From Opitutia bacterium (GTDB taxonomy: Bacteria; Verrucomicrobiota; Verrucomicrobiia; Opitutales; Opitutaceae): a stretch of DNA of 64,000 bases. The translations under genes were made by a program, and so were the position numbers. Of this stretch, positions 1-64,000 are shown piece after piece. The notes under the pieces were generated by a model. That model ran no database searches, had not been told where the DNA came from, and saw nothing but the letters and a program-made list of their open reading frames with translations. The stretch spans positions 1 to 64,000 of the forward strand of contig CANFSZ010000001.1 in assembly GCA_947449835.1 (NCBI GenBank), in the 5' to 3' direction. Positions within the stretch are counted from its first letter, which is position 1; each line of letters begins with the position of its first letter.

Positions 1-2
1 AT

Positions 3-1304
3 CCCGTTGATGTCATTTTAGGCCGACCGACCAACGATGCGGTAACGGCGAGTGTTTTGAGCTACGAGGGCTTTGAGGGCTATGTCACTTTCGGCCCTAC
101 AAGCGAAAAAATGACGCATGAGACCCCGCGCCAAAAATTCCTGAAGGATATTCCGGCTGAAATTACACTCGCTGGATTACGGGCCGACACCCGTTACGTT
201 TATCAATTGCACGCGCGCCCGGAAGGTAGCGAAAAATTCCACGTCACTGTCGAAGGTGAGTTCATGACAGCGCGTGCGGCGGGGAGTGCGTTTGTATTCA
301 CGGTTCAAGCAGATCCGCACCTCGATTTCGGCATTGATCCAGCGATTTATAAAAAATCTCTGGCGAACGTTTTGAAATCACAGCCCGACTTCCAAGTGGA
401 TCTCGGTGACACGTTCATGACGGATAAGCGTGCGGATTACCGGGACGCGTTGCCGCAATACATCGCCCAACGCTACTATTTCGGACTCACCGGAAAATCT
501 GTGCCTTTGTTTCTGGTGCTCGGTAATCACGACGGTGAAAAACCTGACAAAAATGGCGGTGAAGCGATGGCTTTGTGGTCCAATGCGCAGCGGAAAAAAT
601 ATTTTCCCAACCCCGAGCCCAATACATTTTATTCAGGCAACGCCACGTCTCACCCGCGAGCAGGGCGGTTACAGGATTACTATGCGTTTGAATGGGGCGA
701 CGCGCTCTTCGTGATGCTGGATCCTTATTGGTTCGGTCGAGAACCTGGCCGCAACGGAGATAACTGGTCTCGGACGCTCGGGCGTGAGCAGTACCTTTGG
801 TTGCAACGCACACTCAATACGAGTCGCGCAAAATTCACTTTTGTTTTCACCCATAATTTAGTGGGCGGTGAGACCCGTGAAGGGCGGGGCGGGGCCGAGG
901 CCGCGGCTTTTTTTGAGTGGGGTGGTCGTGATTTAGATGGGCGCGATTATTTCGCTAAAAATCGTCCCGATTGGGCGGCCCCGATTCATCAATTGTTGAT
1001 CGAGCGACACGGGGGCGTCGTCGTTTTTCACGGACACGATCATCTTTACGCGCAGCAAGAAAAGGACGGAGTTATTTATCAACTCGTGCCGCAGCCCGGG
1101 CATTCTCGCTTTGATAATATCCGGAGTGCCGAGGAATACGGCTACAAGAGCGGAGTCATCCAAGGCGCTTCGGGAATGCTGCGGATCAGCGTCTCGCCCG
1201 AAAAAGCGGTCGTTGAATATGTCCGAGCATATCCTGACAGCGCGGAAAATGAGTCGCGCCACACGGGCGCGGTGACGCATCGATACACGGTAGCGCCACG
1301 CTGA
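3..1304 (+). CDS. Metallophosphoesterase with N-terminal purple-acid-phosphatase-like domain, 5' partial
   Basis: Calcineurin-like phosphoesterase, probably extracytoplasmic. The metal-binding blocks are all visible: ADPHLD (D-x-H), DLGD, VLGNHDGE and, near the C terminus, FHGHDHLY. A TTG at position 57 could serve as a start, but the frame is open to the window edge and the upstream residues read VDVILGRPTNDAVTASVLSY. That is the beginning of the beta-sandwich domain common before this catalytic fold, so the true start and any signal peptide lie outside the window. The next gene begins 8 bp downstream on the same strand, so the two are probably cotranscribed. The natural substrate cannot be told from sequence. 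Confidence 0.88.
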   Translation, partial: PVDVILGRPTNDAVTASVLSYEGFEGYVTFGPTSEKMTHETPRQKFLKDIPAEITLAGLRADTRYVYQLHARPEGSEKFHVTVEGEFMTARAAGSAFVFTVQADPHLDFGIDPAIYKKSLANVLKSQPDFQVDLGDTFMTDKRADYRDALPQYIAQRYYFGLTGKSVPLFLVLGNHDGEKPDKNGGEAMALWSNAQRKKYFPNPEPNTFYSGNATSHPRAGRLQDYYAFEWGDALFVMLDPYWFGREPGRNGDNWSRTLGREQYLWLQRTLNTSRAKFTFVFTHNLVGGETREGRGGAEAAAFFEWGGRDLDGRDYFAKNRPDWAAPIHQLLIERHGGVVVFHGHDHLYAQQEKDGVIYQLVPQPGHSRFDNIRSAEEYGYKSGVIQGASGMLRISVSPEKAVVEYVRAYPDSAENESRHTGAVTHRYTVAPR

Positions 1305-1312
1305 ATATTAAA

Positions 1313-2071
1313 ATGCTTCCAATGTTTTCCCTTAAATCACTCAAGTTTTTGTCCAGCATCCTAGCCCTGGTCATCCTTGTTAGCGTGTTGGCGGTCGCTC
1401 AAGACGGGCCTCCGCCGGGCGGTAAAAAACGGGGTGGTCCAGGGCGAAAGGGTGGTCCGGATGAAAAAGGGCTCATTAAGCCGGCGATGTCGGACACCAT
1501 CAAAGTGAACGTCTATGCCGATAATTGGTTCGTGCTCTACATTAACGGACGACTCACCGCGGTAGATTCAATTCCGTTTACGCCGCATAACGTGATTTCC
1601 GTAGATATTCTGCCCGAGTATCCGATGACGATCGCGGTCATGGCTAAGGACAACGCCGACCCGAAAACGGGGCTCGAATATGGTGATCACATCGGCGACG
1701 GCGGCTTTATCATCAAGTTCGGCGACGGAACGGTGTCTAATGCAACCTGGAAGGCGAAAAATTTCTTCAAAGGTCCACTGCAGAGCGACACCAAGAACCC
1801 GCAAGTCGAGCACACGCCGATTCCGGAAAATTGGTGGGCGGTTGATTTCGACGACCACGCTTGGCCTCAAGCGACGGAGTTTTCCGAGTCGCGGGTTAAC
1901 CCCAAAGAGTCGTTTTACGCATCAGATTTCAAGGGAGCCGCGTTTATTTGGAGTGCGGATTTAGATTTGGATAACACCGTGATTTTTCGCACGCGAGTGG
2001 AGAAGCCAGGTTGGAAACCGCGTTGGAACACCAAGCCTGATTTGGATGTGAGCGCGGCGCCTAGGCGCTGA
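1313..2071 (+). CDS. Secreted protein of unknown function with Gly/Lys/Arg-rich linker
   Basis: The first 30 residues form a typical signal peptide (KFLSSILALVILVSVLAVAQ), predicted cut after VAQ. A low-complexity linker rich in Gly, Pro, Lys and Arg follows (about residues 30-52). The remaining 200 residues are a beta-rich domain with many aromatic residues (DNWFVLYINGR, ENWWAVDFDDHAW), reminiscent of jelly-roll carbohydrate-binding modules; this is a resemblance, not a family assignment. An ATG three codons downstream (1322) is an equally possible start. It lies between the phosphoesterase and the YHYH protein, and all three appear to be exported, which suggests a shared extracytoplasmic role. 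I do not recognise the family. Confidence 0.75.
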   Translation: MLPMFSLKSLKFLSSILALVILVSVLAVAQDGPPPGGKKRGGPGRKGGPDEKGLIKPAMSDTIKVNVYADNWFVLYINGRLTAVDSIPFTPHNVISVDILPEYPMTIAVMAKDNADPKTGLEYGDHIGDGGFIIKFGDGTVSNATWKAKNFFKGPLQSDTKNPQVEHTPIPENWWAVDFDDHAWPQATEFSESRVNPKESFYASDFKGAAFIWSADLDLDNTVIFRTRVEKPGWKPRWNTKPDLDVSAAPRR

Positions 2072-2113
2072 TATTTTCGCGTTTTTCGAATAAAGCAGCT
2101 TGGTTCAACGATG

Positions 2114-2152
2114 CACGTTATGATTCAATTTTTTTGAATGAAGCTTAACGTG
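2114..2152. promoter_or_regulatory. Interrupted inverted repeat just before the YHYH gene start
   Basis: Outer arms CACGTTA (2114-2120) and TAACGTG (2146-2152) enclose inner arms ATTCAA (2123-2128) and TTGAAT (2134-2139). The whole structure ends 5 bp before the ATG at 2158. It could be a protein-binding operator or an mRNA hairpin that masks the ribosome-binding region. It is not GC-rich and has no T-run after it, so it is not a typical terminator. Confidence 0.4.
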
Positions 2153-2157
2153 TTTAT

Positions 2158-5100
2158 ATGAATCGCTCGGTCGTGACCTTACGCTCGGCTCGCAAATGGA
2201 TGCGGTTGAATTGGCTTTTGCTTGAGATTTTGACCCTAGCTTCGGTCCATGCGCACTCAATCAGCTCTGAACAACGCGCTGAGATTGCGCGCTTGCTGCA
2301 ACCTCAAGTCGCGGCCTCCAGCTTAAAGCCCACCGTCGCGCCGCCGGGCTACGGCGCCATGATGTCGTCCTCGTTTGGTGCCTTTAAACCTAAGGTTCGC
2401 TCCTATTACGACGCGACGACGTTTTATGTGGAATCTGATAACGTCCCCGATCCGACGCGCATGCCCACGCCGATGGTCGGCATCAGTTCTTGGCAGCAAC
2501 AAATTCCGCTGCCGGTATCTTATTTCGCCTCGACGACGAATCCTGAAAAAGATGTCGCTTCCATCGGTTACGGTAAACCGAATGTCTGGCGTCTGCCGCT
2601 CGTACCCACGCCGTCCGCTTCACCCATTCCGATTTCATCCGGCAATTTTCAACGCGGCGCCATCGCCCTCGGCGTCGACGGCATCGCTATTTTTAATCCC
2701 CGCAACAACACCGGTCGCGTCTCCTACGAAATCGGCGAACTTGATATCTACGGCGGCCACTGCGGTCTCGCCGATGATTACCATTATCACATCGCGCCGG
2801 TGCATCTGCAATCGGTCGTGGGTACGGATCAGCCCATCGCCTGGGCCCTCGATGGTTATCCGATTTATGGCTATAACGAACCCGACGGCACCGCTCGCCG
2901 CGTTCTGGATACCGAAGGTGGCCACGATCTCGCTGATGGCCGCGGTTATCATTATCATGCGATTGGCAGCGATGCGACCGGTCCCGCGGCGCCTTATTTG
3001 CCTTCGGCTTTTCATGGCACGGTGACTAATTACGGCGGGCAAGTCGACGGGCAGCCCGAAGTTCAGGCGATGCGAGCCGACGGCACCGGCGGTTACACGG
3101 CAAAAGCCGTCGCAGGCGCTCGCATCACGGCTTTTAAAAATCCCGTGGCGCTCGATACGGATGCATCCGGTCATCTCGTCGAGTCGCTCAGCGGCACACC
3201 CTCCGCCGATCAATATCTCATGCGCGTCACGATCAGTGGCGTAAACTACGACGAATGTTGGCGCATCAACCGAAACGCCAACCCCAAGACCCTCACTATC
3301 ACTTGGCGACTCCCGTCAATCTCAACCACGACCACCACCTACAACAACGGCAACAACCGCCTCACGACGTATCTGATGGGTTCGCCCAGTTTGTTGAATT
3401 TGCCTGATACCGGCCAGTCCATCGATGCCACGGCTACGTTCGGCGAAGATTCGGATTACACGATCAACGCTCCTGCCTTCACTGACAACGGCGACGGTAC
3501 GATCACGGATAAAATCACCGGCTTGATGTGGCAGAAAGTGGACGCTGGTGAATCGACCTGGGACAACGCGGTGACCCGCGCCGCGAGCGTCACCACGGGC
3601 GGCTACACGGATTGGCGCCTGCCCACGCCGACCGAGTTGTTTAGCATCATGAATCACAACAACGGCAACCCAGCCGCGATGAACACGACCTATTTTCCGG
3701 TGAATCCTAACGGTGCGGCTGAGTATTTTTGGACGAGCGACATCTACGGCGCGGATGCGACCAAGATCTGGTGCGTCAACGCTGGCGGTGGCATGGGCCC
3801 AAAACCTAAATCCGAGACGCTCGGCGCCGGCGGCACGTTGCGGTACCACGCGCGCTACGTGCGCGGCGCGAAGCCGGGCAACGGCCATAATTACATCAAC
3901 AATCTCGACGGCACGATTACCGATGCCGACACCGGCCTCATGTGGACGCAGGTGCCCGGTCCAGCCATGACCTGGACGGGCGCGCTCAGTTACGCTGAAA
4001 ATCTTACGCTCGCAGGCTACACCGATTGGCGCGTACCCAACATCAAAGAGCTTCAATCCCTCGTGGATTACACCCTCACGACGGCGACCACCGCCGCGGC
4101 CGCCGTCTCGCCGATTAACCGAGTATTATTCCCTGCGTCGACCACGCCCGCGACCGCGTATTGGTCGTCCACGGCCTTGCGCGTCGGCGGCAACTCCGCG
4201 CCCTCAAGCGCGTGGCTGGTTGAGTTCGGTGTGAACAATTCCATCCCCGCTGCCAACGGTCCCGGCCGCAACGCGCAGGGTTTGATCAGCTACGAGCTCA
4301 TGACTTCCAGCTACCGCGTCTTTGCCGTGCGCGGTCCCGTGGCGACTGCGGATGAGCCGGGCACGACGGGCACGGCGCGATTGGTGAACATCGCCGCGCG
4401 AGTTCCATACGGCGGTGTCGCCGGCACGCCCATCACGGGTTTTGTTCTCAGCGGCAGTGGCAGCAAAACGATGCTCATTCGCGCGGTGGGACCGACATTG
4501 ACGAATTTCGGCGTGAGTGGAGCGCTGGCCGATCCGCGACTCACGTTAAACAACGGCATGGCTAACATCGCGACGAATGATAACTGGTTAAACGGTGATG
4601 CGGCGGCGATGACGGCGGCGGGAGCATTCGCGCTTTTACCAAGCAGCAAAGACGCGGCGTTGCTCACCACGCTGACCGAGAGTGGCAATACTGCACCAGT
4701 GAGCGCGCCCGAGGGAGCGAGTGGCGTCGTGCTCCTCGAAGTTTACGATGCCTCGAGCGCGACCACGCCAGTGCTGGTCAACGCCTCCGCGCGCGCCTAC
4801 GTTGGATCCGGCGAGAACGTGCTGATTCCTGGTTTCGTCATCGGCGGCAACGGTACGTTGCGCGTGTTGATCCGTGCGGTCGGACCCACGCTGGCAAATT
4901 TCAACGTCGCGGGCGTGCTCGCTGATCCCACGATCACTCTTTACCGCGACAAGACCGTGCTCGCCACCAACGATAACTGGTCTAGCGCCACGAATGCATC
5001 TGCGATCGCGAGCACGGCTACGGCTGTGGGTGCGTTCACGTTGTCTGCCGGCAGCAAAGACGCAGCGGTGCTCATGACCCTCACGCCGGGCAGTTACACG

Positions 5101-5166
5101 GCGGTCGTGAGCGGCGTCGGCGCTAAGACGGGGACGGCGCTCGTCGAACTCTACGTGGTGCCGTGA
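2158..5166 (+). CDS. Large secreted YHYH-domain protein with two DUF1566 modules and C-terminal repeats
   Basis: A 1002-residue protein with an N-terminal signal-like segment. Residues about 50-330 form a YHYH domain, with DDYHYH, ALDGYPIYGY and RGYHYH visible. Two DUF1566/Lcl-type modules follow (about 435-570 and 585-730); each begins with DGTITD..TGLMW and contains GYTDWR(L/V)P. The last 260 residues are two related units of about 130 residues, each carrying LIRAVGPTL and LADP, probably a surface or matrix-associated repeat. YHYH proteins are often found near copper or oxidative systems and DUF1566 is common in surface proteins, but neither has a defined enzymatic role. It follows two other exported proteins on the same strand after an 86-bp gap containing an inverted repeat. 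Confidence 0.85.
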   Translation: MNRSVVTLRSARKWMRLNWLLLEILTLASVHAHSISSEQRAEIARLLQPQVAASSLKPTVAPPGYGAMMSSSFGAFKPKVRSYYDATTFYVESDNVPDPTRMPTPMVGISSWQQQIPLPVSYFASTTNPEKDVASIGYGKPNVWRLPLVPTPSASPIPISSGNFQRGAIALGVDGIAIFNPRNNTGRVSYEIGELDIYGGHCGLADDYHYHIAPVHLQSVVGTDQPIAWALDGYPIYGYNEPDGTARRVLDTEGGHDLADGRGYHYHAIGSDATGPAAPYLPSAFHGTVTNYGGQVDGQPEVQAMRADGTGGYTAKAVAGARITAFKNPVALDTDASGHLVESLSGTPSADQYLMRVTISGVNYDECWRINRNANPKTLTITWRLPSISTTTTTYNNGNNRLTTYLMGSPSLLNLPDTGQSIDATATFGEDSDYTINAPAFTDNGDGTITDKITGLMWQKVDAGESTWDNAVTRAASVTTGGYTDWRLPTPTELFSIMNHNNGNPAAMNTTYFPVNPNGAAEYFWTSDIYGADATKIWCVNAGGGMGPKPKSETLGAGGTLRYHARYVRGAKPGNGHNYINNLDGTITDADTGLMWTQVPGPAMTWTGALSYAENLTLAGYTDWRVPNIKELQSLVDYTLTTATTAAAAVSPINRVLFPASTTPATAYWSSTALRVGGNSAPSSAWLVEFGVNNSIPAANGPGRNAQGLISYELMTSSYRVFAVRGPVATADEPGTTGTARLVNIAARVPYGGVAGTPITGFVLSGSGSKTMLIRAVGPTLTNFGVSGALADPRLTLNNGMANIATNDNWLNGDAAAMTAAGAFALLPSSKDAALLTTLTESGNTAPVSAPEGASGVVLLEVYDASSATTPVLVNASARAYVGSGENVLIPGFVIGGNGTLRVLIRAVGPTLANFNVAGVLADPTITLYRDKTVLATNDNWSSATNASAIASTATAVGAFTLSAGSKDAAVLMTLTPGSYTAVVSGVGAKTGTALVELYVVP

Positions 5167-5249
5167 TTATTCCGGTTTAAGCGAATCGGGCGGGAGCAGC
5201 GTTGACGGGGTAGGAATGCACCGACAACTCTCGGTTAACCCCAGTCTGC

Positions 5250-5963
5250 ATGCGCCCCATTGTACAAATTTCGTTGGACCTTACGGATCGTAAAGAAGCG
5301 CTCGAAACAGCCGCTTTGGCGATGCGTGCGGGCGTGGATTGGCTCGAGGCCGGTACGCCGTTTATTTTGGCCGAAGGCGTGCATGGCGTGCGGGCGTTGC
5401 GAGAGCGTTTCCCCGGCGTGCCGATCGTCGCGGATCTGAAAATCATGGACGGTGGTTATCTCGAGGCCGAGATGATGGCCAAGGCCGGCGCGACGCACGT
5501 CGTCGTCATGGGCCGCGCGCACGCAGAGACGCTCAAATGCGTCGTCAAAGCGGGGCGTGATTACGGCGTCAAAATCATGGGCGATAATCTGGGTTTTCCC
5601 GACATGGTCGCGGGCGCAAAATTTATCGAGGATCTCGGCTGTGATTTTGTGATTCACCACATCGGCTACGACGAGCGCCGCGGTATTGCTGCCGCGGGAC
5701 GACGCATGCCAAGCCCGCTCGATGATCTGCGCGCGGTGGTGGCGGCGGTCAACGTGCCCGTCCAAGCCGTGGGTGGTCTGACGCTCGAGCAGGCGGTGTG
5801 CACGCCGGAATTTGGGGCGCCGCTGGTCGTGATCGGTGCGCCGCTCGCGGTGGATGCGGATGCGTTTCGCACCGCCGATGGTAATCTCGAAGGCACGCTG
5901 CGCATCATCTGCGAGCGCGTCCATGGCTACGGCGATGTGCCCGTAGGAAAATTTCCCCGATGA
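5250..5963 (+). CDS. HUMPS-family (OMP decarboxylase suprafamily) enzyme, 3-hexulose-6-phosphate synthase-like
   Basis: A 237-residue single-domain (beta/alpha)8 barrel of the orotidine-5'-phosphate decarboxylase suprafamily. The catalytic D-x-K-x-x-D signature is ADLKIMD (Asp62, Lys64, Asp67), with Asp10 and Glu33 at positions where the 3-keto-L-gulonate-6-phosphate decarboxylase/3-hexulose-6-phosphate synthase group carries acidic residues. The segment IHHIGYDERRG with the following P-x-x-DL resembles the hexulose-phosphate synthase branch more than UlaD. Its stop overlaps the next start by 4 bp, so translation is coupled to the dehydrogenase. The companions (two oxidoreductases and a sugar isomerase/epimerase) point to aldol or decarboxylation chemistry on a sugar acid or ketose phosphate rather than formaldehyde fixation. 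The exact substrate is unknown. Confidence 0.8.
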   Translation: MRPIVQISLDLTDRKEALETAALAMRAGVDWLEAGTPFILAEGVHGVRALRERFPGVPIVADLKIMDGGYLEAEMMAKAGATHVVVMGRAHAETLKCVVKAGRDYGVKIMGDNLGFPDMVAGAKFIEDLGCDFVIHHIGYDERRGIAAAGRRMPSPLDDLRAVVAAVNVPVQAVGGLTLEQAVCTPEFGAPLVVIGAPLAVDADAFRTADGNLEGTLRIICERVHGYGDVPVGKFPR

Positions 5964-6985
5964 AAAGTCCCGCTGTCGTCAACTACTCGTCTGAACCCCA
6001 CAGCGTAGAATTACGCGAAGTTTCCCGGCCCGAGCCCGGCCCCGAGGACATTATCCTCGCGGTCGAGGCGGTCGGTGTTTGCGGCAGCGATCTGCATCAA
6101 TGGACGGCCTCGCACAGTTGGAAGGTCAATTATCCCGTCGTCCTCGGACACGAGTTTGGCGGACGCATCGCCGAACTCGGATCGGCGGTGCGCGGCTGGA
6201 AAGAAGGCGATCGCGTCGTCAGCGAGACGGCCGCGGTGATTGATCCCGATAGCCCGCTGACGCGTGAAGGACTTTATAATTTGGAGCCCTCGCGCAAGGG
6301 CTTCGGCTATGGCGTCAATGGCGCGATGACGCGCTTTGTACGCGTGCCAGCGCGTTGCTTGCATCGCGTGCCCGATGGGCTGGCGATGGAACAAGCCGCG
6401 CTAACCGAACCGTGCTGCGTGGCCTTCAACGCTGTGATCAACAACGCTCGCGTTCGGCCCGGCGATCGCGTGGTCGTGCTCGGGCCTGGCCCGATCGGAA
6501 TCTTGTGCGCGGCGATGGCGCGACTCGCGGGGGCGCAGGTGGCGCTCGTCGGGCTCGAGCGCGATCGCACGCGCCTCGAAGTGGCGAAAGTTTACGGCTG
6601 CGAAGTGATCGTCGGTGATGCGACGGCGTGGGCCAAATCGCGTGATGGTCTGGGCGTAGACGGGGTGATCGATGCGGCGGGTGCTTCGGCCGCGTTGAAA
6701 GTTGCGATGGAATTGGTGCGTCCCAATGGCTGGATCAGCAAAGTAGGTTGGGGCCCGCAGCCATTGGGTTTTTCGCTCGATCCGCTCGTACAGAAGAACA
6801 TCACACTCCAAGGCAGCTTTAGTCACAATTGGCCGGTGTGGGAGCGCGTGCTGGCGCTCTTGGCCTCGGGCCAACTCGACGTGCGGCCCATCATGGGCGG
6901 CGTGTGGGGACTCGAATCGTGGCATGATGCGTTTGAAAAAATGCACTCGGGCGCGATCGTGAAAGCGGTGTTGAAACCGGTCTAA
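5960..6985 (+). CDS. Zinc-type medium-chain alcohol/sugar dehydrogenase lacking the structural zinc cysteines
   Basis: A 341-residue MDR-family NAD(P)-dependent dehydrogenase. Catalytic zinc ligands are visible as Cys41 in GVCGSDLHQW and His64-Glu65 in LGHEFGG; the nucleotide-binding turn is VVLGPGPIG. In most relatives the next lobe carries four cysteines for a structural zinc. Here that loop reads VIDPDSPLTREGLYNLEP and has none, although the following RKGFGYGVNGAM is well conserved. It overlaps the HUMPS gene by 4 bp and is followed 17 bp later by an SDR. Probably oxidises a polyol or sugar acid (sorbitol/gulonate/threonine dehydrogenase-like); the substrate is not determined. Confidence 0.85.
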   Translation: MKSPAVVNYSSEPHSVELREVSRPEPGPEDIILAVEAVGVCGSDLHQWTASHSWKVNYPVVLGHEFGGRIAELGSAVRGWKEGDRVVSETAAVIDPDSPLTREGLYNLEPSRKGFGYGVNGAMTRFVRVPARCLHRVPDGLAMEQAALTEPCCVAFNAVINNARVRPGDRVVVLGPGPIGILCAAMARLAGAQVALVGLERDRTRLEVAKVYGCEVIVGDATAWAKSRDGLGVDGVIDAAGASAALKVAMELVRPNGWISKVGWGPQPLGFSLDPLVQKNITLQGSFSHNWPVWERVLALLASGQLDVRPIMGGVWGLESWHDAFEKMHSGAIVKAVLKPV

Positions 6986-7002
6986 CCGCAGGCGTTTCGA
7001 CC

Positions 7003-7773
7003 ATGCGCTTAAAGGACAAAGTCATTATCGTCACCGGCGGCACTTCGGGGATCGGTCAGGCGATCGCGGAGCGTTGCGTCGCGGAAGGCGCGCGCGTGCT
7101 GGTGCACGGGATCGTGCGTGCGGACGGCGAAGCGGTCGTGAAAAAACTAGGTGCGGCGGCGGCGTTGCACCTCGACGATTTGGCGGATCCGACGAGCGCG
7201 GGTCGCATCGTGGCGGCCGCGCGCACGGCCTTTGGGCGGGTCGATGCACTGGTGAACAACGCCGCAATTGTGCCGCGCAGTACGTTGGCGACGGCGACCG
7301 TAGAAAATTTTGACCGCACGATGGCGATCAACGTGCGGGCCCCGTTTTTTCTGATTCAGGCGGCATTTCCTGAGCTGAAAGCGAATCAAGGCTGCGTGTT
7401 AAACATCGGTTCGATCAACGCGTACAGCGGCGAGGCTACGCTTCTCGATTACAGTATTTCCAAAGGCGCGCTGCAGACGCTCTCGCGCAATCTCGCCAAC
7501 GCGCACGGTACGGACCGAGTGCGGATTAACCATCTCAACGTCGGTTGGGTGCTGACGGCGCGCGAATATGCGGACCAACAAAAATGGGGGCAGGCGGCGG
7601 ATTGGCCGGAGCACCTGCCGGCGGTGTTCGCGCCCTCGGGCCGGTTAATGCGCCCCGAAGAAATCGCGGCGGCGGCTGTTTATTGGCTCGGCGATGAATC
7701 GCGGCCCATCACCGGCTCGGTCGTCGAGTTGGAGCAATTTTCGGTGTTCGGTCGCAACGCGGTGAAAATTTAA
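7003..7773 (+). CDS. Short-chain dehydrogenase/reductase
   Basis: A classical SDR of 256 residues: cofactor motif TGGTSGIG at 11-18, NNAA segment, Ser near SINAYSG and catalytic Tyr150-x-x-x-Lys154 in YSISKGAL. It is the third gene of the + strand catabolic operon and starts 17 bp after the zinc-type dehydrogenase. Reduction or oxidation of a sugar-derived carbonyl is likely. Substrate and cofactor preference are not assignable from sequence alone. Confidence 0.87.
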   Translation: MRLKDKVIIVTGGTSGIGQAIAERCVAEGARVLVHGIVRADGEAVVKKLGAAAALHLDDLADPTSAGRIVAAARTAFGRVDALVNNAAIVPRSTLATATVENFDRTMAINVRAPFFLIQAAFPELKANQGCVLNIGSINAYSGEATLLDYSISKGALQTLSRNLANAHGTDRVRINHLNVGWVLTAREYADQQKWGQAADWPEHLPAVFAPSGRLMRPEEIAAAAVYWLGDESRPITGSVVELEQFSVFGRNAVKI

Positions 7774-7794
7774 TTTTTTTCAAAAAAAATAAAA

Positions 7795-8685
7795 ATGCCT
7801 AAACTCGCTGCATTTCCCAAAGCCTTCATGCGGGCGCTCTGCAAAGACGGCACGATGACGTTGCGCGAATGGGTCGAGCTCGCGGCTCCACTCGGGCTCG
7901 ACGGGTTGGAGTATTATAGCGGCATGCTGGAGTTGGCTGATCCGTTGAAGTGGTCGGCGGCGCGGCGCACGGTGGAAGAGCGCGGGATGGTGATTCCGAT
8001 GCTCTGTTGCTCGCCGGATTTCTCGCACCCCGATGCGGATTTTCGCGCCCAGGAAATTGAGAAGGAAAAAAACTGGATACGCATGGCCGCGGCGCTGGGC
8101 GCAGGTTATTGCCGCGTGCTTTCTGGTCAGCGGCGGCCAGAGCTGACGCGGGAGCGCGGGCTCGATTTGGTCGCGCAGAGTATCGAGGCCTGTTTGCCCG
8201 AGGCGGAACGCTGCGGCGTCACGCTGATCATCGAGAATCACTACAAAGACGATTTTTGGAGTTACCCGGAGTTCGCGCAGAAAATGGATGTGTTTTGCGC
8301 GCTGGTGGAACGCGTGAAGCACCCGCGCTTCGGCGTGAACTACGACCCGAGTAATGCGTTTCTCGCGGGAGATGATCCGCTGGAGTTGCTCGAGCGGGTG
8401 AAGCACCGCGTCGTGACCATGCATGCGAGTGATCGCTATTTGGCCGAGGGCACGATCGAGGATTTGCGCCGCGATGAAACCGGTGCGGAGGGCTACGCCA
8501 AACGCCTCCGGCACGGGACGATCGGCAAAGGTTTGAACGACTACGACGCGATCTTTGGTGCGTTGAAAGCCGTGGGTTTTGACGGCTGGGTGAGCATCGA
8601 GGATGGGGTCGATGGCATGGAGCAATTGGCGGAGAGCGTGCAATTCGTTCGGCGCAAGTTGCGGCAGCATTGGCCGGTAGCATAG
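7795..8685 (+). CDS. Sugar phosphate isomerase/epimerase (xylose isomerase-like TIM barrel)
   Basis: A 296-residue AP_endonuc_2/xylose-isomerase-like barrel. Typical metal-site segments include LIIENHYKDDF (Glu and His), FGVNYDPSNAF, VVTMHASDRY and a final Glu in GWVSIEDGVDG. It starts 21 bp after the SDR and closes the operon. The group includes L-ribulose/L-xylulose-5-phosphate 3-epimerases, ketose 3-epimerases and myo-inositol enzymes. Together with the HUMPS enzyme and two dehydrogenases this suggests a route for a sugar acid or rare ketose. Confidence 0.82.
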   Translation: MPKLAAFPKAFMRALCKDGTMTLREWVELAAPLGLDGLEYYSGMLELADPLKWSAARRTVEERGMVIPMLCCSPDFSHPDADFRAQEIEKEKNWIRMAAALGAGYCRVLSGQRRPELTRERGLDLVAQSIEACLPEAERCGVTLIIENHYKDDFWSYPEFAQKMDVFCALVERVKHPRFGVNYDPSNAFLAGDDPLELLERVKHRVVTMHASDRYLAEGTIEDLRRDETGAEGYAKRLRHGTIGKGLNDYDAIFGALKAVGFDGWVSIEDGVDGMEQLAESVQFVRRKLRQHWPVA

Positions 8686-8726
8686 ATTTAGCTCTCAATT
8701 TGTCCCGGGGCGGGTCAGTTTGAGTT

Positions 8727-10511
8727 ATGGAAAAACGTCTCTTTACCGAATTGGGCCTTTCGCCCGAGCTACTCAAAGCCGTGGAAAAAATGGGCTTTGA
8801 GGAAGCATCGCCCATTCAGACTGCGGTAATTCCGACGATTCTCGCTGGGCGCGATGTGGTCGGTCAGTCCTCGACCGGCTCCGGCAAGACCGCCGCATTC
8901 GCCATTCCCGCCATCGACAAAGTCGACGTGCAGAGCCGCGCCGTACAGGTTTTGATTTTGTTGCCGACGCGCGAATTGGCGGTCCAAGTCGCAGAAGAAG
9001 TGGCGAAACTGGCGTTTTTCAAACGCGGTCTCCGCGAGTTGCCCGTTTATGGTGGCCAAAGCTACGAGCGCCAATTCCGCGGCCTCGATGCCGGCGCGCA
9101 GGTCGTGATCGGTACGCCTGGTCGCTTGATGGATCATATGGAGCGCGGCTCGCTGAAGTTGGATAAACTGAAGCTCGTGATTCTTGACGAGGCCGACCGC
9201 ATGCTCGACATGGGTTTCCGCGAAGACATCGAAAAAATCCTCTCTTCGGTCCCGGATCAGCGCCAGTTGCTCTTTTTCTCGGCCACGATGCCGAAGGCGA
9301 TCCAAGATCTGATTAAGCGCTACTCGCGCGATCCTGCTTGGATCAAGATCGAGTCCTCCGCTCAAAACGCCCCGCAAGTCGATCAGGTTTACTTTGAAGT
9401 CGACCGCCGTTCGAAGATCGAAGCGCTCACGCGTCTGATCGACGTGCATGATTTTCGCTACGGCATCATTTTCTGCAGCACGAAGATAATGTGCGACGAA
9501 CTCGCCGAGATCCTCTCTGCGCGCGGTTACGCGGTCGACCGCCTGCACGGCGACATCACGCAGATGCAGCGCAACCGCGTCATGGATAAATTCCGTAAGC
9601 GCGGCTTCGAGTTCCTCGTGGCGACTGACGTCGCGGCGCGTGGGCTCGATGTCGATGACCTCGAAGTCGTCTTCAACTACGATTTACCGAACGACGCCGA
9701 AGATTACACGCACCGCATCGGTCGCACTGGCCGCGCGGGCAAGTCGGGTCGGGCGTTCACCTTCGTCTGCGGCCGCGAACTCTGGGTGCTCCAGAATTTC
9801 ATCCGCTACGCCAAACTTAAGATCCGCCGCGAAAACATTCCCTCGCTCGATCAAGTCGAGGAAGCGCGTGAAAATGTGTTTTTCGAAAAATTGCGCGACA
9901 CGCTCAACGCCGCCAAATTCCGCAAACAAGACCGCATGATCGACCGCCTCTTGGAACAGGGCTATCCGAGCACGGATATTTGCTCGGCCTTGATTCACTT
10001 GTTGCAAGGCGGCGGTGCCGGCCCCGATAAGCCCGATGCTAAACCCGCGCCCAAGGCCCCGACCAGTTCGGCGCCGAGCTGGGCGACGAAGAAAGCCGCT
10101 CCTGCGCTCGCCGCGGGCTCGGCTGCGGCGGACGCGCCCAAGTCGTCCGGCCCGACGAGTTATGCCTCGCGGCCTAAAGTCGCCGCGCCGGTCGCTGTGG
10201 AACGCGAACCTGCTCGCGCCGAGGGCGATTTCGCTCCACCCGCGCGCACGGGTTTGGAAAAAGGCTTCACGACGATCTTCCTCAACGTCGGGCGCAAACA
10301 CCTCGTCACGCCCGCGGATATCGTGGGCAAAGTCGCCGGGGTCACGCGTCTGCCCGGCAATGTCGTCGGCGCGATTGATATTCACCAACGTCACACGCTC
10401 GTTGATATCGCTGAAGATCAGGCGCTTTTCGTGATCGAAAAACTCACGGGCATCCGCGTGAAAGGCGAATCGCTCACGCCCTCGGTTGCGACGGCGGGCG
10501 ACAAAGCCTGA
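8727..10511 (+). CDS. DEAD-box ATP-dependent RNA helicase with DbpA-type RNA-binding tail
   Basis: A 594-residue helicase. Domain 1: Q motif near SPIQ, Walker A STGSGKT (49-55), PTRELA, GTPGRLMD, DEAD (154-157) and SAT. Domain 2: HGDITQMQR, VATDVAARGLD and HRIGRTGRAG. An Ala/Pro/Lys-rich linker (about 430-510) follows. The last 75 residues (TTIFLNVGRKHLVTPADIV through VIEKLTGIRVKGE) match a DbpA-type RNA-binding domain, so a role in ribosome assembly is likely. It stands alone, starts 41 bp after the sugar isomerase and ends 48 bp before a strong terminator. Confidence 0.92.
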   Translation: MEKRLFTELGLSPELLKAVEKMGFEEASPIQTAVIPTILAGRDVVGQSSTGSGKTAAFAIPAIDKVDVQSRAVQVLILLPTRELAVQVAEEVAKLAFFKRGLRELPVYGGQSYERQFRGLDAGAQVVIGTPGRLMDHMERGSLKLDKLKLVILDEADRMLDMGFREDIEKILSSVPDQRQLLFFSATMPKAIQDLIKRYSRDPAWIKIESSAQNAPQVDQVYFEVDRRSKIEALTRLIDVHDFRYGIIFCSTKIMCDELAEILSARGYAVDRLHGDITQMQRNRVMDKFRKRGFEFLVATDVAARGLDVDDLEVVFNYDLPNDAEDYTHRIGRTGRAGKSGRAFTFVCGRELWVLQNFIRYAKLKIRRENIPSLDQVEEARENVFFEKLRDTLNAAKFRKQDRMIDRLLEQGYPSTDICSALIHLLQGGGAGPDKPDAKPAPKAPTSSAPSWATKKAAPALAAGSAAADAPKSSGPTSYASRPKVAAPVAVEREPARAEGDFAPPARTGLEKGFTTIFLNVGRKHLVTPADIVGKVAGVTRLPGNVVGAIDIHQRHTLVDIAEDQALFVIEKLTGIRVKGESLTPSVATAGDKA

Positions 10512-10554
10512 TTTTCGCCTCGCATTTAGGGCCGACTCCTCAGTCGGCGTAATT

Positions 10555-10586
10555 AAAAACCCCGGTTCTTAAACCGGGGTTTTTTG
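10555..10586. terminator. Bidirectional Rho-independent terminator
   Basis: An 8-bp perfect stem (CCCCGGTT 10560-10567, AACCGGGG 10572-10579) with a 4-nt loop. Six T follow on the + strand and AAAAA precedes the stem, giving a U-run on the opposite strand as well. It sits between the converging helicase (+) and PVC cytochrome gene (-) and can serve both. Confidence 0.9.
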
Positions 10587-10633
10587 TGCGAGCTCCCGAG
10601 AGCAGCTCGCGGTCAAAATGAAGGATGCTGAGT

Positions 10634-13600
10634 TTATGGCGCCGCAGGTTTTTCGCGGAGGGATTCGAGGTAGCTGATGAGATCGGAAAACTCCGCGAGC
10701 GAGAGTGAGGCTTGGAGACCTTCGGGCATGAGCGACGTCGCGCTTTCCTCGCGCTTGGCGATCTGTGCTTTCGGCAGGTGGTGTTGCGCGCCGGTGACAT
10801 CGACGAGCAGGACTTCTTCGGCGGTTTCGTAGCGCAGGAAACCTGCGTGTGCTTCTTCATTTTTCAACGTGATCGTGACCGTGTGGTAGCCGTCGAAAAT
10901 TTGTTTGGAAGGATAGAGCACGGATTCGATGAGGGTGGCGCGGTCGTAGAGGGCGCCGACGCCGTCGAGGGCCGGACCGATGGCGGCGCCCAGTTGGTTG
11001 GCGCGGTGGCACGCGATGCAGGTGGCGTCGCCTTCGAAGAGCTTGCGGCCATTTTTAGCGTCGCCAGGCGAGCGCAGCGCGAAGCGGGCGTATTCCGCGG
11101 CAGCAACGGGCTTGGAGTTGCCCTCGAAGAGTGGGCCCGCGAGGGCTTTGTCGTTGTCTTGGTAAACGCGTTGGAGGGCGAAGAGCGCTGGGCCGGTGAA
11201 CGGTTTTTCGCGGTGCCGTTGTTCGATGGCGGGGCGCACGGATTCACGGATGTTGCTAAGCGCACGGCGGGCGCGGTCGCGCGGTCCGCTGTCGTGGCCG
11301 GTGAGCGCATCAAGGTAGATTTCGAGGGCGCGGGCGTCGGGCATCAAGACGAGCGCCTCAATCAAGGCAGGGCGCAACGCGGGCTCGGCATACGCTGTGA
11401 GCAACGTCGGGATCACGGAGCGGGCCTTGAGCAGGCCGGCAGTCGTGATGGCCGAGATGCGGACGGGCGTGGGTGCTTGGGTGAGTAGCGGCTCGACGAC
11501 GGCGAGGGCGGCAGCGTTGCTGATGGCGGCGAGCGTCGCGCCGGCGGCGGTGCGGACGGTGGCCTCGGGGTGCTGGAGCAGTTTGGCGGCGGTGGGAATC
11601 GACTCGGGCGATTTGATCGCGGTGAGCGCTTGGGCGACGAGGACGAGCGTTTCGGGCGCGGTGGCGGAATCGGCGAGCGCAATTAACGCGGCGAGGGACG
11701 CGGGGTCGCCGATTTGGCCGGCGGCGACGATGGCATCGGGCAGGAGCGCGGCGTTTTCGGCGGCGGGGGTCAGGAGGACCGCGATGAGTTTGCCGGAGGG
11801 TTTATCGCGCAACGCGCCGAGCGAGCGGATGAGCGTGCGGCGGAATTCGAGATCGGTTTCGAGGTCGAGCATCGCACGCATCTGCGGTGTGAACGTCGTG
11901 ATCCGCGCGGTGGCGATGGCTGCAACGGCCGCGCCGCGCACCACTAGGGCGGAATCGGTGAGGGCGTTGGTGATCGCGGTGGTGACGCTCGCGGTACCAG
12001 CCCAGTCGATGGTGTGCGGCGTCGGGGCTTCGCGCAGGACGGGTTGCGTGCCCCACCATTTGCCATCCCAAGCGACGGGCTTGCGGTGGAGTTCGGCGAG
12101 CACGCCGAGGGCGAGGGCGCGCGTGGTGGCGTCGGCCGCAGGGTCAGCGACGAAGGAGGCGAGGCCGTTGACGTTGGCCTCGTCGTAGCTTTCGCGGAGG
12201 GCGAAGCGGGTGCCTTCGCGGATGGCGGGGTCGGCGGAACTCAGGCCGGCGGTTATGCGACTCCAAGCGGCGGGCGTGGCGATGCCGATGTTTTTGAGGG
12301 CAGTGAAGGTGGCGTAGCGGGTGAAGAAATCGGCTTCGGCGAGCTGGGCGCTGAGGGCGACGACGGCGTCAGGCTGGCCGATGCGCCCGAGGGCGGTGGC
12401 GGCGCGGAAACGCAGGACGGGGTCGGGTGATTTCAAGGTGGTGACCAGCGCGGGCACGGCGGCGGCGTTGCGGCGGGTGCCGAGTTGGCGGACGGCTTGG
12501 GCGCGGACGGAGCTCTCGGTTTCGCTGGTGGCTACGGCGATGATCTCGATGGCGGCAGAGGTGCCGGCGTCGATGGCGTCGAGGCTCCAGATCGCGTGCC
12601 AGCGGGCGTGGGCGGGTGCGGTGGGATCGGCGAGGAGTTTTTTGAGCGCGGGTACGACGGCGGTGCCGCGCTCGGCGAGACGGCGCTGCGCGACGAGGCG
12701 GACGTTTTGGGCGGGGTGGGCGAGGGCCGCGACGAGCTCGGCTTCCGAGGCTTGGAAGGGGCGGCCGGAGGCGGCGGCGATCCACCAGGAAGGTTTGGGC
12801 GCGGCGAGACTGGGTCCGGTGTAGGAAATTTTCAGGAGGCGGCCGGCGATGGTTTTATTTTTCCAGCCGGAGTAGTTCCAATCGGCGATGTAGAAACTCA
12901 GTCCGTCGGGCGCGACGGCGATGCCGACGGGGCGGAAGGGTTTCGTGCCCTCGGTGAGGAAATCTTTGCCTTCGAGTTGGACGCGCTCGTCGATTTTATA
13001 GGTGGCGCCCTCGCGGGAGACGCGGAGGCGGAGGAGTTGTTTACGGCCCCATTCGCAGAGGAAGAGGTTGCCGCGGTATTCGGCGGGCAAGGCGTCTTCG
13101 TTGTAGGCGAGAGCGCCGGTGGGCGAGCCGCCACCGTAATCGGCCATCATCCAAAGCGTGTAGGGGCGGCGAGGTTTGTAGTCGAACGGGTAGCCGTAAT
13201 AGCCTCCGTCGACCATGTGGGTGACGCGCGTCCACCAGCCGTTGCCGTCGTCGGTGTTGTCGTAGGTGAAGATTTCATCCTCGGCGTTGATGGCAAAATC
13301 GAGGTGGTTACGGGTTCCGGTGGCGTAGACTTCGAGATGCGTGCCGTCGGGGCGGAAACGGATGAGGCCGCCGCCGCGGATTTCGGCGCGGCTGCCGTCG
13401 GCGCCGGTGGCTCCGAAGATGCCCTTGTCGCCGGTGCTCATGTAGAACCAGCCGTCCATGCCAAGGCGCAGGTTGGACGGGATGTGATCGTTGAAGCCGG
13501 TGCCGTTGACGTTGGGGTTTGGGTTGGTCGTGAACAACTCGCGCCGATCAACGCCGACACTGTCGCGATCGGTGAAGACGGTGAACTGCGGCGTGTGATG

Positions 13601-14002
13601 AACGTAGAGTTTACCGTCGAGGTAATAGAGGCCGAACACCGCGTGCAGGCCCTCGGCGAACGTCGTGATTTTCCCGTCGGGGTGGTAAACGAGAATGCTG
13701 TCGGCGGTGGCGTCGCTGGGCTGGCCCATATCGATGGGATCTTGGGCGACGAATACGCGACCGTCGGGCGCGGCGCAAACGACGCTCGGGTGGATCAATT
13801 GCGGCGGCTGCGCGAGGATTTCCACGCGCCAATCCGGCGGGGCGCTCGGGACCGCCGTGAGAGCTGCTGCGCGGGGCGCGGGCGTGACCGGTGCCGGTAG
13901 TGGGCTCAACGATTCTGCGCCGAACACGGCAGCCTGGAAGCAGGCTAGAGAAACGAGCAGGGCAGGGGCAAGAAAGGAGCGTCGCATGAAAGGTGGCAGC
14001 AA
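10634..14002 (-). CDS. PVC-type secreted dehydrogenase: beta-propeller, HEAT repeats and cytochrome c domain
   Basis: A 1122-residue protein of the large family found in Planctomycetes and Verrucomicrobia. It has a signal peptide at the N terminus (an internal ATG at 13987 gives MRRSFLAPALLVSLACF), then a propeller of the glucose/sorbosone dehydrogenase type (about 50-400; DGRVFVAQDP, NHLDFAIN, GWWTRVTHMVDGGYYGYPF). A long alpha-helical HEAT-repeat region spans about 420-930. A C-terminal cytochrome c domain has CIACH at 995-999 and a probable Met ligand in SLMPEGL. The family is thought to oxidise sugars or polyols in the periplasm with c-heme electron transfer; the substrate is not known. 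It is followed by the bidirectional terminator and preceded 85 bp upstream by the acetylesterase-like gene on the same strand. Confidence 0.88.
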   Translation of the reverse strand: MLPPFMRRSFLAPALLVSLACFQAAVFGAESLSPLPAPVTPAPRAAALTAVPSAPPDWRVEILAQPPQLIHPSVVCAAPDGRVFVAQDPIDMGQPSDATADSILVYHPDGKITTFAEGLHAVFGLYYLDGKLYVHHTPQFTVFTDRDSVGVDRRELFTTNPNPNVNGTGFNDHIPSNLRLGMDGWFYMSTGDKGIFGATGADGSRAEIRGGGLIRFRPDGTHLEVYATGTRNHLDFAINAEDEIFTYDNTDDGNGWWTRVTHMVDGGYYGYPFDYKPRRPYTLWMMADYGGGSPTGALAYNEDALPAEYRGNLFLCEWGRKQLLRLRVSREGATYKIDERVQLEGKDFLTEGTKPFRPVGIAVAPDGLSFYIADWNYSGWKNKTIAGRLLKISYTGPSLAAPKPSWWIAAASGRPFQASEAELVAALAHPAQNVRLVAQRRLAERGTAVVPALKKLLADPTAPAHARWHAIWSLDAIDAGTSAAIEIIAVATSETESSVRAQAVRQLGTRRNAAAVPALVTTLKSPDPVLRFRAATALGRIGQPDAVVALSAQLAEADFFTRYATFTALKNIGIATPAAWSRITAGLSSADPAIREGTRFALRESYDEANVNGLASFVADPAADATTRALALGVLAELHRKPVAWDGKWWGTQPVLREAPTPHTIDWAGTASVTTAITNALTDSALVVRGAAVAAIATARITTFTPQMRAMLDLETDLEFRRTLIRSLGALRDKPSGKLIAVLLTPAAENAALLPDAIVAAGQIGDPASLAALIALADSATAPETLVLVAQALTAIKSPESIPTAAKLLQHPEATVRTAAGATLAAISNAAALAVVEPLLTQAPTPVRISAITTAGLLKARSVIPTLLTAYAEPALRPALIEALVLMPDARALEIYLDALTGHDSGPRDRARRALSNIRESVRPAIEQRHREKPFTGPALFALQRVYQDNDKALAGPLFEGNSKPVAAAEYARFALRSPGDAKNGRKLFEGDATCIACHRANQLGAAIGPALDGVGALYDRATLIESVLYPSKQIFDGYHTVTITLKNEEAHAGFLRYETAEEVLLVDVTGAQHHLPKAQIAKREESATSLMPEGLQASLSLAEFSDLISYLESLREKPAAP

Positions 14003-14087
14003 AAGCCACCCGCAAGGACGAAGGAAGCCCAGAAAACGTTACCCGCGACTGGATGAAAATCTCTGTCCCGTCGCTAAAGCTGCGCGT

Positions 14088-15764
14088 TTACCGTGGTGAT
14101 AAAATTACTTTGGGTGCGATCGCTTGGCCGGCGGGCGAGAGGGTGGTGGCGAGCGGGGCGCCGGGCAGGGCTTGCAGGGCGGCGACGACGATGGCGGCGT
14201 TGAGCTCGGCGCCGGCGCGGCTCGTGTGCGTATTGGCATCGGCAAATAATTTTTCGACGGCATCGGCGCCCAGCGCCTCGTAGCGGAGGGCAACGAGTTC
14301 GTTGAGCGGGAGGAAAGCGGCGCCCGTGGTGCGGGCGACTTCGGCGGCCCAAGCGGCGTAGGGCGCGCGGGCGATGTGGCCGTCGCGCCAAGATTTGCGC
14401 GGCACGAGCGAACACACGATGGGCGTGACACCGCGCGCGCGGGCGTCGGCGATGAAGCGCCGCAAGTACCAACCGTAGCTGTGGACGACCTCGTGTTTCT
14501 TGGTCATGACGTTATCGATCTCGACGCTCTCGTCGCCGGTGCCGCGGATGGTGCCGCGGGCGCGGAGGGGCCCGGGCGGTTCGTTGTTGAGGGCGCCGTC
14601 GTCGTTGTGGCCGAACTGCATGAGGACGAAATCGCCGGGTTTCATGAGCGGCAGCACCTGCGCCCAATGATCGAGCGTGAGGTAGGTGCGACTCGAGAGT
14701 CCGCCTACGGCGCGGTTAACGACGTTGATTTTGGCCGGATCGAAAAGCGCAACGAGCGGCTCGCCCCAGCCCCATTGGCCGTTATTGCCGTCGCCTTGGC
14801 CGTTGCGGACCGTAGAGTCGCCGATGAGAAACACCGTGGGTAATTTCGGGTCGGCGGGCACGGGCAACGAGCGACGCACGCGGGCGGCGTTGAACGTCGC
14901 CGCGGCGGGCGCGGGCGCGACGGCTTCACCTTGAGCGGAGAATGTGCGGGCGAACGGCGCGCCGTTGAGGTTTTTGAGGGCGGCGACGACGAGGCGGGCG
15001 TTAAGATCGGCGCCCTCTGGGCTCGTATGCGTGTGGTCTTTGGGGAAAAACGGTTTTACGGCTGCGGCGCCGCGGCGTTCGTAGTCGTCGGCGATGAGTG
15101 TCGTAAGATCGATGAAGGCGACGTTTTCGGTTTTGCCGAGTTCGGCGGCGAAGGCGCTCCACGGGCCGTTGGCACGCTCGACTTTGCCCTCGCGCCACTC
15201 GTTGCGGACGGTGATCGAAAGGAGGACAGGCGTGGCTTTTTTGGCGCGGACGTCGGCGATCATTTTGCGGACATACCAGCCAAAGGAGTGAACGAGCTCG
15301 GGTTTTTTGGTGAGGAGATTATCGATCTGCTCAGTTTCTTCGCCGAGGGAGCGGATCGAGCCGCGGGCGCGGGAGGCGTCGTTGATGGCGCCGGCGTCGT
15401 TGTGGCCAAATTGGATGAGGACGGTGTCGCCGGCTTTGACTTGGGCGAGTAGCTGATCCCAGAGGCCCTCGGTGATAAACGTGCGGCTGCTGCGGCCACC
15501 GCGGGCGGCGTTGACGATGTTGATTTTTGCAGAGTCGAAATACGCGCCGAACGGCACGCCCCAGCCGGTGGCGGTGGGTGGGCCTTTGGCAGCCGTCGAG
15601 TCACCGGCGATGAAGAGCGTCGGCAGGGCGGGGTTGAGGGTCTTGGCCGTGAGGGGCTCGGCCGGGGCGAGGGGCGGAGGTAGCGTGGAGTCGCTGGAAG
15701 TGGGGGCCGTGGTGGGCGCGGCAAGGAGGGCGAGGGTGAAGAGAGCCGTGAGCGAGAACATCAT
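14088..15764 (-). CDS. Secreted two-domain SGNH hydrolase, rhamnogalacturonan acetylesterase-like
   Basis: A 558-residue protein with a signal peptide (MMFSLTALFTLALLAAPTTA) and two consecutive SGNH domains. Domain 1 (about 45-275) has GDSTAAKG, a block II RGGRSSRT, FGHNDAG and KDHTHTS. Domain 2 (about 305-550) has GDSTVRNG, VGGLSSRT, FGHNDDG and ADANTHTS. Both resemble CE12 rhamnogalacturonan acetylesterases, which deacetylate pectin. In domain 1 the Asp is three residues before the catalytic His; in domain 2 the ungapped equivalent is Ala and the Asp is one residue further away, so that domain may be altered. Divergent from the oligogalacturonate lyase gene, it belongs to the pectin set. 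Confidence 0.87.
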   Translation of the reverse strand: MMFSLTALFTLALLAAPTTAPTSSDSTLPPPLAPAEPLTAKTLNPALPTLFIAGDSTAAKGPPTATGWGVPFGAYFDSAKINIVNAARGGRSSRTFITEGLWDQLLAQVKAGDTVLIQFGHNDAGAINDASRARGSIRSLGEETEQIDNLLTKKPELVHSFGWYVRKMIADVRAKKATPVLLSITVRNEWREGKVERANGPWSAFAAELGKTENVAFIDLTTLIADDYERRGAAAVKPFFPKDHTHTSPEGADLNARLVVAALKNLNGAPFARTFSAQGEAVAPAPAAATFNAARVRRSLPVPADPKLPTVFLIGDSTVRNGQGDGNNGQWGWGEPLVALFDPAKINVVNRAVGGLSSRTYLTLDHWAQVLPLMKPGDFVLMQFGHNDDGALNNEPPGPLRARGTIRGTGDESVEIDNVMTKKHEVVHSYGWYLRRFIADARARGVTPIVCSLVPRKSWRDGHIARAPYAAWAAEVARTTGAAFLPLNELVALRYEALGADAVEKLFADANTHTSRAGAELNAAIVVAALQALPGAPLATTLSPAGQAIAPKVILSPR

Positions 15765-15938
15765 GGGGATGCATCAAACGTGCGTCTTCGAGGGCGCGAG
15801 GCCAAGCCTCAGATGGGTTGCCCAAGTCCGGACCGTCCGATGAATGACGTCAGTGAGGTTGCAACGAAACAGCGCTCCCTGCGTCCTTCTCGCTGTCGCC
15901 CGAACCCCACTGGGTTCAAATCGCTACCCCAAAAACTT

Positions 15939-17287
15939 ATGTTCTCCCTTCGTAGTTTATTTTGTACCCTAGTCGTTTTGTTGTCCCTCCTTGCGCGTGC
16001 GAGTGACGCGCCCTCTGAATGGATCGACCCCGATACGGGCCATCGCGTGGTGCGTCTCTCGCAAGAGCCGGGCACGTCGAGCCTCTACTTTCACCAGAAC
16101 GCTTATTCGCCTGACGGCAAAAAATTGATCGTCACTTCGCCCAACGGAATTTCCACGATCGACCTCGCGACTCGCGCCATTGAGCCGATCGTAAAGGAGC
16201 GGGTGAGCGTCATCGTCGCTGGCCGCAAGAGCGGACTCGTCTACTACTCCAAGCGCGTAGCGCAGGAGACAACGCAGTCCGACGGCACAAAGAAAACCGT
16301 CACGGAAAACGTGATTTTCGCGACCCACCTCACGACTAAAATTACTCGTGAAATCGCCAAACTTCCGCGCGGTGGGATTGCGTCGATCAACGCTGACGAG
16401 ACGTTGATGCTCGGCTCCTACGTGGACGGTGATCCGGGAATTTTCGCCCGCGACGGCGCCGGTCGGCCCGCGTCGGGCACGGTAGGTGCGGCCGAGACGT
16501 TTCAGGCTGATTACCGGGCGAATGGGCCAGATGGAAAACCATTGACCTTTGCCGAGGCCAAGGAAGTTCGCATGAACGAGCAACTCGAGCGGCGACTCAA
16601 GCGCACGATGTTCACCGTGAACATAGCGACGGGTGAAATTAAAATCGTGCACGCCTCGACGGACTGGTTGAACCACCTGCAATTTTCTCCGACCGATCCA
16701 GGCTTGATCATGTTTTGCCATGAAGGGCCGTGGCACAAAATCGACCGCATCTGGACTATTCGTACCGACGGTAGCGCGCTGACGAAAATCCACTCACGCA
16801 CGATGAACATGGAGATCGCCGGGCATGAATTCTTCAGCGCCGACGGTAAAATGATTTGGTATGATTTGCAGACGCCGCGCGGTGAAGATTTCTGGGTTGC
16901 GGGTTACGAACTCGCGACCGGACGTCGCACCTGGTGGCATCTCCAGCGCGACGAGTGGTCGGTGCATTTTAACGTTTCACCAGATGGACGTCTCTTCGCC
17001 GGCGACGGGGGTGACCACGAAATGGTCGCGCACGCCAAAGACGGGAAATGGATTTATTTGTTCACTCCGCAGCGCATCCCCGATGTGGCTGGTATCAAGA
17101 ATCCTGAATCGGCGAACCTGATTGATCCGGGTTTTTTCCAGAGCGAACGCCTCGTGAATCTCTCGAAACACGATTATCGCTTAGAGCCAATGTCTCGTTT
17201 ACGCCCGACATGAAGTGGATCGTGTTTCGCTCCAACATGACCGGCGTCGTGCACACCTATGCGGTCGAAATTGCGAAATCGAAGTGA
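15939..17287 (+). pseudogene. Oligogalacturonate lyase (PL22-like) with an apparent single-base frameshift near the 3' end
   Basis: The ATG at 15939 starts a signal peptide (FSLRSLFCTLVVLLSLLARA); codons upstream of it are not needed. The mature part is a seven-bladed propeller of the PL22 type, with FHQNAYSPDGKKL, FCHEGPWHKIDRIW, HEFFSADGKMIWYD and HFNVSPDGRLFAGDGGDHE. Such enzymes cleave oligogalacturonides by beta-elimination. The frame stops at 17213 after LEPMSRLRPT. Adding one C at 17187-17188 (GAGCCAATG to GAGCCCAATG) restores EPNVSFTPDMKWIVFRSN and an end at 17287, which fits the family C terminus. The gene is therefore either a very recent pseudogene or the base was lost in sequencing. 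It precedes GH105 on the same strand. Confidence 0.8.
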
Positions 17288-17375
17288 GTCGTCTCGCTCT
17301 GTCCGGAGCGGAAGCGCTAAAAGCTAACGACATTTGTCGATTGAGGCCTACGCGCTTGTCGTTTCCTTAACGACC

Positions 17376-18521
17376 ATGAATTCCCTGAGATTTCCTCGGC
17401 ACTTGATTTTGGTATCGGGCCTGATTGCTGGGCTTGCTTCACTCAGCTTTGCGGCCCCAGCAACCCTGACTGCCCCGACACAACCGGCGCCGGCAGACGT
17501 GCTCGCGGCGATGGAGTGCGCGGCAGATTGGCAACTCACGCATCCCTCCAAATGGGCGCCCAATTTGTGGCACCCCGCGGCATTCTACACTGGCGTGATG
17601 GCGCTGACGGAGCTTTCGGCGAGCCCACGTTTTCACGATGCGATGATGAAAATGAGCGAGGCCAACGGTTGGAAACTCGCCACGCGCCCTTATCACGCCG
17701 ATGACCACGCCGTCGGACAAACGTACGCTGAGCTCTATTTTAAACACAAAGATCCGAAGATGATTGCCGGTTTGCAGGCTGGTCTCGACTACGTGCTCGC
17801 GCATCCGATGGACGATAATCTCGCGTTTGTCGGTAAGCAGAAAAACGACCGTTGGGCTTGGTGCGATGCGCTCTTCATGGGGCCGCCGGCTTGGCTGCGG
17901 CTTTCCGTCGCGACCGGAAATCCCAAGTACACCAACTACATGGTCGAGCACTGGTGGAAAACCTCCGCTTATCTCTACGACAAAGACGAACACCTCTACT
18001 ACCGCGACAGCACCTATTTTGGGAAAACTGAAGCCAACGGAAAAAAAGTTTTCTGGGGTCGCGGTAACGGTTGGGTCATGGCCGGCCTCGTGCGCGTCTT
18101 GCAGTATCTGCCAAAAAACCATCCCGCGCGGCCGCGCTTCGAGCAACAGTATCGCGAGATGGCAGCGAAGATTGTCACGCTGCAACAAGCGGACGGACTG
18201 TGGCGCGCGAGCTTGCTCGATCCGGCCAGCTATCCACTTAAAGAGACGAGTGGCTCTGGCTTTTACTGCTACGCGCTCACGTGGGGAATTAATCAAGGAA
18301 TGCTGGATCGCGTCACGGTCGAGCCCGTGGTCTTGAAGACCTGGGCCGCGCTCGTCGCCTGTCTCCAACCCGATGGCAAACTCACGCACGTGCAGCCCGT
18401 CGGCGCAGACCCCAAGGCGTTTCCGGAAGACTCGACTGAGATCTACGGCGTGGGCGCGCTCTTACTCGCGGGCAGCGAAATTTATCGCCTCGGCGGCGGA
18501 GTGATACCGGCCGCCAAGTGA
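17376..18521 (+). CDS. GH105-like unsaturated rhamnogalacturonyl/glucuronyl hydrolase, secreted
   Basis: The ATG at 17376 begins a signal peptide (LRFPRHLILVSGLIAGLASLSFAAP); a TTG 42 bp upstream is less likely. The mature protein is an (alpha/alpha)6 barrel of the GH88/GH105 type, with HPAAFYTGVMAL, DDHAVGQTYAEL, the catalytic-region WCDALFM, FWGRGNGW and GSGFYCYAL. These enzymes remove the 4,5-unsaturated uronic acid left by pectin lyases. Here that fits directly downstream of the oligogalacturonate lyase and next to the acetylesterase. It lies 88 bp after the restored lyase end, so one transcript is likely. Confidence 0.87.
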   Translation: MNSLRFPRHLILVSGLIAGLASLSFAAPATLTAPTQPAPADVLAAMECAADWQLTHPSKWAPNLWHPAAFYTGVMALTELSASPRFHDAMMKMSEANGWKLATRPYHADDHAVGQTYAELYFKHKDPKMIAGLQAGLDYVLAHPMDDNLAFVGKQKNDRWAWCDALFMGPPAWLRLSVATGNPKYTNYMVEHWWKTSAYLYDKDEHLYYRDSTYFGKTEANGKKVFWGRGNGWVMAGLVRVLQYLPKNHPARPRFEQQYREMAAKIVTLQQADGLWRASLLDPASYPLKETSGSGFYCYALTWGINQGMLDRVTVEPVVLKTWAALVACLQPDGKLTHVQPVGADPKAFPEDSTEIYGVGALLLAGSEIYRLGGGVIPAAK

Positions 18522-18536
18522 GACAAGACGCCGCGC

Positions 18537-19343
18537 TTATTTTTTGTTAGGCGCGGCGGGTTTGCCGCTTTCATCCACGATGGTTGCCGTGCCGATCTCG
18601 ACTTTGCCTTCTTTGGCGAGCGGAGCGTTGACCGACTCGGGTAGCTTCGTCTCGCGGCCGAAATGCGGCCCGCCTGCGCTGATCATAGAGGGCAAAACTT
18701 CGGCGAGCGAAACGCCGTTGGACGGTGTGCTCAATTTCGCCTGCCAGAGCAGTTTTTTCTTTTTCTCTTTCGCGGCGGCGAAATCATACGCAGAGACGAC
18801 GACGAAATAACGTTCGTCGCGGGCGGCTTGGAGGACGTCATCGCGTTTGAAATCGAAGACGCCGATATTTTTGAGTGTGTTGCCGGCGACCAGAGCGAGC
18901 ATCTCGCGTTGATTCCAGAATTGTTGCTGCGGGTTTTCGGTGTCACCGACGTCGTCGATTTGCGGGTTCATATAACCCCAGTGGAAGACGAGTAGCAGCG
19001 TGGGCGCGGGGGTCTTTTCGCCGACGACGTAGTAATTTTGCGCCGCGAGTGCTTTGGCGAGGAGTTTGGCTACGGGTGCGGGCGGCGGGCTTTTTTCGCC
19101 GGCTACGAGCGATCCGGCTTCGCGGTAGCCGGCGAGCACGGGGTAATAAAATGCGGGTTGCTCCTTAGTCGGCGGGGTGACCGCGCGGCCGGCTTCGGTC
19201 ATGTCGACGACGACGTTGACGGCGGTGTCTTTGGGCGCACCGAAGCCTAAGAAACCAGCGTAGGCGCGGGATACCGGTAAAATCAAAACGGCGAGCGCGA
19301 CGCCGATAACGAGGCGACGCGCCAGAGGTGAACGGACGGGCAT
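18537..19343 (-). CDS. Secreted protein of unknown function
   Basis: A 268-residue protein with a clear signal peptide (RRLVIGVALAVLILPVSRAYA, cut after AYA). The mature part contains LLLVFHWGYMNPQIDD and ERYFVVVSAYDFAAAKEKKKK. It lacks a lipobox or known catalytic motif. I do not recognise a named family, although proteins like it appear to be common in Opitutaceae. It converges with the GH105 gene 15 bp away and lies downstream of the ABC importer genes on the same strand, separated by 56 bp. Confidence 0.72.
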   Translation of the reverse strand: MPVRSPLARRLVIGVALAVLILPVSRAYAGFLGFGAPKDTAVNVVVDMTEAGRAVTPPTKEQPAFYYPVLAGYREAGSLVAGEKSPPPAPVAKLLAKALAAQNYYVVGEKTPAPTLLLVFHWGYMNPQIDDVGDTENPQQQFWNQREMLALVAGNTLKNIGVFDFKRDDVLQAARDERYFVVVSAYDFAAAKEKKKKLLWQAKLSTPSNGVSLAEVLPSMISAGGPHFGRETKLPESVNAPLAKEGKVEIGTATIVDESGKPAAPNKK

Positions 19344-19399
19344 GGCGGCTAAGACGCGCCACTGCCGAGGAAGTTTCGAGCGTGAGCGGCGGTGCGCGA

Positions 19400-20386
19400 T
19401 CAGAAGTCGAACCGGTCGATGTTGCTCTGATTAAAAATGAAAGGCTGCCCGAGGAGGATATTGTCGCCTTCGATGGCGAATGAGCCGAGTGCTCCGGTTT
19501 TTAACGATTTGGCGCCTTTTTTCAGTTCGTCTTTGGCGAGGGCGACGCCGGCATAGATCGTGAGGTAGCCGAGGTCACCGGTGTTCCAGAGGATGACGCT
19601 ATCGGTCACGCCAGCGTGGACGTAGCGTTTGTTTTCGTTGGGTAGGCCTAGGCCCATGACTTTCACTTTGCCGGTGAGGCCAGCTTGTTTGACGGCTTCG
19701 GCGGCGCCGGGGACGCCGGGTGAGCAGATGGCCATGATCAGTTTGAGCTTGGGGTTGGCGCTGAGGAGCGCGGTTGCTTCGGATTGGGCTTTATCCTTGA
19801 GGTCGTCGCAGGGGCGAACGGCGACGAGTTTCATCTTCGGAAATTTTTCCTTTAGGCGAACTTCGACGTATTTTTGCCACTCGCGCTGATTGGCGGCGGT
19901 GAGTGAGCCGACGATCATGGCGAACTCGCCTTCTGCGCCGACGAGGCGCGCGGCTTCATCCATCAGTGTTTGGCCGATGCCTTGTGGGGTGGCTTGGTTG
20001 ATGAAAAACGAACGGGCGTCGGCCATGGCATCCGCGTCGTAAGTGAGGACTTTGATGCCTTGTTTCTGGGCTTTGCGTAGGGCGGTGGAGATACCTTCTT
20101 TGTTTTCCGCGGCGACGGCGATGACGTCCACGCCTAGCGTGATCCAGTTCTCGACGATCTCGTTTTGTTTGGCGGCGTTGGAATCGGTGGGGCCGTCGAA
20201 GAGCAGCTGGATGCCGAGTTCTTTGGCGGCTTTATCGGCGCCGGCTTTGCAGGAAATGAAGTAAGCGTTGCCCTTGGATTTGGGAAGCATCGCGACGATG
20301 AGTTTGGAATCGGCGGCCGAGGCGGTGAGAAGCGAGCTGAGCAACACGGCGCCGGCGGCGCAGAAACGCAGGAGGGGATTTTTCAT
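19400..20386 (-). CDS. Sugar ABC transporter substrate-binding protein (rhamnose/AI-2 type)
   Basis: A 328-residue periplasmic binding protein, type I fold, with a signal peptide ending SLLTASAA. Characteristic segments: VAMLPKSKGNAYFISCKAG, LFDGPTDSNAAKQNEIVENW, VDVIAVAAENKEG, LTYDADA, and the family C-terminal pattern GLGLPNENKRYVHAGVTDSVILWNTGDLGYL. This pattern is shared by rhamnose (RhaS) and AI-2 (LsrB) binding proteins. Its ATG overlaps the permease stop by 4 bp. With rhamnogalacturonan enzymes nearby, rhamnose or a rhamnose-containing oligosaccharide is the more likely ligand; this is an inference from context. Confidence 0.85.
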   Translation of the reverse strand: MKNPLLRFCAAGAVLLSSLLTASAADSKLIVAMLPKSKGNAYFISCKAGADKAAKELGIQLLFDGPTDSNAAKQNEIVENWITLGVDVIAVAAENKEGISTALRKAQKQGIKVLTYDADAMADARSFFINQATPQGIGQTLMDEAARLVGAEGEFAMIVGSLTAANQREWQKYVEVRLKEKFPKMKLVAVRPCDDLKDKAQSEATALLSANPKLKLIMAICSPGVPGAAEAVKQAGLTGKVKVMGLGLPNENKRYVHAGVTDSVILWNTGDLGYLTIYAGVALAKDELKKGAKSLKTGALGSFAIEGDNILLGQPFIFNQSNIDRFDF

Positions 20387-21471
20387 GGGGAAAGAGGAGG
20401 GATGGACTGTGTCGAAGAGTGGCGACGGGGGCGAAGGTTGGACAAGATTTTTGGCAGGACGCTCGCGGTCAGGGCGGCTAGCAATAATGCGCCGGTGAAC
20501 AGGCCGGACATTTCTTCGGCGGCGTTGAGGCGCATGACCACGGGCAGACAGGCGAGGCCGTTTTTGAGGACAGCGATCGCCGCGACACCGAGCAGCGTGC
20601 CTACAATCGTGCCCGTGCCGCCGAAAATGCTCGTGCCGCCGAGGACTACGGCGGTGATGGCAAACAGTTCGTAGCCAGTGCCGGCATCGGCCTTAGCCTG
20701 ACCGAGTCGCGCCGTGTAGATTATGGCGGCGATGGCGGCGATTAGACCCGCGAGCACGTAAACTAGCGCCAGTCTGCGCTCAACGGGTAGACCGGCGTAA
20801 CGTGCGCCCTCGGGCGCGAGTCCGATCGTGCGGAAGGCTCGGCCGTACGTTGTACGATGCAACAACAGTCCCATGGCCAGAGCTACTAGGAGAAAAATCC
20901 ACGCCTGCGTCGGCAGCCCCAGCCAACGCTCTTGGCCGATGAAAAGAAAAGTTTCTGGGAAATCCGTGTACGTGATCGACCCCCGCGTGATGGCTTCGGC
21001 GAGACCGCGGAACAGGGAGTACGTGCCCAGCGTCACGATCAAGGGCGGCAACCGCAGCGCGGTGATGAGGACGGCGTTGAGCGCGCCGGCGAGGGCGCCG
21101 ATCCCGAGCGTGAGTCCGATAGCGACGGGAATAGACAGGCCCGCGTCGTGCCAGAGTTTGCCAAAAAGAATCGCGCATAGCCCGAGTAACGACCCGACCG
21201 AAAGATCGATCCCCGCTGTGATAATGACCGGCGTAAGTGCGAGCGCCAGTAATCCGATTTCGCAAGAATGACGGAGAATATCAAACTGCCGATCCCAAGT
21301 GCCGAAGCCGACGATAACGCCGCGCCGGTTGGTGCTCGTGCCCGCGAAATAAAAAAACAGCCACTCGGCGATCAGAACGTAAAGCAGCAACATCTCATGG
21401 CGCGTGAGCAACGCACGCCAATCGCGTCGATACCGGTTGAAACTAGCGGGCGCGTGGGCGGCGGTGCTCAT
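20383..21471 (-). CDS. Sugar ABC transporter permease (RbsC/RhaP/RhaQ-like)
   Basis: A 362-residue BPD_transp_2-family permease with about eight to ten hydrophobic segments and typical features ITAGIDLSVGSLLGL, LGTYSLFRGLAEAIT and VLGGTSIFGGTGTIVGTLLG. It is the second of two permeases, so the channel is probably a heterodimer. It starts 3 bp after the other permease and overlaps the binding-protein start by 4 bp. The N-terminal 35 residues are longer than in many homologues. Confidence 0.88.
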   Translation of the reverse strand: MSTAAHAPASFNRYRRDWRALLTRHEMLLLYVLIAEWLFFYFAGTSTNRRGVIVGFGTWDRQFDILRHSCEIGLLALALTPVIITAGIDLSVGSLLGLCAILFGKLWHDAGLSIPVAIGLTLGIGALAGALNAVLITALRLPPLIVTLGTYSLFRGLAEAITRGSITYTDFPETFLFIGQERWLGLPTQAWIFLLVALAMGLLLHRTTYGRAFRTIGLAPEGARYAGLPVERRLALVYVLAGLIAAIAAIIYTARLGQAKADAGTGYELFAITAVVLGGTSIFGGTGTIVGTLLGVAAIAVLKNGLACLPVVMRLNAAEEMSGLFTGALLLAALTASVLPKILSNLRPRRHSSTQSIPPLSP

Positions 21472-21474
21472 GGA

Positions 21475-22404
21475 TTAGCGATTACTCTGGCGACTGCGCA
21501 GGCCATCGGCGACGACAGCGAGCAGGATGATCGCGCCTTGGACGGCTTTTTCCCAATAGGCTTCGACGTGCAAATGCGTCAGTGCGGGCGAGACACAGGC
21601 TAGCAATAAAAACCCCGCGAAAGCGCCCCAAAGGTTGCCGCGACCACCGGAAATCGCGACGCCGCCGACGACCACCGCCGCGATCACTTTCAACTCAAGG
21701 CCGTTGCCGGTCAGAGGCTGAACTTGGGGGGATTGCGCGAGATTCATCATGGCTCCGAGGCCGGTGAGCGCGCCGATGAAAACAAACACGAGCAGTGTCA
21801 CCCGCTGCGGCCTGATGCCCGCAAGTCGGGCCGCTTCGGCATCCGTGCCCACCGCGTAGAGGTAGCGGCCCGCCGCGACGTGACGCATCGCCCAGGCCAA
21901 GGCAACGAGCAACCCCAACGCGGCGCCGACGAGCACGAGTTGGCCGGTGGTTTGACTCAGGCCGAACCATTGGACGCGATCAGGTAAGTTTACAAATTCG
22001 CCTTGGCGGATGAGATTAAGGCCCTGGCGCAACGTCACCATCGTCGCCATCGTGACCACGATCGAAGGCAAGCGTAGCGCGGCGACAAGGAAACCGTTAA
22101 ACACGCCAAACAGCGCGCCGAGCCCGATACTCGCGGGCAACACCAGCACCAGCGGCCAACCGCGCGCTACGAGCAGACCCGCGCATACGCTGCACACGGA
22201 GAACATCGAGCCCACAGAAATATCGATCTGACGCGTGATGATGACGCACGCCATGCCGCAGGCTACGACGAGCGTCGGCGCTTCGCGGGTAACCAACGAC
22301 AGGAGCGGCTGCGGCGAAAAAAAAGCCGGCGCGAACCATGCGAGCCCGAACAAAACCGCGAGCAACGCACCCACGACGGAGAGTTCGCGAAAATAGCGTT
22401 TCAT
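21475..22404 (-). CDS. Sugar ABC transporter permease (RbsC/RhaP/RhaQ-like)
   Basis: A 309-residue multi-span permease of the BPD_transp_2 family. Conserved blocks are IITRQIDISVGSMFSVCSV, TMATMVTLRQGLNLIRQG and AAVVVGGVAISGGRGNLWGA. The start ATG overlaps the ATPase stop by 4 bp, indicating translational coupling within the four-gene importer. The gene order ATPase-permease-permease-binding protein matches lsr-type operons; rhizobial rhamnose operons usually start with the binding protein. Confidence 0.88.
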   Translation of the reverse strand: MKRYFRELSVVGALLAVLFGLAWFAPAFFSPQPLLSLVTREAPTLVVACGMACVIITRQIDISVGSMFSVCSVCAGLLVARGWPLVLVLPASIGLGALFGVFNGFLVAALRLPSIVVTMATMVTLRQGLNLIRQGEFVNLPDRVQWFGLSQTTGQLVLVGAALGLLVALAWAMRHVAAGRYLYAVGTDAEAARLAGIRPQRVTLLVFVFIGALTGLGAMMNLAQSPQVQPLTGNGLELKVIAAVVVGGVAISGGRGNLWGAFAGFLLLACVSPALTHLHVEAYWEKAVQGAIILLAVVADGLRSRQSNR

Positions 22405-23894
22405 GCAGCGGTGCCGAGGGCGGCGGCCATGACGGTGTGCGGATCAGATCCGCCGGGCAGGATTGTGCGTAGCGTACCGTGGGCCATCACGCCGATGCGG
22501 TCGCCCATCCCGATGACTTCGGGCAGATCGCTCGAAATGAGGATCACCGCGAGGCCTTCCTGCGCGAGGCGGCGAATGATTTTGTGGATTTCACTCTTGG
22601 CGCCGATGTCCACGCCCTGCGTGGGTTCGTCGAGGATGAGGAGTTTGGGGCGTGTCGCGAGCCAGCGGGCGAGTGCGATTTTTTGTTGGTTGCCGCCGGA
22701 AAGACTGCCGCCGGGTGCGTCGGGACCGGCGCATTTTACGGCGAGGTCGCGGATGTAATCGAGGGCGAGTGCGCGCTCGGCGCCGAAGCGGAGCCACGTT
22801 GTTGGAAATAGCCGCCGGTGGACGGCCATCGTGATGTTCTGCGCAATGGGCAACTCCAGGACGACGCCGTGGCGCCGGCGGTCTTCGGGGACGTAAGCGA
22901 TACCGTGCGCGACGGCGTCCTGTGGCGAGCGCAAGAGCAAGGTCTCGCCCGCGAGCGTGATTTGGCCGGAATCAGCGGGTGTAAGGCCAAAAAGGATACG
23001 GGCAAGTTCGGTACGACCGGCACCGACGAGGCCGCCAAGACCAAAGATTTCTCCCGCGCGTACATCGAAGGAAACGTCGTGCACGCCGCTTGCGGTGCAG
23101 CCGACGCCGCGGAGCGAGAGCACCGGTGCGCCCGGTGCTGATTCGGCGGCGGGATAAATTTGCGCCACTTCGCGGCCGACCATGAGTCGGATGAGACCGG
23201 CTTCGTTGATGTCGCCCACGGCGTGGGTGCCGACGCTCTGGCCGTCGCGGAGCACGGTGACGCGGTCGGCGAGGGCAGAAATTTCTTCGAGGCGGTGCGA
23301 AATATAAATGACGCCGACACCGTTTTTGCGGAGGTCGCGGACGACGGCGTAGAGAAGGTGTTGTTCCTTTTGGGTGAGCGAAGCCGTGGGTTCGTCCATG
23401 ATGACGATGCGAGCGCCGGAGCCGAGCGCGCAGGCAATTTCGACGAGTTGTTGCTCGGGCATCGAGAGAGTGCAGACCTCAGTGTCGGGTGCGATGGCGG
23501 CGCCGATGCGGTCGAGGAGAGCGGTGGCGCGCGCGCGGCGGGCGGTCCAATCGACGCGGGCGTGCGCGCTGGTGGCGTCGAGGCGGAGGGCCAAGTTTTC
23601 GGCGACGGTGAGATCGGGGAACAGCGCAGGTTGTTGGTAAATGCAGGCGATGCCGAGCGCGCGCGCGCTGGCTGGCGTGAGGTCGGCGACGGGTTGGCCG
23701 GCGAGGGAGATTGTGCCGCCGTCGGGCGCGTGGGCACCCGTGACGATTTTGATCAACGTGCTTTTGCCGGCGCCATTTTCGCCGAGCAGCGCGTGAACCT
23801 CGCCAGCGCGGAGATCAAAATCGACTCCGCGCAAGGCACGCACGCCGCCGTAATTTTTTACGATTTGGCGAAGGGCGAGGAGCGGGGATGACAT
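22401..23894 (-). CDS. Sugar ABC transporter ATP-binding protein with two nucleotide-binding domains
   Basis: A 497-residue RbsA/RhaT/LsrA-type double ATPase. NBD1: Walker A LLGENGAGKST, signature LSMPEQQLVEIA and Walker B IVIMDEPTASLT. NBD2: degenerate Walker A GLGGLVGAGRTEL, canonical signature SGGNQQKIALARWLA and LLILDEPTQGVD. A degenerate second Walker A is normal for this subfamily. It is the first gene of the importer operon and starts 46 bp after the TPR gene stop, so expression may come from further upstream. Confidence 0.9.
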   Translation of the reverse strand: MSSPLLALRQIVKNYGGVRALRGVDFDLRAGEVHALLGENGAGKSTLIKIVTGAHAPDGGTISLAGQPVADLTPASARALGIACIYQQPALFPDLTVAENLALRLDATSAHARVDWTARRARATALLDRIGAAIAPDTEVCTLSMPEQQLVEIACALGSGARIVIMDEPTASLTQKEQHLLYAVVRDLRKNGVGVIYISHRLEEISALADRVTVLRDGQSVGTHAVGDINEAGLIRLMVGREVAQIYPAAESAPGAPVLSLRGVGCTASGVHDVSFDVRAGEIFGLGGLVGAGRTELARILFGLTPADSGQITLAGETLLLRSPQDAVAHGIAYVPEDRRRHGVVLELPIAQNITMAVHRRLFPTTWLRFGAERALALDYIRDLAVKCAGPDAPGGSLSGGNQQKIALARWLATRPKLLILDEPTQGVDIGAKSEIHKIIRRLAQEGLAVILISSDLPEVIGMGDRIGVMAHGTLRTILPGGSDPHTVMAAALGTAA

Positions 23895-23940
23895 GCGGGG
23901 CGGGGTCTGAAGCAGGCGAGGTTGCTAAGTTCGCCGCAAT

Positions 23941-24438
23941 TTAGCCAGCCGTAGGACAGTCCGAACGGGAGTTTCCGGCCTCGCGCAACGCGGCGAGGTC
24001 GGGGTCAGTCTCGGCGGCCATTTTAAACTGCGGCTCGATGGCGATGGCCGCGTCGACGCGGCGGCGGGCTTCGGCGAGGTCACCGCGTTGGCAGGCGTAG
24101 CAACCAAGATTAAACTGGATCGTGGGCTCACGCGGGTGGCGGAGTTCGGCGGCGCGGAGGATCGCCTCGGCTGCGTGCAGGGATTCGGCGCGGCGCGTAG
24201 CGTAGGCGAAGGTGATCCACGCGTCGGCGTTGGCCGGTTGGCGACGGGTGAGTTCGCCGGCGGTTACGCGGAGCTCAAGCCAGCGAGATTGCGCGCGGAA
24301 TATTTCCATGCGCAAAGCGAGGGCTTCGTCCCCGTCGATCGAGTCGGGCGGAAGTTGGGCGAGTTCGGCGGTGGCTTCTTTGAGGAGGCCGAGCTCGATG
24401 TAACCGCGGGCGTGGGAAAGCAGCCAACGCGGTTGCAT
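23941..24438 (-). CDS. Tetratricopeptide-repeat protein
   Basis: Starting at the ATG at 24438 (MQPRWLLSHARGYIELGLL) gives 165 residues made of about four TPR-like helical hairpins, including ANADAWITFAYATRRA and EPTIQFNLGCYACQRGDLAEARRRVDAAI. It has no signal peptide or enzymatic motif. It lies 24 bp after the SEC-C gene. Probably a small cytoplasmic scaffold protein; partner unknown. The frame is open further upstream, but those codons overlap the SEC-C gene. Confidence 0.72.
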   Translation of the reverse strand: MQPRWLLSHARGYIELGLLKEATAELAQLPPDSIDGDEALALRMEIFRAQSRWLELRVTAGELTRRQPANADAWITFAYATRRAESLHAAEAILRAAELRHPREPTIQFNLGCYACQRGDLAEARRRVDAAIAIEPQFKMAAETDPDLAALREAGNSRSDCPTAG

Positions 24439-24461
24439 GGGACAAAAAACGGCGGCGCAGT

Positions 24462-24986
24462 TTAGGCGGCCTTGGAGATGCAGCAGTGTTTGTATTTGCG
24501 GCCGCTGCCGCAGGAGCACGGATCGTTGCGGCCGGGTTTGACGGCGGCTTTGGCGGGAGCGGGGCCGGTTCGTACGGGGCGGGTGTAGATCCAGCCGGTC
24601 GCGGGGTGGCGGCGGAATTCGGCTTTTTCTTGGAGGACGTACTCGTTGTTGGCGTCGACGTAATAAGCGGAGAACTCGACGTAGGAGAGATCGGGTTGGG
24701 CGTTGGGCTCGTGGGCGTGGATTTCGAGGCGCGTCCAGCCGATGGCCGGTTCATCGGGCAACTCGACGTAGGCTTCGCTGGCGGTGCCGGCGTAGGAGCG
24801 GTGGAGATGCGCGTAGTCGCGGGCGACGTGCGCGGTGAAACGCGAGCGCATGAGCTCTTCGGCGGTGGCGGCGGGACGCACGGCTTTGAGGATCGGTTCG
24901 CAGCAAAGATCGTAGGATTTGCCGCTGCCACAGGAGCAGGGTTGTCCACGTTGCGGGGCCGGCAGGGCGGCGGGAAGTTTCGACAT
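24462..24986 (-). CDS. YchJ-like (UPF0225) protein with two SEC-C zinc motifs
   Basis: From the ATG at 24986 (MSKLPAALPAPQRGQPCSCGSG) the protein has 174 residues. It carries an N-terminal SEC-C motif (PCSCGSGKSYDLCC), a central NTF2-like YchJ domain (ELMRSRFTAHVARDYAHL, GWTRLEIHAHE, YVEFSAYYVD) and a second SEC-C motif at the C terminus (DPCSCGSGRKYKHCC). YchJ proteins are widespread zinc-binding proteins of uncertain role. An in-frame ATG 129 bp upstream exists, but the added N terminus is low-complexity Arg/Pro and unlikely. Confidence 0.85.
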   Translation of the reverse strand: MSKLPAALPAPQRGQPCSCGSGKSYDLCCEPILKAVRPAATAEELMRSRFTAHVARDYAHLHRSYAGTASEAYVELPDEPAIGWTRLEIHAHEPNAQPDLSYVEFSAYYVDANNEYVLQEKAEFRRHPATGWIYTRPVRTGPAPAKAAVKPGRNDPCSCGSGRKYKHCCISKAA

Positions 24987-25042
24987 GGAGTCAGTCGTAG
25001 TCGCGTGGCTATGGCCGATGCGAGCCTGAAGCGCCGAGGCGC

Positions 25043-25243
25043 TTAGGCGGCGCGGTTGCGGTGCGGGTGGGCGTGGGCGGCGAGCGGGGCGAGTTCTGGC
25101 GTGAGTTGGGGGCACAGACTCATGAGCAGGAAATCATGGAGCGGAGCGGTGAGGGTGGGCGCCGGCGCGGTTTTGGGCGTGGCGGTGAAGCCGAGGATAG
25201 GGCTGCGCAAGGTGCGCGGCGGGGTGGTCGGTTGAGTTTGCAT
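25043..25243 (-). CDS. Possible small Pro/Ala-rich protein
   Basis: A 66-residue frame with an ATG about 60 bp past the strong - strand terminator and 56 bp before the YchJ-like gene. It is rich in Pro, Thr, Ala and His and has a short hydrophobic patch (HDFLLMSLCPQLTPELAPLA). It resembles no family I know. It is reported mainly because it is the first frame after the attenuator-like structure; it may be non-coding leader. Confidence 0.2.
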   Translation of the reverse strand: MQTQPTTPPRTLRSPILGFTATPKTAPAPTLTAPLHDFLLMSLCPQLTPELAPLAAHAHPHRNRAA

Positions 25244-25305
25244 CGGGATGGCGTGGTTTTGGTTTTTTTGAAAAACCCGCCCGAGGCCGCACCGTGGGGG
25301 CCAAT

Positions 25306-25337
25306 AAAAAGCCCCTCCGGTTTGGCACCGGAGGGGC
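25306..25337 (-). terminator. Strong Rho-independent terminator on the - strand, possible attenuator
   Basis: An 11-bp perfect GC-rich stem (25311-25321 with 25327-25337) around a 5-nt loop. On the - strand it is followed by TTTTTATT. No full-length gene ends just upstream of it; the only thing before it is a 35-codon valine-rich frame. An alternative pairing is possible in which GGGGGC near the end of that frame pairs with GCCCCU of the terminator 5' arm. This is the layout of an amino-acid attenuator. Confidence 0.8.
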
Positions 25338-25354
25338 GAAAGTCGTTAGACGAA

Positions 25355-25462
25355 TCAGGCCCCCCGCGGCGCGCGGCGAATGGATACGGATACGACGGAG
25401 GCTACGACCACGGAAACGTGGGCGAGCAGGGAGGCGTTAATCGTCGTGCCGGAGAGGCTCAT
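25355..25462 (-). CDS. Candidate 35-residue valine-rich leader peptide
   Basis: The ATG at 25462 opens a 35-codon frame ending in TGA at 25355, 18 bp before the terminator stem. Codons 16-26 read VSVVVASVVSV: seven valines in eleven codons, three of them GUA. This resembles ilvB-type leader peptides. A TTGACA lies at 25498-25503 on the - strand, without a good -10 box, and no clear Shine-Dalgarno precedes the ATG. Acetolactate synthase is not downstream in this window, so if it is an attenuator it is an orphan or controls the YchJ-like and TPR genes. Confidence 0.4.
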   Translation of the reverse strand: MSLSGTTINASLLAHVSVVVASVVSVSIRRAPRGA

Positions 25463-25581
25463 GAAGGAGCCGTGACCAAGTTCGAAGCGCGGGGCCGTGT
25501 CAAGCCCGGGGCTGACAGGGGAGTTTTACGTGCGCGCGAGCCCGAAGGAGGTGGCGCGTGAATTTGTCACGGGTGCGCCGC

Positions 25582-25611
25582 TTGACAGCGGGGGAAGCGG
25601 ACGACTATTCC
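25582..25611 (+). promoter_or_regulatory. Possible promoter of the HNH endonuclease gene
   Basis: A consensus -35 (TTGACA, 25582-25587) is followed at 17-18 bp spacing by a weak -10 (TATTCC, 25606-25611). Transcription would begin only a few bases before the ATG at 25623, so the message would be nearly leaderless. No ribosome-binding sequence is visible before that ATG. Confidence 0.4.
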
Positions 25612-25622
25612 ACTCATCCCGT

Positions 25623-26243
25623 ATGGACGTTGCTCTCGACCAACCGGTGCTGGTGTTGAATCGCCTCTGGCAGGCGGTCAACGTCATCGGTGCTCGACGA
25701 GCTTTTGCGCTGTTGGCCCGTGGGCATGCGCATGTGGTGCATCATCACGATGATGATTTCCGGATGTTTTCGATGATGGATTGGATCGATTTCTCCGCGA
25801 GTAATCCGCCGGTCGAGGCCGTGGAAACAGTCCATACGCCGACCCGCACGATCCGTTTGCCGCGAGTGATCTTGCTCACGTTTTTCGATAAGCTGCCGTG
25901 CAAGGAACTGAAGCTCACGCGAGGCAATGTCTTCGATCGCGACAAGAATACGTGTCAGTATTGCTCGCGGGTCTTGCCGCGTGAGCAGCTCAATCTTGAT
26001 CACGTGATCCCGCGCGATGCGGGCGGCAAGACGACGTGGGAAAATATCGTGTGCTCGTGCATCAAGTGCAATTCACGGAAGGCCAATCGCCTGCCGCACG
26101 ACGCGCATATGCGTCTCATCCGCAAGCCCGTGCGGCCGAAGTGGCGTCCCGTGATTTCGCTCGTGCTGGGCAATCAAAACCAGCACGCCGCTTGGAAGGA
26201 CTTCCTCGACGTCGCTTATTGGAACGTCGAATTGGAAGACTGA
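25623..26243 (+). CDS. Standalone HNH endonuclease family protein
   Basis: A 206-residue protein starting at ATG 25623 (MDVALDQPVLVLNRLWQAVN). The N-terminal half (VLVLNRLWQAVNVIGARRAFALLARGHA) is the domain typical of this standalone group. The C-terminal half is the HNH nuclease: CQYCSRVLPREQL, LDHVIPRDAGGKTTWENIV and CIKCNSRKANR, with the two Cys pairs for zinc. The group is widespread in bacteria; its biological substrate is unknown. An earlier in-frame start is possible but adds low-quality sequence. Confidence 0.88.
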   Translation: MDVALDQPVLVLNRLWQAVNVIGARRAFALLARGHAHVVHHHDDDFRMFSMMDWIDFSASNPPVEAVETVHTPTRTIRLPRVILLTFFDKLPCKELKLTRGNVFDRDKNTCQYCSRVLPREQLNLDHVIPRDAGGKTTWENIVCSCIKCNSRKANRLPHDAHMRLIRKPVRPKWRPVISLVLGNQNQHAAWKDFLDVAYWNVELED

Positions 26244-26302
26244 GTTGGACGAGGTGCGGCGCGGTGCGGTACGGCTCAGCGCGCTGCGGCGCGAGTCTTG
26301 GT

Positions 26303-26548
26303 TCAGGCGAGCGGTTTCGATTTTTGGCGCACGAGCAGTAGCAACGTGGCGGCGGCGATGATATTGATCGCGGCTAAAATCAGGCGGGCGGGCAGGGGGA
26401 TTTTGGGGTTGGCGACGAAGATCAAGACCAGCGCGCACACGATGAGCACGGTGCACGCGAGGTAGATCCGTTTGCGTTGGCGCGGAGTGGGTGCGTAGGC
26501 GTCGGTCGGTGTGGGTGGGGGCGCGGGGGCGGCGGGCGGGACGGTCAT
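26303..26548 (-). CDS. Small membrane protein, two transmembrane segments
   Basis: An 81-residue protein. A Pro/Ala-rich N terminus and a basic stretch (RQRKRIYL) precede two hydrophobic helices (ACTVLIVCALVLIFVA and LILAAINIIAAATLLLLV), ending in a basic tail. Function unknown. Its stop faces the HNH gene across about 60 bp, and it lies 30 bp after the histidine kinase stop on the same strand. Confidence 0.6.
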   Translation of the reverse strand: MTVPPAAPAPPPTPTDAYAPTPRQRKRIYLACTVLIVCALVLIFVANPKIPLPARLILAAINIIAAATLLLLVRQKSKPLA

Positions 26549-26578
26549 GGCGATAGAAAAATTATGAGCGAGTGCGGT

Positions 26579-28288
26579 TTAAGCGAGGGGCAAGGTGAGG
26601 CGCATCGTGGTGCCTTCGGGACTGCTCGACACAAGAATGAGATCGCCGTGGTGGGAAATGAGGACGCGTTTAGCGATGGCCAGACCGAGGCCGGTGCCGC
26701 CGGGGCGGCCGGAGAGGAAGGAATCAAAAATGCGGTCGCGGATGTTTTCGGGAATGCCGGTGCCGGTGTCGGCGAGATCGAGTTGGGCGACGGCGCCGGA
26801 ATCGCGGAGGGCGACATCGAGCGTGACGTTAATCGTGCCACCGTCAGGCATGGCCTGCATGGCGTTGATGATGAGGTTGAGGAGGACTTGTTGTAATTGA
26901 CCGTGGTGGCCTTCGACGACGACCGGGCGCGCTGGCGGCTCGAAACGGAAAGCGATTTTGCTCTGCGCGAGTTTGAGGCGGAGCAGAACGAGCGTATCCT
27001 CGATGATTTCGCCGAGCGAGCAACGCGTGTGGAGGCTCGTGGGGGCTTTGGCGAAATTAAGCACGCGCGTGACGATGCCTTCAAGTTGGTCGAGCTTTTC
27101 ACCGATGACGCGCATGTCGGTCTGGCGCGGATCGTCGGGCGTGAAATCGACACCGAGACCACCGTGGAGAAGTTTGAGGACCGTGAGCGGGTTGCGGATT
27201 TCGTGGGCTATCTCGGCGGCGAGGAGGCCGAGGGTCGTGAGGCGTTCGTTTTTGCGGAGGGAATCTTCGCTCTGGAAAACGCGGGTGTAGAGGCGGGAAT
27301 TTTGCAGGGCAACGGCGCCGAGCGAGGCGAGGGCAGCGAGGAGACGTTTCTCGTCGTTATCAAAGCGGTGGACACGATCGGTGAAGACGGCGAGCACGCC
27401 GAGCACTTCGCCTTCGTAACTTAGAGGCGTGGCGAGGGCGGAAACGAGCGCGGGGTCGAGGGGCAGGTCGTTGAGGTCGCGAAAGTCGGGCGTCTGGATG
27501 TTGGTGAAGGTGATGGCGCGGCGGGTGTGGACGGCCGCAGCGAAGGCGCAAGAATCAAGCGGGAGCGCACCCGCGGGTGGCGCGGTAACGGCGGCGCTGG
27601 TGGTCAGGGCCGCGAAGCTTAGCGTGGCGGTCTCGGCGTCGTGGAGGTAGAGCGCGCAGGCACGAGCCGAGAGGACTTGGCGAGCGTCGCGGGTGAGTGA
27701 GTCGAAGAGTTCTTGGGGCTCGAGTTTGGCGACGAGCGATTGGCCGGTCGTGATGAGCGTCTCGAGTTGGCGGGCCTTGGCTTTGAGGTGGCGGAGTTGC
27801 CAGAGGCGTTGGATGACCGCGGTAGCTTCAGCGCTGAAGCGGACGAGCAAAGCGAGATCCCCGCTCGTGAAATGTCCGATGGTGTCGTGATCGAGGCAGA
27901 TTACGCCGATGACTTGGCCGTTGTCCTCCATGGGCGCGGCGATCTCGCAGGCGGTGGTTGGGCGAACGCGGACATAGCGGGCGTCGCGGGTGACGTCGGG
28001 GACGAGTTGCGCGCGGGAATGAAAAGCGACCCAGCCGGTGATGCCTTGGCCGAGCCGGAGGACGACTTCGCGGTAATCGGCGGGGAGGCCGATTTGGGTC
28101 TCGATTTCGAGGCGCCCGTGGTCTGGGTTGAGGAGCGAGATAGAGCCGGCGGAGCCTTTAAAGTGAGTGAGTAATTCGCCGAGGATGCGAGGCAGGACAA
28201 AGGCGGGATCCTCGCTCTGGAAGCCGAGCGAGGCGATGCGGCCGAGCGTGGCTTGATCGGCGAGGGAAAGGGCAGCGGCGGATTCCAC
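26579..28288 (-). CDS. GAF-domain sensor histidine kinase
   Basis: A 569-residue soluble kinase with a GTG start. GAF 1 (about 20-165) contains GRLEIETQIGLPADYREVVLRLGQGITGWVA; GAF 2 spans about 190-335. A HisKA segment follows (EIAHEIRNPLTVLKLL, phospho-acceptor His362), then HATPase with N box NLIINAMQAMPDGG, G1 DLADTGTGIP and G2 GGTGLGLAIAK. There are no membrane segments, so it senses an internal ligand or redox state. No response regulator gene is adjacent. It lies 120 bp after glnD on the same strand, which makes a nitrogen-related role possible but unproven. Confidence 0.87.
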   Translation of the reverse strand: MESAAALSLADQATLGRIASLGFQSEDPAFVLPRILGELLTHFKGSAGSISLLNPDHGRLEIETQIGLPADYREVVLRLGQGITGWVAFHSRAQLVPDVTRDARYVRVRPTTACEIAAPMEDNGQVIGVICLDHDTIGHFTSGDLALLVRFSAEATAVIQRLWQLRHLKAKARQLETLITTGQSLVAKLEPQELFDSLTRDARQVLSARACALYLHDAETATLSFAALTTSAAVTAPPAGALPLDSCAFAAAVHTRRAITFTNIQTPDFRDLNDLPLDPALVSALATPLSYEGEVLGVLAVFTDRVHRFDNDEKRLLAALASLGAVALQNSRLYTRVFQSEDSLRKNERLTTLGLLAAEIAHEIRNPLTVLKLLHGGLGVDFTPDDPRQTDMRVIGEKLDQLEGIVTRVLNFAKAPTSLHTRCSLGEIIEDTLVLLRLKLAQSKIAFRFEPPARPVVVEGHHGQLQQVLLNLIINAMQAMPDGGTINVTLDVALRDSGAVAQLDLADTGTGIPENIRDRIFDSFLSGRPGGTGLGLAIAKRVLISHHGDLILVSSSPEGTTMRLTLPLA

Positions 28289-28408
28289 GCGGTCGAAGAT
28301 TGAGGAATCGGGGCGGAAGGCCAGAAATTCTGTGCTCGCCGCGCAAGTCAGCCGCAGCTGGAGCGCAAAATTTTTTAACCGGCGAGCCGTCGCGGCAGAG
28401 CCGGCCGT

Positions 28409-31219
28409 TTATTTGCCGGCAGCGGTCGCTGCAGCGGGTGCGGCGATGACCTCGGCGAGCGCGTCCCGCAGGGCGTGCAGGCGTTCGGGATTTTCGACGG
28501 CGGCATGGTCACCGCTTTCGATATAAAACGTGTCGATCGCGACCCCACGCTCGGTGCCGATGCGCGCGAAGGTCGTGTCGAAGCCGTGGTCGGATACTGT
28601 CTTGGCGAGGCGATAGAGGAGACCGATTTGGTCGCGGGCTTGGATTTCCACGATGGTACGCTCCATCGATAGTTCGTGGTAAACCTCGACGGTGGGAGGA
28701 AAGGAGCTGTGGAGCGCTTCGCCGTTGGTGGTGGAGAGGTAGCGGGTCGCGGCGATTTTTTTAGCTTGGGCGACGATGTCGGGATAAAGGTCTTTGTTGG
28801 AGACGAGGGCGGACTCGATGGTTTTGGCGAAGATTTCCTGCGCGGCGGCGCTTTGGACGACCCCGCGGCCGGGTTCGACGACGTAGAAGGTGTCGATGGC
28901 GATGTGGTCGGTCCGGGAGATGACTTTGGCGCCGAGAATGCTCAGGCCAGCGACGCTCAGGGCGCCGGCGAGTTTATAAAAGAGGCCGGCGCGATCCCAA
29001 GTGACGACGTTGACCACGGTGAGCGAGCGGTTGAGATCATCTTTCCACTCGATGATGGGGCGGAGCGTGCCGACGGAATCGGCGGCGGCGATGGAGGTGA
29101 ACAATTTGTTCACCATCTGGATGTGGAGCGCGATTTCGCTGCCTTCGGTGTGAATGAAATATCGGTCGGGCAGCAGGCTGAAGTGCGCGGCGATCTCGTC
29201 GTCGCTGATGCCGGGAATGCGTTGGGCGATGAGGTCCTGTTGGGTCATGAGCTTTTTAGCTTCGTAACTGGCGGCGAGGGTGGGGCCGTGTTTCAGGCGT
29301 TCAAGGGTGGCACGAAAAAGCGTGGTGTGGAGCGTGTCTTTGTAGCTGTTCCATAGATCAACCGTGGTGCCGCGCGCGTCGCAAAAGGTGTGGACGTAGA
29401 GCATCCGCAAGCGCTCGGGATCAAGCACAAGATCGGCGAAGGCGGCGGCGGTATTAGGATCATCGACATCCCGCTTCTGCCAGAATCGTGCCATCGCCAA
29501 ATGATTTTGGATGACAAAGGATACCACGGCGCAGCCCTCGGGCGAAACATCGAAACGTTTCAGTAGCGGCTCGGCGATGCGCACGCCGCTCTCGGCGTGG
29601 CCTTGGATGCCCTCGGCTTTGCCGATATCATGAAGCAGCAGCGTGAGATAGAGTAGGGCTGAATCTGAGACCTCGTGGAGCACCTCACGGTATTTGAGCG
29701 TGATGGGTTCCGCCGCGGTAAAAATGCGATCGAGCTCGCGGATCGCGTTGAGCGTGTGCACATCGGCCGTGTAGCGGTGGTAATATTCGTGCTGCACGAG
29801 GCACGTAAGCGCGTCGAAGGCGGGGATGAAACGACCCAGCACGCCCAATTCATGCATCAGGGCCAGCGCCGGATAAACCGCGCCGACTTCGGAGAGAATC
29901 GCGCGAAAGCTGGCGGTGGCGTCGGCGGATGCCGCGACCTCGGGCGTGAGCAGTGGCAAGGATTCGCGGATGAGTTCGCGCAGGTGCAGGTCGATCGCGC
30001 AGTCGAGTTGCTGGCTATGGCGGAAAACGCGAATCAGGCGGACGGGATCGGTCGTAAAAACTGCGGGAGATTCGGCGGCGAGTTCGCGCCCGCGCACAAT
30101 GAAGCCATCGAGACGTTTGCTGCGGGTGAAACGCGAGATGAGTAATGATTCGCGAATGGAGCTGCCCGTGCCCTTCGCGCCGCGGCCGATACTGAGCGCG
30201 AGGCGGCTCTCGACGAGTTTCGACATGCGAAAAATCGTCTGCGCTGCGCGGTAATAATCCTGCATGAAATGCTCCACGCGCTGAAGCATGTCGGTCTCGG
30301 TGTAGCCGAGATTTTCGGCGACGCGCGGTTGGGTGTCGAGGTTGAGGGTGTCGGTCGGGCGCGGGCTGATAAAATGCAGCTCGTTGCGCACGCGCAGGAT
30401 GAATTCGTACGCGCGTTGCGCGGCCTCGACGTCGGCGGGCTTCAGATAATTTTGCGCGGCGAGATCGGCGAGGGTGTCGATGCCGAGTTTCACGCGGGCC
30501 ATCCAGACGGTGCTTTGGTAATCGCGGAGGCCGCCCACGCCGTTTTTGAGGTCGGGCTCTTGGTTGAAAACGGTGTCGGCAAACTTGGCGCGGCGGCTGT
30601 TTTGGTCGTCGAGGCGGGCGGCGATGTAGGCCTTGGGATCTTCGCTCGTGTAAAAATTGCGGTAGGTTTGGCCGAACGTCTCCGCGAGCGCGGAGGAGCC
30701 GGCGACGAGGCGCGCTTCGAGCAAGGCGGTCTTCGTCTGGATGTCTTTGCGCGCCTCGATAAACACTTCATCGAGGGTGCGCGTGGAATGCCCGACTTTC
30801 AGGCCGCAGTCCCACAATAGATACAAAATTTCCTGCGTGAGGTGTTCTTGGAGCGGTTGGGCGAGGGCGGCTTTGGTCTTGGCCGGGAAAAGAAACATCA
30901 CGTCGATATCGCTCCACGGGGCGAGTTCTTCGCGGCCGTAACCGCCTAGGGCGAGGAGGGAAACGGGCATGGGCTGCGGCCCGTGTTGGCGCGTGAAGGA
31001 CGCTATCGCGTAATCGAAAAGGGCGACCAGTAACGTATCGATCGAGGCCGAGCGCGCACGCACGATGGCGAGGCCGGTGCGGCCAGCTTGGTGCGACGCC
31101 AGCAAAGCGGCTTGATCGGCTTTGAGGTAGGACTTGGCGGCAGCCAACCGCGCGGGCGCGGGCACATCGCCGGCAAAGGCGAGGAATTCACGGGCGGACG
31201 CGGAGGGGCTTAAAGACAT
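28409..31219 (-). CDS. glnD: Bifunctional uridylyltransferase/uridylyl-removing enzyme GlnD
   Basis: A 936-residue GlnD, slightly longer than the enterobacterial protein. The nucleotidyltransferase site is GGYGREE (92-98) with SDID (103-106). An HD phosphohydrolase domain lies in the middle (LLHDIGKAEGIQGHAESG), and two ACT domains end the protein (SLTVVNVVTWDRAGLFYKLAGAL and IVEIQARDQIGLLYRLAKTV), the glutamine sensors. It modifies PII proteins according to nitrogen status. It is divergent from valS. Confidence 0.95.
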   Translation of the reverse strand: MSLSPSASAREFLAFAGDVPAPARLAAAKSYLKADQAALLASHQAGRTGLAIVRARSASIDTLLVALFDYAIASFTRQHGPQPMPVSLLALGGYGREELAPWSDIDVMFLFPAKTKAALAQPLQEHLTQEILYLLWDCGLKVGHSTRTLDEVFIEARKDIQTKTALLEARLVAGSSALAETFGQTYRNFYTSEDPKAYIAARLDDQNSRRAKFADTVFNQEPDLKNGVGGLRDYQSTVWMARVKLGIDTLADLAAQNYLKPADVEAAQRAYEFILRVRNELHFISPRPTDTLNLDTQPRVAENLGYTETDMLQRVEHFMQDYYRAAQTIFRMSKLVESRLALSIGRGAKGTGSSIRESLLISRFTRSKRLDGFIVRGRELAAESPAVFTTDPVRLIRVFRHSQQLDCAIDLHLRELIRESLPLLTPEVAASADATASFRAILSEVGAVYPALALMHELGVLGRFIPAFDALTCLVQHEYYHRYTADVHTLNAIRELDRIFTAAEPITLKYREVLHEVSDSALLYLTLLLHDIGKAEGIQGHAESGVRIAEPLLKRFDVSPEGCAVVSFVIQNHLAMARFWQKRDVDDPNTAAAFADLVLDPERLRMLYVHTFCDARGTTVDLWNSYKDTLHTTLFRATLERLKHGPTLAASYEAKKLMTQQDLIAQRIPGISDDEIAAHFSLLPDRYFIHTEGSEIALHIQMVNKLFTSIAAADSVGTLRPIIEWKDDLNRSLTVVNVVTWDRAGLFYKLAGALSVAGLSILGAKVISRTDHIAIDTFYVVEPGRGVVQSAAAQEIFAKTIESALVSNKDLYPDIVAQAKKIAATRYLSTTNGEALHSSFPPTVEVYHELSMERTIVEIQARDQIGLLYRLAKTVSDHGFDTTFARIGTERGVAIDTFYIESGDHAAVENPERLHALRDALAEVIAAPAAATAAGK

Positions 31220-31330
31220 GGACGTAAACTACAGTGAAGTTGAAACCGGCCGCGCGCAAAGCGTGAAAAACGGCATTGCGGGTGGAGCCTTGGCGGAGTT
31301 TTCTAAACGGTTTTAATCCCGTAATCCACT

Positions 31331-34063
31331 ATGGCCGAGATCACCAAGAGCTACGAATCCCGCGATGTTGAGCAGAAATGGTACGCCGCCTGGCAACAGG
31401 CCGGCTGCTTTGCGGGCAAGGTCGTACCCGGCCAACCCGCTTACAGCATCGCCATCCCGCCGCCCAACGTCACTGGCGTGCTTACGATGGGCCACGTGCT
31501 CAATAACACCATTCAAGACATCCTCATCCGCCGCGCGCGTCTCGAGGGCAAATCCGCGATGTGGCTCCCTGGCACCGATCACGCCGGCATCGCCACGCAG
31601 ACCGTCGTCGAGCGTCAGCTCCGCAAAGAAAAGAAAACGCGCCACGATTTCGGCCGCGAGAAATTCGTTGAGAAGGTCTGGGAATGGCGCGAGGAAAAGG
31701 GCGGCATCATCCTCGAGCAACTTCGCCGGCTCGGCGCCTCCTGCGATTGGGATCGCACGCAGTTCACGATGGACGCGCATTATTCGCAGGCCGTGTTGGG
31801 CGTGTTCGTGAAACTCTTCGAGCGCGGCAACATCTACCGCGGCAAACGCATGGTGAACTGGTGCCCGGCGTCGCAGACCGCTCTCTCCGACGAAGAAGTG
31901 ATCATGAAGCCGGTCAACGGCACGATCTACCGCGTCCGCTACGAGCTCACGCAAGCCCCCGGCCAATTCATCGAGGTCAAAACCACGCGCCCCGAGACGA
32001 TCCCCGGCGACGTCGCCATCGCCGTGCACCCCGAAGATCCGCGTTACGCCGCGCTCATCGGCCAGACGGTCTGGCGTCCGCTCAACCGCACCGCGATTCC
32101 GATTATCGCCGACGCGGCTGTGGACAAAGAATTCGGCAGCGGAGCGCTTAAAATCACGCCCGCCCACGACAAGGTCGATTTCGAGGTCGGCACCCGCCAC
32201 AAGCTTCAGATCATCGATGTGCTCAACGCCGACGGCACGCTCAACGCCCTCGCCGGCCCCGAACTCGCCGGCCTAGATCGTTTCGCGGGCCGCAAGAAAG
32301 CCGCCGAGCTTTTAAAAGAATCCGGCGCCCTCGTCGCCGAAGAAGCTTACGCCAACAACGTCGGTTATTCCGAGCGCGCCGATGTGCCGATCGAGCCGCG
32401 CCTCACGTGGCAATGGTGGCTGCGTTATCCGCGGATCGAGGAAGCCAAGACCGCCGTCCGCGATGGCCACATCAAGTTTCACCCCGAGCGTTGGAGCAAA
32501 GTTTACCTCCACTGGCTTGAGAACATCCAAGATTGGTGCATCAGCCGTCAGCTCTGGTGGGGCCATCGCATTCCGGTTTGGTACCGCAAAGGCGTCGATA
32601 AGGAGACGCTCACCGAGGCTGATCTCCGCGACGGCAATAAAGTTCACATCTCGCTCACCGGTCCCGCCGACCCAGCGAATTGGGTGCAAGAAGAAGACGT
32701 GCTCGATACCTGGGCCTCGTCCTGGCTCTGGCCTTTTGCCACGTTGGGTTGGCCCGACGCGCAGAAAATGCAGGCCTCGGGCTACAATTATTTTTATCCG
32801 ACGAGCACGCTCGTGACCGGACCTGACATTATTTTCTTCTGGGTCGCGCGCATGATCATGGCCGGCCTCGAGTTCACGCATGAAGGTGAGTCGCTGGAAA
32901 AACGCATTCCGTTTAAGGATGTGTATTTCACAGGCATCATCCGCGACCAACAGGGTCGCAAGATGTCGAAGTCGCTCGGCAACTCGCCTGATCCGCTCGA
33001 TCTGATCAACAGCTACGGCGCCGACGGTCTGCGTTTCGGCATCATCTCCATCGCACCGCAAGGGCAGGACATTCGCTTCCAAGAAGACCGCATCGAGGGC
33101 GGGAAAAATTTCTGCAACAAGCTCTGGAACGCCTCCCGTTTCCGCCAGATGAGCGGCGAGATGAGCGACAACTCCTCGCTCGCCGCCATCGCCGCGCGGC
33201 TCGATGGCGCGAAGTTCGACGCCGACGATCACGCCATCCTCGAGCGCTTGCTCGCCACCACCCGCGAAGTGGATCGTTGCTTCGCGCACTTCGAATTCAG
33301 CGGCGCCGTCCAAGCGCTGTATGGGTTTTTCTGGAATGATTTCTGCGATTGGTACGTCGAAGTCTCTAAATCCAAACTGCAGGCTCCGGACACGAAGGGC
33401 AATTGCCTCGCACTTCAGGATCTCGTGTTGCGGCAGACGCTGCTGTTGTTGCACCCCGTGATACCGTTTATCACGGAAGAACTCTGGACGTTGCTCGGGT
33501 ACGGAGCGGCGGGCACGTTTCTCATGCGCGATGCGCGCGTCGAAGATGCAGAGACGTGCACGCGCATCCTCGCGGCGGCGGGCGTGCGGCTCGATCTCGC
33601 GCAAGCCTCGACGGTCGAAAGCGTGAAGGCGTTTGTCTCGCAAGCGCGCGCGCTCAAAGCCGAGCACAACCTCGCCAGCCGACGTGACGTGCGGTTTTTA
33701 GTAAAGACGAACGACGCCGCGTGGGCGGTCTTGGCCGCGAGTCTGAGCAAACTAACACGCATGGCGGGAGCGACCGAGTTTGTGCGCCAGGAAATCGTTG
33801 AAGGTGCACCGGCCGTCGTGACGACGCTCGGCACGCTTTATCTCGATCTCGCGAGCACGGTCGATCCCGCGGCTGAAAAAGTGCGCCTCACCAAAGAACT
33901 CGACGCGATCGCCAAACACATCGCCGGCACGGAAGCGCGCCTGAGCAACGAAGCGTTTGTGAGCAAGGCGCCACCGGCGGTGCTTGAAGGCGCGCGCAAA
34001 CAACTCACCGATCAAAAAGCGAAACAAACCGAGCTCACGCGCTTGCGGGCTGCGTTGGGCTAA
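31331..34063 (+). CDS. valS: Valine-tRNA ligase
   Basis: A 910-residue class I aminoacyl-tRNA synthetase. The HIGH-type motif is TMGH (52-55) within PPPNVTGVLTMGH, and KMSKS is at 544-548. The editing domain includes TTRPETIPGDVA and GSGALKITPAHDKVDFEVG. An anticodon-binding helical bundle and a C-terminal coiled coil (AEKVRLTKELDAIAKHIAGT) complete it. A second ATG is not needed. A tRNA gene lies 77 bp downstream. Confidence 0.97.
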   Translation: MAEITKSYESRDVEQKWYAAWQQAGCFAGKVVPGQPAYSIAIPPPNVTGVLTMGHVLNNTIQDILIRRARLEGKSAMWLPGTDHAGIATQTVVERQLRKEKKTRHDFGREKFVEKVWEWREEKGGIILEQLRRLGASCDWDRTQFTMDAHYSQAVLGVFVKLFERGNIYRGKRMVNWCPASQTALSDEEVIMKPVNGTIYRVRYELTQAPGQFIEVKTTRPETIPGDVAIAVHPEDPRYAALIGQTVWRPLNRTAIPIIADAAVDKEFGSGALKITPAHDKVDFEVGTRHKLQIIDVLNADGTLNALAGPELAGLDRFAGRKKAAELLKESGALVAEEAYANNVGYSERADVPIEPRLTWQWWLRYPRIEEAKTAVRDGHIKFHPERWSKVYLHWLENIQDWCISRQLWWGHRIPVWYRKGVDKETLTEADLRDGNKVHISLTGPADPANWVQEEDVLDTWASSWLWPFATLGWPDAQKMQASGYNYFYPTSTLVTGPDIIFFWVARMIMAGLEFTHEGESLEKRIPFKDVYFTGIIRDQQGRKMSKSLGNSPDPLDLINSYGADGLRFGIISIAPQGQDIRFQEDRIEGGKNFCNKLWNASRFRQMSGEMSDNSSLAAIAARLDGAKFDADDHAILERLLATTREVDRCFAHFEFSGAVQALYGFFWNDFCDWYVEVSKSKLQAPDTKGNCLALQDLVLRQTLLLLHPVIPFITEELWTLLGYGAAGTFLMRDARVEDAETCTRILAAAGVRLDLAQASTVESVKAFVSQARALKAEHNLASRRDVRFLVKTNDAAWAVLAASLSKLTRMAGATEFVRQEIVEGAPAVVTTLGTLYLDLASTVDPAAEKVRLTKELDAIAKHIAGTEARLSNEAFVSKAPPAVLEGARKQLTDQKAKQTELTRLRAALG

Positions 34064-34097
34064 TTTTTTGCTTTCGCGAAACTCTCCGTTTCCGCCC

Positions 34098-34387
34098 TTG
34101 ACCTAGGGCGGAGGTGGCGCACCGTTTTCCGTTCTACTGATGCCTGATGGTGTAATGGCAGCACAGGTGACTTTGACTCACCTAGTCATGGTTCGAATCC
34201 ATGTCGGGCAGCCAGTGGGAAAAAACCGAGAACTTTTTTCGAGATAGGTCAAAATTTCACGCAGGTAGCTAAAGATAATAGCGAAACGGAAGTAGGCGTT
34301 TTGACCTAGGTGTGCGCTAGTTCTTCATTCCATCCATGCCGGGAGGTGAAATCTACCGGCTTCACTTGTCCAAAAAAGATAGGTCAA
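34098..34387. repeat. Four copies of TAGGTCAA in alternating orientation around tRNA-Gln
   Basis: The octamer occurs at 34098-34105 (-), 34245-34252 (+), 34301-34308 (-) and 34380-34387 (+). Two copies are part of the longer identical string GATAGGTCAAAA (34243-34254 and 34378-34389), and the third is the inverse TTTTGACCTA. One copy lies upstream of the tRNA and three in the otherwise gene-free stretch after it. This arrangement suggests binding sites for a recombinase or regulator at the island edge. Confidence 0.55.
34141..34214 (+). tRNA. tRNA-Gln (UUG anticodon)
   Basis: A complete cloverleaf of 74 nt with an encoded CCA. The acceptor stem is TGCCTGA/TCGGGCA with a T-G wobble at pair 5. 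The anticodon stem GGTGA/TCACC encloses the loop CTTTGAC, giving anticodon TTG. The T loop GTTCGAATC is canonical. The accessory island begins right after its 3' end, a common integration position, but I see no second copy of the tRNA 3' end at the far side of the island. Confidence 0.95.
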
Positions 34388-34456
34388 AAAAACTTACCGC
34401 GAGAATCGACCCATTTTCGGCCGATTCTTTGAGTTGAAACGCGGCGTGAACCCGCG
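34215..34456. other. Gene-free island edge between tRNA-Gln and the IS
   Basis: No credible gene. It contains three of the TAGGTCAA octamers, a short inverted repeat AGAATCG/CGATTCT near 34402-34428, and a GCCGG/CCGGC pair around 34338-34359. It is AT-richer than the chromosome to the left. Confidence 0.5.
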
Positions 34457-35656
34457 CGTGGTGTCCCAAAACTCGAACGAGGGCGTGGTAGAAGTGGTCT
34501 TGCCGGCGAAGTGATCAGCGAGAGGGTCGGGTGGATGAACTTTCGTGAGCCCACATATGTGTTTCTCGGCATCCTCACGGGTTGGTTAAACCGGCACCAA
34601 CTAGCCGTCATCGAGTATCTACAAACGGAGAACGAAATCTTGAAACGCCAGCTTGATGGGCGGCGGCCTCGATTAACCGACGGCGATCGGCGGCGCCTGG
34701 CTATCAAAGGCAAGGCGCTTGGACGGAGAGCGCTGGCGGCCTTGGCCGGCATAGTTACACCCGACACGATCTTGGCGTGGCACCGCCGCTTGGTGGCTAT
34801 GAAATGGACGTTTCCCAATCGGCGGCCAGGACGTCCGAACGTTCCGGCCGAGGTGCGAAATCTGATTTTGGAAATGGCGCGAGTTTCGCCGCGGTGGGGT
34901 GAGGAGAAAAACCATCTACGTCAGTCCTTCGAAGGATCGGCTGGGCAACCTCGGCTATCGGGTCGGTCGCGCGACGGTGGCAAGGGTCCTCAAAGAGAAC
35001 GGATTGGAACCGGCGCCGAAACGCAGTCGAGAGATGTCGTGGATCGCATTTTTGAAAGCGCAGTGGGCCGGGATGGCAGCAATCGACTTCACGACTGTCG
35101 AGGTTTGGACTGCGGGCGGTCTGGTCGGATACTATGTGGCGTTTGTGATGGAGTTGGCTACTCGTCGGGTGACCTGCGGTAGTGACACCACACATCCCGA
35201 CGGAGCTTGGATGCAGCCTGGTGGCTAGGAATTTGACCGATGCGATTTCCGGATTCTTGAATTGGAAGAAATACCTGATCATTGATCGGGACGTGCTCTT
35301 TCATGCGAGCTTTCGACGCATGCTGGAGCAGGCTGGAATTCGGCCGGTGCAAGCACCGCCAAGTGCACCGAACTGCAACTCCTATCTCGAGCGATTCAAC
35401 GGATCGTTTAAGCGGGAGGCGGCAAGTCGTGTGATTTTCTTCGGCGAGTCTTACCTGCGTCGGGTCGTAAATGAGTATTTGGCCCATTTCCATCAGGAGC
35501 GAAACCACCAAGGTCGCAGCGTAAAGATCATCGAGCCTGGCGAGGAGGTTGGGTTAACCGAAGGCCAGATTTGCCGCCGCGAGCGCCTCGGTGGCATGTT
35601 CAATTATTACTACCGCGATGCCGCTTAGCTCGCCGTTCGAGTTTTGAGACACCACG
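34457..35656 (+). mobile_element. Decayed insertion sequence with 23-bp imperfect terminal inverted repeats
   Basis: The left end (34457-34479) begins CGTGGTGTCCCAAAACTC and the right end (35634-35656) is its inverse with one mismatch; the consensus core is TGGTGTCYCAAAACTCGAAC. The 1.2-kb element contains a single rve/DDE transposase gene broken in two places. No clear target duplication is seen at the ends. A related copy in the opposite orientation lies at 37832 to about 38510. Confidence 0.75.
34511..35628 (+). pseudogene. Transposase (rve-type DDE integrase fold), frameshifted in two places
   Basis: Three frames together make one transposase. 34511-34900 encodes the N-terminal HTH part (ENEILKRQLDGRRPRLTDGD, DTILAWHRRLVAMKWTF, up to SPRWG). 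About 34930-35217 encodes LGYRVGRATVARVLKENGL and the first Asp (AAIDFTTVEVW). 35215-35628 encodes the second Asp (IIDRD) and the Glu (NSYLERFNGSFKRE), ending FNYYYRDAA. The first frame change is near 34898-34955, where the sequence also looks scrambled; the second is near 35217. It is not functional as it stands. Confidence 0.82.
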
Positions 35657-35861
35657 GGAGTGACGGATTGGGTCTCTTTCCGTGGAACCCCGACCTCAGC
35701 GTGGCCAATCTGCTCGATAACCGCGGGAATGGCCTTCAGGCCGCCTGATGTTTCAACGGAGTCGACTTCAATTGGTACGCCCGCAGCGACGAGACATCGG
35801 TTTCGCCGGTCACAGTCACGAGGTGGCATGAATTTATCTTGATCTCCTAAAAATGGGGTAT
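35657..35861. other. Unassigned stretch between the IS end and the AbiE operators
   Basis: About 200 bp of non-IS sequence. Short frames exist on both strands (for example + strand FNGVDFNWYARSDETS, ending at a stop near 35851), but none has a start signal or a recognisable family. It may be a remnant of the gene interrupted by the IS. Confidence 0.35.
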
Positions 35862-35913
35862 TAAGAGCATAGGCGGATAGGCTCGATTTCGAGCCTATCC
35901 GCCTATGCTCTTA
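35862..35913. repeat. Perfect 24-bp palindrome IR1 upstream of abiEi
   Basis: Arms 35862-35885 and 35890-35913 are exact inverse copies around a 4-nt spacer (ATTT). The centre is GCTCG-N4-CGAGC, the same centre as in the second palindrome. No T-run follows. It lies just upstream of the predicted -35 region of the abiEi promoter, so it is best read as an operator for the AbiEi regulator. Confidence 0.8.
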
Positions 35914-35932
35914 TATTAAAAATCCAAAGTAT

Positions 35933-35961
35933 TTCAAAAAATTGACACGCGTGGTTATACT
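35933..35961 (+). promoter_or_regulatory. Predicted promoter of the abiE pair
   Basis: A TTCAAA (35933-35938) and a TATACT (35956-35961) are separated by 17 bp. The -10 box lies inside the left arm of the second palindrome. A consensus TTGACA at 35942-35947 is also present, but no good -10 box follows at the right distance. Transcription from TATACT would start near 35968, 14 bp before the ATG. Confidence 0.5.
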
Positions 35962-36000
35962 GCTCATGCTCGTTTACGAGCATGAGCAGTATAACCACGC
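35949..36000. repeat. Perfect 25-bp palindrome IR2 covering the abiEi promoter and start codon
   Basis: Arms 35949-35973 and 35976-36000 are exact inverse copies; the centre is GCTCG-N4-CGAGC as in IR1. The left arm contains the predicted -10 box and the right arm contains the abiEi ATG (35982-35984). Binding there would block transcription, and the same sequence in RNA would fold into a long hairpin over the start codon. Confidence 0.82.
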
Positions 36001-36962
36001 AATCAATCACATTAGATCGCCAAAAAAGTGCGTTCCAAGCCGAGCTCTTGCGCCGAGTCGCCGTGGCCTCGGAAGAATTTCCCACCGTCCGCTGTTGGTC
36101 TGCTCGTAAATTTCGCGGGCTCCTCGGCCATCTGCGCTCCTCCCTCCTCGACGCAAAGATCATATCTTCCTCGTTCCCTCGCACCGACGCTCTTCTCGAC
36201 TGGCTGATCTCGACCGGTCTGGTCTTTCCCCTGCCGGTCGCCCCTGGCTCCAGCGCCCAAGCCGAAACGCAGTTCTATCTAGTGGAAGTAGGGGCTGGAC
36301 CGCAGTCCGTCGTCAGCCCCTTTGAACTCCTCCAGGCCTTCCAGCCTCAAGGGATCGTCAGCTTCTTCAGCGCCCTCTCGTTCCACGGCCTTACGACCCA
36401 GCCTCCGCCCTTTCACCATACCGCGATCCCGACCCCGCGCCCGCCCGGTCTGCCCCGGGAGCGCCCCGTCCCCGAAACGTCCCCGTCTCCTACCGCCGCA
36501 CCCCACCGAGATCACTTGGGCAGCCATGCGTTCACGCATGACTCCATACGTTACTATTCCACCAAACGTTACCGCGACCTCGTGCCTGGCATCCAAACGC
36601 AGATTCTCGACCCCCGGATCCATCTCCGCGTGACCGACCTTGAACAGACGCTGCTCGATACCCTCATGCAACCCGACGCCTGTGGCGGCCAGAGCGTGAT
36701 CTTCGAAGCCTGGGGTAATTTGGACCGCGCCCGGCCTGAGCGTCTCGCCGATTACCTCCACCGTCTCACGCTCCCCGTGCTGACCCGCCGGCTCGGGGCC
36801 CTCCTCAATCTCACCGGCATCGCGCCGCCGGCACCCCTCCTGCCGGTCCTCGCCGGAGCCCGCCGCCTCTTCGCCTCCGCGCCCGGCCCGCAGGTGCCTC
36901 TCTTCCGCGGCCAGCCCGGCACGCTCCTCGATCTCGAGTGGAATGTGCTCACCCCCGCCTAA
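35982..36962 (+). CDS. AbiEi-like antitoxin/transcriptional autorepressor of a type IV toxin-antitoxin system
   Basis: A 326-residue protein. The N-terminal 90 residues look like a winged helix (FRGLLGHLRSSLLDAK..ALLDWLISTGLVF). The C-terminal part has AbiEi features: SPFELLQAFQPQGIVSFFSALSFHGL, DPRIHLRVTDLEQTLLDTL and a following GG..VIFEAW. AbiEi proteins neutralise the AbiEii nucleotidyltransferase without stable binding and repress their own promoter by binding inverted repeats. Two such repeats stand upstream, one spanning the start codon. The toxin gene starts 3 bp after the stop. A Pro-rich stretch (about 155-185) is an unusual insertion. Confidence 0.78.
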   Translation: MSSITTQSITLDRQKSAFQAELLRRVAVASEEFPTVRCWSARKFRGLLGHLRSSLLDAKIISSSFPRTDALLDWLISTGLVFPLPVAPGSSAQAETQFYLVEVGAGPQSVVSPFELLQAFQPQGIVSFFSALSFHGLTTQPPPFHHTAIPTPRPPGLPRERPVPETSPSPTAAPHRDHLGSHAFTHDSIRYYSTKRYRDLVPGIQTQILDPRIHLRVTDLEQTLLDTLMQPDACGGQSVIFEAWGNLDRARPERLADYLHRLTLPVLTRRLGALLNLTGIAPPAPLLPVLAGARRLFASAPGPQVPLFRGQPGTLLDLEWNVLTPA

Positions 36963-36965
36963 CTC

Positions 36966-37877
36966 ATGCGCCCCGACCAATTCGAACGCTGGAAATCCAA
37001 AGCTCTGGCCGAGGTCTTCGCGGCCATCGCTGCGTCCGACGCCCTCCGTTCCCGGCTCATCTTCAAAGGCGCCCGCGTGCTCACCCTGCGCCTCGACCTC
37101 GAACGCCAGTCGTTCGATTTGGACAGCAGCCTCACCACGGACTTCGCGCTTGAAACCGCCGACCTCAAGGCGCAGGGCGACTTCCTCCAAGCCGCGCTCG
37201 CCACCGCTCTCGAACGGTATTTCTCCGGCCAACGCGTCGTCCGCTATACCCTGGAGAGTGTGACGCTCAAATCCCGCGAGCATCCCCTCGGCTGGGACAG
37301 CCACGCCGCCGCCGTCCGGCTCCGCGACGGCCTGTTCGCCAACGTGCTTAATCTGCCCGGGATCGAAATCGATATCAGCGCGCCCGAACCACTTTCGCCC
37401 CACGCCGTTTCCGATCTGCCGATCGGCGAGCACACCGTGCGCGCCTACACCCTCGAACGCATCGCCGGCGAAAAACTCCGTGCCTTTCTCAGCACGCTGC
37501 CCGACTACCGAAAAAAAATGAAAAAGCCTGGCGAAGCGATCCGCGTCAAAGACCTCTACGATCTCGCCCGGATTTGCCGCTTCCGTCCGCTCACCGACCG
37601 CGAGTTCTGGCGCAAAGCGGCCGAAGACTTCCGGCTCGCCTGCGCCGCCCGCTACATCGACTTCGCGGGTCCCGAGACGTTTCGCCAAAACGGGTCCGCG
37701 ACGGAGCAGGCCTTCGTGTCCGATCCGACCCTGCCTAAGGACGTCACCTTCGCCGAAGTAGACGCGATGCTCATGAGTATAGGCGCACTCTTGGTCGAAG
37801 AAAAAGTCGCCCCGCTGCACTTCCCGCTCCCCGTGGGATCTCAAAATCCGAACAACAACCAAGCCGCGTCGCGATAA
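36966..37877 (+). CDS. AbiEii-like nucleotidyltransferase toxin (DUF1814 family), C terminus replaced by IS sequence
   Basis: A 303-residue protein with the AbiEii motif series. Motif I is GARVLTLRLDLERQSFDLD, where GS is replaced by GA but the D-x-D is kept. A second acidic block is GIEIDIS. Motif III is AGEKLRAFLS and motif IV IRVKDLYDLARI. Such proteins bind GTP and cause reversible growth arrest; they can act as abortive-infection effectors. The last 14 residues (from VGSQNP on) are encoded by the end of the adjacent decayed IS (37832 onward), so the native C terminus has been lost or altered. Whether the toxin is still active is uncertain. Confidence 0.75.
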   Translation: MRPDQFERWKSKALAEVFAAIAASDALRSRLIFKGARVLTLRLDLERQSFDLDSSLTTDFALETADLKAQGDFLQAALATALERYFSGQRVVRYTLESVTLKSREHPLGWDSHAAAVRLRDGLFANVLNLPGIEIDISAPEPLSPHAVSDLPIGEHTVRAYTLERIAGEKLRAFLSTLPDYRKKMKKPGEAIRVKDLYDLARICRFRPLTDREFWRKAAEDFRLACAARYIDFAGPETFRQNGSATEQAFVSDPTLPKDVTFAEVDAMLMSIGALLVEEKVAPLHFPLPVGSQNPNNNQAASR

Positions 37878-38510
37878 TAGTAGTGGAACATGCCGCCGAG
37901 ACGTTCACGATGACGGATATTTCCGTGCGTGCGGTCGATCACGCTGTCGGGTTCGATAATTTTGTTGTCGAGCCCCTGGTGGTTTCTATCGCGGTGATAA
38001 TGGTCGAGGTATCCGTCGATCACGCGCTGCAATTGGATTCTCCAAAAAAAACCACGCGATCCAACGCTTCGCGTTTGAACGACCCATTAAATCGCTCGAG
38101 ATACGCATTGCAGTTTGGAGCGCTCGGCGGGATGCGAACGGGCTGAATTCCCGCCTGCTCAATCGGGCGCATAACCCCCTAGGCACAGAGTGCGTCTCGA
38201 TCTATAACTAGAAAGCGCTTTCCACGGAGAAGACCCGTCGCGACGTCCGTCTGGTTGCGGCCGATCTGCTGCATCCAGCTGCTATCGGGATGCCGTGTGA
38301 TCCCGGCGCAGGGGACCTTACGCGTGGCCAGCTCCACCGCGAATGCCACCTTTTAGGTTACCCAGCCTCTCGCATAAGTCCACGTCATGGCCACCAGTCG
38401 GCGGTTCCAGGCCAAGATGGTATCGGGGGGAGACGACTCAGGCGACGGACTCCAGTGCTCTTCTGAGCGAGTCCCGAAAACTGGGCCAAGTGTAGTGTTA
38501 GTCTTTGGCC
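37832..38510 (-). pseudogene. Second related IS/transposase, inverted, internally deleted
   Basis: On the - strand the sequence encodes pieces of the same transposase type: DTILAWNRRLVAMTWT (near 38430-38385), then after a deletion ELATRKVPCAG, FLVIDRDALCA, PSAPNCNAYLERFNGSFKREA and finally DHYHRDRNHQGLDNKIIEPD to YYYRDAA (ending near 37868). Stops and frame changes are frequent and the segment with the first catalytic Asp is missing. The end at 37832-37854 matches the first IS terminal repeat at 18 of 23 positions. The start near 38510 is approximate. With the first IS it brackets the abiE pair in opposite orientation. Confidence 0.75.
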
Positions 38511-38612
38511 TGGTTTGATGTTACGATTTGGTCCACCCATCGCATCGGATAGACCGAGTTAGCGAATCCTGGGCATATCCATTAGTGGGGATGGTGGCCC
38601 CATAATTAGGGG
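38511..38612. other. Short gap before the recombinase-like pair
   Basis: About 100 bp with no gene. It should hold the promoter of the recombinase-like pair, but I see no convincing -35/-10 combination. Confidence 0.3.
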
Positions 38613-40049
38613 ATGAACCACCCAAATGGCCATAATCCTAACGACATTAATTTCGCGGGCGCGTCAGCGCCTGCGCCGCAGATCACGCCGGCAGGGGGAG
38701 GCATGAAGCTAACCCAACTGCAGTTGCCGTATGAAGAATTAAGGGAAGAAGAATCTGGGGAAAGGGAGTGGGATGGAAAAAGATGGCTGCCGAAGTTTCA
38801 GCGCCGGAAAATCGGGTGCCGCGGTTGGGGCAAATTCTCTCTACGGCTAAGTATAGTGCCAGGTAAGCGCTGTGTCATATCCTTGAGGACTGTCGATATG
38901 TGTGTCGGTGAGACACGACGAATACTGGTGATGGACACGATCGCTGGGTTAAAAAAAAGGGGCTTAAGTAAGTCGTATATTCTCGGTAAAATTAACAACG
39001 CTTTATCGCTTGATGAGGACACGCCATTGAATGCATTGCTGCGAGCTGAGATAGCGCGCGGCAACAAAATCAATCGCATTACAGTAGGCCAGATTATCGA
39101 GTTGAATTCAAGTTGTCCTATGCTTGCGGGAAGAAAAGGGCGCAAACCCAAGCAAGTGCTCGCGCAAGCTACGGCGATCCGACAATTGGCACGTCTTGCT
39201 GTGGCTTCGCGTCTAAAATTAAGTACTGAAAAGTGCTCTAGCTTGAAAAAAGAGGACCTGCAACAAGTGCCTTTGGCATGGGTGACCACTAAGGACTTGG
39301 TGGCGAAATACAAATTACTTGGGGAAAGAAATGTACATAATAAAGAAAATGGAAAGCAGCGCACTCTATATAACCATGTATCAACTGTAAAAGGATTGTT
39401 TACGCCTGAATTTAAACGGCATTTGCATTGTAATAATGTTATCATCCCGAAATCGTTTTTGAATATACTGAGTTTAAAAATTCGCGCCACGCCTACTAAT
39501 GGCCCTGTATTATTGCGCGTTTCCGATTTTCGATTAGTATGTGAAACAATATTGGCTGCAGTTCGCGAGGGCGCTCCTGAGGCTTGGATGCTCGTATATG
39601 AACTTTTTTGTCCGTCAAAAAATGCGCGTTATGAAGTCGGTAGGCTTGACACTATATTAACGCCGGATGGCATGATAAATACAGACTGCGGCAGGATAGC
39701 CCTCCCGTCAGGAGTAGCTAAATGGCTTAGGTGTGTGCCTCCATTTTCCGCAGGCAGCAGCCCAGTCTCTGCTACTCAGATTAGGCGCACGATCGGACTT
39801 GTGGTGGCTCGCCTAAAGTCAATGCGTATTAGCTCATGGCTTAAGAAGCCGCGTACGGAATTGAAGCACATAGGTCAGGCGCGTATATATTTTAAATTTC
39901 GCGGTTCGGGGTTAAAATCACTCGGGATATCTCTTAGTCCTAATATGGAGGAGTACTACCGGAGCTACGCGAGTTCGGTTTTGGAATTATTGGATTCTTT
40001 GTCGGATGATATTGGAAAAATAGTAAGCAATCAAAAAGGCGTGCAATAA
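38613..40049 (+). CDS. Tyrosine-recombinase-like protein without recognisable catalytic residues (hypothetical)
   Basis: A 478-residue protein of clearly AT-richer, island-like base composition with many ATA and TTA codons. I do not recognise a named family. Its layout resembles a tyrosine recombinase: a basic N-terminal half (RKGRKPKQVLAQATAIRQLARL, QRTLYNHVSTVKGLF) and a C-terminal part that starts AWMLVYELFCPSKNARYEVGRLDT, where an active enzyme would have G-L-R-x-x-E. No H-x-x-R, G-H or nucleophile Tyr pattern follows. It is therefore inferred to be a catalytically inactive partner of the next gene, 12 bp downstream. An ATG at 38703 after GGGGGAGG is an alternative start. Confidence 0.6.
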   Translation: MNHPNGHNPNDINFAGASAPAPQITPAGGGMKLTQLQLPYEELREEESGEREWDGKRWLPKFQRRKIGCRGWGKFSLRLSIVPGKRCVISLRTVDMCVGETRRILVMDTIAGLKKRGLSKSYILGKINNALSLDEDTPLNALLRAEIARGNKINRITVGQIIELNSSCPMLAGRKGRKPKQVLAQATAIRQLARLAVASRLKLSTEKCSSLKKEDLQQVPLAWVTTKDLVAKYKLLGERNVHNKENGKQRTLYNHVSTVKGLFTPEFKRHLHCNNVIIPKSFLNILSLKIRATPTNGPVLLRVSDFRLVCETILAAVREGAPEAWMLVYELFCPSKNARYEVGRLDTILTPDGMINTDCGRIALPSGVAKWLRCVPPFSAGSSPVSATQIRRTIGLVVARLKSMRISSWLKKPRTELKHIGQARIYFKFRGSGLKSLGISLSPNMEEYYRSYASSVLELLDSLSDDIGKIVSNQKGVQ

Positions 40050-40061
40050 AATTATAATACA

Positions 40062-41285
40062 ATGAAAAACAAAAACGAAAATCGGTTGATATTAAGTGCG
40101 CGTAAAATAGCTTCAGAATTGATCGCTTTTAATGAAAGTCCATTTGATGAATTTGATATAATAAGTGGCGAATGGGAGCAGGATGATTTCTATTATATGG
40201 AATATGAATGGTTTTGGGCTCCTGATACTTGGGCTTTAATATATAATTTGCCGAAAAAATACAACTTGTGGTGTTTTGTTGAGACTTCGCTCTCTACTAG
40301 TACTACGCAAAATAAGACGATATGGGCTTATGTTTCCGCGTTAGTCGATGTAGTCTGGCTTGGGCTAGCAAAAGAACTGGCTCCGGACTTTATTCCTAAG
40401 CGTAGTCGGGCTACAAAACTGAAAGTGTATAGCATTATATTAGCGCTACCTGCGGATGTGATTACTCTTGAGCTGGCTGAGGATTATTTGACCGGACGAA
40501 TGGCGGTAGCGGAGAAAATATTAATCGAACTAGGTGGCGAAGAGAGGGCCAATTCAATAATTAGGACAAGCACTGGAAAACTTAATCAGGCGCGCCAGTT
40601 TTTTTCAGGACGTCATGGAGCTGTGCACGCTTATCTTGGGCGTAAGCTACCAGCCGGTGCTAGCGATTTTTGCGCGGCAGCGGGGCTGGATATAGAGCGT
40701 AAAAACTACACCGCGCCAAGCGAGGATCAATTTATTCACCTATTGCGTATTGTAACCGAACTTGAGAATTCAGATTTTCCTAATTATGTATTTTTTGTGC
40801 TTGTGATCTGGGCTGGCTTGCGGGCTGCAGAAGCTATGCATGCCCGGGTATCTTGGGTTTTGGATTCTACGAATTTTCCGATTATTGATGTTCGTAATGA
40901 GTGCGATTTGATAACGAAAAGCAGGCGTCCTCGGAAAGTTCGAATATTGCCGCATGTATCAATTATATTGCAATCAATAAAAGGAGAGTATCTGGTTTCT
41001 GATTCAAAATCCGAGCGACTTCGTGCCTACCAAAACGCGATCAATATTTTGAAGGAAATTAAAATACCTGATAAGAAGCCTGTCCACTATATGCGCCGTA
41101 TATTTTATACGGCGACTACGAAGCAATTTGGTGCTGAAGAAGCCAGGCGATCAGCAGGTCATGTTAGCTTTGGCGTTGGCATGAATTCCTATACATTTAA
41201 AGAATTTGGGTCTGAGCTGCTACGGTTATGGTTGACTGGTCCTCATGGTTTGTATAACGCTGCTCCACATGTGTCTTGCGTATAG
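40062..41285 (+). CDS. Divergent tyrosine recombinase/integrase
   Basis: A 407-residue protein, AT-rich like its upstream neighbour. The C-terminal catalytic domain shows WAGLRAAEAMHARVSWV (Arg I with G-L-R-x-x-E), then TKSRRPRKVRILP, HYMRRIFYT (box II H-x-x-R) and SAGHVSFGVGMNSYTF (box III G-H with the candidate nucleophile Tyr). The spacing from GH to Tyr is one residue longer than usual. The N-terminal 200 residues are unlike standard core-binding domains. It is the second gene of a two-gene unit at the right end of the island and is a candidate for the enzyme that moved it. Overall similarity to known integrases looks low. Confidence 0.65.
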   Translation: MKNKNENRLILSARKIASELIAFNESPFDEFDIISGEWEQDDFYYMEYEWFWAPDTWALIYNLPKKYNLWCFVETSLSTSTTQNKTIWAYVSALVDVVWLGLAKELAPDFIPKRSRATKLKVYSIILALPADVITLELAEDYLTGRMAVAEKILIELGGEERANSIIRTSTGKLNQARQFFSGRHGAVHAYLGRKLPAGASDFCAAAGLDIERKNYTAPSEDQFIHLLRIVTELENSDFPNYVFFVLVIWAGLRAAEAMHARVSWVLDSTNFPIIDVRNECDLITKSRRPRKVRILPHVSIILQSIKGEYLVSDSKSERLRAYQNAINILKEIKIPDKKPVHYMRRIFYTATTKQFGAEEARRSAGHVSFGVGMNSYTFKEFGSELLRLWLTGPHGLYNAAPHVSCV

Positions 41286-41398
41286 AGGGTGAGTTTTTGA
41301 TTTCTCTGTGCTGTTAAATTTTTAATATACTTTGTGGATCACTAGATAATTTTGCGTCTTATTGAAACAGCACTAGCCGCGTTTGGCTCGATGCAGTA
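41286..41398. other. AT-rich right edge of the island
   Basis: A 113-bp gap with no gene. It keeps the AT-rich composition of the recombinase pair up to about 41370 and then returns to the GC-rich chromosome. No copy of the tRNA-Gln 3' end and no TAGGTCAA octamer is visible here. Confidence 0.4.
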
Positions 41399-43654
41399 TC
41401 ACTTCATGATCGAGTAAAGGTCTGCTTTATCGTCGGTCCACAGAATGCCTTTGGGGTGATTCGATTTCGACGTTTCCGTGGCGGCAGCGATTTTTGGGGC
41501 GCTAAAGAGTGAACGGTTGCGGGAAACTAACATCCACGTCGTGGAGTAAAGCCAGGCTTCGTCGACCGGTTCATCTGAAATGCACGCTATGCCTAAGCCG
41601 AATTCTTGCGCGAGGCGTTCGACGACGGGTTGCAGGTCGAGATAGCGGTTGGAAATGTGGATCGCGATGACCCCATCGGGTTTGAGGTGTTTTAAATAGA
41701 TGCCGAAAGCCTCACGGGTGAGCAGGTGCACCGGAATCGCGTCGCTGCTGAAGGCGTCGAGCGCAAGCAGGTCCAGCGACTGCGGTTTCCCGAGGGCCAG
41801 TTCGCGTTCCATCATGAGTCGGGCGTCGCCCATGATCACATTGAGCTTCGCCGGGCAACGGGCCAGATAGGTGAACGATTCGCGGGCTAAGCGCTCGACG
41901 GCGGGGTTGATCTCGTAGATGCGGACATAATCGCCCGCAGCGCCATACGCGGCGAGAGAACCGGTGCCGAGACCGACGACGCCCAAGCGTTTGGGACCTT
42001 TTTCCGTGAGGTGCTGGATCGCGAGGCCCACGCCGCTAGTCGCGCCGTAGTAGGAAGTGATCGAGTTGGCGCGGTCGGGCGCCGTGAATTGCAGGCCGTG
42101 AGTCGTCGCACCGTGCATGAGCAGGTGGTAGTTTTCGGCGGGATTTTCGCGAGAGTAATTGAGGACTTTTAGCGTGCCGTAGAAATTGCGCGAGGAGCGC
42201 AGCACCGGCACCGGATCAGCGGCGCGGAGTTGCTTCGTGATCGTGTAGCCGAGTTGGACGGCGAGTAACACGACCGGAAGTGCGAGAATCGGGCGCCATA
42301 TGGCGGCGAGTGTTCGTTGCCTAAAATCGATCATGCTCACGACGGCTACGGCGAGACCTGAGGCCAGTAGGGCCATATGGACGTCGAAAAATTTACGAAA
42401 CTCAAAAGCGAGTCCGTCGCTGCCATCGCAGGTCGAAAATAGCGCGGGCAAGATCAGCGTCGTAAGCACGGCGCCGGCGATCGCGCCGAGGGCGAGTGCG
42501 CGACTGCGTTGACGGACACAGATGAGTGCGACAATGGTGCCGAGAACGATGAGGCTGAGCGGGAACTCGAGATAATCATTAAAAACCGCCGGAGCCACGA
42601 CGGCGATCAGCAGGCCGCCTAGCGCGCCGCCGGCGGAGATGTAGAGAAAATACGACGTCAAACGCTGGGGCGCTGGTTTGAGCTGATACAGTTCGCCGTG
42701 GCAAATCATGCAGGCCACGAAGAGTGTGGCGTTGTAGATTACGATCTGAAGCTTCATCGGCGCGTCACTGCCGGCGTCGATTAAAACCACCACGCTCGCC
42801 AATCCTACGACTAGCAAAGCGGCAAAGACGCCGCGATGGTACCAACGCGCGTGGTCGAAGCAGATGACAAAACTCAGTAGATAAAGCGCAAGGGGTAGTA
42901 CCCATAAAAATGGAATAACCGCGACCTCTTGGCTGAGTTTATTGGTGATCGCTAGCAGCAATACCGACGCAATCGCCGGCAAGGCAATCCAAAGGGTTTT
43001 CACACTCCAATGTGTCGGCGCGTCAACCGCTGCCGCGGGGTCTAAAACCGCCCCGCTCGCCGCGTCTTGCGGGTTTTGGCGCCACAAGCGAACCGCGCTC
43101 CATCCACAAAGCACCGCAAATAAGACGAGACCGATCGACCACAGCACCGCTTGCTCAATCCTGGTAAACTTAACTTCGAAAAACACCGGATAACTCAGCA
43201 GCGCCAGCAACGAACCCACATTGGAAAGCGCGTACAGTCGATAGGGTGAGACTCCGGGATGAATGACGCTAAACCAGCGCTGCATGAGCGGCCCGGTGGA
43301 TGAGAGCACAAAGTAGGGCAGCCCGATCGTTACGCTGAGTAAGCACAGTATGCGCAGCGAAGGATCGCCGGCGAGTACCGGTTTCCACGTTTCCGATGGT
43401 GTTATCGGCAACAAGGCGAGCGAACCCAGTAAGAGAACAATGTGGAGCCCGATCTGACCGCGCGGTTTTAGATGTTTTGTGGAAAAATGAGCATAAGCAT
43501 AACCGCCCAGCAGCAGCAGCTGAAAAAATAAAAGACATGTCGTCCACACGCCGGGACTCCCCCCAAACCATGGCAGGATGTATTTGCCGATCAGGGGTTG
43601 AACTTGGAACAACAGAAAAGCGCCGGTGAAAATAGAAAGGGCGAAGGGGAGCAT
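41399..43654 (-). CDS. Membrane protein fused to a spermidine synthase-like domain
   Basis: A 751-residue protein. The N-terminal 480 residues hold a dozen or more hydrophobic segments, beginning LPFALSIFTGAFLLFQVQPLIGKYILPWFGG, typical of this fused group. The C-terminal 220 residues form a Rossmann-type aminopropyltransferase-like domain: GVVGLGTGSLAAYG, YEINPAVERLA, VIMGDARLMME, LLALDAFSSDAIPVHLLT and HISNRYLDL. The role of these fusions is not established; true polyamine synthesis is doubtful for many of them. It is the first chromosomal gene to the right of the island. Confidence 0.83.
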   Translation of the reverse strand: MLPFALSIFTGAFLLFQVQPLIGKYILPWFGGSPGVWTTCLLFFQLLLLGGYAYAHFSTKHLKPRGQIGLHIVLLLGSLALLPITPSETWKPVLAGDPSLRILCLLSVTIGLPYFVLSSTGPLMQRWFSVIHPGVSPYRLYALSNVGSLLALLSYPVFFEVKFTRIEQAVLWSIGLVLFAVLCGWSAVRLWRQNPQDAASGAVLDPAAAVDAPTHWSVKTLWIALPAIASVLLLAITNKLSQEVAVIPFLWVLPLALYLLSFVICFDHARWYHRGVFAALLVVGLASVVVLIDAGSDAPMKLQIVIYNATLFVACMICHGELYQLKPAPQRLTSYFLYISAGGALGGLLIAVVAPAVFNDYLEFPLSLIVLGTIVALICVRQRSRALALGAIAGAVLTTLILPALFSTCDGSDGLAFEFRKFFDVHMALLASGLAVAVVSMIDFRQRTLAAIWRPILALPVVLLAVQLGYTITKQLRAADPVPVLRSSRNFYGTLKVLNYSRENPAENYHLLMHGATTHGLQFTAPDRANSITSYYGATSGVGLAIQHLTEKGPKRLGVVGLGTGSLAAYGAAGDYVRIYEINPAVERLARESFTYLARCPAKLNVIMGDARLMMERELALGKPQSLDLLALDAFSSDAIPVHLLTREAFGIYLKHLKPDGVIAIHISNRYLDLQPVVERLAQEFGLGIACISDEPVDEAWLYSTTWMLVSRNRSLFSAPKIAAATETSKSNHPKGILWTDDKADLYSIMK

Positions 43655-43794
43655 GGGGAAATGTTGAGCATATCGCGGACAATGCGCGGATGCAGAAGGT
43701 GGGGTGATGGGCGAGACGATCCGCGCCAGAGGAAGATGCGGTCTCGCCTACTGCGTAGTGGAATCCTGTTTAAAATCCTAGGGAATTACGTTTT
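43655..43794. other. Short intergenic region between divergent genes
   Basis: 140 bp between the divergent spermidine synthase-like gene and rlmF. AGGGA at 43780-43784 may be the ribosome-binding site of rlmF. I see no strong promoter. Confidence 0.3.
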
Positions 43795-44718
43795 CTGTTA
43801 GGCATCACCTCAAATCCCATCTCCTCACCGAAAGCCGGATTACATCCGCGCAACCGCCACCGGGCGGGCTACGATTTTACGCGGCTCACGGCGCGTTCTC
43901 CGGCTTTGTCGCCTTTTGTCGCCGTCAACGCCTATGGCAACGCCTCGATTGATTTCTCGAATCCGGCGGCCGTGAAGGCATTGAATCAAGCGTTGTTGCG
44001 CGTGGATTACGGCTTTGAGGCGTGGGATGTTCCGCCTGGATATTTATGTCCGCCGATTCCCGGACGCGCCGATTATCTGCACCATGTGGCGGATTTGCTG
44101 AGCGGCGGCGATGAGCGTAAAATTTCACGCGGAGCGGCCACCGCGATTTTGGATATCGGCGTCGGCGCGAACTGCATTTACCCAATCCTCGGTAGTCGCG
44201 ATTACGATTGGAGTTTTGTCGGCACGGAGACGGATCCGGTCGCCTTGCAGCATGCGCAAGGGTTCGTGCGCGCGGATGCGACGCTGGCCGTGCGCCTGAA
44301 GTTGCGGCGTCAACGTTCGGCGTTGGCGATGTTCCGTGGCGTGATTGAGTCGGGCGAGACGTTTGCCGCCTGCATCTGTAATCCGCCCTTTCATGCGTCG
44401 CCCGATGAGGCTGCGGCCGGTACGCGGCGCAAGATCCGCAATCTGGGTGGCCGCCGCGATGCGCCGCCGGTTTTGAATTTTGGCGGTAAAAACACCGAGC
44501 TGTGGTGCACGGGCGGGGAGTTGGCGTTTGTGCGGCGTTTGATCGCCGAGAGCGCGCAGCTGCCGGCATTGTGCCGCTGGTTTACGATCTTGGTTTCAAA
44601 AGGGGCGCATCTGCCTGCGATCAGCCGCGCCCTCGGTGAGGCTGGTGTGACGGAGTCGCGCGTGTTGCCGATGGCGCAGGGGCAAAAACAGAGCCGCATC
44701 GTAGCGTGGCGGTTTTGA
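43795..44718 (+). CDS. rlmF: 23S rRNA (adenine(1618)-N(6))-methyltransferase
   Basis: The RlmF signature segments are continuous: GLHPRNRHRAGYDF, VAVNAYGNASIDFSNP, YLCPPIPGRADYLHHVADLL, the SAM-binding ILDIGVGANCIYPILGSRDY, catalytic CNPPFHAS and ELWCTGGELAFVRR, ending AQGQKQSRIVAWRF. A start at the TTG at 43906 would cut off the conserved first 37 residues. The frame is open back to a TAA at 43771 but contains no ATG, GTG or TTG there. The CTG at 43795, with AGGGA 10-15 bases upstream, gives 307 residues, very close to the E. coli protein (308). ATC at 43819 is another option. CTG is chosen tentatively. Confidence 0.85.
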   Translation: MLGITSNPISSPKAGLHPRNRHRAGYDFTRLTARSPALSPFVAVNAYGNASIDFSNPAAVKALNQALLRVDYGFEAWDVPPGYLCPPIPGRADYLHHVADLLSGGDERKISRGAATAILDIGVGANCIYPILGSRDYDWSFVGTETDPVALQHAQGFVRADATLAVRLKLRRQRSALAMFRGVIESGETFAACICNPPFHASPDEAAAGTRRKIRNLGGRRDAPPVLNFGGKNTELWCTGGELAFVRRLIAESAQLPALCRWFTILVSKGAHLPAISRALGEAGVTESRVLPMAQGQKQSRIVAWRF

Positions 44719-44838
44719 TGCGGCTGGTTTTTCGCTCCGGGATTGGCGTGTTACTCGCGCGAGTTCCAAAGCTGTGTTCCCAAGAACGGGGTTGTCTGAT
44801 CGCGCCGGGCCCGTTCCGCTGCGCACCTGAAAACTAAA

Positions 44839-45378
44839 TTGAGTAAATCCCCCCGTCGGCGCGCGGCCGTCTCGCGCTGGATTGAGCATCGAGCGTCGGC
44901 GATTCACGGGCGCGGTGTTTATGCGCGCGCAACCATTCCCGATGGGACGCGGGTGATCGAATACACCGGCGAACGCATCACCAAGGTGGAGGCGGAGCGG
45001 CGGGAAGCGTTGCGCTTGGCGCGCGGGCGGCGCGGCGGCGACGATTGTGTTTATATTTTCGAGCTCAACGCGCGTTACGATCTCGATGGCCGCACGCGGC
45101 GTAACGTCGCGCGTTTGATCAACCACTCGTGTGCGCCCAATTGTCGCGCCGATACTATCCGCGGTCATATCTGGATTATCGCGCGGCGGGAGATCGCCGC
45201 GGGCGAAGAGCTTACGTTTGATTACGGTTTCGCCTTCAAGGAATGGCGGCAACACCCGTGCCGCTGCGGCAGTGCGCGCTGCGCGGGATTTATCGTCAAC
45301 GCCGGTCAGCGTTGGCTCTTGCGCCGCATTCCGCGGGCTGAACGCGCCGCCGCTCAGCGCGCGAGCCGAGGGCTTTAA
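44839..45378 (+). CDS. SET-domain protein methyltransferase
   Basis: A 179-residue protein starting at TTG (MSKSPRRRAAVSRWIEHRAS). The SET core is complete: IHGRGVYARATIPDGTRVIEYTGE, LINHSCAPNCRAD (pseudoknot with SAM site) and GEELTFDYGF. A post-SET cysteine cluster is CRCGSARCAGF. Bacterial SET proteins methylate lysines in proteins such as ribosomal proteins or HU; the target here is unknown. The gene converges with batD, and the two stop codons overlap by 4 bp. Confidence 0.85.
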   Translation: MSKSPRRRAAVSRWIEHRASAIHGRGVYARATIPDGTRVIEYTGERITKVEAERREALRLARGRRGGDDCVYIFELNARYDLDGRTRRNVARLINHSCAPNCRADTIRGHIWIIARREIAAGEELTFDYGFAFKEWRQHPCRCGSARCAGFIVNAGQRWLLRRIPRAERAAAQRASRGL

Positions 45379-47933
45379 CGCCAGAGCGGGACTAGGTCTT
45401 CGGCGCGCACCCAACCGGTCTGACCCGAAGGGAAAGTGAGGTGGCGCCAGCCGAGAAATTTTTGGTCCACGGCGGCAAGGCTGCCGGCGGCGAGGGGCGT
45501 GGTTTTTTGGGTGGTATCGGCTTCGGTTGGAATCGAGCGAAGCGTGCCGGCGCGCCAAGCGATGGCGGCGCGGGCATCGGTGGCGGGGCCGTAGGTGAAG
45601 AGACTGGTTAAGGCGCCGGCGCTGACGATTAGGCTCACGATGATGGCCGCATAGGCGAGCCGACCTGGCCGCCGGCGTGCGCGCTCTGAACGCTGGGGTA
45701 GTTGGAAAAATGTTACAAGCAGGCCAGCCGTGCTGAGTAGGAAAATGCCCGCGGTGGCCAAGAGCGTGACTTGCCAGGCGGCGGGTGCTTGCAAGCGGGC
45801 GATTTTTTCTAGGGGCCCAGGCGCGAGGAAGGCGGCGAGCGCGGCAGGGACGTGGCCGGATTTTTCTGCGGCCAAATTGAATTGGGCGCGGATCGCTTCA
45901 TGGGTCGGGGCTTGCACGAGGGCGGCTGAGGCGTGGGCGGCGGCTTCGTCCCAGCGATCTTGTTGGGCGAGCGCGAGGGAGAGATTATGATGCGCGAGCG
46001 CATCGGTGGGGTTCGCGGCCAGAATGACGCGGTAGGCTTTTTCGGCGCCGGGAAAATCGCCGCGACGGTAATCAGCCACGCCGTCTGCGGCTTGTAGCTG
46101 CGCCGGCGTGATGATTACGGCAAGGGCGAGCGCGGCGATGAAGGGGAAAAGGTTGCGTGGCAAAAACAGTCGGAATGGTGAGAAGCGCGGCAAGGGCAAC
46201 GCCGCGAGCGCGGTGCGGGCACGCGCGGACCAATCGATGGCCAGGGAAATGTTTTCACCGTAGAGCGTGCGGTCGGCCTCGGCCCAGAGAGTTTTGAGCG
46301 CATTGCTCGCGGTCGAGGCGCGGTCGAGATCGGCCAGCGTGGGCGCGGCAACGGGCAGGCTCAGAAGCAGCGCGGTGTCGTGTTGCCAGGCGATGAGTTG
46401 AGCGCGTAGTTTAGTGGGATCGGCGAGGTTAAGCGCGGGGAGAAGTTTTTCCAGGCGCGCGTGCGCGGTGCGGCGCGGCGCGAGTGGATCGGTGTGGCGA
46501 GCGCGGCGGTAGGCGAGAATCACCCAGAACAGAAAAAATCCTGCGACGGCGCTCAGTAAGCTGGCGACGATGGTACGCGTAGACTGCGGCACGGTCGCGA
46601 TGGCGGAACCGGTGACGGGTTCGCGCGGGAGGCCGAGTGGTAACGGAGCTGGGACAACTTTAGCTGGGGTGGGTGCGTCGGCCCGCGTGCTGTTTGAGGG
46701 ATTGGGCGTGACGTTGAGATTGAGTCCGCCGCTAGCGGCGGGAGCGTTAGTCAGCTCGGTGATCGTGACGCTGGTCGCGGGGGATGTGAGAGTTTTGTAG
46801 GCGCCGGCCTTGGGGTCGAAGTAAGTGAAGGTGACGGGACCAAGCGTGTAAGTGCCGGCTTTGGTGGGGACGAGGACGACGTCTTCGGCGAGTGTGGCTT
46901 CGAAGAGTTTACCCTCGGCGGGGGTGCGTTTCGCTTGCGGTGAGACGACTTGAAAATTTTTGGAAACGGCGCGGGCGGGGAGGCCGGGGATGTCGGGCCA
47001 GTTGGCGGCACCGGAGAGCTCGAGCGTCCACGTGATCGGTTCGCCGACGGCGGCGGTAAGAGGGACGATTTTGGAGGCGAGCTTGAGGCTGCCGACTGCG
47101 CCGTTGTAACCGGCGGGGGCCACGGGGAGCGGTTTCACTTCAAGCACGGGGGCCGCGCTGGTGATGGAGAATTGCTGGTACTGGCGTTGTTGAAAAAAGC
47201 CGAAACCAGTAACGCCGACGGACAGGTTGATGAGTTGGCTTACGGCGTTGAGGCGGATGCTGCCAGGCGTGCGGGCTATAGCGCGGGTGCGGTAGGAAAG
47301 CCCGGTGCGGGGTTCGTTGCCGGCGCGGAAATCGAGGGGCTCGGGCCGGGACCAATCTTCGGAGACGAGCGGTTCGCCGTTCCATTCGATCTGCCCGCGG
47401 CCGAAATCGGGAAAGTAGCTGCGCGAGGCGTCGAGGCTGTAGGTCAGATTAAAAACTTCGCCGGCCCAGACGCTGTTGGGAGCGGCGGCGAGGCGGGAGT
47501 TGGCGGCGTTTTCCAGGGAGACGCCGGTGTTGCCGACGGTGGCGGCGCCGGGTTCGTAAGTCGCCACCGGCGTGCGGAGCTTGCCCTTGTCGGTCTCGAC
47601 TTCGAAGGACGGGATGGTGACGCGTTGTTTTTTGGTGAGGCGGGCCGCGTAGGTAAACGTGACGGAATCCGAGCGCGTGAAATTGATGATAGAGGTGCTC
47701 GTGGACTGGCCGGCGAAATCGAGCGAGAGGCCGTCGATCTTGGGCAGGCGTGGGGTTTCCTTCGGCGAGCAGTCTTCGAAAATCAGGAGCAGTTCACTCG
47801 TCTGACCGACGGCAAGGGCGCCTTGTAACGGCTCCCAGCGGACGGTCTGCGCGTGGGCGGACGCGATGGCGCCGAGAGCGATCAGGACGAACTTGAGGAA
47901 GGAGGGGAGGCGGCGGGACATGCGGGTGGTCAC
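45375..47933 (-). CDS. batD: BatD-like protein fused to TPR and SH3-like domains
   Basis: An 852-residue protein. A signal peptide (FLKFVLIALGAIASAHA) precedes a long beta-rich BatD/oxygen-tolerance region (VAVGQTSELLLIFEDCSPKE style start; repeated Ig-like segments to about 400), then a Pro/Thr linker and a membrane helix (IVASLLSAVAGFFLFWVILAY). A further helix is followed by TPR units (YRRGDFPGAEKAYRVILAANP, AHHNLSLALAQQDRWDEAA), one more membrane helix, and an SH3b-like tail ending GWRHLTFPSGQTGWVRAED. The TPR-SH3 part corresponds to what is often a separate BatE-type protein, so this appears to be a D-E fusion. Its ATG overlaps the batB stop by 4 bp. Confidence 0.82.
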   Translation of the reverse strand: MTTRMSRRLPSFLKFVLIALGAIASAHAQTVRWEPLQGALAVGQTSELLLIFEDCSPKETPRLPKIDGLSLDFAGQSTSTSIINFTRSDSVTFTYAARLTKKQRVTIPSFEVETDKGKLRTPVATYEPGAATVGNTGVSLENAANSRLAAAPNSVWAGEVFNLTYSLDASRSYFPDFGRGQIEWNGEPLVSEDWSRPEPLDFRAGNEPRTGLSYRTRAIARTPGSIRLNAVSQLINLSVGVTGFGFFQQRQYQQFSITSAAPVLEVKPLPVAPAGYNGAVGSLKLASKIVPLTAAVGEPITWTLELSGAANWPDIPGLPARAVSKNFQVVSPQAKRTPAEGKLFEATLAEDVVLVPTKAGTYTLGPVTFTYFDPKAGAYKTLTSPATSVTITELTNAPAASGGLNLNVTPNPSNSTRADAPTPAKVVPAPLPLGLPREPVTGSAIATVPQSTRTIVASLLSAVAGFFLFWVILAYRRARHTDPLAPRRTAHARLEKLLPALNLADPTKLRAQLIAWQHDTALLLSLPVAAPTLADLDRASTASNALKTLWAEADRTLYGENISLAIDWSARARTALAALPLPRFSPFRLFLPRNLFPFIAALALAVIITPAQLQAADGVADYRRGDFPGAEKAYRVILAANPTDALAHHNLSLALAQQDRWDEAAAHASAALVQAPTHEAIRAQFNLAAEKSGHVPAALAAFLAPGPLEKIARLQAPAAWQVTLLATAGIFLLSTAGLLVTFFQLPQRSERARRRPGRLAYAAIIVSLIVSAGALTSLFTYGPATDARAAIAWRAGTLRSIPTEADTTQKTTPLAAGSLAAVDQKFLGWRHLTFPSGQTGWVRAEDLVPLWR

Positions 47934-49828
47934 CAGTTTTTACCTTTTTTGGCGGGAGCGGGCTGAGGCTCGCCCTGCATGAGTTTGAAGAGTTTGGCGG
48001 GAGAATCTTGATTGCGCAGCTGATCGAGTTTTTGGAGCGGCATTGCGAGGGAGGGATCGGCTGAGGCGTCAGCTGGTTTTTTGTCGGGATTGCCCCCGAC
48101 TTGTTGGGTGTCGCCCTCGGGCGGTTGCGGCGGGGGCTGGTCTTTCATGTCGCCGAAGGCTTTCTGACCTTGCTTGCCGTCTTGCGGTTTGGTGTCGGAC
48201 GAATCCTTGGCATCGTTTTTCTGGTCGTCGGAATTTTGTTGGTCTTGCTGCTTTTGCGAGGGATCGGATTTGTCGGAGGACTTGCTCTTGTCGTCTTTGT
48301 TTTGCTGCTGATTTTTATCCTGCGGCTGATTTTTGTCCTCCTGGTTTTGTTTATCCTGATCTTGTTTTTGATCGTCCTTTTTTTGATCGTCGTCGGGCTT
48401 TTTCAGCAAGGCGTTGAGTTCGTCGCGGAGCTTGGGCCAATCGGCAGCTTTGGCGTCTAGAGCGGCGCCGGCTTCGACAGCGGCGAGTGCGTCTTGGAGG
48501 GGGCCGGGAGCGACGGGTTGTTGTTCTGACTGGAGGCGTTGGCCCCAAGCGACGGTCTCGCGGGCGAGCTCGGCCCAGTCTTGGTCCGAATGCATGGGCG
48601 CGGCGGCGAGCCGGGTAATGGTTTGGGTGAGCGCGGCGGAGGGTGGGGGCGCAGTGGGCGCCGGGGTATCGCTTTCGGCGACGCCGCGGGCGGGAACTTT
48701 GGCGGCGGCAGCGCTGAGGTCGGCGGACACGAGGGATAACGTGAGGGCGATAAATAGCAGCGCAGCGGTGGCCGCGGCGACGGGCCCTCGCGCGGGCGTG
48801 CGGAGGGCGCGTGGTTTGGGGCGTACCGGGAACTCACGCCAGAAGCTGAGCACGAGACAAAACAACGCGGCGGCAAGCGGCCATTGGTAACGCTCGACGA
48901 GCCGGATAGAGTTTTTCTCGAGGAACTCACCTTTTTGTCCGGCTTCGACTGTGGCTTGAATGAGCGAGGCGAGATCGACCCAGGTCGAGGCATCGCGGTA
49001 AACGCCGCTGGTCATATCGGCGAGCTCGCGGAGCGTGTTGGGTTCGAGTTTGGAAAGGACGACGGCGCCGCGGTCGTCTTTGACGAAGCCGTTGGGACCA
49101 TCGGGAATCATCGCGCCGGCGGCGGTGCCGATGCCGAGCGCGAGGACGCGGATGTTTTTCTTTTTTAATTCCTCGGCGGTGGTTTTCCACGTGTCGTCGG
49201 TGGCTTCACCGTCGGACAGGATGATGAGAAAACGATCGGCCGAGCCGCTTTGCTTGAAGGCGGCGAGCGCGGTCGTGACGAGGGCGCTGTAATTGGTGCC
49301 GCCTTCGGGTAGATAGTCGGGGCCGAGATTGGGCAGAAACTCGCGGAGAATCTCGTAATCGGCGCTGAGCGGCGATTGCAGAAACGCCGTGCCAGAGAAC
49401 ACGACGAGGCCGATGCGCTCGCCAGCGAGACGCTCGAGCAACGATTGAATAAGGAGCTTGGCGCGCTCGAGGCGCGACGGTTTGACGTCGGGCGCGAGCA
49501 TCGAGCGCGAGAGATCGACGGCGAGGAGGATTTCCCGGGATTGATCGAAGACGGGCTCGTCGATGCGGCCGAATTGCGGGCGCGCGAGGGCGGCGACGGC
49601 GAGCGTGAGACCGAAAAATAACCACAGCCGCGGGCGGCCGCGAGCGGGCTTAGCGTCGGCGCGCTGGGCGTTAAAGGATGAGAGTTGCAGGGAATCGCCG
49701 CCGGCCTCGGCGCGGAGGATTTTGGGTTGGGCGAGAGCGCCGGCGCGACGCGCGCGGGTGAGTTCCCAAACGAGCACGGCGAGCGGGATGAAGAGCAACC
49801 AGAGCAGTTGGGGCGTCGCGAAGGTCAT
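47930..49828 (-). CDS. batB: BatB-like VWA membrane protein with long Gln/Asp/Lys-rich tail
   Basis: The ATG at 49828 (MTFATPQLLWLLFIPLAVLVW) gives 632 residues. Two N-terminal membrane helices precede a von Willebrand A domain whose MIDAS motif is D105-L-S-R-S, with GGTNYSALV and LIILSDGEATD. A third helix follows at about 320. The C-terminal 120 residues are very rich in Gln, Asp, Lys and Asn (KKDDQKQDQDKQNQEDKNQP), typical of BatB/BatC proteins. It overlaps the batA stop by 4 bp and the batD start by 4 bp. A longer Arg/Pro-rich N terminus from an ATG at 49906 is unlikely. Confidence 0.87.
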   Translation of the reverse strand: MTFATPQLLWLLFIPLAVLVWELTRARRAGALAQPKILRAEAGGDSLQLSSFNAQRADAKPARGRPRLWLFFGLTLAVAALARPQFGRIDEPVFDQSREILLAVDLSRSMLAPDVKPSRLERAKLLIQSLLERLAGERIGLVVFSGTAFLQSPLSADYEILREFLPNLGPDYLPEGGTNYSALVTTALAAFKQSGSADRFLIILSDGEATDDTWKTTAEELKKKNIRVLALGIGTAAGAMIPDGPNGFVKDDRGAVVLSKLEPNTLRELADMTSGVYRDASTWVDLASLIQATVEAGQKGEFLEKNSIRLVERYQWPLAAALFCLVLSFWREFPVRPKPRALRTPARGPVAAATAALLFIALTLSLVSADLSAAAAKVPARGVAESDTPAPTAPPPSAALTQTITRLAAAPMHSDQDWAELARETVAWGQRLQSEQQPVAPGPLQDALAAVEAGAALDAKAADWPKLRDELNALLKKPDDDQKKDDQKQDQDKQNQEDKNQPQDKNQQQNKDDKSKSSDKSDPSQKQQDQQNSDDQKNDAKDSSDTKPQDGKQGQKAFGDMKDQPPPQPPEGDTQQVGGNPDKKPADASADPSLAMPLQKLDQLRNQDSPAKLFKLMQGEPQPAPAKKGKNW

Positions 49829-50841
49829 GCGGTGGAGCGCGCGGCGGCGGGGCGTGCGAGGAGGGCGGCGGCGAGGAGTAACGCGAGGCCGGGGATGGCG
49901 ACCCACGGAAAAAGCTCCGTCGTGAGCAAGTAGCTCTTAGATTGAAACTCGATCTTCTGGGCGCGGTCGATCGCCTTGAACGCGGATTCGGCGGCGCCGG
50001 TATCGAAGGCACGAAAAAATTTCCCGCCCGTGTTTTCCGCGAGATCGCGCAGCGCGCCTTCATCGAGGTCGGACATCATCCGGCGGTAGCCGACTTTGTT
50101 GCCTTTGTCGTCGAAGACTGGAAACGGCACGATGCCGTCTTTGCCGGCGCCGATGGCGTAGATAGGGATGTTGCGTGATTTGGCGAGATCGGCGGCTTGC
50201 GTGGGGGAAAGCGCCCCGCGGTTATTGGCGCCGTCGGTCATGAGAATGACAAAGGCCCCTTGGCGTTTGCCGGCGGTTTCGCGTTTGGCTTGTTCGAGGC
50301 GGGTGAGCGCGACGCCGAGGCCGTCGCCGATCGCCGTGCCGTCTTCGATGAGGCCGATTTTCACGCGCTCCAATTGCGCGGCGAGCCAGTCGTGGTCGGT
50401 CGTGAGCGGAGCCATCGTGTAGGCGCGGCCAGAGAAGAGGACGATGCCGATGCGGTCGGAGGTACGCTTTTCAATAAACGCTTGGATGACGGGCTTGATC
50501 GCTTGCAGGCGGTTGATGCGTTCGCTGCCGCGTTCGTAATCTTCGGCGAGCATCGATGAGGAAAGATCGATGGCCAACATGATGTCGTAGCCTTCGGAGC
50601 GCACTTCGCGTTTGTCTTCGATGTGTTGCGGCCTCGTGAGGCCGGCGACGACTAGGATCAGGCCCGCGACGGCGAGACCTGTAGGCCAGCGTGACACCGA
50701 TGCCAGCGAGGGCCGATGCCAAGCGGCCGCGAATGGCACGAGCAACACCGGCACGCGCCGACGTCCGCGCAGCCACAGGCTCAAGGGCAGGAGCGCCAGC
50801 GCGAGAAACCAAAGGGGATCGTGGAGCGTGTAATTAGGCAT
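49825..50841 (-). CDS. batA: BatA-like VWA membrane protein
   Basis: A 338-residue protein with two N-terminal hydrophobic segments (PLWFLALALLPLSLWL; LAVAGLILVVAGL), a VWA domain with MIDAS D92-L-S-S-S, DGTAIGDGLGVAL and FVILMTDGANNRGAL, and a C-terminal helix (FPWVAIPGLALLLAAALLA). It is the third gene of the moxR-DUF58-batA-batB-batD operon. In Bacteroides such genes promote survival under oxygen; in other groups they assist cofactor or protein assembly. Confidence 0.88.
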   Translation of the reverse strand: MPNYTLHDPLWFLALALLPLSLWLRGRRRVPVLLVPFAAAWHRPSLASVSRWPTGLAVAGLILVVAGLTRPQHIEDKREVRSEGYDIMLAIDLSSSMLAEDYERGSERINRLQAIKPVIQAFIEKRTSDRIGIVLFSGRAYTMAPLTTDHDWLAAQLERVKIGLIEDGTAIGDGLGVALTRLEQAKRETAGKRQGAFVILMTDGANNRGALSPTQAADLAKSRNIPIYAIGAGKDGIVPFPVFDDKGNKVGYRRMMSDLDEGALRDLAENTGGKFFRAFDTGAAESAFKAIDRAQKIEFQSKSYLLTTELFPWVAIPGLALLLAAALLARPAAARSTA

Positions 50842-50845
50842 CGCT

Positions 50846-51787
50846 TCAACGGATCGAGCCGGCGCGCATGCGGGCGTGGAAAAAACGTACGAGCGCGTCG
50901 AGGCGGTTATCGTTCGTGCTCACGACGAGACGGCTGAGGACATCGGGAAAGAGCGCGGTCCACGTGGCTTCGCGGGTGTTGCGCCACTCGGTGTGCGCGG
51001 CGCGTTCGGCGGCGGAATTTTCAATTGTCACGAGTTGCCCCGCCGTCGGGTCGTACGCGGCGAACTGGCCTTGATCGGGCAAGGTGCGTTCCCACGGATC
51101 GTCGACGCGGAAGCCCATCATCTGATAACGTCGGCGCAACACCGCCCAGCCTTCCGGCTCGGGGCGCGGCGCGAAATCCCCGAGCCACAACATCACGCTG
51201 TGCTTCGGCGCGGCGCGGGATAACAAACGCCAGGGGATGCCCGAATCGGCGGCGGGGTCGGCGTTGAGCGCGGATAAATTCGGCGCCGGACACGCGAGCA
51301 AGCTCGCCGCTGCGTGCAGGATCGCGCCGCGGCCGCGCACCGGTTCGCGGAAAAGATAATCGCCTCCGGGTGTCGCGTGCACGAAGCCCACACGGTCGCG
51401 GTTCACCGCGCCGAGCAACATCACGAGTCCCGCCAACTCCAGCAACGCTTCGCGTTTTGATTGCGCGCTCGAGCCGAATTGGAGACTCGGCGTGTCCTCG
51501 AACACCACGAGTAAGGTGACCTCGCGTTCCTCGACGAATTTCTTGCGGTACGGCTCGCCGAGGCGCGCGGTGACGTTCCAATCGATGTCGCGCACGTCGT
51601 CGCCGAACGTGTATTTGACCACTTGGTCGAACTCCATGCCGCGGCCGCGGAAGGCCGAGCGGTATTCGCCGCTGAGCTGGTTTTCCACGGCGTGACGCAC
51701 GCGCCACTCGAGTTGGCGGAGCAAAGCCAAGGGCGATGCGGGCGCATCGCCGGTGGACGTGGCGTAGACTGGAGGTTGATAAGCCAA
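50846..51787 (-). CDS. DUF58 domain protein of the MoxR/Bat operon
   Basis: A 313-residue protein with the DUF58 core GMEFDQVVKYTFGDDVRDID, WNVTARLGEPYRKKFVEERE and the VWA-like LLVVFEDTPSLQFGS. No membrane segment is apparent. It starts 20 bp after the moxR stop and ends 4 bp before batA. DUF58 proteins are constant partners of MoxR ATPases. Confidence 0.88.
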   Translation of the reverse strand: MAYQPPVYATSTGDAPASPLALLRQLEWRVRHAVENQLSGEYRSAFRGRGMEFDQVVKYTFGDDVRDIDWNVTARLGEPYRKKFVEEREVTLLVVFEDTPSLQFGSSAQSKREALLELAGLVMLLGAVNRDRVGFVHATPGGDYLFREPVRGRGAILHAAASLLACPAPNLSALNADPAADSGIPWRLLSRAAPKHSVMLWLGDFAPRPEPEGWAVLRRRYQMMGFRVDDPWERTLPDQGQFAAYDPTAGQLVTIENSAAERAAHTEWRNTREATWTALFPDVLSRLVVSTNDNRLDALVRFFHARMRAGSIR

Positions 51788-51807
51788 AGCGACGAGCCGG
51801 GCGAAAC

Positions 51808-52767
<960 letters not shown>

Positions 52768-52886
52768 GAGCGGTAGGGGACGTTGAAAAAAGAAAAAGGA
52801 AGCGGAGGATGAAAAGTACTTTAGCAGGACGGAGGCCGATTTGACTCGGTGCCCGGCAAAGAGTTTCCATTAGAAAACGTCCCGCC

Positions 52887-53282
52887 ATGACCTTGCCATC
52901 CCAAATCTTGGAAAAACTGGCTGCCCTCGGGGTGCGTTTGGACGACGTCGAGGAGCGTTTTGTCCGCGGCGCGGGGCCCGGAGGGCAGAAAATTAACAAA
53001 ACCAGCTCCACCGTCTGGCTGCGGCACGGGCCGACGGGCGTCGAAGTGCGGTGTCAGCGGGAACGTTCGCAAGGTGCGAACCGCGAAGTCGCTTGGGGCG
53101 AACTCGTGGCGAAGTTGCAGGCCCGCAAAACGCAGGCGCTCGCGGCGGTCGTCGATGCGCGCGAAGCAGAACGGCGGCGCACCCGGCAAAAATCGCGCCG
53201 TCAAAAAGTCCGGATGATTCAGTCGAAGAAGCACCGCGCCAAACATAAGGCGCGGCGCGGTCGCGTCGGCGGTGACGACTAA
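52887..53282 (+). CDS. RF-1 domain (GGQ) protein, ribosome rescue or release-factor-like
   Basis: A 131-residue protein consisting of a class I release-factor catalytic domain: GAGPGGQKINKT (GGQ at 32-34) followed by STVWLRHGPTGVEVRC and a basic C-terminal tail (RRRTRQKSRRQKVRMIQSKKHRAKHKARR). It lacks the codon-recognition domains. This architecture is that of ArfB/ICT1-like peptidyl-tRNA hydrolases, although the conserved region also fits the separate release-factor-like group. It is divergent from moxR. Confidence 0.85.
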   Translation: MTLPSQILEKLAALGVRLDDVEERFVRGAGPGGQKINKTSSTVWLRHGPTGVEVRCQRERSQGANREVAWGELVAKLQARKTQALAAVVDAREAERRRTRQKSRRQKVRMIQSKKHRAKHKARRGRVGGDD

Positions 53283-53300
53283 AATACGGCGGGCGCAGCT

Positions 53301-55556
53301 TTATTGGCCGGGGTGGTAAGTGCGCTCGGCGTTTTTCTCGATGTCGGCGCGATAAAACCAAGCGTCCTTAAAAGTGCCGGCGGCGTAGCGCGCGGCTTGG
53401 TCGTTGAAATGAGGCGACGCCGGGTCGCCACTCACGCCACCGGCGAGGAGGGTTTTGGCTTGGACGCGCGGGCCGAATTCGACGACGGCGACGAAGCTGT
53501 TGCCGCGGTTGCCGTAGATGCGCTTCGTCGTCTGCGGCGGGCCGGAAACGCCGAAGGCCGGCAGAGATCCCCAGTCGCTCGGCGCGAAGGCGATCGGCAG
53601 GCTCGGCGCGGCGTCGTCGAACTTGGGGTTGAGGTCGCCGGAAGGGCGTTGGAAACGGTTGATCTCGCCCCACGGCGTTTGCCACGTGCCAAAATCGCGG
53701 GTGAGCCGGCCGGTGACCTGCGCAAGGGCGTCGAGGCATTGCGGCGCAGTGAGCGAGGCGACGAGGTGATCGACGACGACGAGTTCGCGGTTTTTCGCTT
53801 CGCTGATAATGGTGCCGAAGGATTGCGCCCAGAGAATCGCGAGCGTGGTTGGAATGGAATCGACGGCGGCGCGATGGTCCCACGCACGCAACGCCGCGAT
53901 CGGCGCAGCGAGGTCGGCGCGGCGTGGATCCGAAGTCGGTAGCGCATCGAAGGCGCGGAAGAGCACGGGCAGGAGCGTTGCAAACGCCGGGAGCGCGGGG
54001 TCGTAGGCAGCGGTGATGAGGCTATCGAGCGTGAAGGACTTCGCGCGCGAGAGCACGCGAACGGCGTTGAGCCCGCGGGCGTTTTCAGGGTTGGACCAAA
54101 GGTAAGCGGGATAATCGGCGAGCTTAGGGCTGGCGGGGCCGGCGGCGGAGAAGGGCCAGTTGTTGGTATTTTGAATCCAGCCGCTCGCAGGATTGAGCAG
54201 TTGGATCGTTTCCGTCACGGCGTGCAAGCCGCGCCACTCGGTCGCGGGGTCGCTGCCGTCGACGGGGAGTTTCCAGTTGAAACGCGGGTCGCGGCGCGGG
54301 GCGAAGTTGCCGTGGAAGTAGGCGATGTTGCCGTCGGCGTCGGCGTAAACGGTGTTGTTGGACGTGTTGGTGCGTAGCTCCATCACGCTGGTGAACTCGG
54401 CGTAGGTGCGCGCCTTGGTGCGTTGGTAAGATTGAGTGAGCGCGGGCACGGGGTCGTTCATCATTTTGACGGCGATCCATTGGTCCTCGGCGGCAGCGCG
54501 TACGATCGGGCCATGGTGGCTGAAATACGCCATGACTTCGCGCTCGGCGAGCGGCGAGCCGGCGGGCCCGGTGCGGTAGCGGAGCTTGATTTTTTTGGCG
54601 AGAAACGGGCGGATGGCGTTGCCGTAGCGGTAGGTGGGGCCGGCGGGTGATGGAAGAACGGTTTCGCGGTATTCGTCGATGACGTCGGCGCCGTTGGACG
54701 TGTGCATCCAGCCGAGTCTGTCGTTGAAACCCTGATACACGAAGAACTGGCCCCATGTGGCGGCACCGTAGGCGTTGAGGCCCTCGGCGCTCACGGCGTG
54801 CAGTTCAGGGCGAAAATAAAACGACGTGTGCGGGTTGATGAGCAACAGCGCGTGACCGGACGCGCTTTTGGCCGGGGCGATGGCGAAACCGTTGGAGCCT
54901 TGCGCCTCGGGGGGCGCGGGCGGAGAGGAGGCGTCGGAGCCGACGCGGTCGGGCGCGGCGAAAGCGAGCGCGGGGCGCGGACCGTAGAAGGCTTCAAGGT
55001 TTTTGAGCGAAACCGATTCAATGTCGCCGCCGATGCTGCCCTCGGTGAAGGCGAGGGCCATCCACGGCTCGAAATGTGTGATCAATTTCGGACGAACGCC
55101 GGGGTGCGTGTGAAGGTAGAAATTGAGGCCGTCGGCAAAGGCATCCATGAGCGCGCGGAGCCATGCGGGGCTGGTGGCGTAGTGGGCGCGGAGTTCGACG
55201 GGGTCGATGAAGAGCTTCATGCGCAAGTCGCGGTAGAGTTCTTTTTCACCCTCGATTTCGGCGAGGCGGCCGAGGGCGTTGACGTAGTTGAGTTCGATGC
55301 GGTTGAAGTCGTCTTCGGCTTGGGCGTAGAGCAGGCCGAAAACGGTGTTGGCATCGGTTTGGCCAAAAACGTGGGCGATGCCCCAAGTGTCGCGAATGAC
55401 GGTGACCTTGCGCGCATGCTCTTGCCAGCGGGCGAGATCAGCAGGCGTCGGTGCGGCTACGGCGACGGGCTTTGCAACAGGCTCGGCAAAGGTGGCGTTG
55501 AGAAAAATGGCGGCAGCGCCAGACGTGAGCAGAAAACGAAATAGTGAAAAGTGCAT
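53301..55556 (-). CDS. Penicillin acylase family Ntn hydrolase, secreted
   Basis: From the ATG at 55556 (HFSLFRFLLTSGAAAIFLNATFA signal peptide) the protein has 751 residues. The alpha-chain region includes VTVIRDTWGIAHVFGQTD and LLYAQAEDDFNRIE. The autocatalytic site is GSNGFAIAP with candidate nucleophile Ser221, followed by LLLINPHTSF, GAATWGQFFVYQGFNDRLGWMHTSNG. The family hydrolyses amides such as penicillins, acyl-homoserine lactones or cyclic lipopeptides; the substrate is not predictable here. An in-frame ATG 258 bp upstream adds Arg-rich sequence and is not preferred. Confidence 0.87.
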   Translation of the reverse strand: MHFSLFRFLLTSGAAAIFLNATFAEPVAKPVAVAAPTPADLARWQEHARKVTVIRDTWGIAHVFGQTDANTVFGLLYAQAEDDFNRIELNYVNALGRLAEIEGEKELYRDLRMKLFIDPVELRAHYATSPAWLRALMDAFADGLNFYLHTHPGVRPKLITHFEPWMALAFTEGSIGGDIESVSLKNLEAFYGPRPALAFAAPDRVGSDASSPPAPPEAQGSNGFAIAPAKSASGHALLLINPHTSFYFRPELHAVSAEGLNAYGAATWGQFFVYQGFNDRLGWMHTSNGADVIDEYRETVLPSPAGPTYRYGNAIRPFLAKKIKLRYRTGPAGSPLAEREVMAYFSHHGPIVRAAAEDQWIAVKMMNDPVPALTQSYQRTKARTYAEFTSVMELRTNTSNNTVYADADGNIAYFHGNFAPRRDPRFNWKLPVDGSDPATEWRGLHAVTETIQLLNPASGWIQNTNNWPFSAAGPASPKLADYPAYLWSNPENARGLNAVRVLSRAKSFTLDSLITAAYDPALPAFATLLPVLFRAFDALPTSDPRRADLAAPIAALRAWDHRAAVDSIPTTLAILWAQSFGTIISEAKNRELVVVDHLVASLTAPQCLDALAQVTGRLTRDFGTWQTPWGEINRFQRPSGDLNPKFDDAAPSLPIAFAPSDWGSLPAFGVSGPPQTTKRIYGNRGNSFVAVVEFGPRVQAKTLLAGGVSGDPASPHFNDQAARYAAGTFKDAWFYRADIEKNAERTYHPGQ

Positions 55557-55576
55557 GGCGCCGGGCGGGATAAATT

Positions 55577-56398
55577 TTAGACAATCGTGAGAGTGTCGCC
55601 GACACGCAGGACGCCGGATTTGGTCTCGTGAATGAGGTTTTGGCCGAAGTTGACCGACGTGGATTGAACTGAGTCGCGGCGATAAGTGGCGAGTGTTTGG
55701 AGCGGTTCGGGGCCGTCGAGCTGGCCGGTGGCTTGGTCGGTCGTTGTAACGGAGCAACGCGCGCAAGGGCCGCCGGCGCGAAAAATGATGTCGCCGAGGC
55801 GAAAACGGGGCCATGTGTCTTCGGCGTAGGCGGGTGAGTCGGCGATGATGAGGTTGGGGCGGAAGCGATCCATCGGCAGGGCCTCGGCGCCGCGGGCGAT
55901 GAGGCGGTCGTTGAGATCGGCGAGCGAGGATTCGCCGATTACGAGCAGGGGATAAGCGTCGGCGAAGGTCACCGTGTCGCCGGGGTGAGCGTTGGCTTTA
56001 GGAATTGGGCGGTGGAAAGCGGGGCCGAGGCGGACGAGGCGACAACGCGTACCGAGAAAGGCCGTGAGCAACGCGGCTGGCGCCTCGCCGCAATCTTCCG
56101 CGAGCAGGTTTTCACTTTTCCACACGCTCACGCAGCGGGGCGGGGCGGCGGGATCGGAAGCGAGGGAAACGCGGAGCGAGGCTGATTGGGGCGGGGACAG
56201 AGTGAGGTGGGTCGCGTCGAGGGCGGTTGCGATGAGGGCCATCCGCGGCAGGGTGCGCTGAGTCAGAAAACGGCCGGTTTCGTCGATGACGAGAAACCGT
56301 CGGTCACCCACGAGGCCGTGGGCATCAAGTCGAGCGGAGGAAACCGAGCAACCGCCGAGAGATTTAACCGGGTAGAGAAAAAGGCCGCTGAGGCGCAT
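55577..56398 (-). CDS. MOSC domain protein (YcbX-like, no ferredoxin domain)
   Basis: A 273-residue protein with a MOSC N-terminal beta-barrel (LSGLFLYPVKSLGGCSVSSARL, GLVGDRRFLVIDETGRFLTQR) and a MOSC domain (FRPNLIIADSPAYAEDTWPRFRLGD, GGPCARC carrying the likely molybdenum-ligand cysteine). The E. coli YcbX ferredoxin domain is absent, as in mARC-like and short bacterial forms. A role in reduction of N-hydroxylated compounds is possible. It lies 21 bp upstream of the acylase gene on the same strand. Confidence 0.85.
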   Translation of the reverse strand: MRLSGLFLYPVKSLGGCSVSSARLDAHGLVGDRRFLVIDETGRFLTQRTLPRMALIATALDATHLTLSPPQSASLRVSLASDPAAPPRCVSVWKSENLLAEDCGEAPAALLTAFLGTRCRLVRLGPAFHRPIPKANAHPGDTVTFADAYPLLVIGESSLADLNDRLIARGAEALPMDRFRPNLIIADSPAYAEDTWPRFRLGDIIFRAGGPCARCSVTTTDQATGQLDGPEPLQTLATYRRDSVQSTSVNFGQNLIHETKSGVLRVGDTLTIV

Positions 56399-56789
56399 GC
56401 AAGAAACTCAGCGCGCGCCGCGAAGTTTGGCAATCATGGGCTCCGGCGTGTGCAACCATCAGTGTTTTTCTAGCGGCATTATGTTATCTTAATGTGACTC
56501 ATTCTCCGGTCTCTTGATTTAGCTAATAACTTAGCTAAGTAATTTTACTATGTCCATAATCCTCTGCGTTCTGCGCGCTGGGCTTGGGCTATAAATACAT
56601 TTTATTGCAATTAAAATAGGCGGAGAAAGCCCACGCGTAGGTTGCGGGATGGCTTTTGTTCACCCGCGCTGCTCGTAGTCTTGAACAGGATGCTATTCTG
56701 CTGCTTATGGGCGCAGCGACTAGGTTTCTATCTTCGTGGAGAAGATTTTGGGCTCGAAATAAAACGGCGCAGACCTAGCGAAAGAACGG
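56399..56789. other. AT-rich intergenic region with repeated TTAGCTAA
   Basis: 391 bp, AT-rich compared with its surroundings, with no gene I can support. The palindrome TTAGCTAA occurs twice, 12 bp apart (56519-56526 and 56531-56538), and could be a binding site. A 69-codon + strand frame at 56642-56851 is unlikely to be real: it overlaps the next gene and has no protein-like features. Confidence 0.4.
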
Positions 56790-57170
56790 TTATGCGCTCA
56801 CGGATTTCCGGCGGTATACGACGAGGTAACGGGGGGTGTCGGCGCGAGTGACGAATGCGTTAGGTGTCGTGCCGTCGAGGCCGTAGCAGATGCGGAGCAG
56901 GTCGCCTTTGGCTTGGTAAATGGCGGATATCACGCGACCGGTGTTGGGGCCTTCCAGTCCGCGCAATGTCAGGATCGGGTGCGCCTCGGCTGCGGCGGCA
57001 TCGGCGGCGGCAACGTGGCCACGGTCCGCGATCTCTTCACCGAACCGCACGCTGTAATGCGTGGCGGAAATCTCGAGGGTGGTATTATCAACGACGAGGG
57101 GATGCGCGGGCTCGCCGGAGAGTTCCGCGCGGATCATTTTCCAAATACCGTGGAGCGGGGCGGGCGTCAT
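56790..57170 (-). CDS. TIGR03067-like domain protein of unknown function
   Basis: A 126-residue soluble protein beginning PLHGIWKMIRAELSGEPAHP and containing TLEISATHYSVRFGE, IYQAKGDLLRICYGLDGTTPNAF and YLVVYRR. The pattern 'GxWK..SAE..G' to 'LxICY' is that of the planctomycete/verrucomicrobial TIGR03067 domain, a lipocalin-like beta-barrel without known function. It overlaps the rmuC stop by 4 bp and is the last gene of the tdh operon. Confidence 0.7.
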   Translation of the reverse strand: MTPAPLHGIWKMIRAELSGEPAHPLVVDNTTLEISATHYSVRFGEEIADRGHVAAADAAAAEAHPILTLRGLEGPNTGRVISAIYQAKGDLLRICYGLDGTTPNAFVTRADTPRYLVVYRRKSVSA

Positions 57171-58462
57171 GGACGGAGAAATTCGGGGGCGGTGAGCGTC
57201 TTCGGAATCTCGGAGACGGGGCGCGGCTCTGGAATTTTCTTTTCGCTGCCGGCACCGAGTTTTTCGAGTTTGCGGCCGGTCACGAGCACCTGACTTTCGG
57301 TTTGGTAAACGGTGCTGTTGAAGGCGGTGACGGCTTGGGTGAGACGTTGGCCGAGATCGTCGAGATTTTTGCCGACGGCGGCCACGCGTTCATGGAGTTC
57401 GAGGCCGAGTTTGCGGATTTCCTCGGTATTTTTGGAAAGGACTTCTTGTTTCCAACCGAAGGCGGCGGCTTTGAGCAGGGCGATGAGCGTGGCGGGGGAG
57501 GCGAGGATGACGCCCACCGCGGTACCGCGCTCAAAAAGATCGGGCTCATAGCGGAGGGCGGCGCTGTAAAACGCTTCGCCGGGAATAAAGAGCACCACGA
57601 ACTCGGGCGAAGGCTGGATGTTTTTCCAGTAGGCTTTGTTGCCCAAGGCGTCGATGTGGCCGCGCACGACGCGGGCGTGTTCGGTGAATTTAGCTTTGCG
57701 GATCGTCTCGTCGCCGGCTTCGAGGGCTTCCAGGTAGGCTTGCATGGGCGCCTTGGCATCGACGGCGATGGATTTGCCGCCGGGGAGGCGGATGATCATG
57801 TCGGGGCGAACCTCGCCGACGGCGCTTTGTTGGATAAAGTCGACGTTTTCAAGCATGCCGGCGAGCTCGACGACGCGTTGCAGTTGGAGTTCGCCCCAAC
57901 GGCCGGCGGTCGAGGTGGAACGCAACGAGCGGGAGAGTTTGGTGGTCTCTGATTGGAGCGAAGTCTGGGCGGTTGCGAGGCCTTTGAGTTGTTCGGTGAG
58001 CGTGCCGTAGGCGGTGGCGCGGGTCTTCTCGATTTCGGCGATCTTACCGTCGACTTTTTCGAGGGACTCGCGGAGCGGTTTTACTAGGGCGTCGATGGCA
58101 AGTTGGCGTTTCTCGAGGTCGCCGGCGGATTGAGTCTGGAGTTGGGCGAAGGATTGTTGGGCTTGCGCGAGAAAATCGGCGCGGTTGGCGCGGAGGGCGT
58201 CGGCGGAGAGGGCTTTGAATTCGGCGACGAGGCGCTCGTGGGCGGATTTCTCCGCGGTGAGCTCGGTGGCGTGCTGGGTGACGAGCGTCGAGAGTCGCTG
58301 CGTCTCGGTGCGTTGCGCGGTAAGTTCTTGGGCGAGCCGCGAGTTTTCGTCGGCGAGGGCGCGGGTGCGCTCAGTGAGCGTGGCGGCGCGGCCGCGCCAA
58401 TAAAACCAGACGATCAGCGCGCTAAGTCCAGCGGCGAGGAGGGCGGTGAAAAAAAGCGACAT
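57167..58462 (-). CDS. rmuC: DNA recombination protein RmuC
   Basis: A 431-residue protein with an N-terminal membrane helix (FFTALLAAGLSALIVWFYW), a long coiled coil (about 25-180) and the RmuC nuclease-like core: GRWGELQLQRVVELAGM, VGEVRPDMIIRLPGGKSIAVDAKAP, FVVLFIPGEAFYSAAL and ASPATLIALLKAAAFGWKQE. RmuC limits inversions at short inverted repeats. It is cotranscribed with cdd (9-bp gap) and overlaps the next gene by 4 bp. Confidence 0.92.
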   Translation of the reverse strand: MSLFFTALLAAGLSALIVWFYWRGRAATLTERTRALADENSRLAQELTAQRTETQRLSTLVTQHATELTAEKSAHERLVAEFKALSADALRANRADFLAQAQQSFAQLQTQSAGDLEKRQLAIDALVKPLRESLEKVDGKIAEIEKTRATAYGTLTEQLKGLATAQTSLQSETTKLSRSLRSTSTAGRWGELQLQRVVELAGMLENVDFIQQSAVGEVRPDMIIRLPGGKSIAVDAKAPMQAYLEALEAGDETIRKAKFTEHARVVRGHIDALGNKAYWKNIQPSPEFVVLFIPGEAFYSAALRYEPDLFERGTAVGVILASPATLIALLKAAAFGWKQEVLSKNTEEIRKLGLELHERVAAVGKNLDDLGQRLTQAVTAFNSTVYQTESQVLVTGRKLEKLGAGSEKKIPEPRPVSEIPKTLTAPEFLRP

Positions 58463-58471
58463 GGAGAAAAA

Positions 58472-58885
58472 TCAGACCAGAGCCTCGGGTCCGAACGCGC
58501 CGGGGAGCAAGCGATCAAGCGTGGTTTCGTGGCGCGCGTTGGACGTGCAGACGCTGATCACGAGAGCCGTCGGGCCGAATTCGTTGATGACTTGGCGGCA
58601 AGCGCCGCAGGGGCTCGTGGGCTGGGTGGTCGGCGTGAAAACGGCGACGGCAAGAATGCGGCGCTCACCGGCGGCGGCGGCGGTGAAAATCGCGGTGCGC
58701 TCGGCGCAATTGCACAGACCGTAGGAGGCATTCTCGACGTTACAGCCGGCGTAGATTTTGCCCGAGGCGGCGAGGACGGCGGCTCCCACGGGAAACTCGG
58801 AATACGGCGAATACGATTTTTTCGCGGCGGCGCGGGCGGCTTTTTCGAGCTGGCGGCAAACGCGGGCGGAAATGTTTTTAGCCAT
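58472..58885 (-). CDS. cdd: Cytidine deaminase
   Basis: A 137-residue homotetrameric-type cytidine deaminase. The zinc site comprises Cys60-Ala-Glu62 in NCAERTAIF and P-C93-G-A-C96; the substrate loop is GCNVENASYG. It converts cytidine/deoxycytidine to uridine/deoxyuridine. It lies 11 bp after kbl in the same operon. Confidence 0.94.
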   Translation of the reverse strand: MAKNISARVCRQLEKAARAAAKKSYSPYSEFPVGAAVLAASGKIYAGCNVENASYGLCNCAERTAIFTAAAAGERRILAVAVFTPTTQPTSPCGACRQVINEFGPTALVISVCTSNARHETTLDRLLPGAFGPEALV

Positions 58886-58896
58886 GGGGAAAAGTA

Positions 58897-60087
58897 TCAG
58901 AGGCCGAGTTCGGTTTTGGTAGTGGCGAAGGCGTTGATGGCAAATTCGAGGTCGGCGCGCGAGTGGGCCGCGCTGACTTGGGTGCGGATGCGGGCGGCGC
59001 CTTGGGGTACGACCGGATAGAAAAATCCGACGACGTACACGCCTTTTTCGAGCATGCGCGCGGCAAATCGCTGCGAGAGCGCAGCGTCGCCGAGCATCAC
59101 CGGAACGATCGGATGCGCGCCGGGTTTAAGCGTGAGGCCGGCGGCGGTGAGACCGGCGCGGAAGAACTTCGTGTTTTCTTCGAGACGGTCGCGCAAGGCC
59201 GTCGAAGTGCTGATGAGATCGAGGGCGGCGAGGGACGATGCGACGATGGCGGGCGCGAGCGAGTTGGAAAACAAGTATGGGCGCGAGCGTTGGCGGAGCA
59301 GGGCAATGATTTCTTTTTTGCCGCTAAGATAGCCGCCGCTCGCGCCGCCGAGGGCTTTGCCGAGCGTGCCGGAAATGAGGTCGATGCGGCCCATGACGCC
59401 GCAGTGCTCAGGCGTGCCGCGGCCGGTCTTGCCCATAAAGCCGACGGCATGGCTGTCGTCGACCATCACGAGGGCACCGTAGCGATCGGCAAGGTCGCAG
59501 ATCTCGCGCAGGGGCGCGATGAAACCGTCCATCGAAAACACGCCGTCGGTCACGACGAGTTTGAAGCGAGCTTTGGCGGCATCGGCGGCTTGGAGTTGGG
59601 CCTCGAGATCGGCGAGGTTGCAATTTTTGTAGCGGAAACGCTGGGCCTTGCAGAGGCGGATGCCGTCGATGATCGAGGCATGGTTTAACTCATCGCTGAT
59701 GACGGCGTCTTCGGCGGTGAGGAGCGTTTCAAAAGCGCCGCCGTTGGCGTCGAAACACGAGGAATAAAGAATCGTGTCTTCGACGCCGAGGAAGGCGCTG
59801 AGGCGTTGCTCGAGTTCGCGGTGGATTTCTTGCGTGCCGCAGATGAAACGCACCGAGGCGAGGCCGTAGCCCCAACGATCGAGCGCGGTGTGGGCGGCGG
59901 TGATGAGCGTAGGGTGATTGGCGAGACCGAGGTAGTTGTTGGCGCAGAAATTCAGGACCTCGCGACCGCCGGTGACGGCGACGTGCGCGGATTGGGCGGT
60001 GGCGATGAGGCGTTCGCGTTTAGTGAGACCGGCGGCGTCAATTTCGCTGAGGGTTTTTTCGAGGTGCGCGAGATAGGCGGGCGTCAT
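58897..60087 (-). CDS. kbl: Glycine C-acetyltransferase (2-amino-3-ketobutyrate CoA ligase)
   Basis: A 396-residue PLP enzyme of the alpha-oxoamine synthase family. Features: [61 protein letters not shown] and the PLP lysine in [18 protein letters not shown]. It cleaves 2-amino-3-ketobutyrate with CoA to glycine and acetyl-CoA. It starts 3 bp after the tdh stop, forming the classical two-step threonine degradation pathway. Confidence 0.95.
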
Positions 60088-60090
60088 GGG

Positions 60091-61116
60091 TCAGTCCCAG
60101 TTCAAGATGATTTTCCCGCTGCGGCCGGAGCGCATGAGATCGAAGCCTTTTTGGAAATCGGTGTAATGAAAACGGTGCGTGATGACCGGCGAGATATCGA
60201 GGCCACGTTGGATAAGTGACGTCATCTTGTACCACGTCTCATACATCTCGCGGCCGTAGATGCCGCGGATCGTGAGCATGTTGAAAACGACTTTGTTCCA
60301 ATCCACGGCAGCGGCGCCGGGCATGATGCCGAGGAGGGCGATGCGCCCGCCGTGGGCCATGTTGTCGATCATGGTATTGAGCGCGACAGGATTGCCAGAC
60401 ATCTCGAGGCCAACGTCGAAACCTTCCTTCATGCCGATCTCGCGCTGGACGTCGGCTAGGTTTTCTTTGGAAACATCAACCGTGCGTGTGGCGCCCATGC
60501 GGGCGGCGAGGGCGAGGCGGTCGGGGTTAACGTCGGTAACGACGACTTTGCGCGCGCCTGCATGTTGGGCGATCGCGGTGGCCATGCAACCGATGGGTCC
60601 GGCGCCGGTGATGAGCACGTCTTCGCCGACAAGATCATACTGGAGCGCGGTGTGCGTGGCGTTGCCGAGTGGGTCGAAGCACGAAAGCACGTCGAGGGGA
60701 ATAGCGGGATCGACGAGCACGGCGTTGGTCGCAGGGATGCAGAGGTATTCGGCGAATGCGCCGTCGCGGTTCACGCCCACGCCTTTGGTGTCTTTGCAAA
60801 GGTGGCGGCGACCCGCGAGGCAGTTGCGGCAGAGGCCGCAGACGATGTGGCCCTCGCCGTCGACCAGATCGCCGGGCGAAAATCCGATGACGTTGGCGCC
60901 GACGGCTTCGATGGTGCCGACGAATTCGTGGCCGACGACCATGGGCGGCTTGATGGTTTTTTCCGCCCACGCGTCCCAGTTGTAAATGTGAACATCGGTC
61001 CCGCAGATAGAGGTTTTTTTAACCTTGATGAGGACGTCGTTCACGCCGGGCTTGGGCACGGGGACTTCCGTGAGCGAGAGGCCGGGGCCGGCTTGGAGTT
61101 TGGCGATGGCGCGCAT
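60091..61116 (-). CDS. tdh: L-threonine 3-dehydrogenase
   Basis: The ATG at 61116 ([20 protein letters not shown]) aligns with the E. coli Tdh start and gives 341 residues, the family size. Zinc-catalytic residues are Cys in [13 protein letters not shown] and His-Glu in VGHEFVG; the structural zinc loop [15 protein letters not shown] is intact, unlike the dehydrogenase at 5960. NAD binding: [21 protein letters not shown] and [15 protein letters not shown] are highly typical. An ATG at 61131 is also possible. It oxidises threonine to 2-amino-3-ketobutyrate for Kbl. Confidence 0.95.
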
Positions 61117-61275
61117 AGTGGAAGCGGGCATGAGATTTTTGATTGGCCCAAGTTTAGCGAAGGGCGCGGGCGGGAAACAATGGTGAACGCTCGCCCATGA
61201 CACAGATTTATCGGGCGGTACGAAATTTCATTTCTAGGTAACGCACGAAAAGCGCGGCGCCTGCGGCGGTGCGAT

Positions 61276-62592
61276 ATGAGTTTGCCTCTGCGGCGGCGAG
61301 CGAGTGCGCTCGGCGTTCAGCCGATGATGAACCGATTTTATACCGATTTCGACGCAGAGACCTACGGCGCGGTTCGCAAGACCGATTACCGCAACGCGTT
61401 TCAAATCGACCGCGACCGCATCATTCACGCGCACGCATTTCGGAAACTGCAGTCGAAGACGCAGGTGTTTCTATCGGGTGAATACGATTTTTACCGCACG
61501 CGGCTCACGCACTCGATGGAAGTCGCGCAGATCGGGCGCTCGATTTGTCACTATTTGCGGACCCAGGGCGGGCCGTTAGCCGATGATTTTTTTATCGACG
61601 GCGATTTGGTCGAGGCGGTGTGTCTCGCGCACGATCTTGGGCATCCGCCGTTTGGGCATTCGGGCGAACGGACGCTGCAGGAGCTGATGTTGCCTTGGGG
61701 AGGTTTTGAGGGGAACGCGCAGACGCTGCACCTGCTCACGGAGACGATGTTTCAAAACGAATCTGGCGTGCGCGGCATGCAGGCGACGCGGGCGCTGCTC
61801 GACGGCGTGTTGAAGTACAAAAAATTGTTCGCGGAATTTCCTGCGCCGCCGGCGAATCATTTTCTCTATGATCCCCAAGGCGCGGTGCGGACGTTTGTTT
61901 TTGGCGCGGCGACGATTCCCGCGGAGTTGCACGCCGAGGAAAAGCTGAACGCGTTTAAAAGCGTCGAGTGTCAGATCATGGATTGGGCGGACGATGCGGC
62001 GTATTCGCTTAACGATATCGTGGACGGCGTGAAGGCGGGCTTTTTGACGATCGAGCGCATCGAGGCCTGGGCGGCCGGCGAGGCGCTTGATGCGGAGCGA
62101 CAGAGCTGGCTCGACGCGTTATTCGCGGCGATTCGGGCGGACCGATTGGAGAATGTGTTTTCGGCCAAGATCGGGGTGTTCATCACGGCTTGTCGGCTGC
62201 GGGAGCGAAAAAACTTCATGAGCGCGGCGACGAATCGTTACCGTTTCGAACTCGTGGTGGCACCGGCGGCGGGGCGCGAGGCGATGTTTTATAAAAAGAT
62301 GGCCAACGACATCATCTTCGAGAGTCCGCAACTCCAGCAGATGGAGCACAAGGCGCGGAAGGTGATGTTTGAGCTCTGGGATTCAGCGTGGAAAAACTAC
62401 GTCGAGCGCTCGGGCCGCATCATTCATATACTGCCGCCGCGAGTCGGTAAATTGATCGCCGCAGAAACGACCGAAGCTGGGAAGGCGCGCCAAATCTGCG
62501 ATTGGTTGGCGGGCCTTACGGACGGAATGATCGTGCGGACTTACCAGCGGCTCTTTGATCCGGAACTCGGGTCGATCCGGGATTTGAGCTGA
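61276..62592 (+). CDS. dgt: Deoxyguanosinetriphosphate triphosphohydrolase-like HD protein
   Basis: A 438-residue dNTPase. Motifs: HAFRKLQSKTQVFLSGEYDFYRTRLTH (first His and the Arg-rich substrate loop), LAHDLGHPPFGHSGE (HD metal site), GFEGNAQTLHLLTE and IMDWADDAAYSLNDIVDG (final Asp). It hydrolyses dNTPs to nucleoside and triphosphate. The ATG pair at 61321-61326 (MMNRFYTDFD) could be the actual start. It is divergent from tdh. Confidence 0.9.
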   Translation: MSLPLRRRASALGVQPMMNRFYTDFDAETYGAVRKTDYRNAFQIDRDRIIHAHAFRKLQSKTQVFLSGEYDFYRTRLTHSMEVAQIGRSICHYLRTQGGPLADDFFIDGDLVEAVCLAHDLGHPPFGHSGERTLQELMLPWGGFEGNAQTLHLLTETMFQNESGVRGMQATRALLDGVLKYKKLFAEFPAPPANHFLYDPQGAVRTFVFGAATIPAELHAEEKLNAFKSVECQIMDWADDAAYSLNDIVDGVKAGFLTIERIEAWAAGEALDAERQSWLDALFAAIRADRLENVFSAKIGVFITACRLRERKNFMSAATNRYRFELVVAPAAGREAMFYKKMANDIIFESPQLQQMEHKARKVMFELWDSAWKNYVERSGRIIHILPPRVGKLIAAETTEAGKARQICDWLAGLTDGMIVRTYQRLFDPELGSIRDLS

Positions 62593-62598
62593 GTTTTT

Positions 62599-63201
62599 TC
62601 AGGCCGAGAGATGGCCTTCGTGCACGGCCCGGGCGACCATGGCTTGAGCGTAGGCCCAGAGATCGGCGCTGCCTTCGGCGATGTGGGCGTTGCGGGCGAG
62701 GACGCGGTCGGAGGTGATGCCGTGTTTTTTCCACGCGGCGCCTTCGGTCGAGCAATTCAGCAACATCGGGTGAAAGCGGTCCACGGCGGCGGCGAATTTG
62801 GCCTCGGGGGTTTGGCGGGCGTCAAACTCATCCCAGAGCGCGCGGAACTCGGCGGATTGACCAGGTGGCAAGAGTCCAAAAATGCGGTCGGCGGCGAGGC
62901 ACTCGCGCGCGTGTTGGTCAGCCATGTTTTTCGTGTCGTAGGCAAACGTGTCGCCGGCGTCGATTTCGACGAGGTCGTGGATGATCACCATTTTGAGCGC
63001 GCGGAGCACGTCGAGGTGCGGGACGTTGGCGTGCTCGGCGAGGGTCATCACCAGCAGGCAAAGGCCCCAGGAATGTTCGGCGTCATTTTCGGCGCGACCG
63101 CTGACGGTGTTTACCGTCTGCCGGAAAATATTTTTGAGCTGATCGACCTCGACGATGAAGGCGATCTGGCGCGAGAGACGTTCGAGCGGAGTGGCGCTCA
63201 C
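62599..63201 (-). CDS. HD domain phosphohydrolase (YfbR-like)
   Basis: A 200-residue HD protein: DAEHSWGLCLLVMTLAEHAN (first His), KMVIIHDLVEIDAGDTFAYD (HD plus Glu) and a later Asp in AAAVDRFHPMLLN. This is the HD_3 family containing 5'-deoxynucleotidases. Next to dgt, a role in nucleotide pool control is plausible. The two genes converge 7 bp apart. Its start overlaps the stop of the SGNH gene by 4 bp. Confidence 0.83.
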   Translation of the reverse strand: MSATPLERLSRQIAFIVEVDQLKNIFRQTVNTVSGRAENDAEHSWGLCLLVMTLAEHANVPHLDVLRALKMVIIHDLVEIDAGDTFAYDTKNMADQHARECLAADRIFGLLPPGQSAEFRALWDEFDARQTPEAKFAAAVDRFHPMLLNCSTEGAAWKKHGITSDRVLARNAHIAEGSADLWAYAQAMVARAVHEGHLSA

Positions 63202-63872
63202 GGTTTCAAGTAAGGCGCGAGGACTTGGGTCCAGATTGCGTAGCCGGCTGGCTGCATGTGGAGTTGATCGGCGATAAAAAGTTCGGGGCGGGTTTTGCCC
63301 GCGGCGTCGAGCATCGGCGTGGCAACATCCACAAACGTGCGGCGTGGATCTTGGGCGCAGGCAGCGGCGATGAGTTGGTTGGCGAGCAGGACCTTGTCGC
63401 GGATTTTGGCGCGAGAAGGACTTTCTTTCACGGCGAGGAAGATGATCTTCGCCTTAGGGAGCGCGGGGTGGATTTTGTCGCAAAACGCCTTGAAATCGGC
63501 GAGCAAGGCTTCGGCGGATTTGCCGGCTTGGAGATCGTTTTCTCCCGCGTAAACGACGACGAGACGCGGCGCGTAGGGGATGACGATGCGGTCCGCGTAA
63601 AACACGCTGTCAGAAAGCTCCGAGCCGCCGAAGCCACGGTTGATCGTGGTGATGCCAGGAAAATCGGCGGCGAGGCTCGTCCATTTACGAATCGAAGAAC
63701 TGCCGACGAAGACTACGGCATCGCGGGCGGGAGCTTTGATCGCGTCGGCTTGGGTGTACTTATTGATTTCGGACGCCCATTTTTCGGGCGCGGCAAAAAG
63801 ACTGGCGCCCAAAAGCAGCGCGGCGGTGATTGCGGTACGAAGCGGTAGTCCGGGTGAACGAAGAGAGCGCAT
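63198..63872 (-). CDS. Secreted SGNH/GDSL hydrolase
   Basis: The ATG at 63872 begins a signal peptide (LRSLRSPG..TAITAALLLGASLFA). The catalytic blocks are VFVGSSSIRKW (Ser), INRGFGGSELSD (Gly), VVVYAGENDLQAG (Asn) and ADQLHMQPAGY (Asp-x-x-His). It is probably an acylhydrolase or carbohydrate esterase; the substrate is unknown. It is translationally coupled to the HD protein, which is cytoplasmic, so the pairing may not reflect one pathway. Confidence 0.83.
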   Translation of the reverse strand: MRSLRSPGLPLRTAITAALLLGASLFAAPEKWASEINKYTQADAIKAPARDAVVFVGSSSIRKWTSLAADFPGITTINRGFGGSELSDSVFYADRIVIPYAPRLVVVYAGENDLQAGKSAEALLADFKAFCDKIHPALPKAKIIFLAVKESPSRAKIRDKVLLANQLIAAACAQDPRRTFVDVATPMLDAAGKTRPELFIADQLHMQPAGYAIWTQVLAPYLKP

Positions 63873-63976
63873 GAATTTCAGCAAACACGCCGAATCGTCT
63901 TCGGCAATACGCGAGCGCGAGAGTTTTTTCACGCGCAGGGTTGCGCGCCTGCTTTATTCGGCTGAAACATGCTGCT

Positions 63977-64000
63977 ATGTCTTCGCTACACGATTCCCTT
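63977..64000 (+). CDS. Possible start of a gene truncated by the window end
   Basis: An ATG at 63977 opens a frame MSSLHDSL that runs off the window. It sits in the region divergent from the SGNH gene and follows an AT-rich patch (CTTTATTCGGCTGAAACAT). Eight codons are too few for a functional statement. Confidence 0.25.

Follow-up and report, generated by a model that had tools for sequence, protein, structure and literature searches.

A divergent tyrosine recombinase and a putative catalytically empty homologue are encoded side by side at the end of a tRNA-Gln island in an Opitutaceae genome

Tyrosine recombinases normally hold DNA binding and catalysis in a single polypeptide chain. There are, nevertheless, mobile elements in which several recombinases, or recombinase-like proteins, are encoded together. 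In GInts, described as ginABCD operons, all four genes are reported to be essential, and one of the products, GinC, is a recombinase-like protein lacking the first arginine (PMC5385486). The strand-biased circularizing elements (SEs) are described as intA-tfp-intB-srap units bounded by terminal inverted repeats; in that description, the catalytic motif is missing from both Tfp and GinC, and, according to a table note in the same source, all three recombinases of the archetype RIT retain the catalytic tyrosine, the element having 34-bp terminal inverted repeats (PMC10214605). An empty sister protein is thus already part of the gene set in GInts and SEs, and the question is what this partner does.

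The 64-kb stretch of DNA analysed here (the window) contains two co-directional genes, ORF1 and ORF2, which are separated by 12 bp and form the distal end of an island of ~7.2 kb, abutting the chromosomal flank (Table 1). The original prediction described them as closely spaced genes that are AT-richer than their surroundings, and the coordinates, strand, spacing and GC content were all confirmed. The ORF pair lies where the AT content of the window is highest: the 1-kb intervals spanning 39001-41000 have a GC content of 0.454 and 0.413, compared to 0.53-0.69 in the remaining intervals, with the exception of 41001-42000 (0.515), and the third-position GC is 0.46 in ORF1 and 0.37 in ORF2 versus 0.76 in valS. 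Besides the pair, there is no plus-strand ORF of at least 80 aa in 38147-38612 or in 41286-41398, the next gene being on the opposite strand, and no direct or inverted repeats flanking the pair were found.

Table 1. Features of the island and its chromosomal flanks in the window.
Feature	Position	Strand	Basis or remark
valS, left chromosomal flank	31331..34063	+	name by sequence reading
tRNA-Gln (ttg), island target	34141..34214	+	empty site in relatives
Attachment core, left junction, GGGCAGCCAGTGG	34206..34218	+	tRNA 3' end + GTGG
Inverted-repeat structure, co-changing arms	34215..34352	+	outer GAAC/GTTC, inner GGTCAAA/TTTGACC
Third, direct inner-arm copy	34382..34388	+	GGTCAAA
IS remnant	34457..35656	+	23-bp inverted ends; transposase across several frames (rve_3 domain)
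AbiEi-like antitoxin gene	35982..36962	+	cargo
AbiEii-like toxin gene	36966..37877	+	cargo
Transposase remnant	38036..38169	-	72% complementary to 35317-35450
ORF1, 478 aa, putative catalytically empty tyrosine-recombinase homologue	38613..40049	+	ORF call, profile, alignments
ORF2, 407 aa, predicted divergent tyrosine recombinase, complete catalytic set, N part not recognisable	40062..41285	+	ORF call, families, profile
Right junction, island sequence up to end of next gene	41286..41398	.	attR copy not found
Right-flank chromosomal gene, spermidine-synthase-like	41399..43654	-	by sequence reading, without family match

The pair resembles a GInt in that an operon includes a recombinase-like protein with a partial catalytic set (GinC there, apparently ORF1 here), but, as GInts are described, they combine three recombinases with the small GinD, whereas only two genes are present at this locus, and flanking imperfect direct repeats of the GInt type were not found at the right end of the island. 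Similarly, Tfp of the SEs, which was compared by its description only, is presented as a protein that has the recombinase fold but not the catalytic motif and whose gene lies between those of active recombinases; however, the second active recombinase, the fourth gene (srap) and the terminal inverted repeats of the described SEs are all absent here. With RITs, the locus shares neighbouring recombinase genes in one unit, but differs from the archetype, as given in the table note, in having two genes, one of them probably empty, and no flanking inverted repeats. By gene content, the pair is not a GInt, an SE or a RIT, but its mode of action may correspond to a part of theirs. A GInt-like operon is found in genome G015 (L117), where products of 412, 515, 671 and 152 aa, named by sequence reading, are encoded after an ssb-like gene; ORF1 and ORF2 did not match its three large proteins (GinA, GinB and GinC), with best BLASTP E-values of 0.58 and 0.75. 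Given that inactive partners are already known in GinC and Tfp, the pair represents a variant of a known idea. A two-gene integrase with one active and one empty member was not encountered in the literature searched, which does not prove that none exists.

Judged by its residues, ORF2 is a predicted integrase in good catalytic order. The motifs that the original prediction had read from the second gene were found in the expected order, namely, R254, E257, H342-x-x-R345, G366-H367 and Y377, together with K286, and the R-K-H-R-H/W-Y set (R254, K286, H342, R345, H367 and Y377) is in register with 33 relatives. Across these 34 proteins, E257, K286, R345 and Y377 are invariant, R254 and H342 are conserved in 32, and H367 in 30. 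The match of ORF2 to the Pfam family Phage_integrase is weak (E 0.19) and falls below the family cut-off, but ORF2 matches the integrase family PHROG 216 (2.3e-8) and PHROG 1 (1.3e-5), as do the single integrases of Verrucomicrobiota-type genomes, with which it shares the catalytic residues. ORF2 matches were obtained in 3 of 95 genomes in a first search and in 5 of 387 in a sample of the phylum, its own genome being counted in both; with a profile of seven proteins (A1), relatives were detected at E 1e-10 in at least 30 of the 273 genomes of the order, again including its own, with scoring limited to the top candidates from each genome. The cleaned set of 33 relatives omits fragments L110 and L114, further copies L106 and L107, duplicates L086, L087, L088 and L101, as well as L113 and L115. 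The nearest relatives by BLASTP are those from G461 (76.6 bits, 25% identity), G301, G026 and G183, followed in fifth place by G031. No homologues were detected in plasmids, phages, or scans of genome and viral contigs. A match to a PDB sequence (E 0.59) was dismissed as chance, and single-sequence AlphaFold2 models of ORF1 and ORF2 were poor, with mean pLDDT of 37.4 and 36.3, respectively.

ORF1 is a far more elusive protein. BLASTP revealed no direct similarity to ORF2 (best E 0.12); there was no match at E 1 in Pfam, NCBIfam, PHROGs or PADLOC, and nothing credible in PDB sequences, plasmids or phages, or when viral contigs and genome contigs were scanned by pattern. Of two overlapping genome sets, one (94 other genomes) yielded no match and the other (386 others) no credible one. 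A weak match of 81 residues in G314 (E 0.008) was rejected, since the 106-codon frame that contains it runs across oppositely oriented ORFs. Also discarded was a tRNA-like stretch within ORF1, hinted at by the peptide GSSPVSAT: region 39600-39900 has no Rfam match at E 5.

Profile comparison was more informative. Against a profile of the 33 integrases, from which ORF2 was excluded, ORF1 (residues 72-426) scored 50.2, with a probability of 88% and an E-value of 2.7e-6, in an alignment that is colinear across 302 columns; the best of 200 shuffled sequences reached 22.5 and the reversed ORF1 13.4. The score grew as relatives were added to the profile, from 25.4 with seven members (probability 2.4%, against a top score of 20.7 in 40 shuffles) to 39.9 with 28 members, one of them a wrongly chosen ORF from L091 (against top scores of 23.5 in 64 other ORFs and 24.4 in 150 shuffles), and a two-sequence HMMER search of ORF1 with the profile of the relatives gave 2.5e-7. 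When pieces of ORF1 were tested alone, the core-binding region (residues 150-300) was significant (71%, E 3.6e-5), whereas the arm-like (60-150; 1.1%) and catalytic (300-478; 0.6%) regions were not, so that claims about the latter two depend on the long alignment. By these comparisons, ORF1 is a real but remote homologue, descended from a tyrosine recombinase. The same 33-member profile scores GinA of a GInt at 41.8; hence, the score of ORF1 signifies homology at the level of the superfamily and does not place ORF1 in the family of ORF2.

In all six MAFFT alignments, the catalytic histidine and arginine of ORF1 are replaced by T415 and K418, and the GH motif by G438-I439. The position of the first arginine is occupied by K336 in four of the alignments and by R318 in the other two; that of the β-lysine corresponds to a gap in four and to Asp in two. 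A seventh attempt, with hmmalign, left the catalytic part unaligned. Among the catalytic residues, the tyrosine alone is clearly preserved, as Y449, which is retained in six of six alignments. The original prediction that the first gene has a recombinase-like layout is thus borne out by the profile match, which exceeds 200 of 200 shuffles, and its claim that the motif residues are missing stands for H, R and GH, but not for the tyrosine, with the first arginine being ambiguous in two of the six alignments. The notion of an active/inactive pair accordingly fits the predicted assignments, with ORF2 as a divergent tyrosine recombinase and ORF1 as its putative, catalytically empty homologue.

To compare the two proteins part by part, ORF1, ORF2 and the other members were cut at the same alignment columns, and each part was scored against the other members by hhalign, the N part comprising the arm and the first half of the core-binding region. 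For ORF1, the probabilities were 45% (N part), 20% (second half of the core-binding region) and 1.1% (catalytic part); for ORF2, the corresponding values were 0.3%, 94% and 99.3%. The catalytic part is the top-scoring one in all 33 other members, and the order seen in ORF1 is unique. ORF1 is strongest where ORF2 is weakest and vice versa, and the idea of a division of labour rests chiefly on this pattern, as an inference from sequence. Among the 33 other members, 29 have a recognisable N part (at least 89%), the exceptions being L025, L013, L015 and L031. These four weaken the argument: because L025, L013 and L031 have no partner, an unrecognised N part is not a specific feature.

We tentatively favour the reading that the pair is a heteromeric integrase, with ORF1 holding the DNA and ORF2 cutting it, although we rate it slightly short of an even chance. 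ORF1 and ORF2 would be made as one unit and form one integrase of two different subunits. ORF2 would cut and rejoin DNA through its complete tyrosine-recombinase centre, and ORF1, a long-diverged sister that does not cut, would supply DNA binding and hold the complex in shape, both acting on the ends of the island at the tRNA-Gln 3' end. What we infer here is that the two proteins physically associate, that they share out the work in this way and that the island ends are their substrate. This arrangement is favoured by the fact that ORF1 has stayed open for 478 codons while its relatives are beyond the reach of BLAST, by the shared strand, narrow gap and similar AT-rich composition of the two genes, and by the complementary recognisable parts along with the colinear profile fit. 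A precedent is the recombinase-like GinC, described as essential despite its incomplete catalytic set (PMC5385486). Speaking against a two-subunit integrase, there is a single example, searches of genomes, phages, plasmids and viral contigs having yielded no homologue of ORF1; the arm-like stretch of ORF1 is not significant alone; and neither flanking repeats nor an attR were found.

The relatives of ORF2 bear on this reading from both sides. In 30 of the 33, there is no co-directional ORF of at least 200 aa ending within 150 bp upstream (the upstream flank is shorter than 800 bp in four, L105, L109, L111 and L112), and the four nearest relatives are among those lacking a partner, which counts against the two-subunit integrase. 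ORF2, which is preceded by ORF1 and has no recognisable N part, differs from most of these integrases in both respects, but pairing is not a family trait. The co-occurrence of the two genes, raised in the original prediction, did not hold at the family level; with the closest relative being 25% identical, this result applies to the family rather than to the lineage of ORF2. An upstream ORF accompanies three relatives: in G031 (274 aa), L092 (an unrelated ORF) and L093 (a frameshifted old integrase). The G031 integrase, in favour of the two-subunit reading, is the second gene of a two-gene unit with a 19-bp gap and has an unrecognised N part; however, its partner shows no homology to ORF1 or to integrases, so that G031 backs the gene layout alone.

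The partnerless relatives would also suit a scenario in which ORF2 is an ordinary single integrase and ORF1 a passenger, that is, an older, diverged and non-working integrase left behind when the same tRNA was targeted more than once. Indeed, the tRNA-Gln 3' end and the copies of its core hold differing inserts in several genomes, some of them in tandem, and in G018 (L093) an intact integrase is immediately preceded by a decayed one. Yet the G018 copy, although frameshifted, still matches at 2e-35, whereas ORF1 has no stop or frameshift despite a divergence past the BLAST range; the apparent loss is selective, affecting the catalytic region while the core-binding region is still recognised by the profile; and the 12-bp spacing and composition similar to that of ORF2 also speak against a passenger. 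We regard this scenario as unlikely, if worth keeping in mind. A tblastn search upstream of the 33 relatives produced two matches, the decayed copy in L093 and, in L109, the integrase's own N-terminus in another frame; this search is valid for recognisable integrase remnants but blind to ORF1-like partners, ORF1 itself having been missed.

Typical directionality factors are much smaller than ORF1. A role of ORF1 as a regulator, which would occupy the integrase sites and so silence the island, or act as a directionality factor, would agree with a recognisable DNA-binding part devoid of catalysis and with its place as the first gene of the unit, but is indistinguishable by sequence from the favoured two-subunit integrase and sits poorly with the size of the protein; we deem it quite improbable. 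Within the two-subunit reading, a more specific version can be formulated, in which the pair is a minimal tyrosine integrase: complementary loss would have split binding from catalysis, the two subunits would act on the tRNA-Gln ends with their co-changing arms (see below), and the pair would be the smallest relative of the multi-recombinase systems. In this full form, the proposal is rather improbable, but, if true, a version with two genes would offer the simplest means of probing the role of the empty partner, as two genes and one DNA site would suffice.

In two genomes of the same genus, G008 and G005, valS, tRNA-Gln and the right-flank gene are adjacent, as expected of the empty site that the original prediction suggested looking for: the distance from the tRNA to the right-flank homology is 64 bp in G008 and about 400 bp in G005, whereas the window has 7.18 kb between them. 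The match with the empty sites ends at 34218, four bases past the tRNA, and restarts at 41398. With insertion at the tRNA 3' end and an empty site in relatives, the element is a tRNA-targeting island. The left core is present, but the right-hand copy of the core (attR) is absent from the window, whereas such copies, in part imperfect, are present in G009, G010 and G012. In G010, a complete insert lies between two core copies; in G009, two imperfect core copies near the same flank gene enclose a homologue of AbiEii, 78% identical over 707 bp, and an additional 81-bp match ends at window position 38347. When the 85 bp preceding the flank gene were compared with G008, G012, G005 and G009, 296, 209, 173 and 51 of 500 shuffles, respectively, scored equally or better. 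The right end of the island is remodelled, and, as no right-hand attachment copy is left, the pair is only a candidate for the mover of the island.

The claim that the pair carried the island was therefore not sustained, the more so because five other islands, located at this tRNA or at copies of its core (G004, G006, G009, G010 and G012), yielded no integrase of the ORF2 type in the stretches read. It is nearly an even call whether the island was brought to tRNA-Gln by another recombinase, the pair having arrived separately or as cargo, a history compatible with the other readings. All five islands share the left-end structure described below; the side that lacks attR is precisely the one on which the pair lies; and G009 has the AbiEii homologue near the same flank gene but no detectable relative of ORF2. 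However, a position at the island end, abutting the chromosomal flank, is the usual place of an integrase, and the contigs of several of the compared islands are incomplete.

The left end of the island consists of an inverted-repeat structure of roughly 110 bp directly after tRNA-Gln, which has no Rfam match and is common to six genomes, with differing arm sequences. In alignment A2, there are 17 cells changed on both sides of a pair versus 7.9 in shuffles (1 of 500 shuffles reaches 17), a count that relies on a structure derived from A2 itself, and the number of pair types does not exceed that in shuffles (130 of 500 reach it). In alignment A7, which was fitted to the covariance model after removal of the antisense self-matches of A6, the both-side-changed cells are above all 500 shuffles, but four pairs are altered on both sides, a number reached by 461 of 500 shuffles. 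Single-strand folding of the six left ends was clearly better than that of shuffles for L078 and L067, moderately so for L077, and weakly or not better for the window, L079 and L069. The structure could represent recombinase arm sites that change along with their enzyme, or a folded site. A search with covariance model R2, built from alignment A5, in which two rows have the right outer arm one column off, did not find the structure in the empty-site genomes G005 and G008, and, in the stretches read around the structures that it did find, the only ORF2-family integrase is that of the window. Under strict filters, the structure was detected in at least 29 of 200 genomes of the family, including its own, and in 13 of 49 genera. 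All 30 loci returned are preceded by GGGCAGCCA, which carries a mismatch in one case, and 24 are located directly after tRNA-Gln.

The island end adjoining tRNA-Gln carries an inverted-repeat structure with co-changing arms, and a third, direct copy of the arm is present in most loci where this part is readable. The structure was found in 29 of the 200 family genomes (13 of the 49 genera), is not present at the empty sites, that is, the same tRNA-Gln without the island, and has no match in Rfam. It possibly represents the end of an undescribed family of tRNA-Gln elements. In both G004 and G719, it lies within a few kb of a gene for a ~739-aa protein with an N-terminal sequence suggestive of a large serine recombinase; this putative recombinase could be the mover of the element family.

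In two genomes, copies of the attachment core from the tRNA-Gln 3′ end occur in tandem, forming cassette-like arrays. No integrase resembling ORF2, the 407-aa divergent tyrosine recombinase of the island, is visible in either. The core copies are separated by small inserts, one of which contains an apparent AbiE-type pair. Within the island, a pair of perfect inverted repeats is located directly upstream of the AbiEi gene, overlapping its start; these are possibly operators of this gene.

Coordinates of the repeats, core copies and recombinase genes
Feature	Location	Strand	Remark
Inverted-repeat structure, ~110 bp	window 34215-34388; loci L119-L148		island end
Perfect inverted repeats	window 35862-35913, 35949-36000		each 25-bp arms, 2-bp centre
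Tandem cores	L169 (G748) 8939, 7030, 2835	-	
Tandem cores	L079 (G010) 170, 4210, about 6227		
~739-aa protein	L077 (G004) 3525-5741	-	sequence reading
~739-aa protein	L156 (G719) 914-3133	-	sequence reading
Two-gene unit	L015 (G031) 7143-9153		274-aa protein, ORF2-type integrase
RIT-like sets	L118; G015 contig C1 near 1.51, 3.83, 5.65, 5.68 Mb		

The ORF2-type integrase of G031 is encoded 19 bp downstream of the gene for a 274-aa protein that belongs to no known family and has no match among 94 other genomes. A single genome, G015, contains four copies of a recombinase triplet, detected as recurring Phage_integrase matches, which resembles RIT elements in that three recombinase genes are adjacent.
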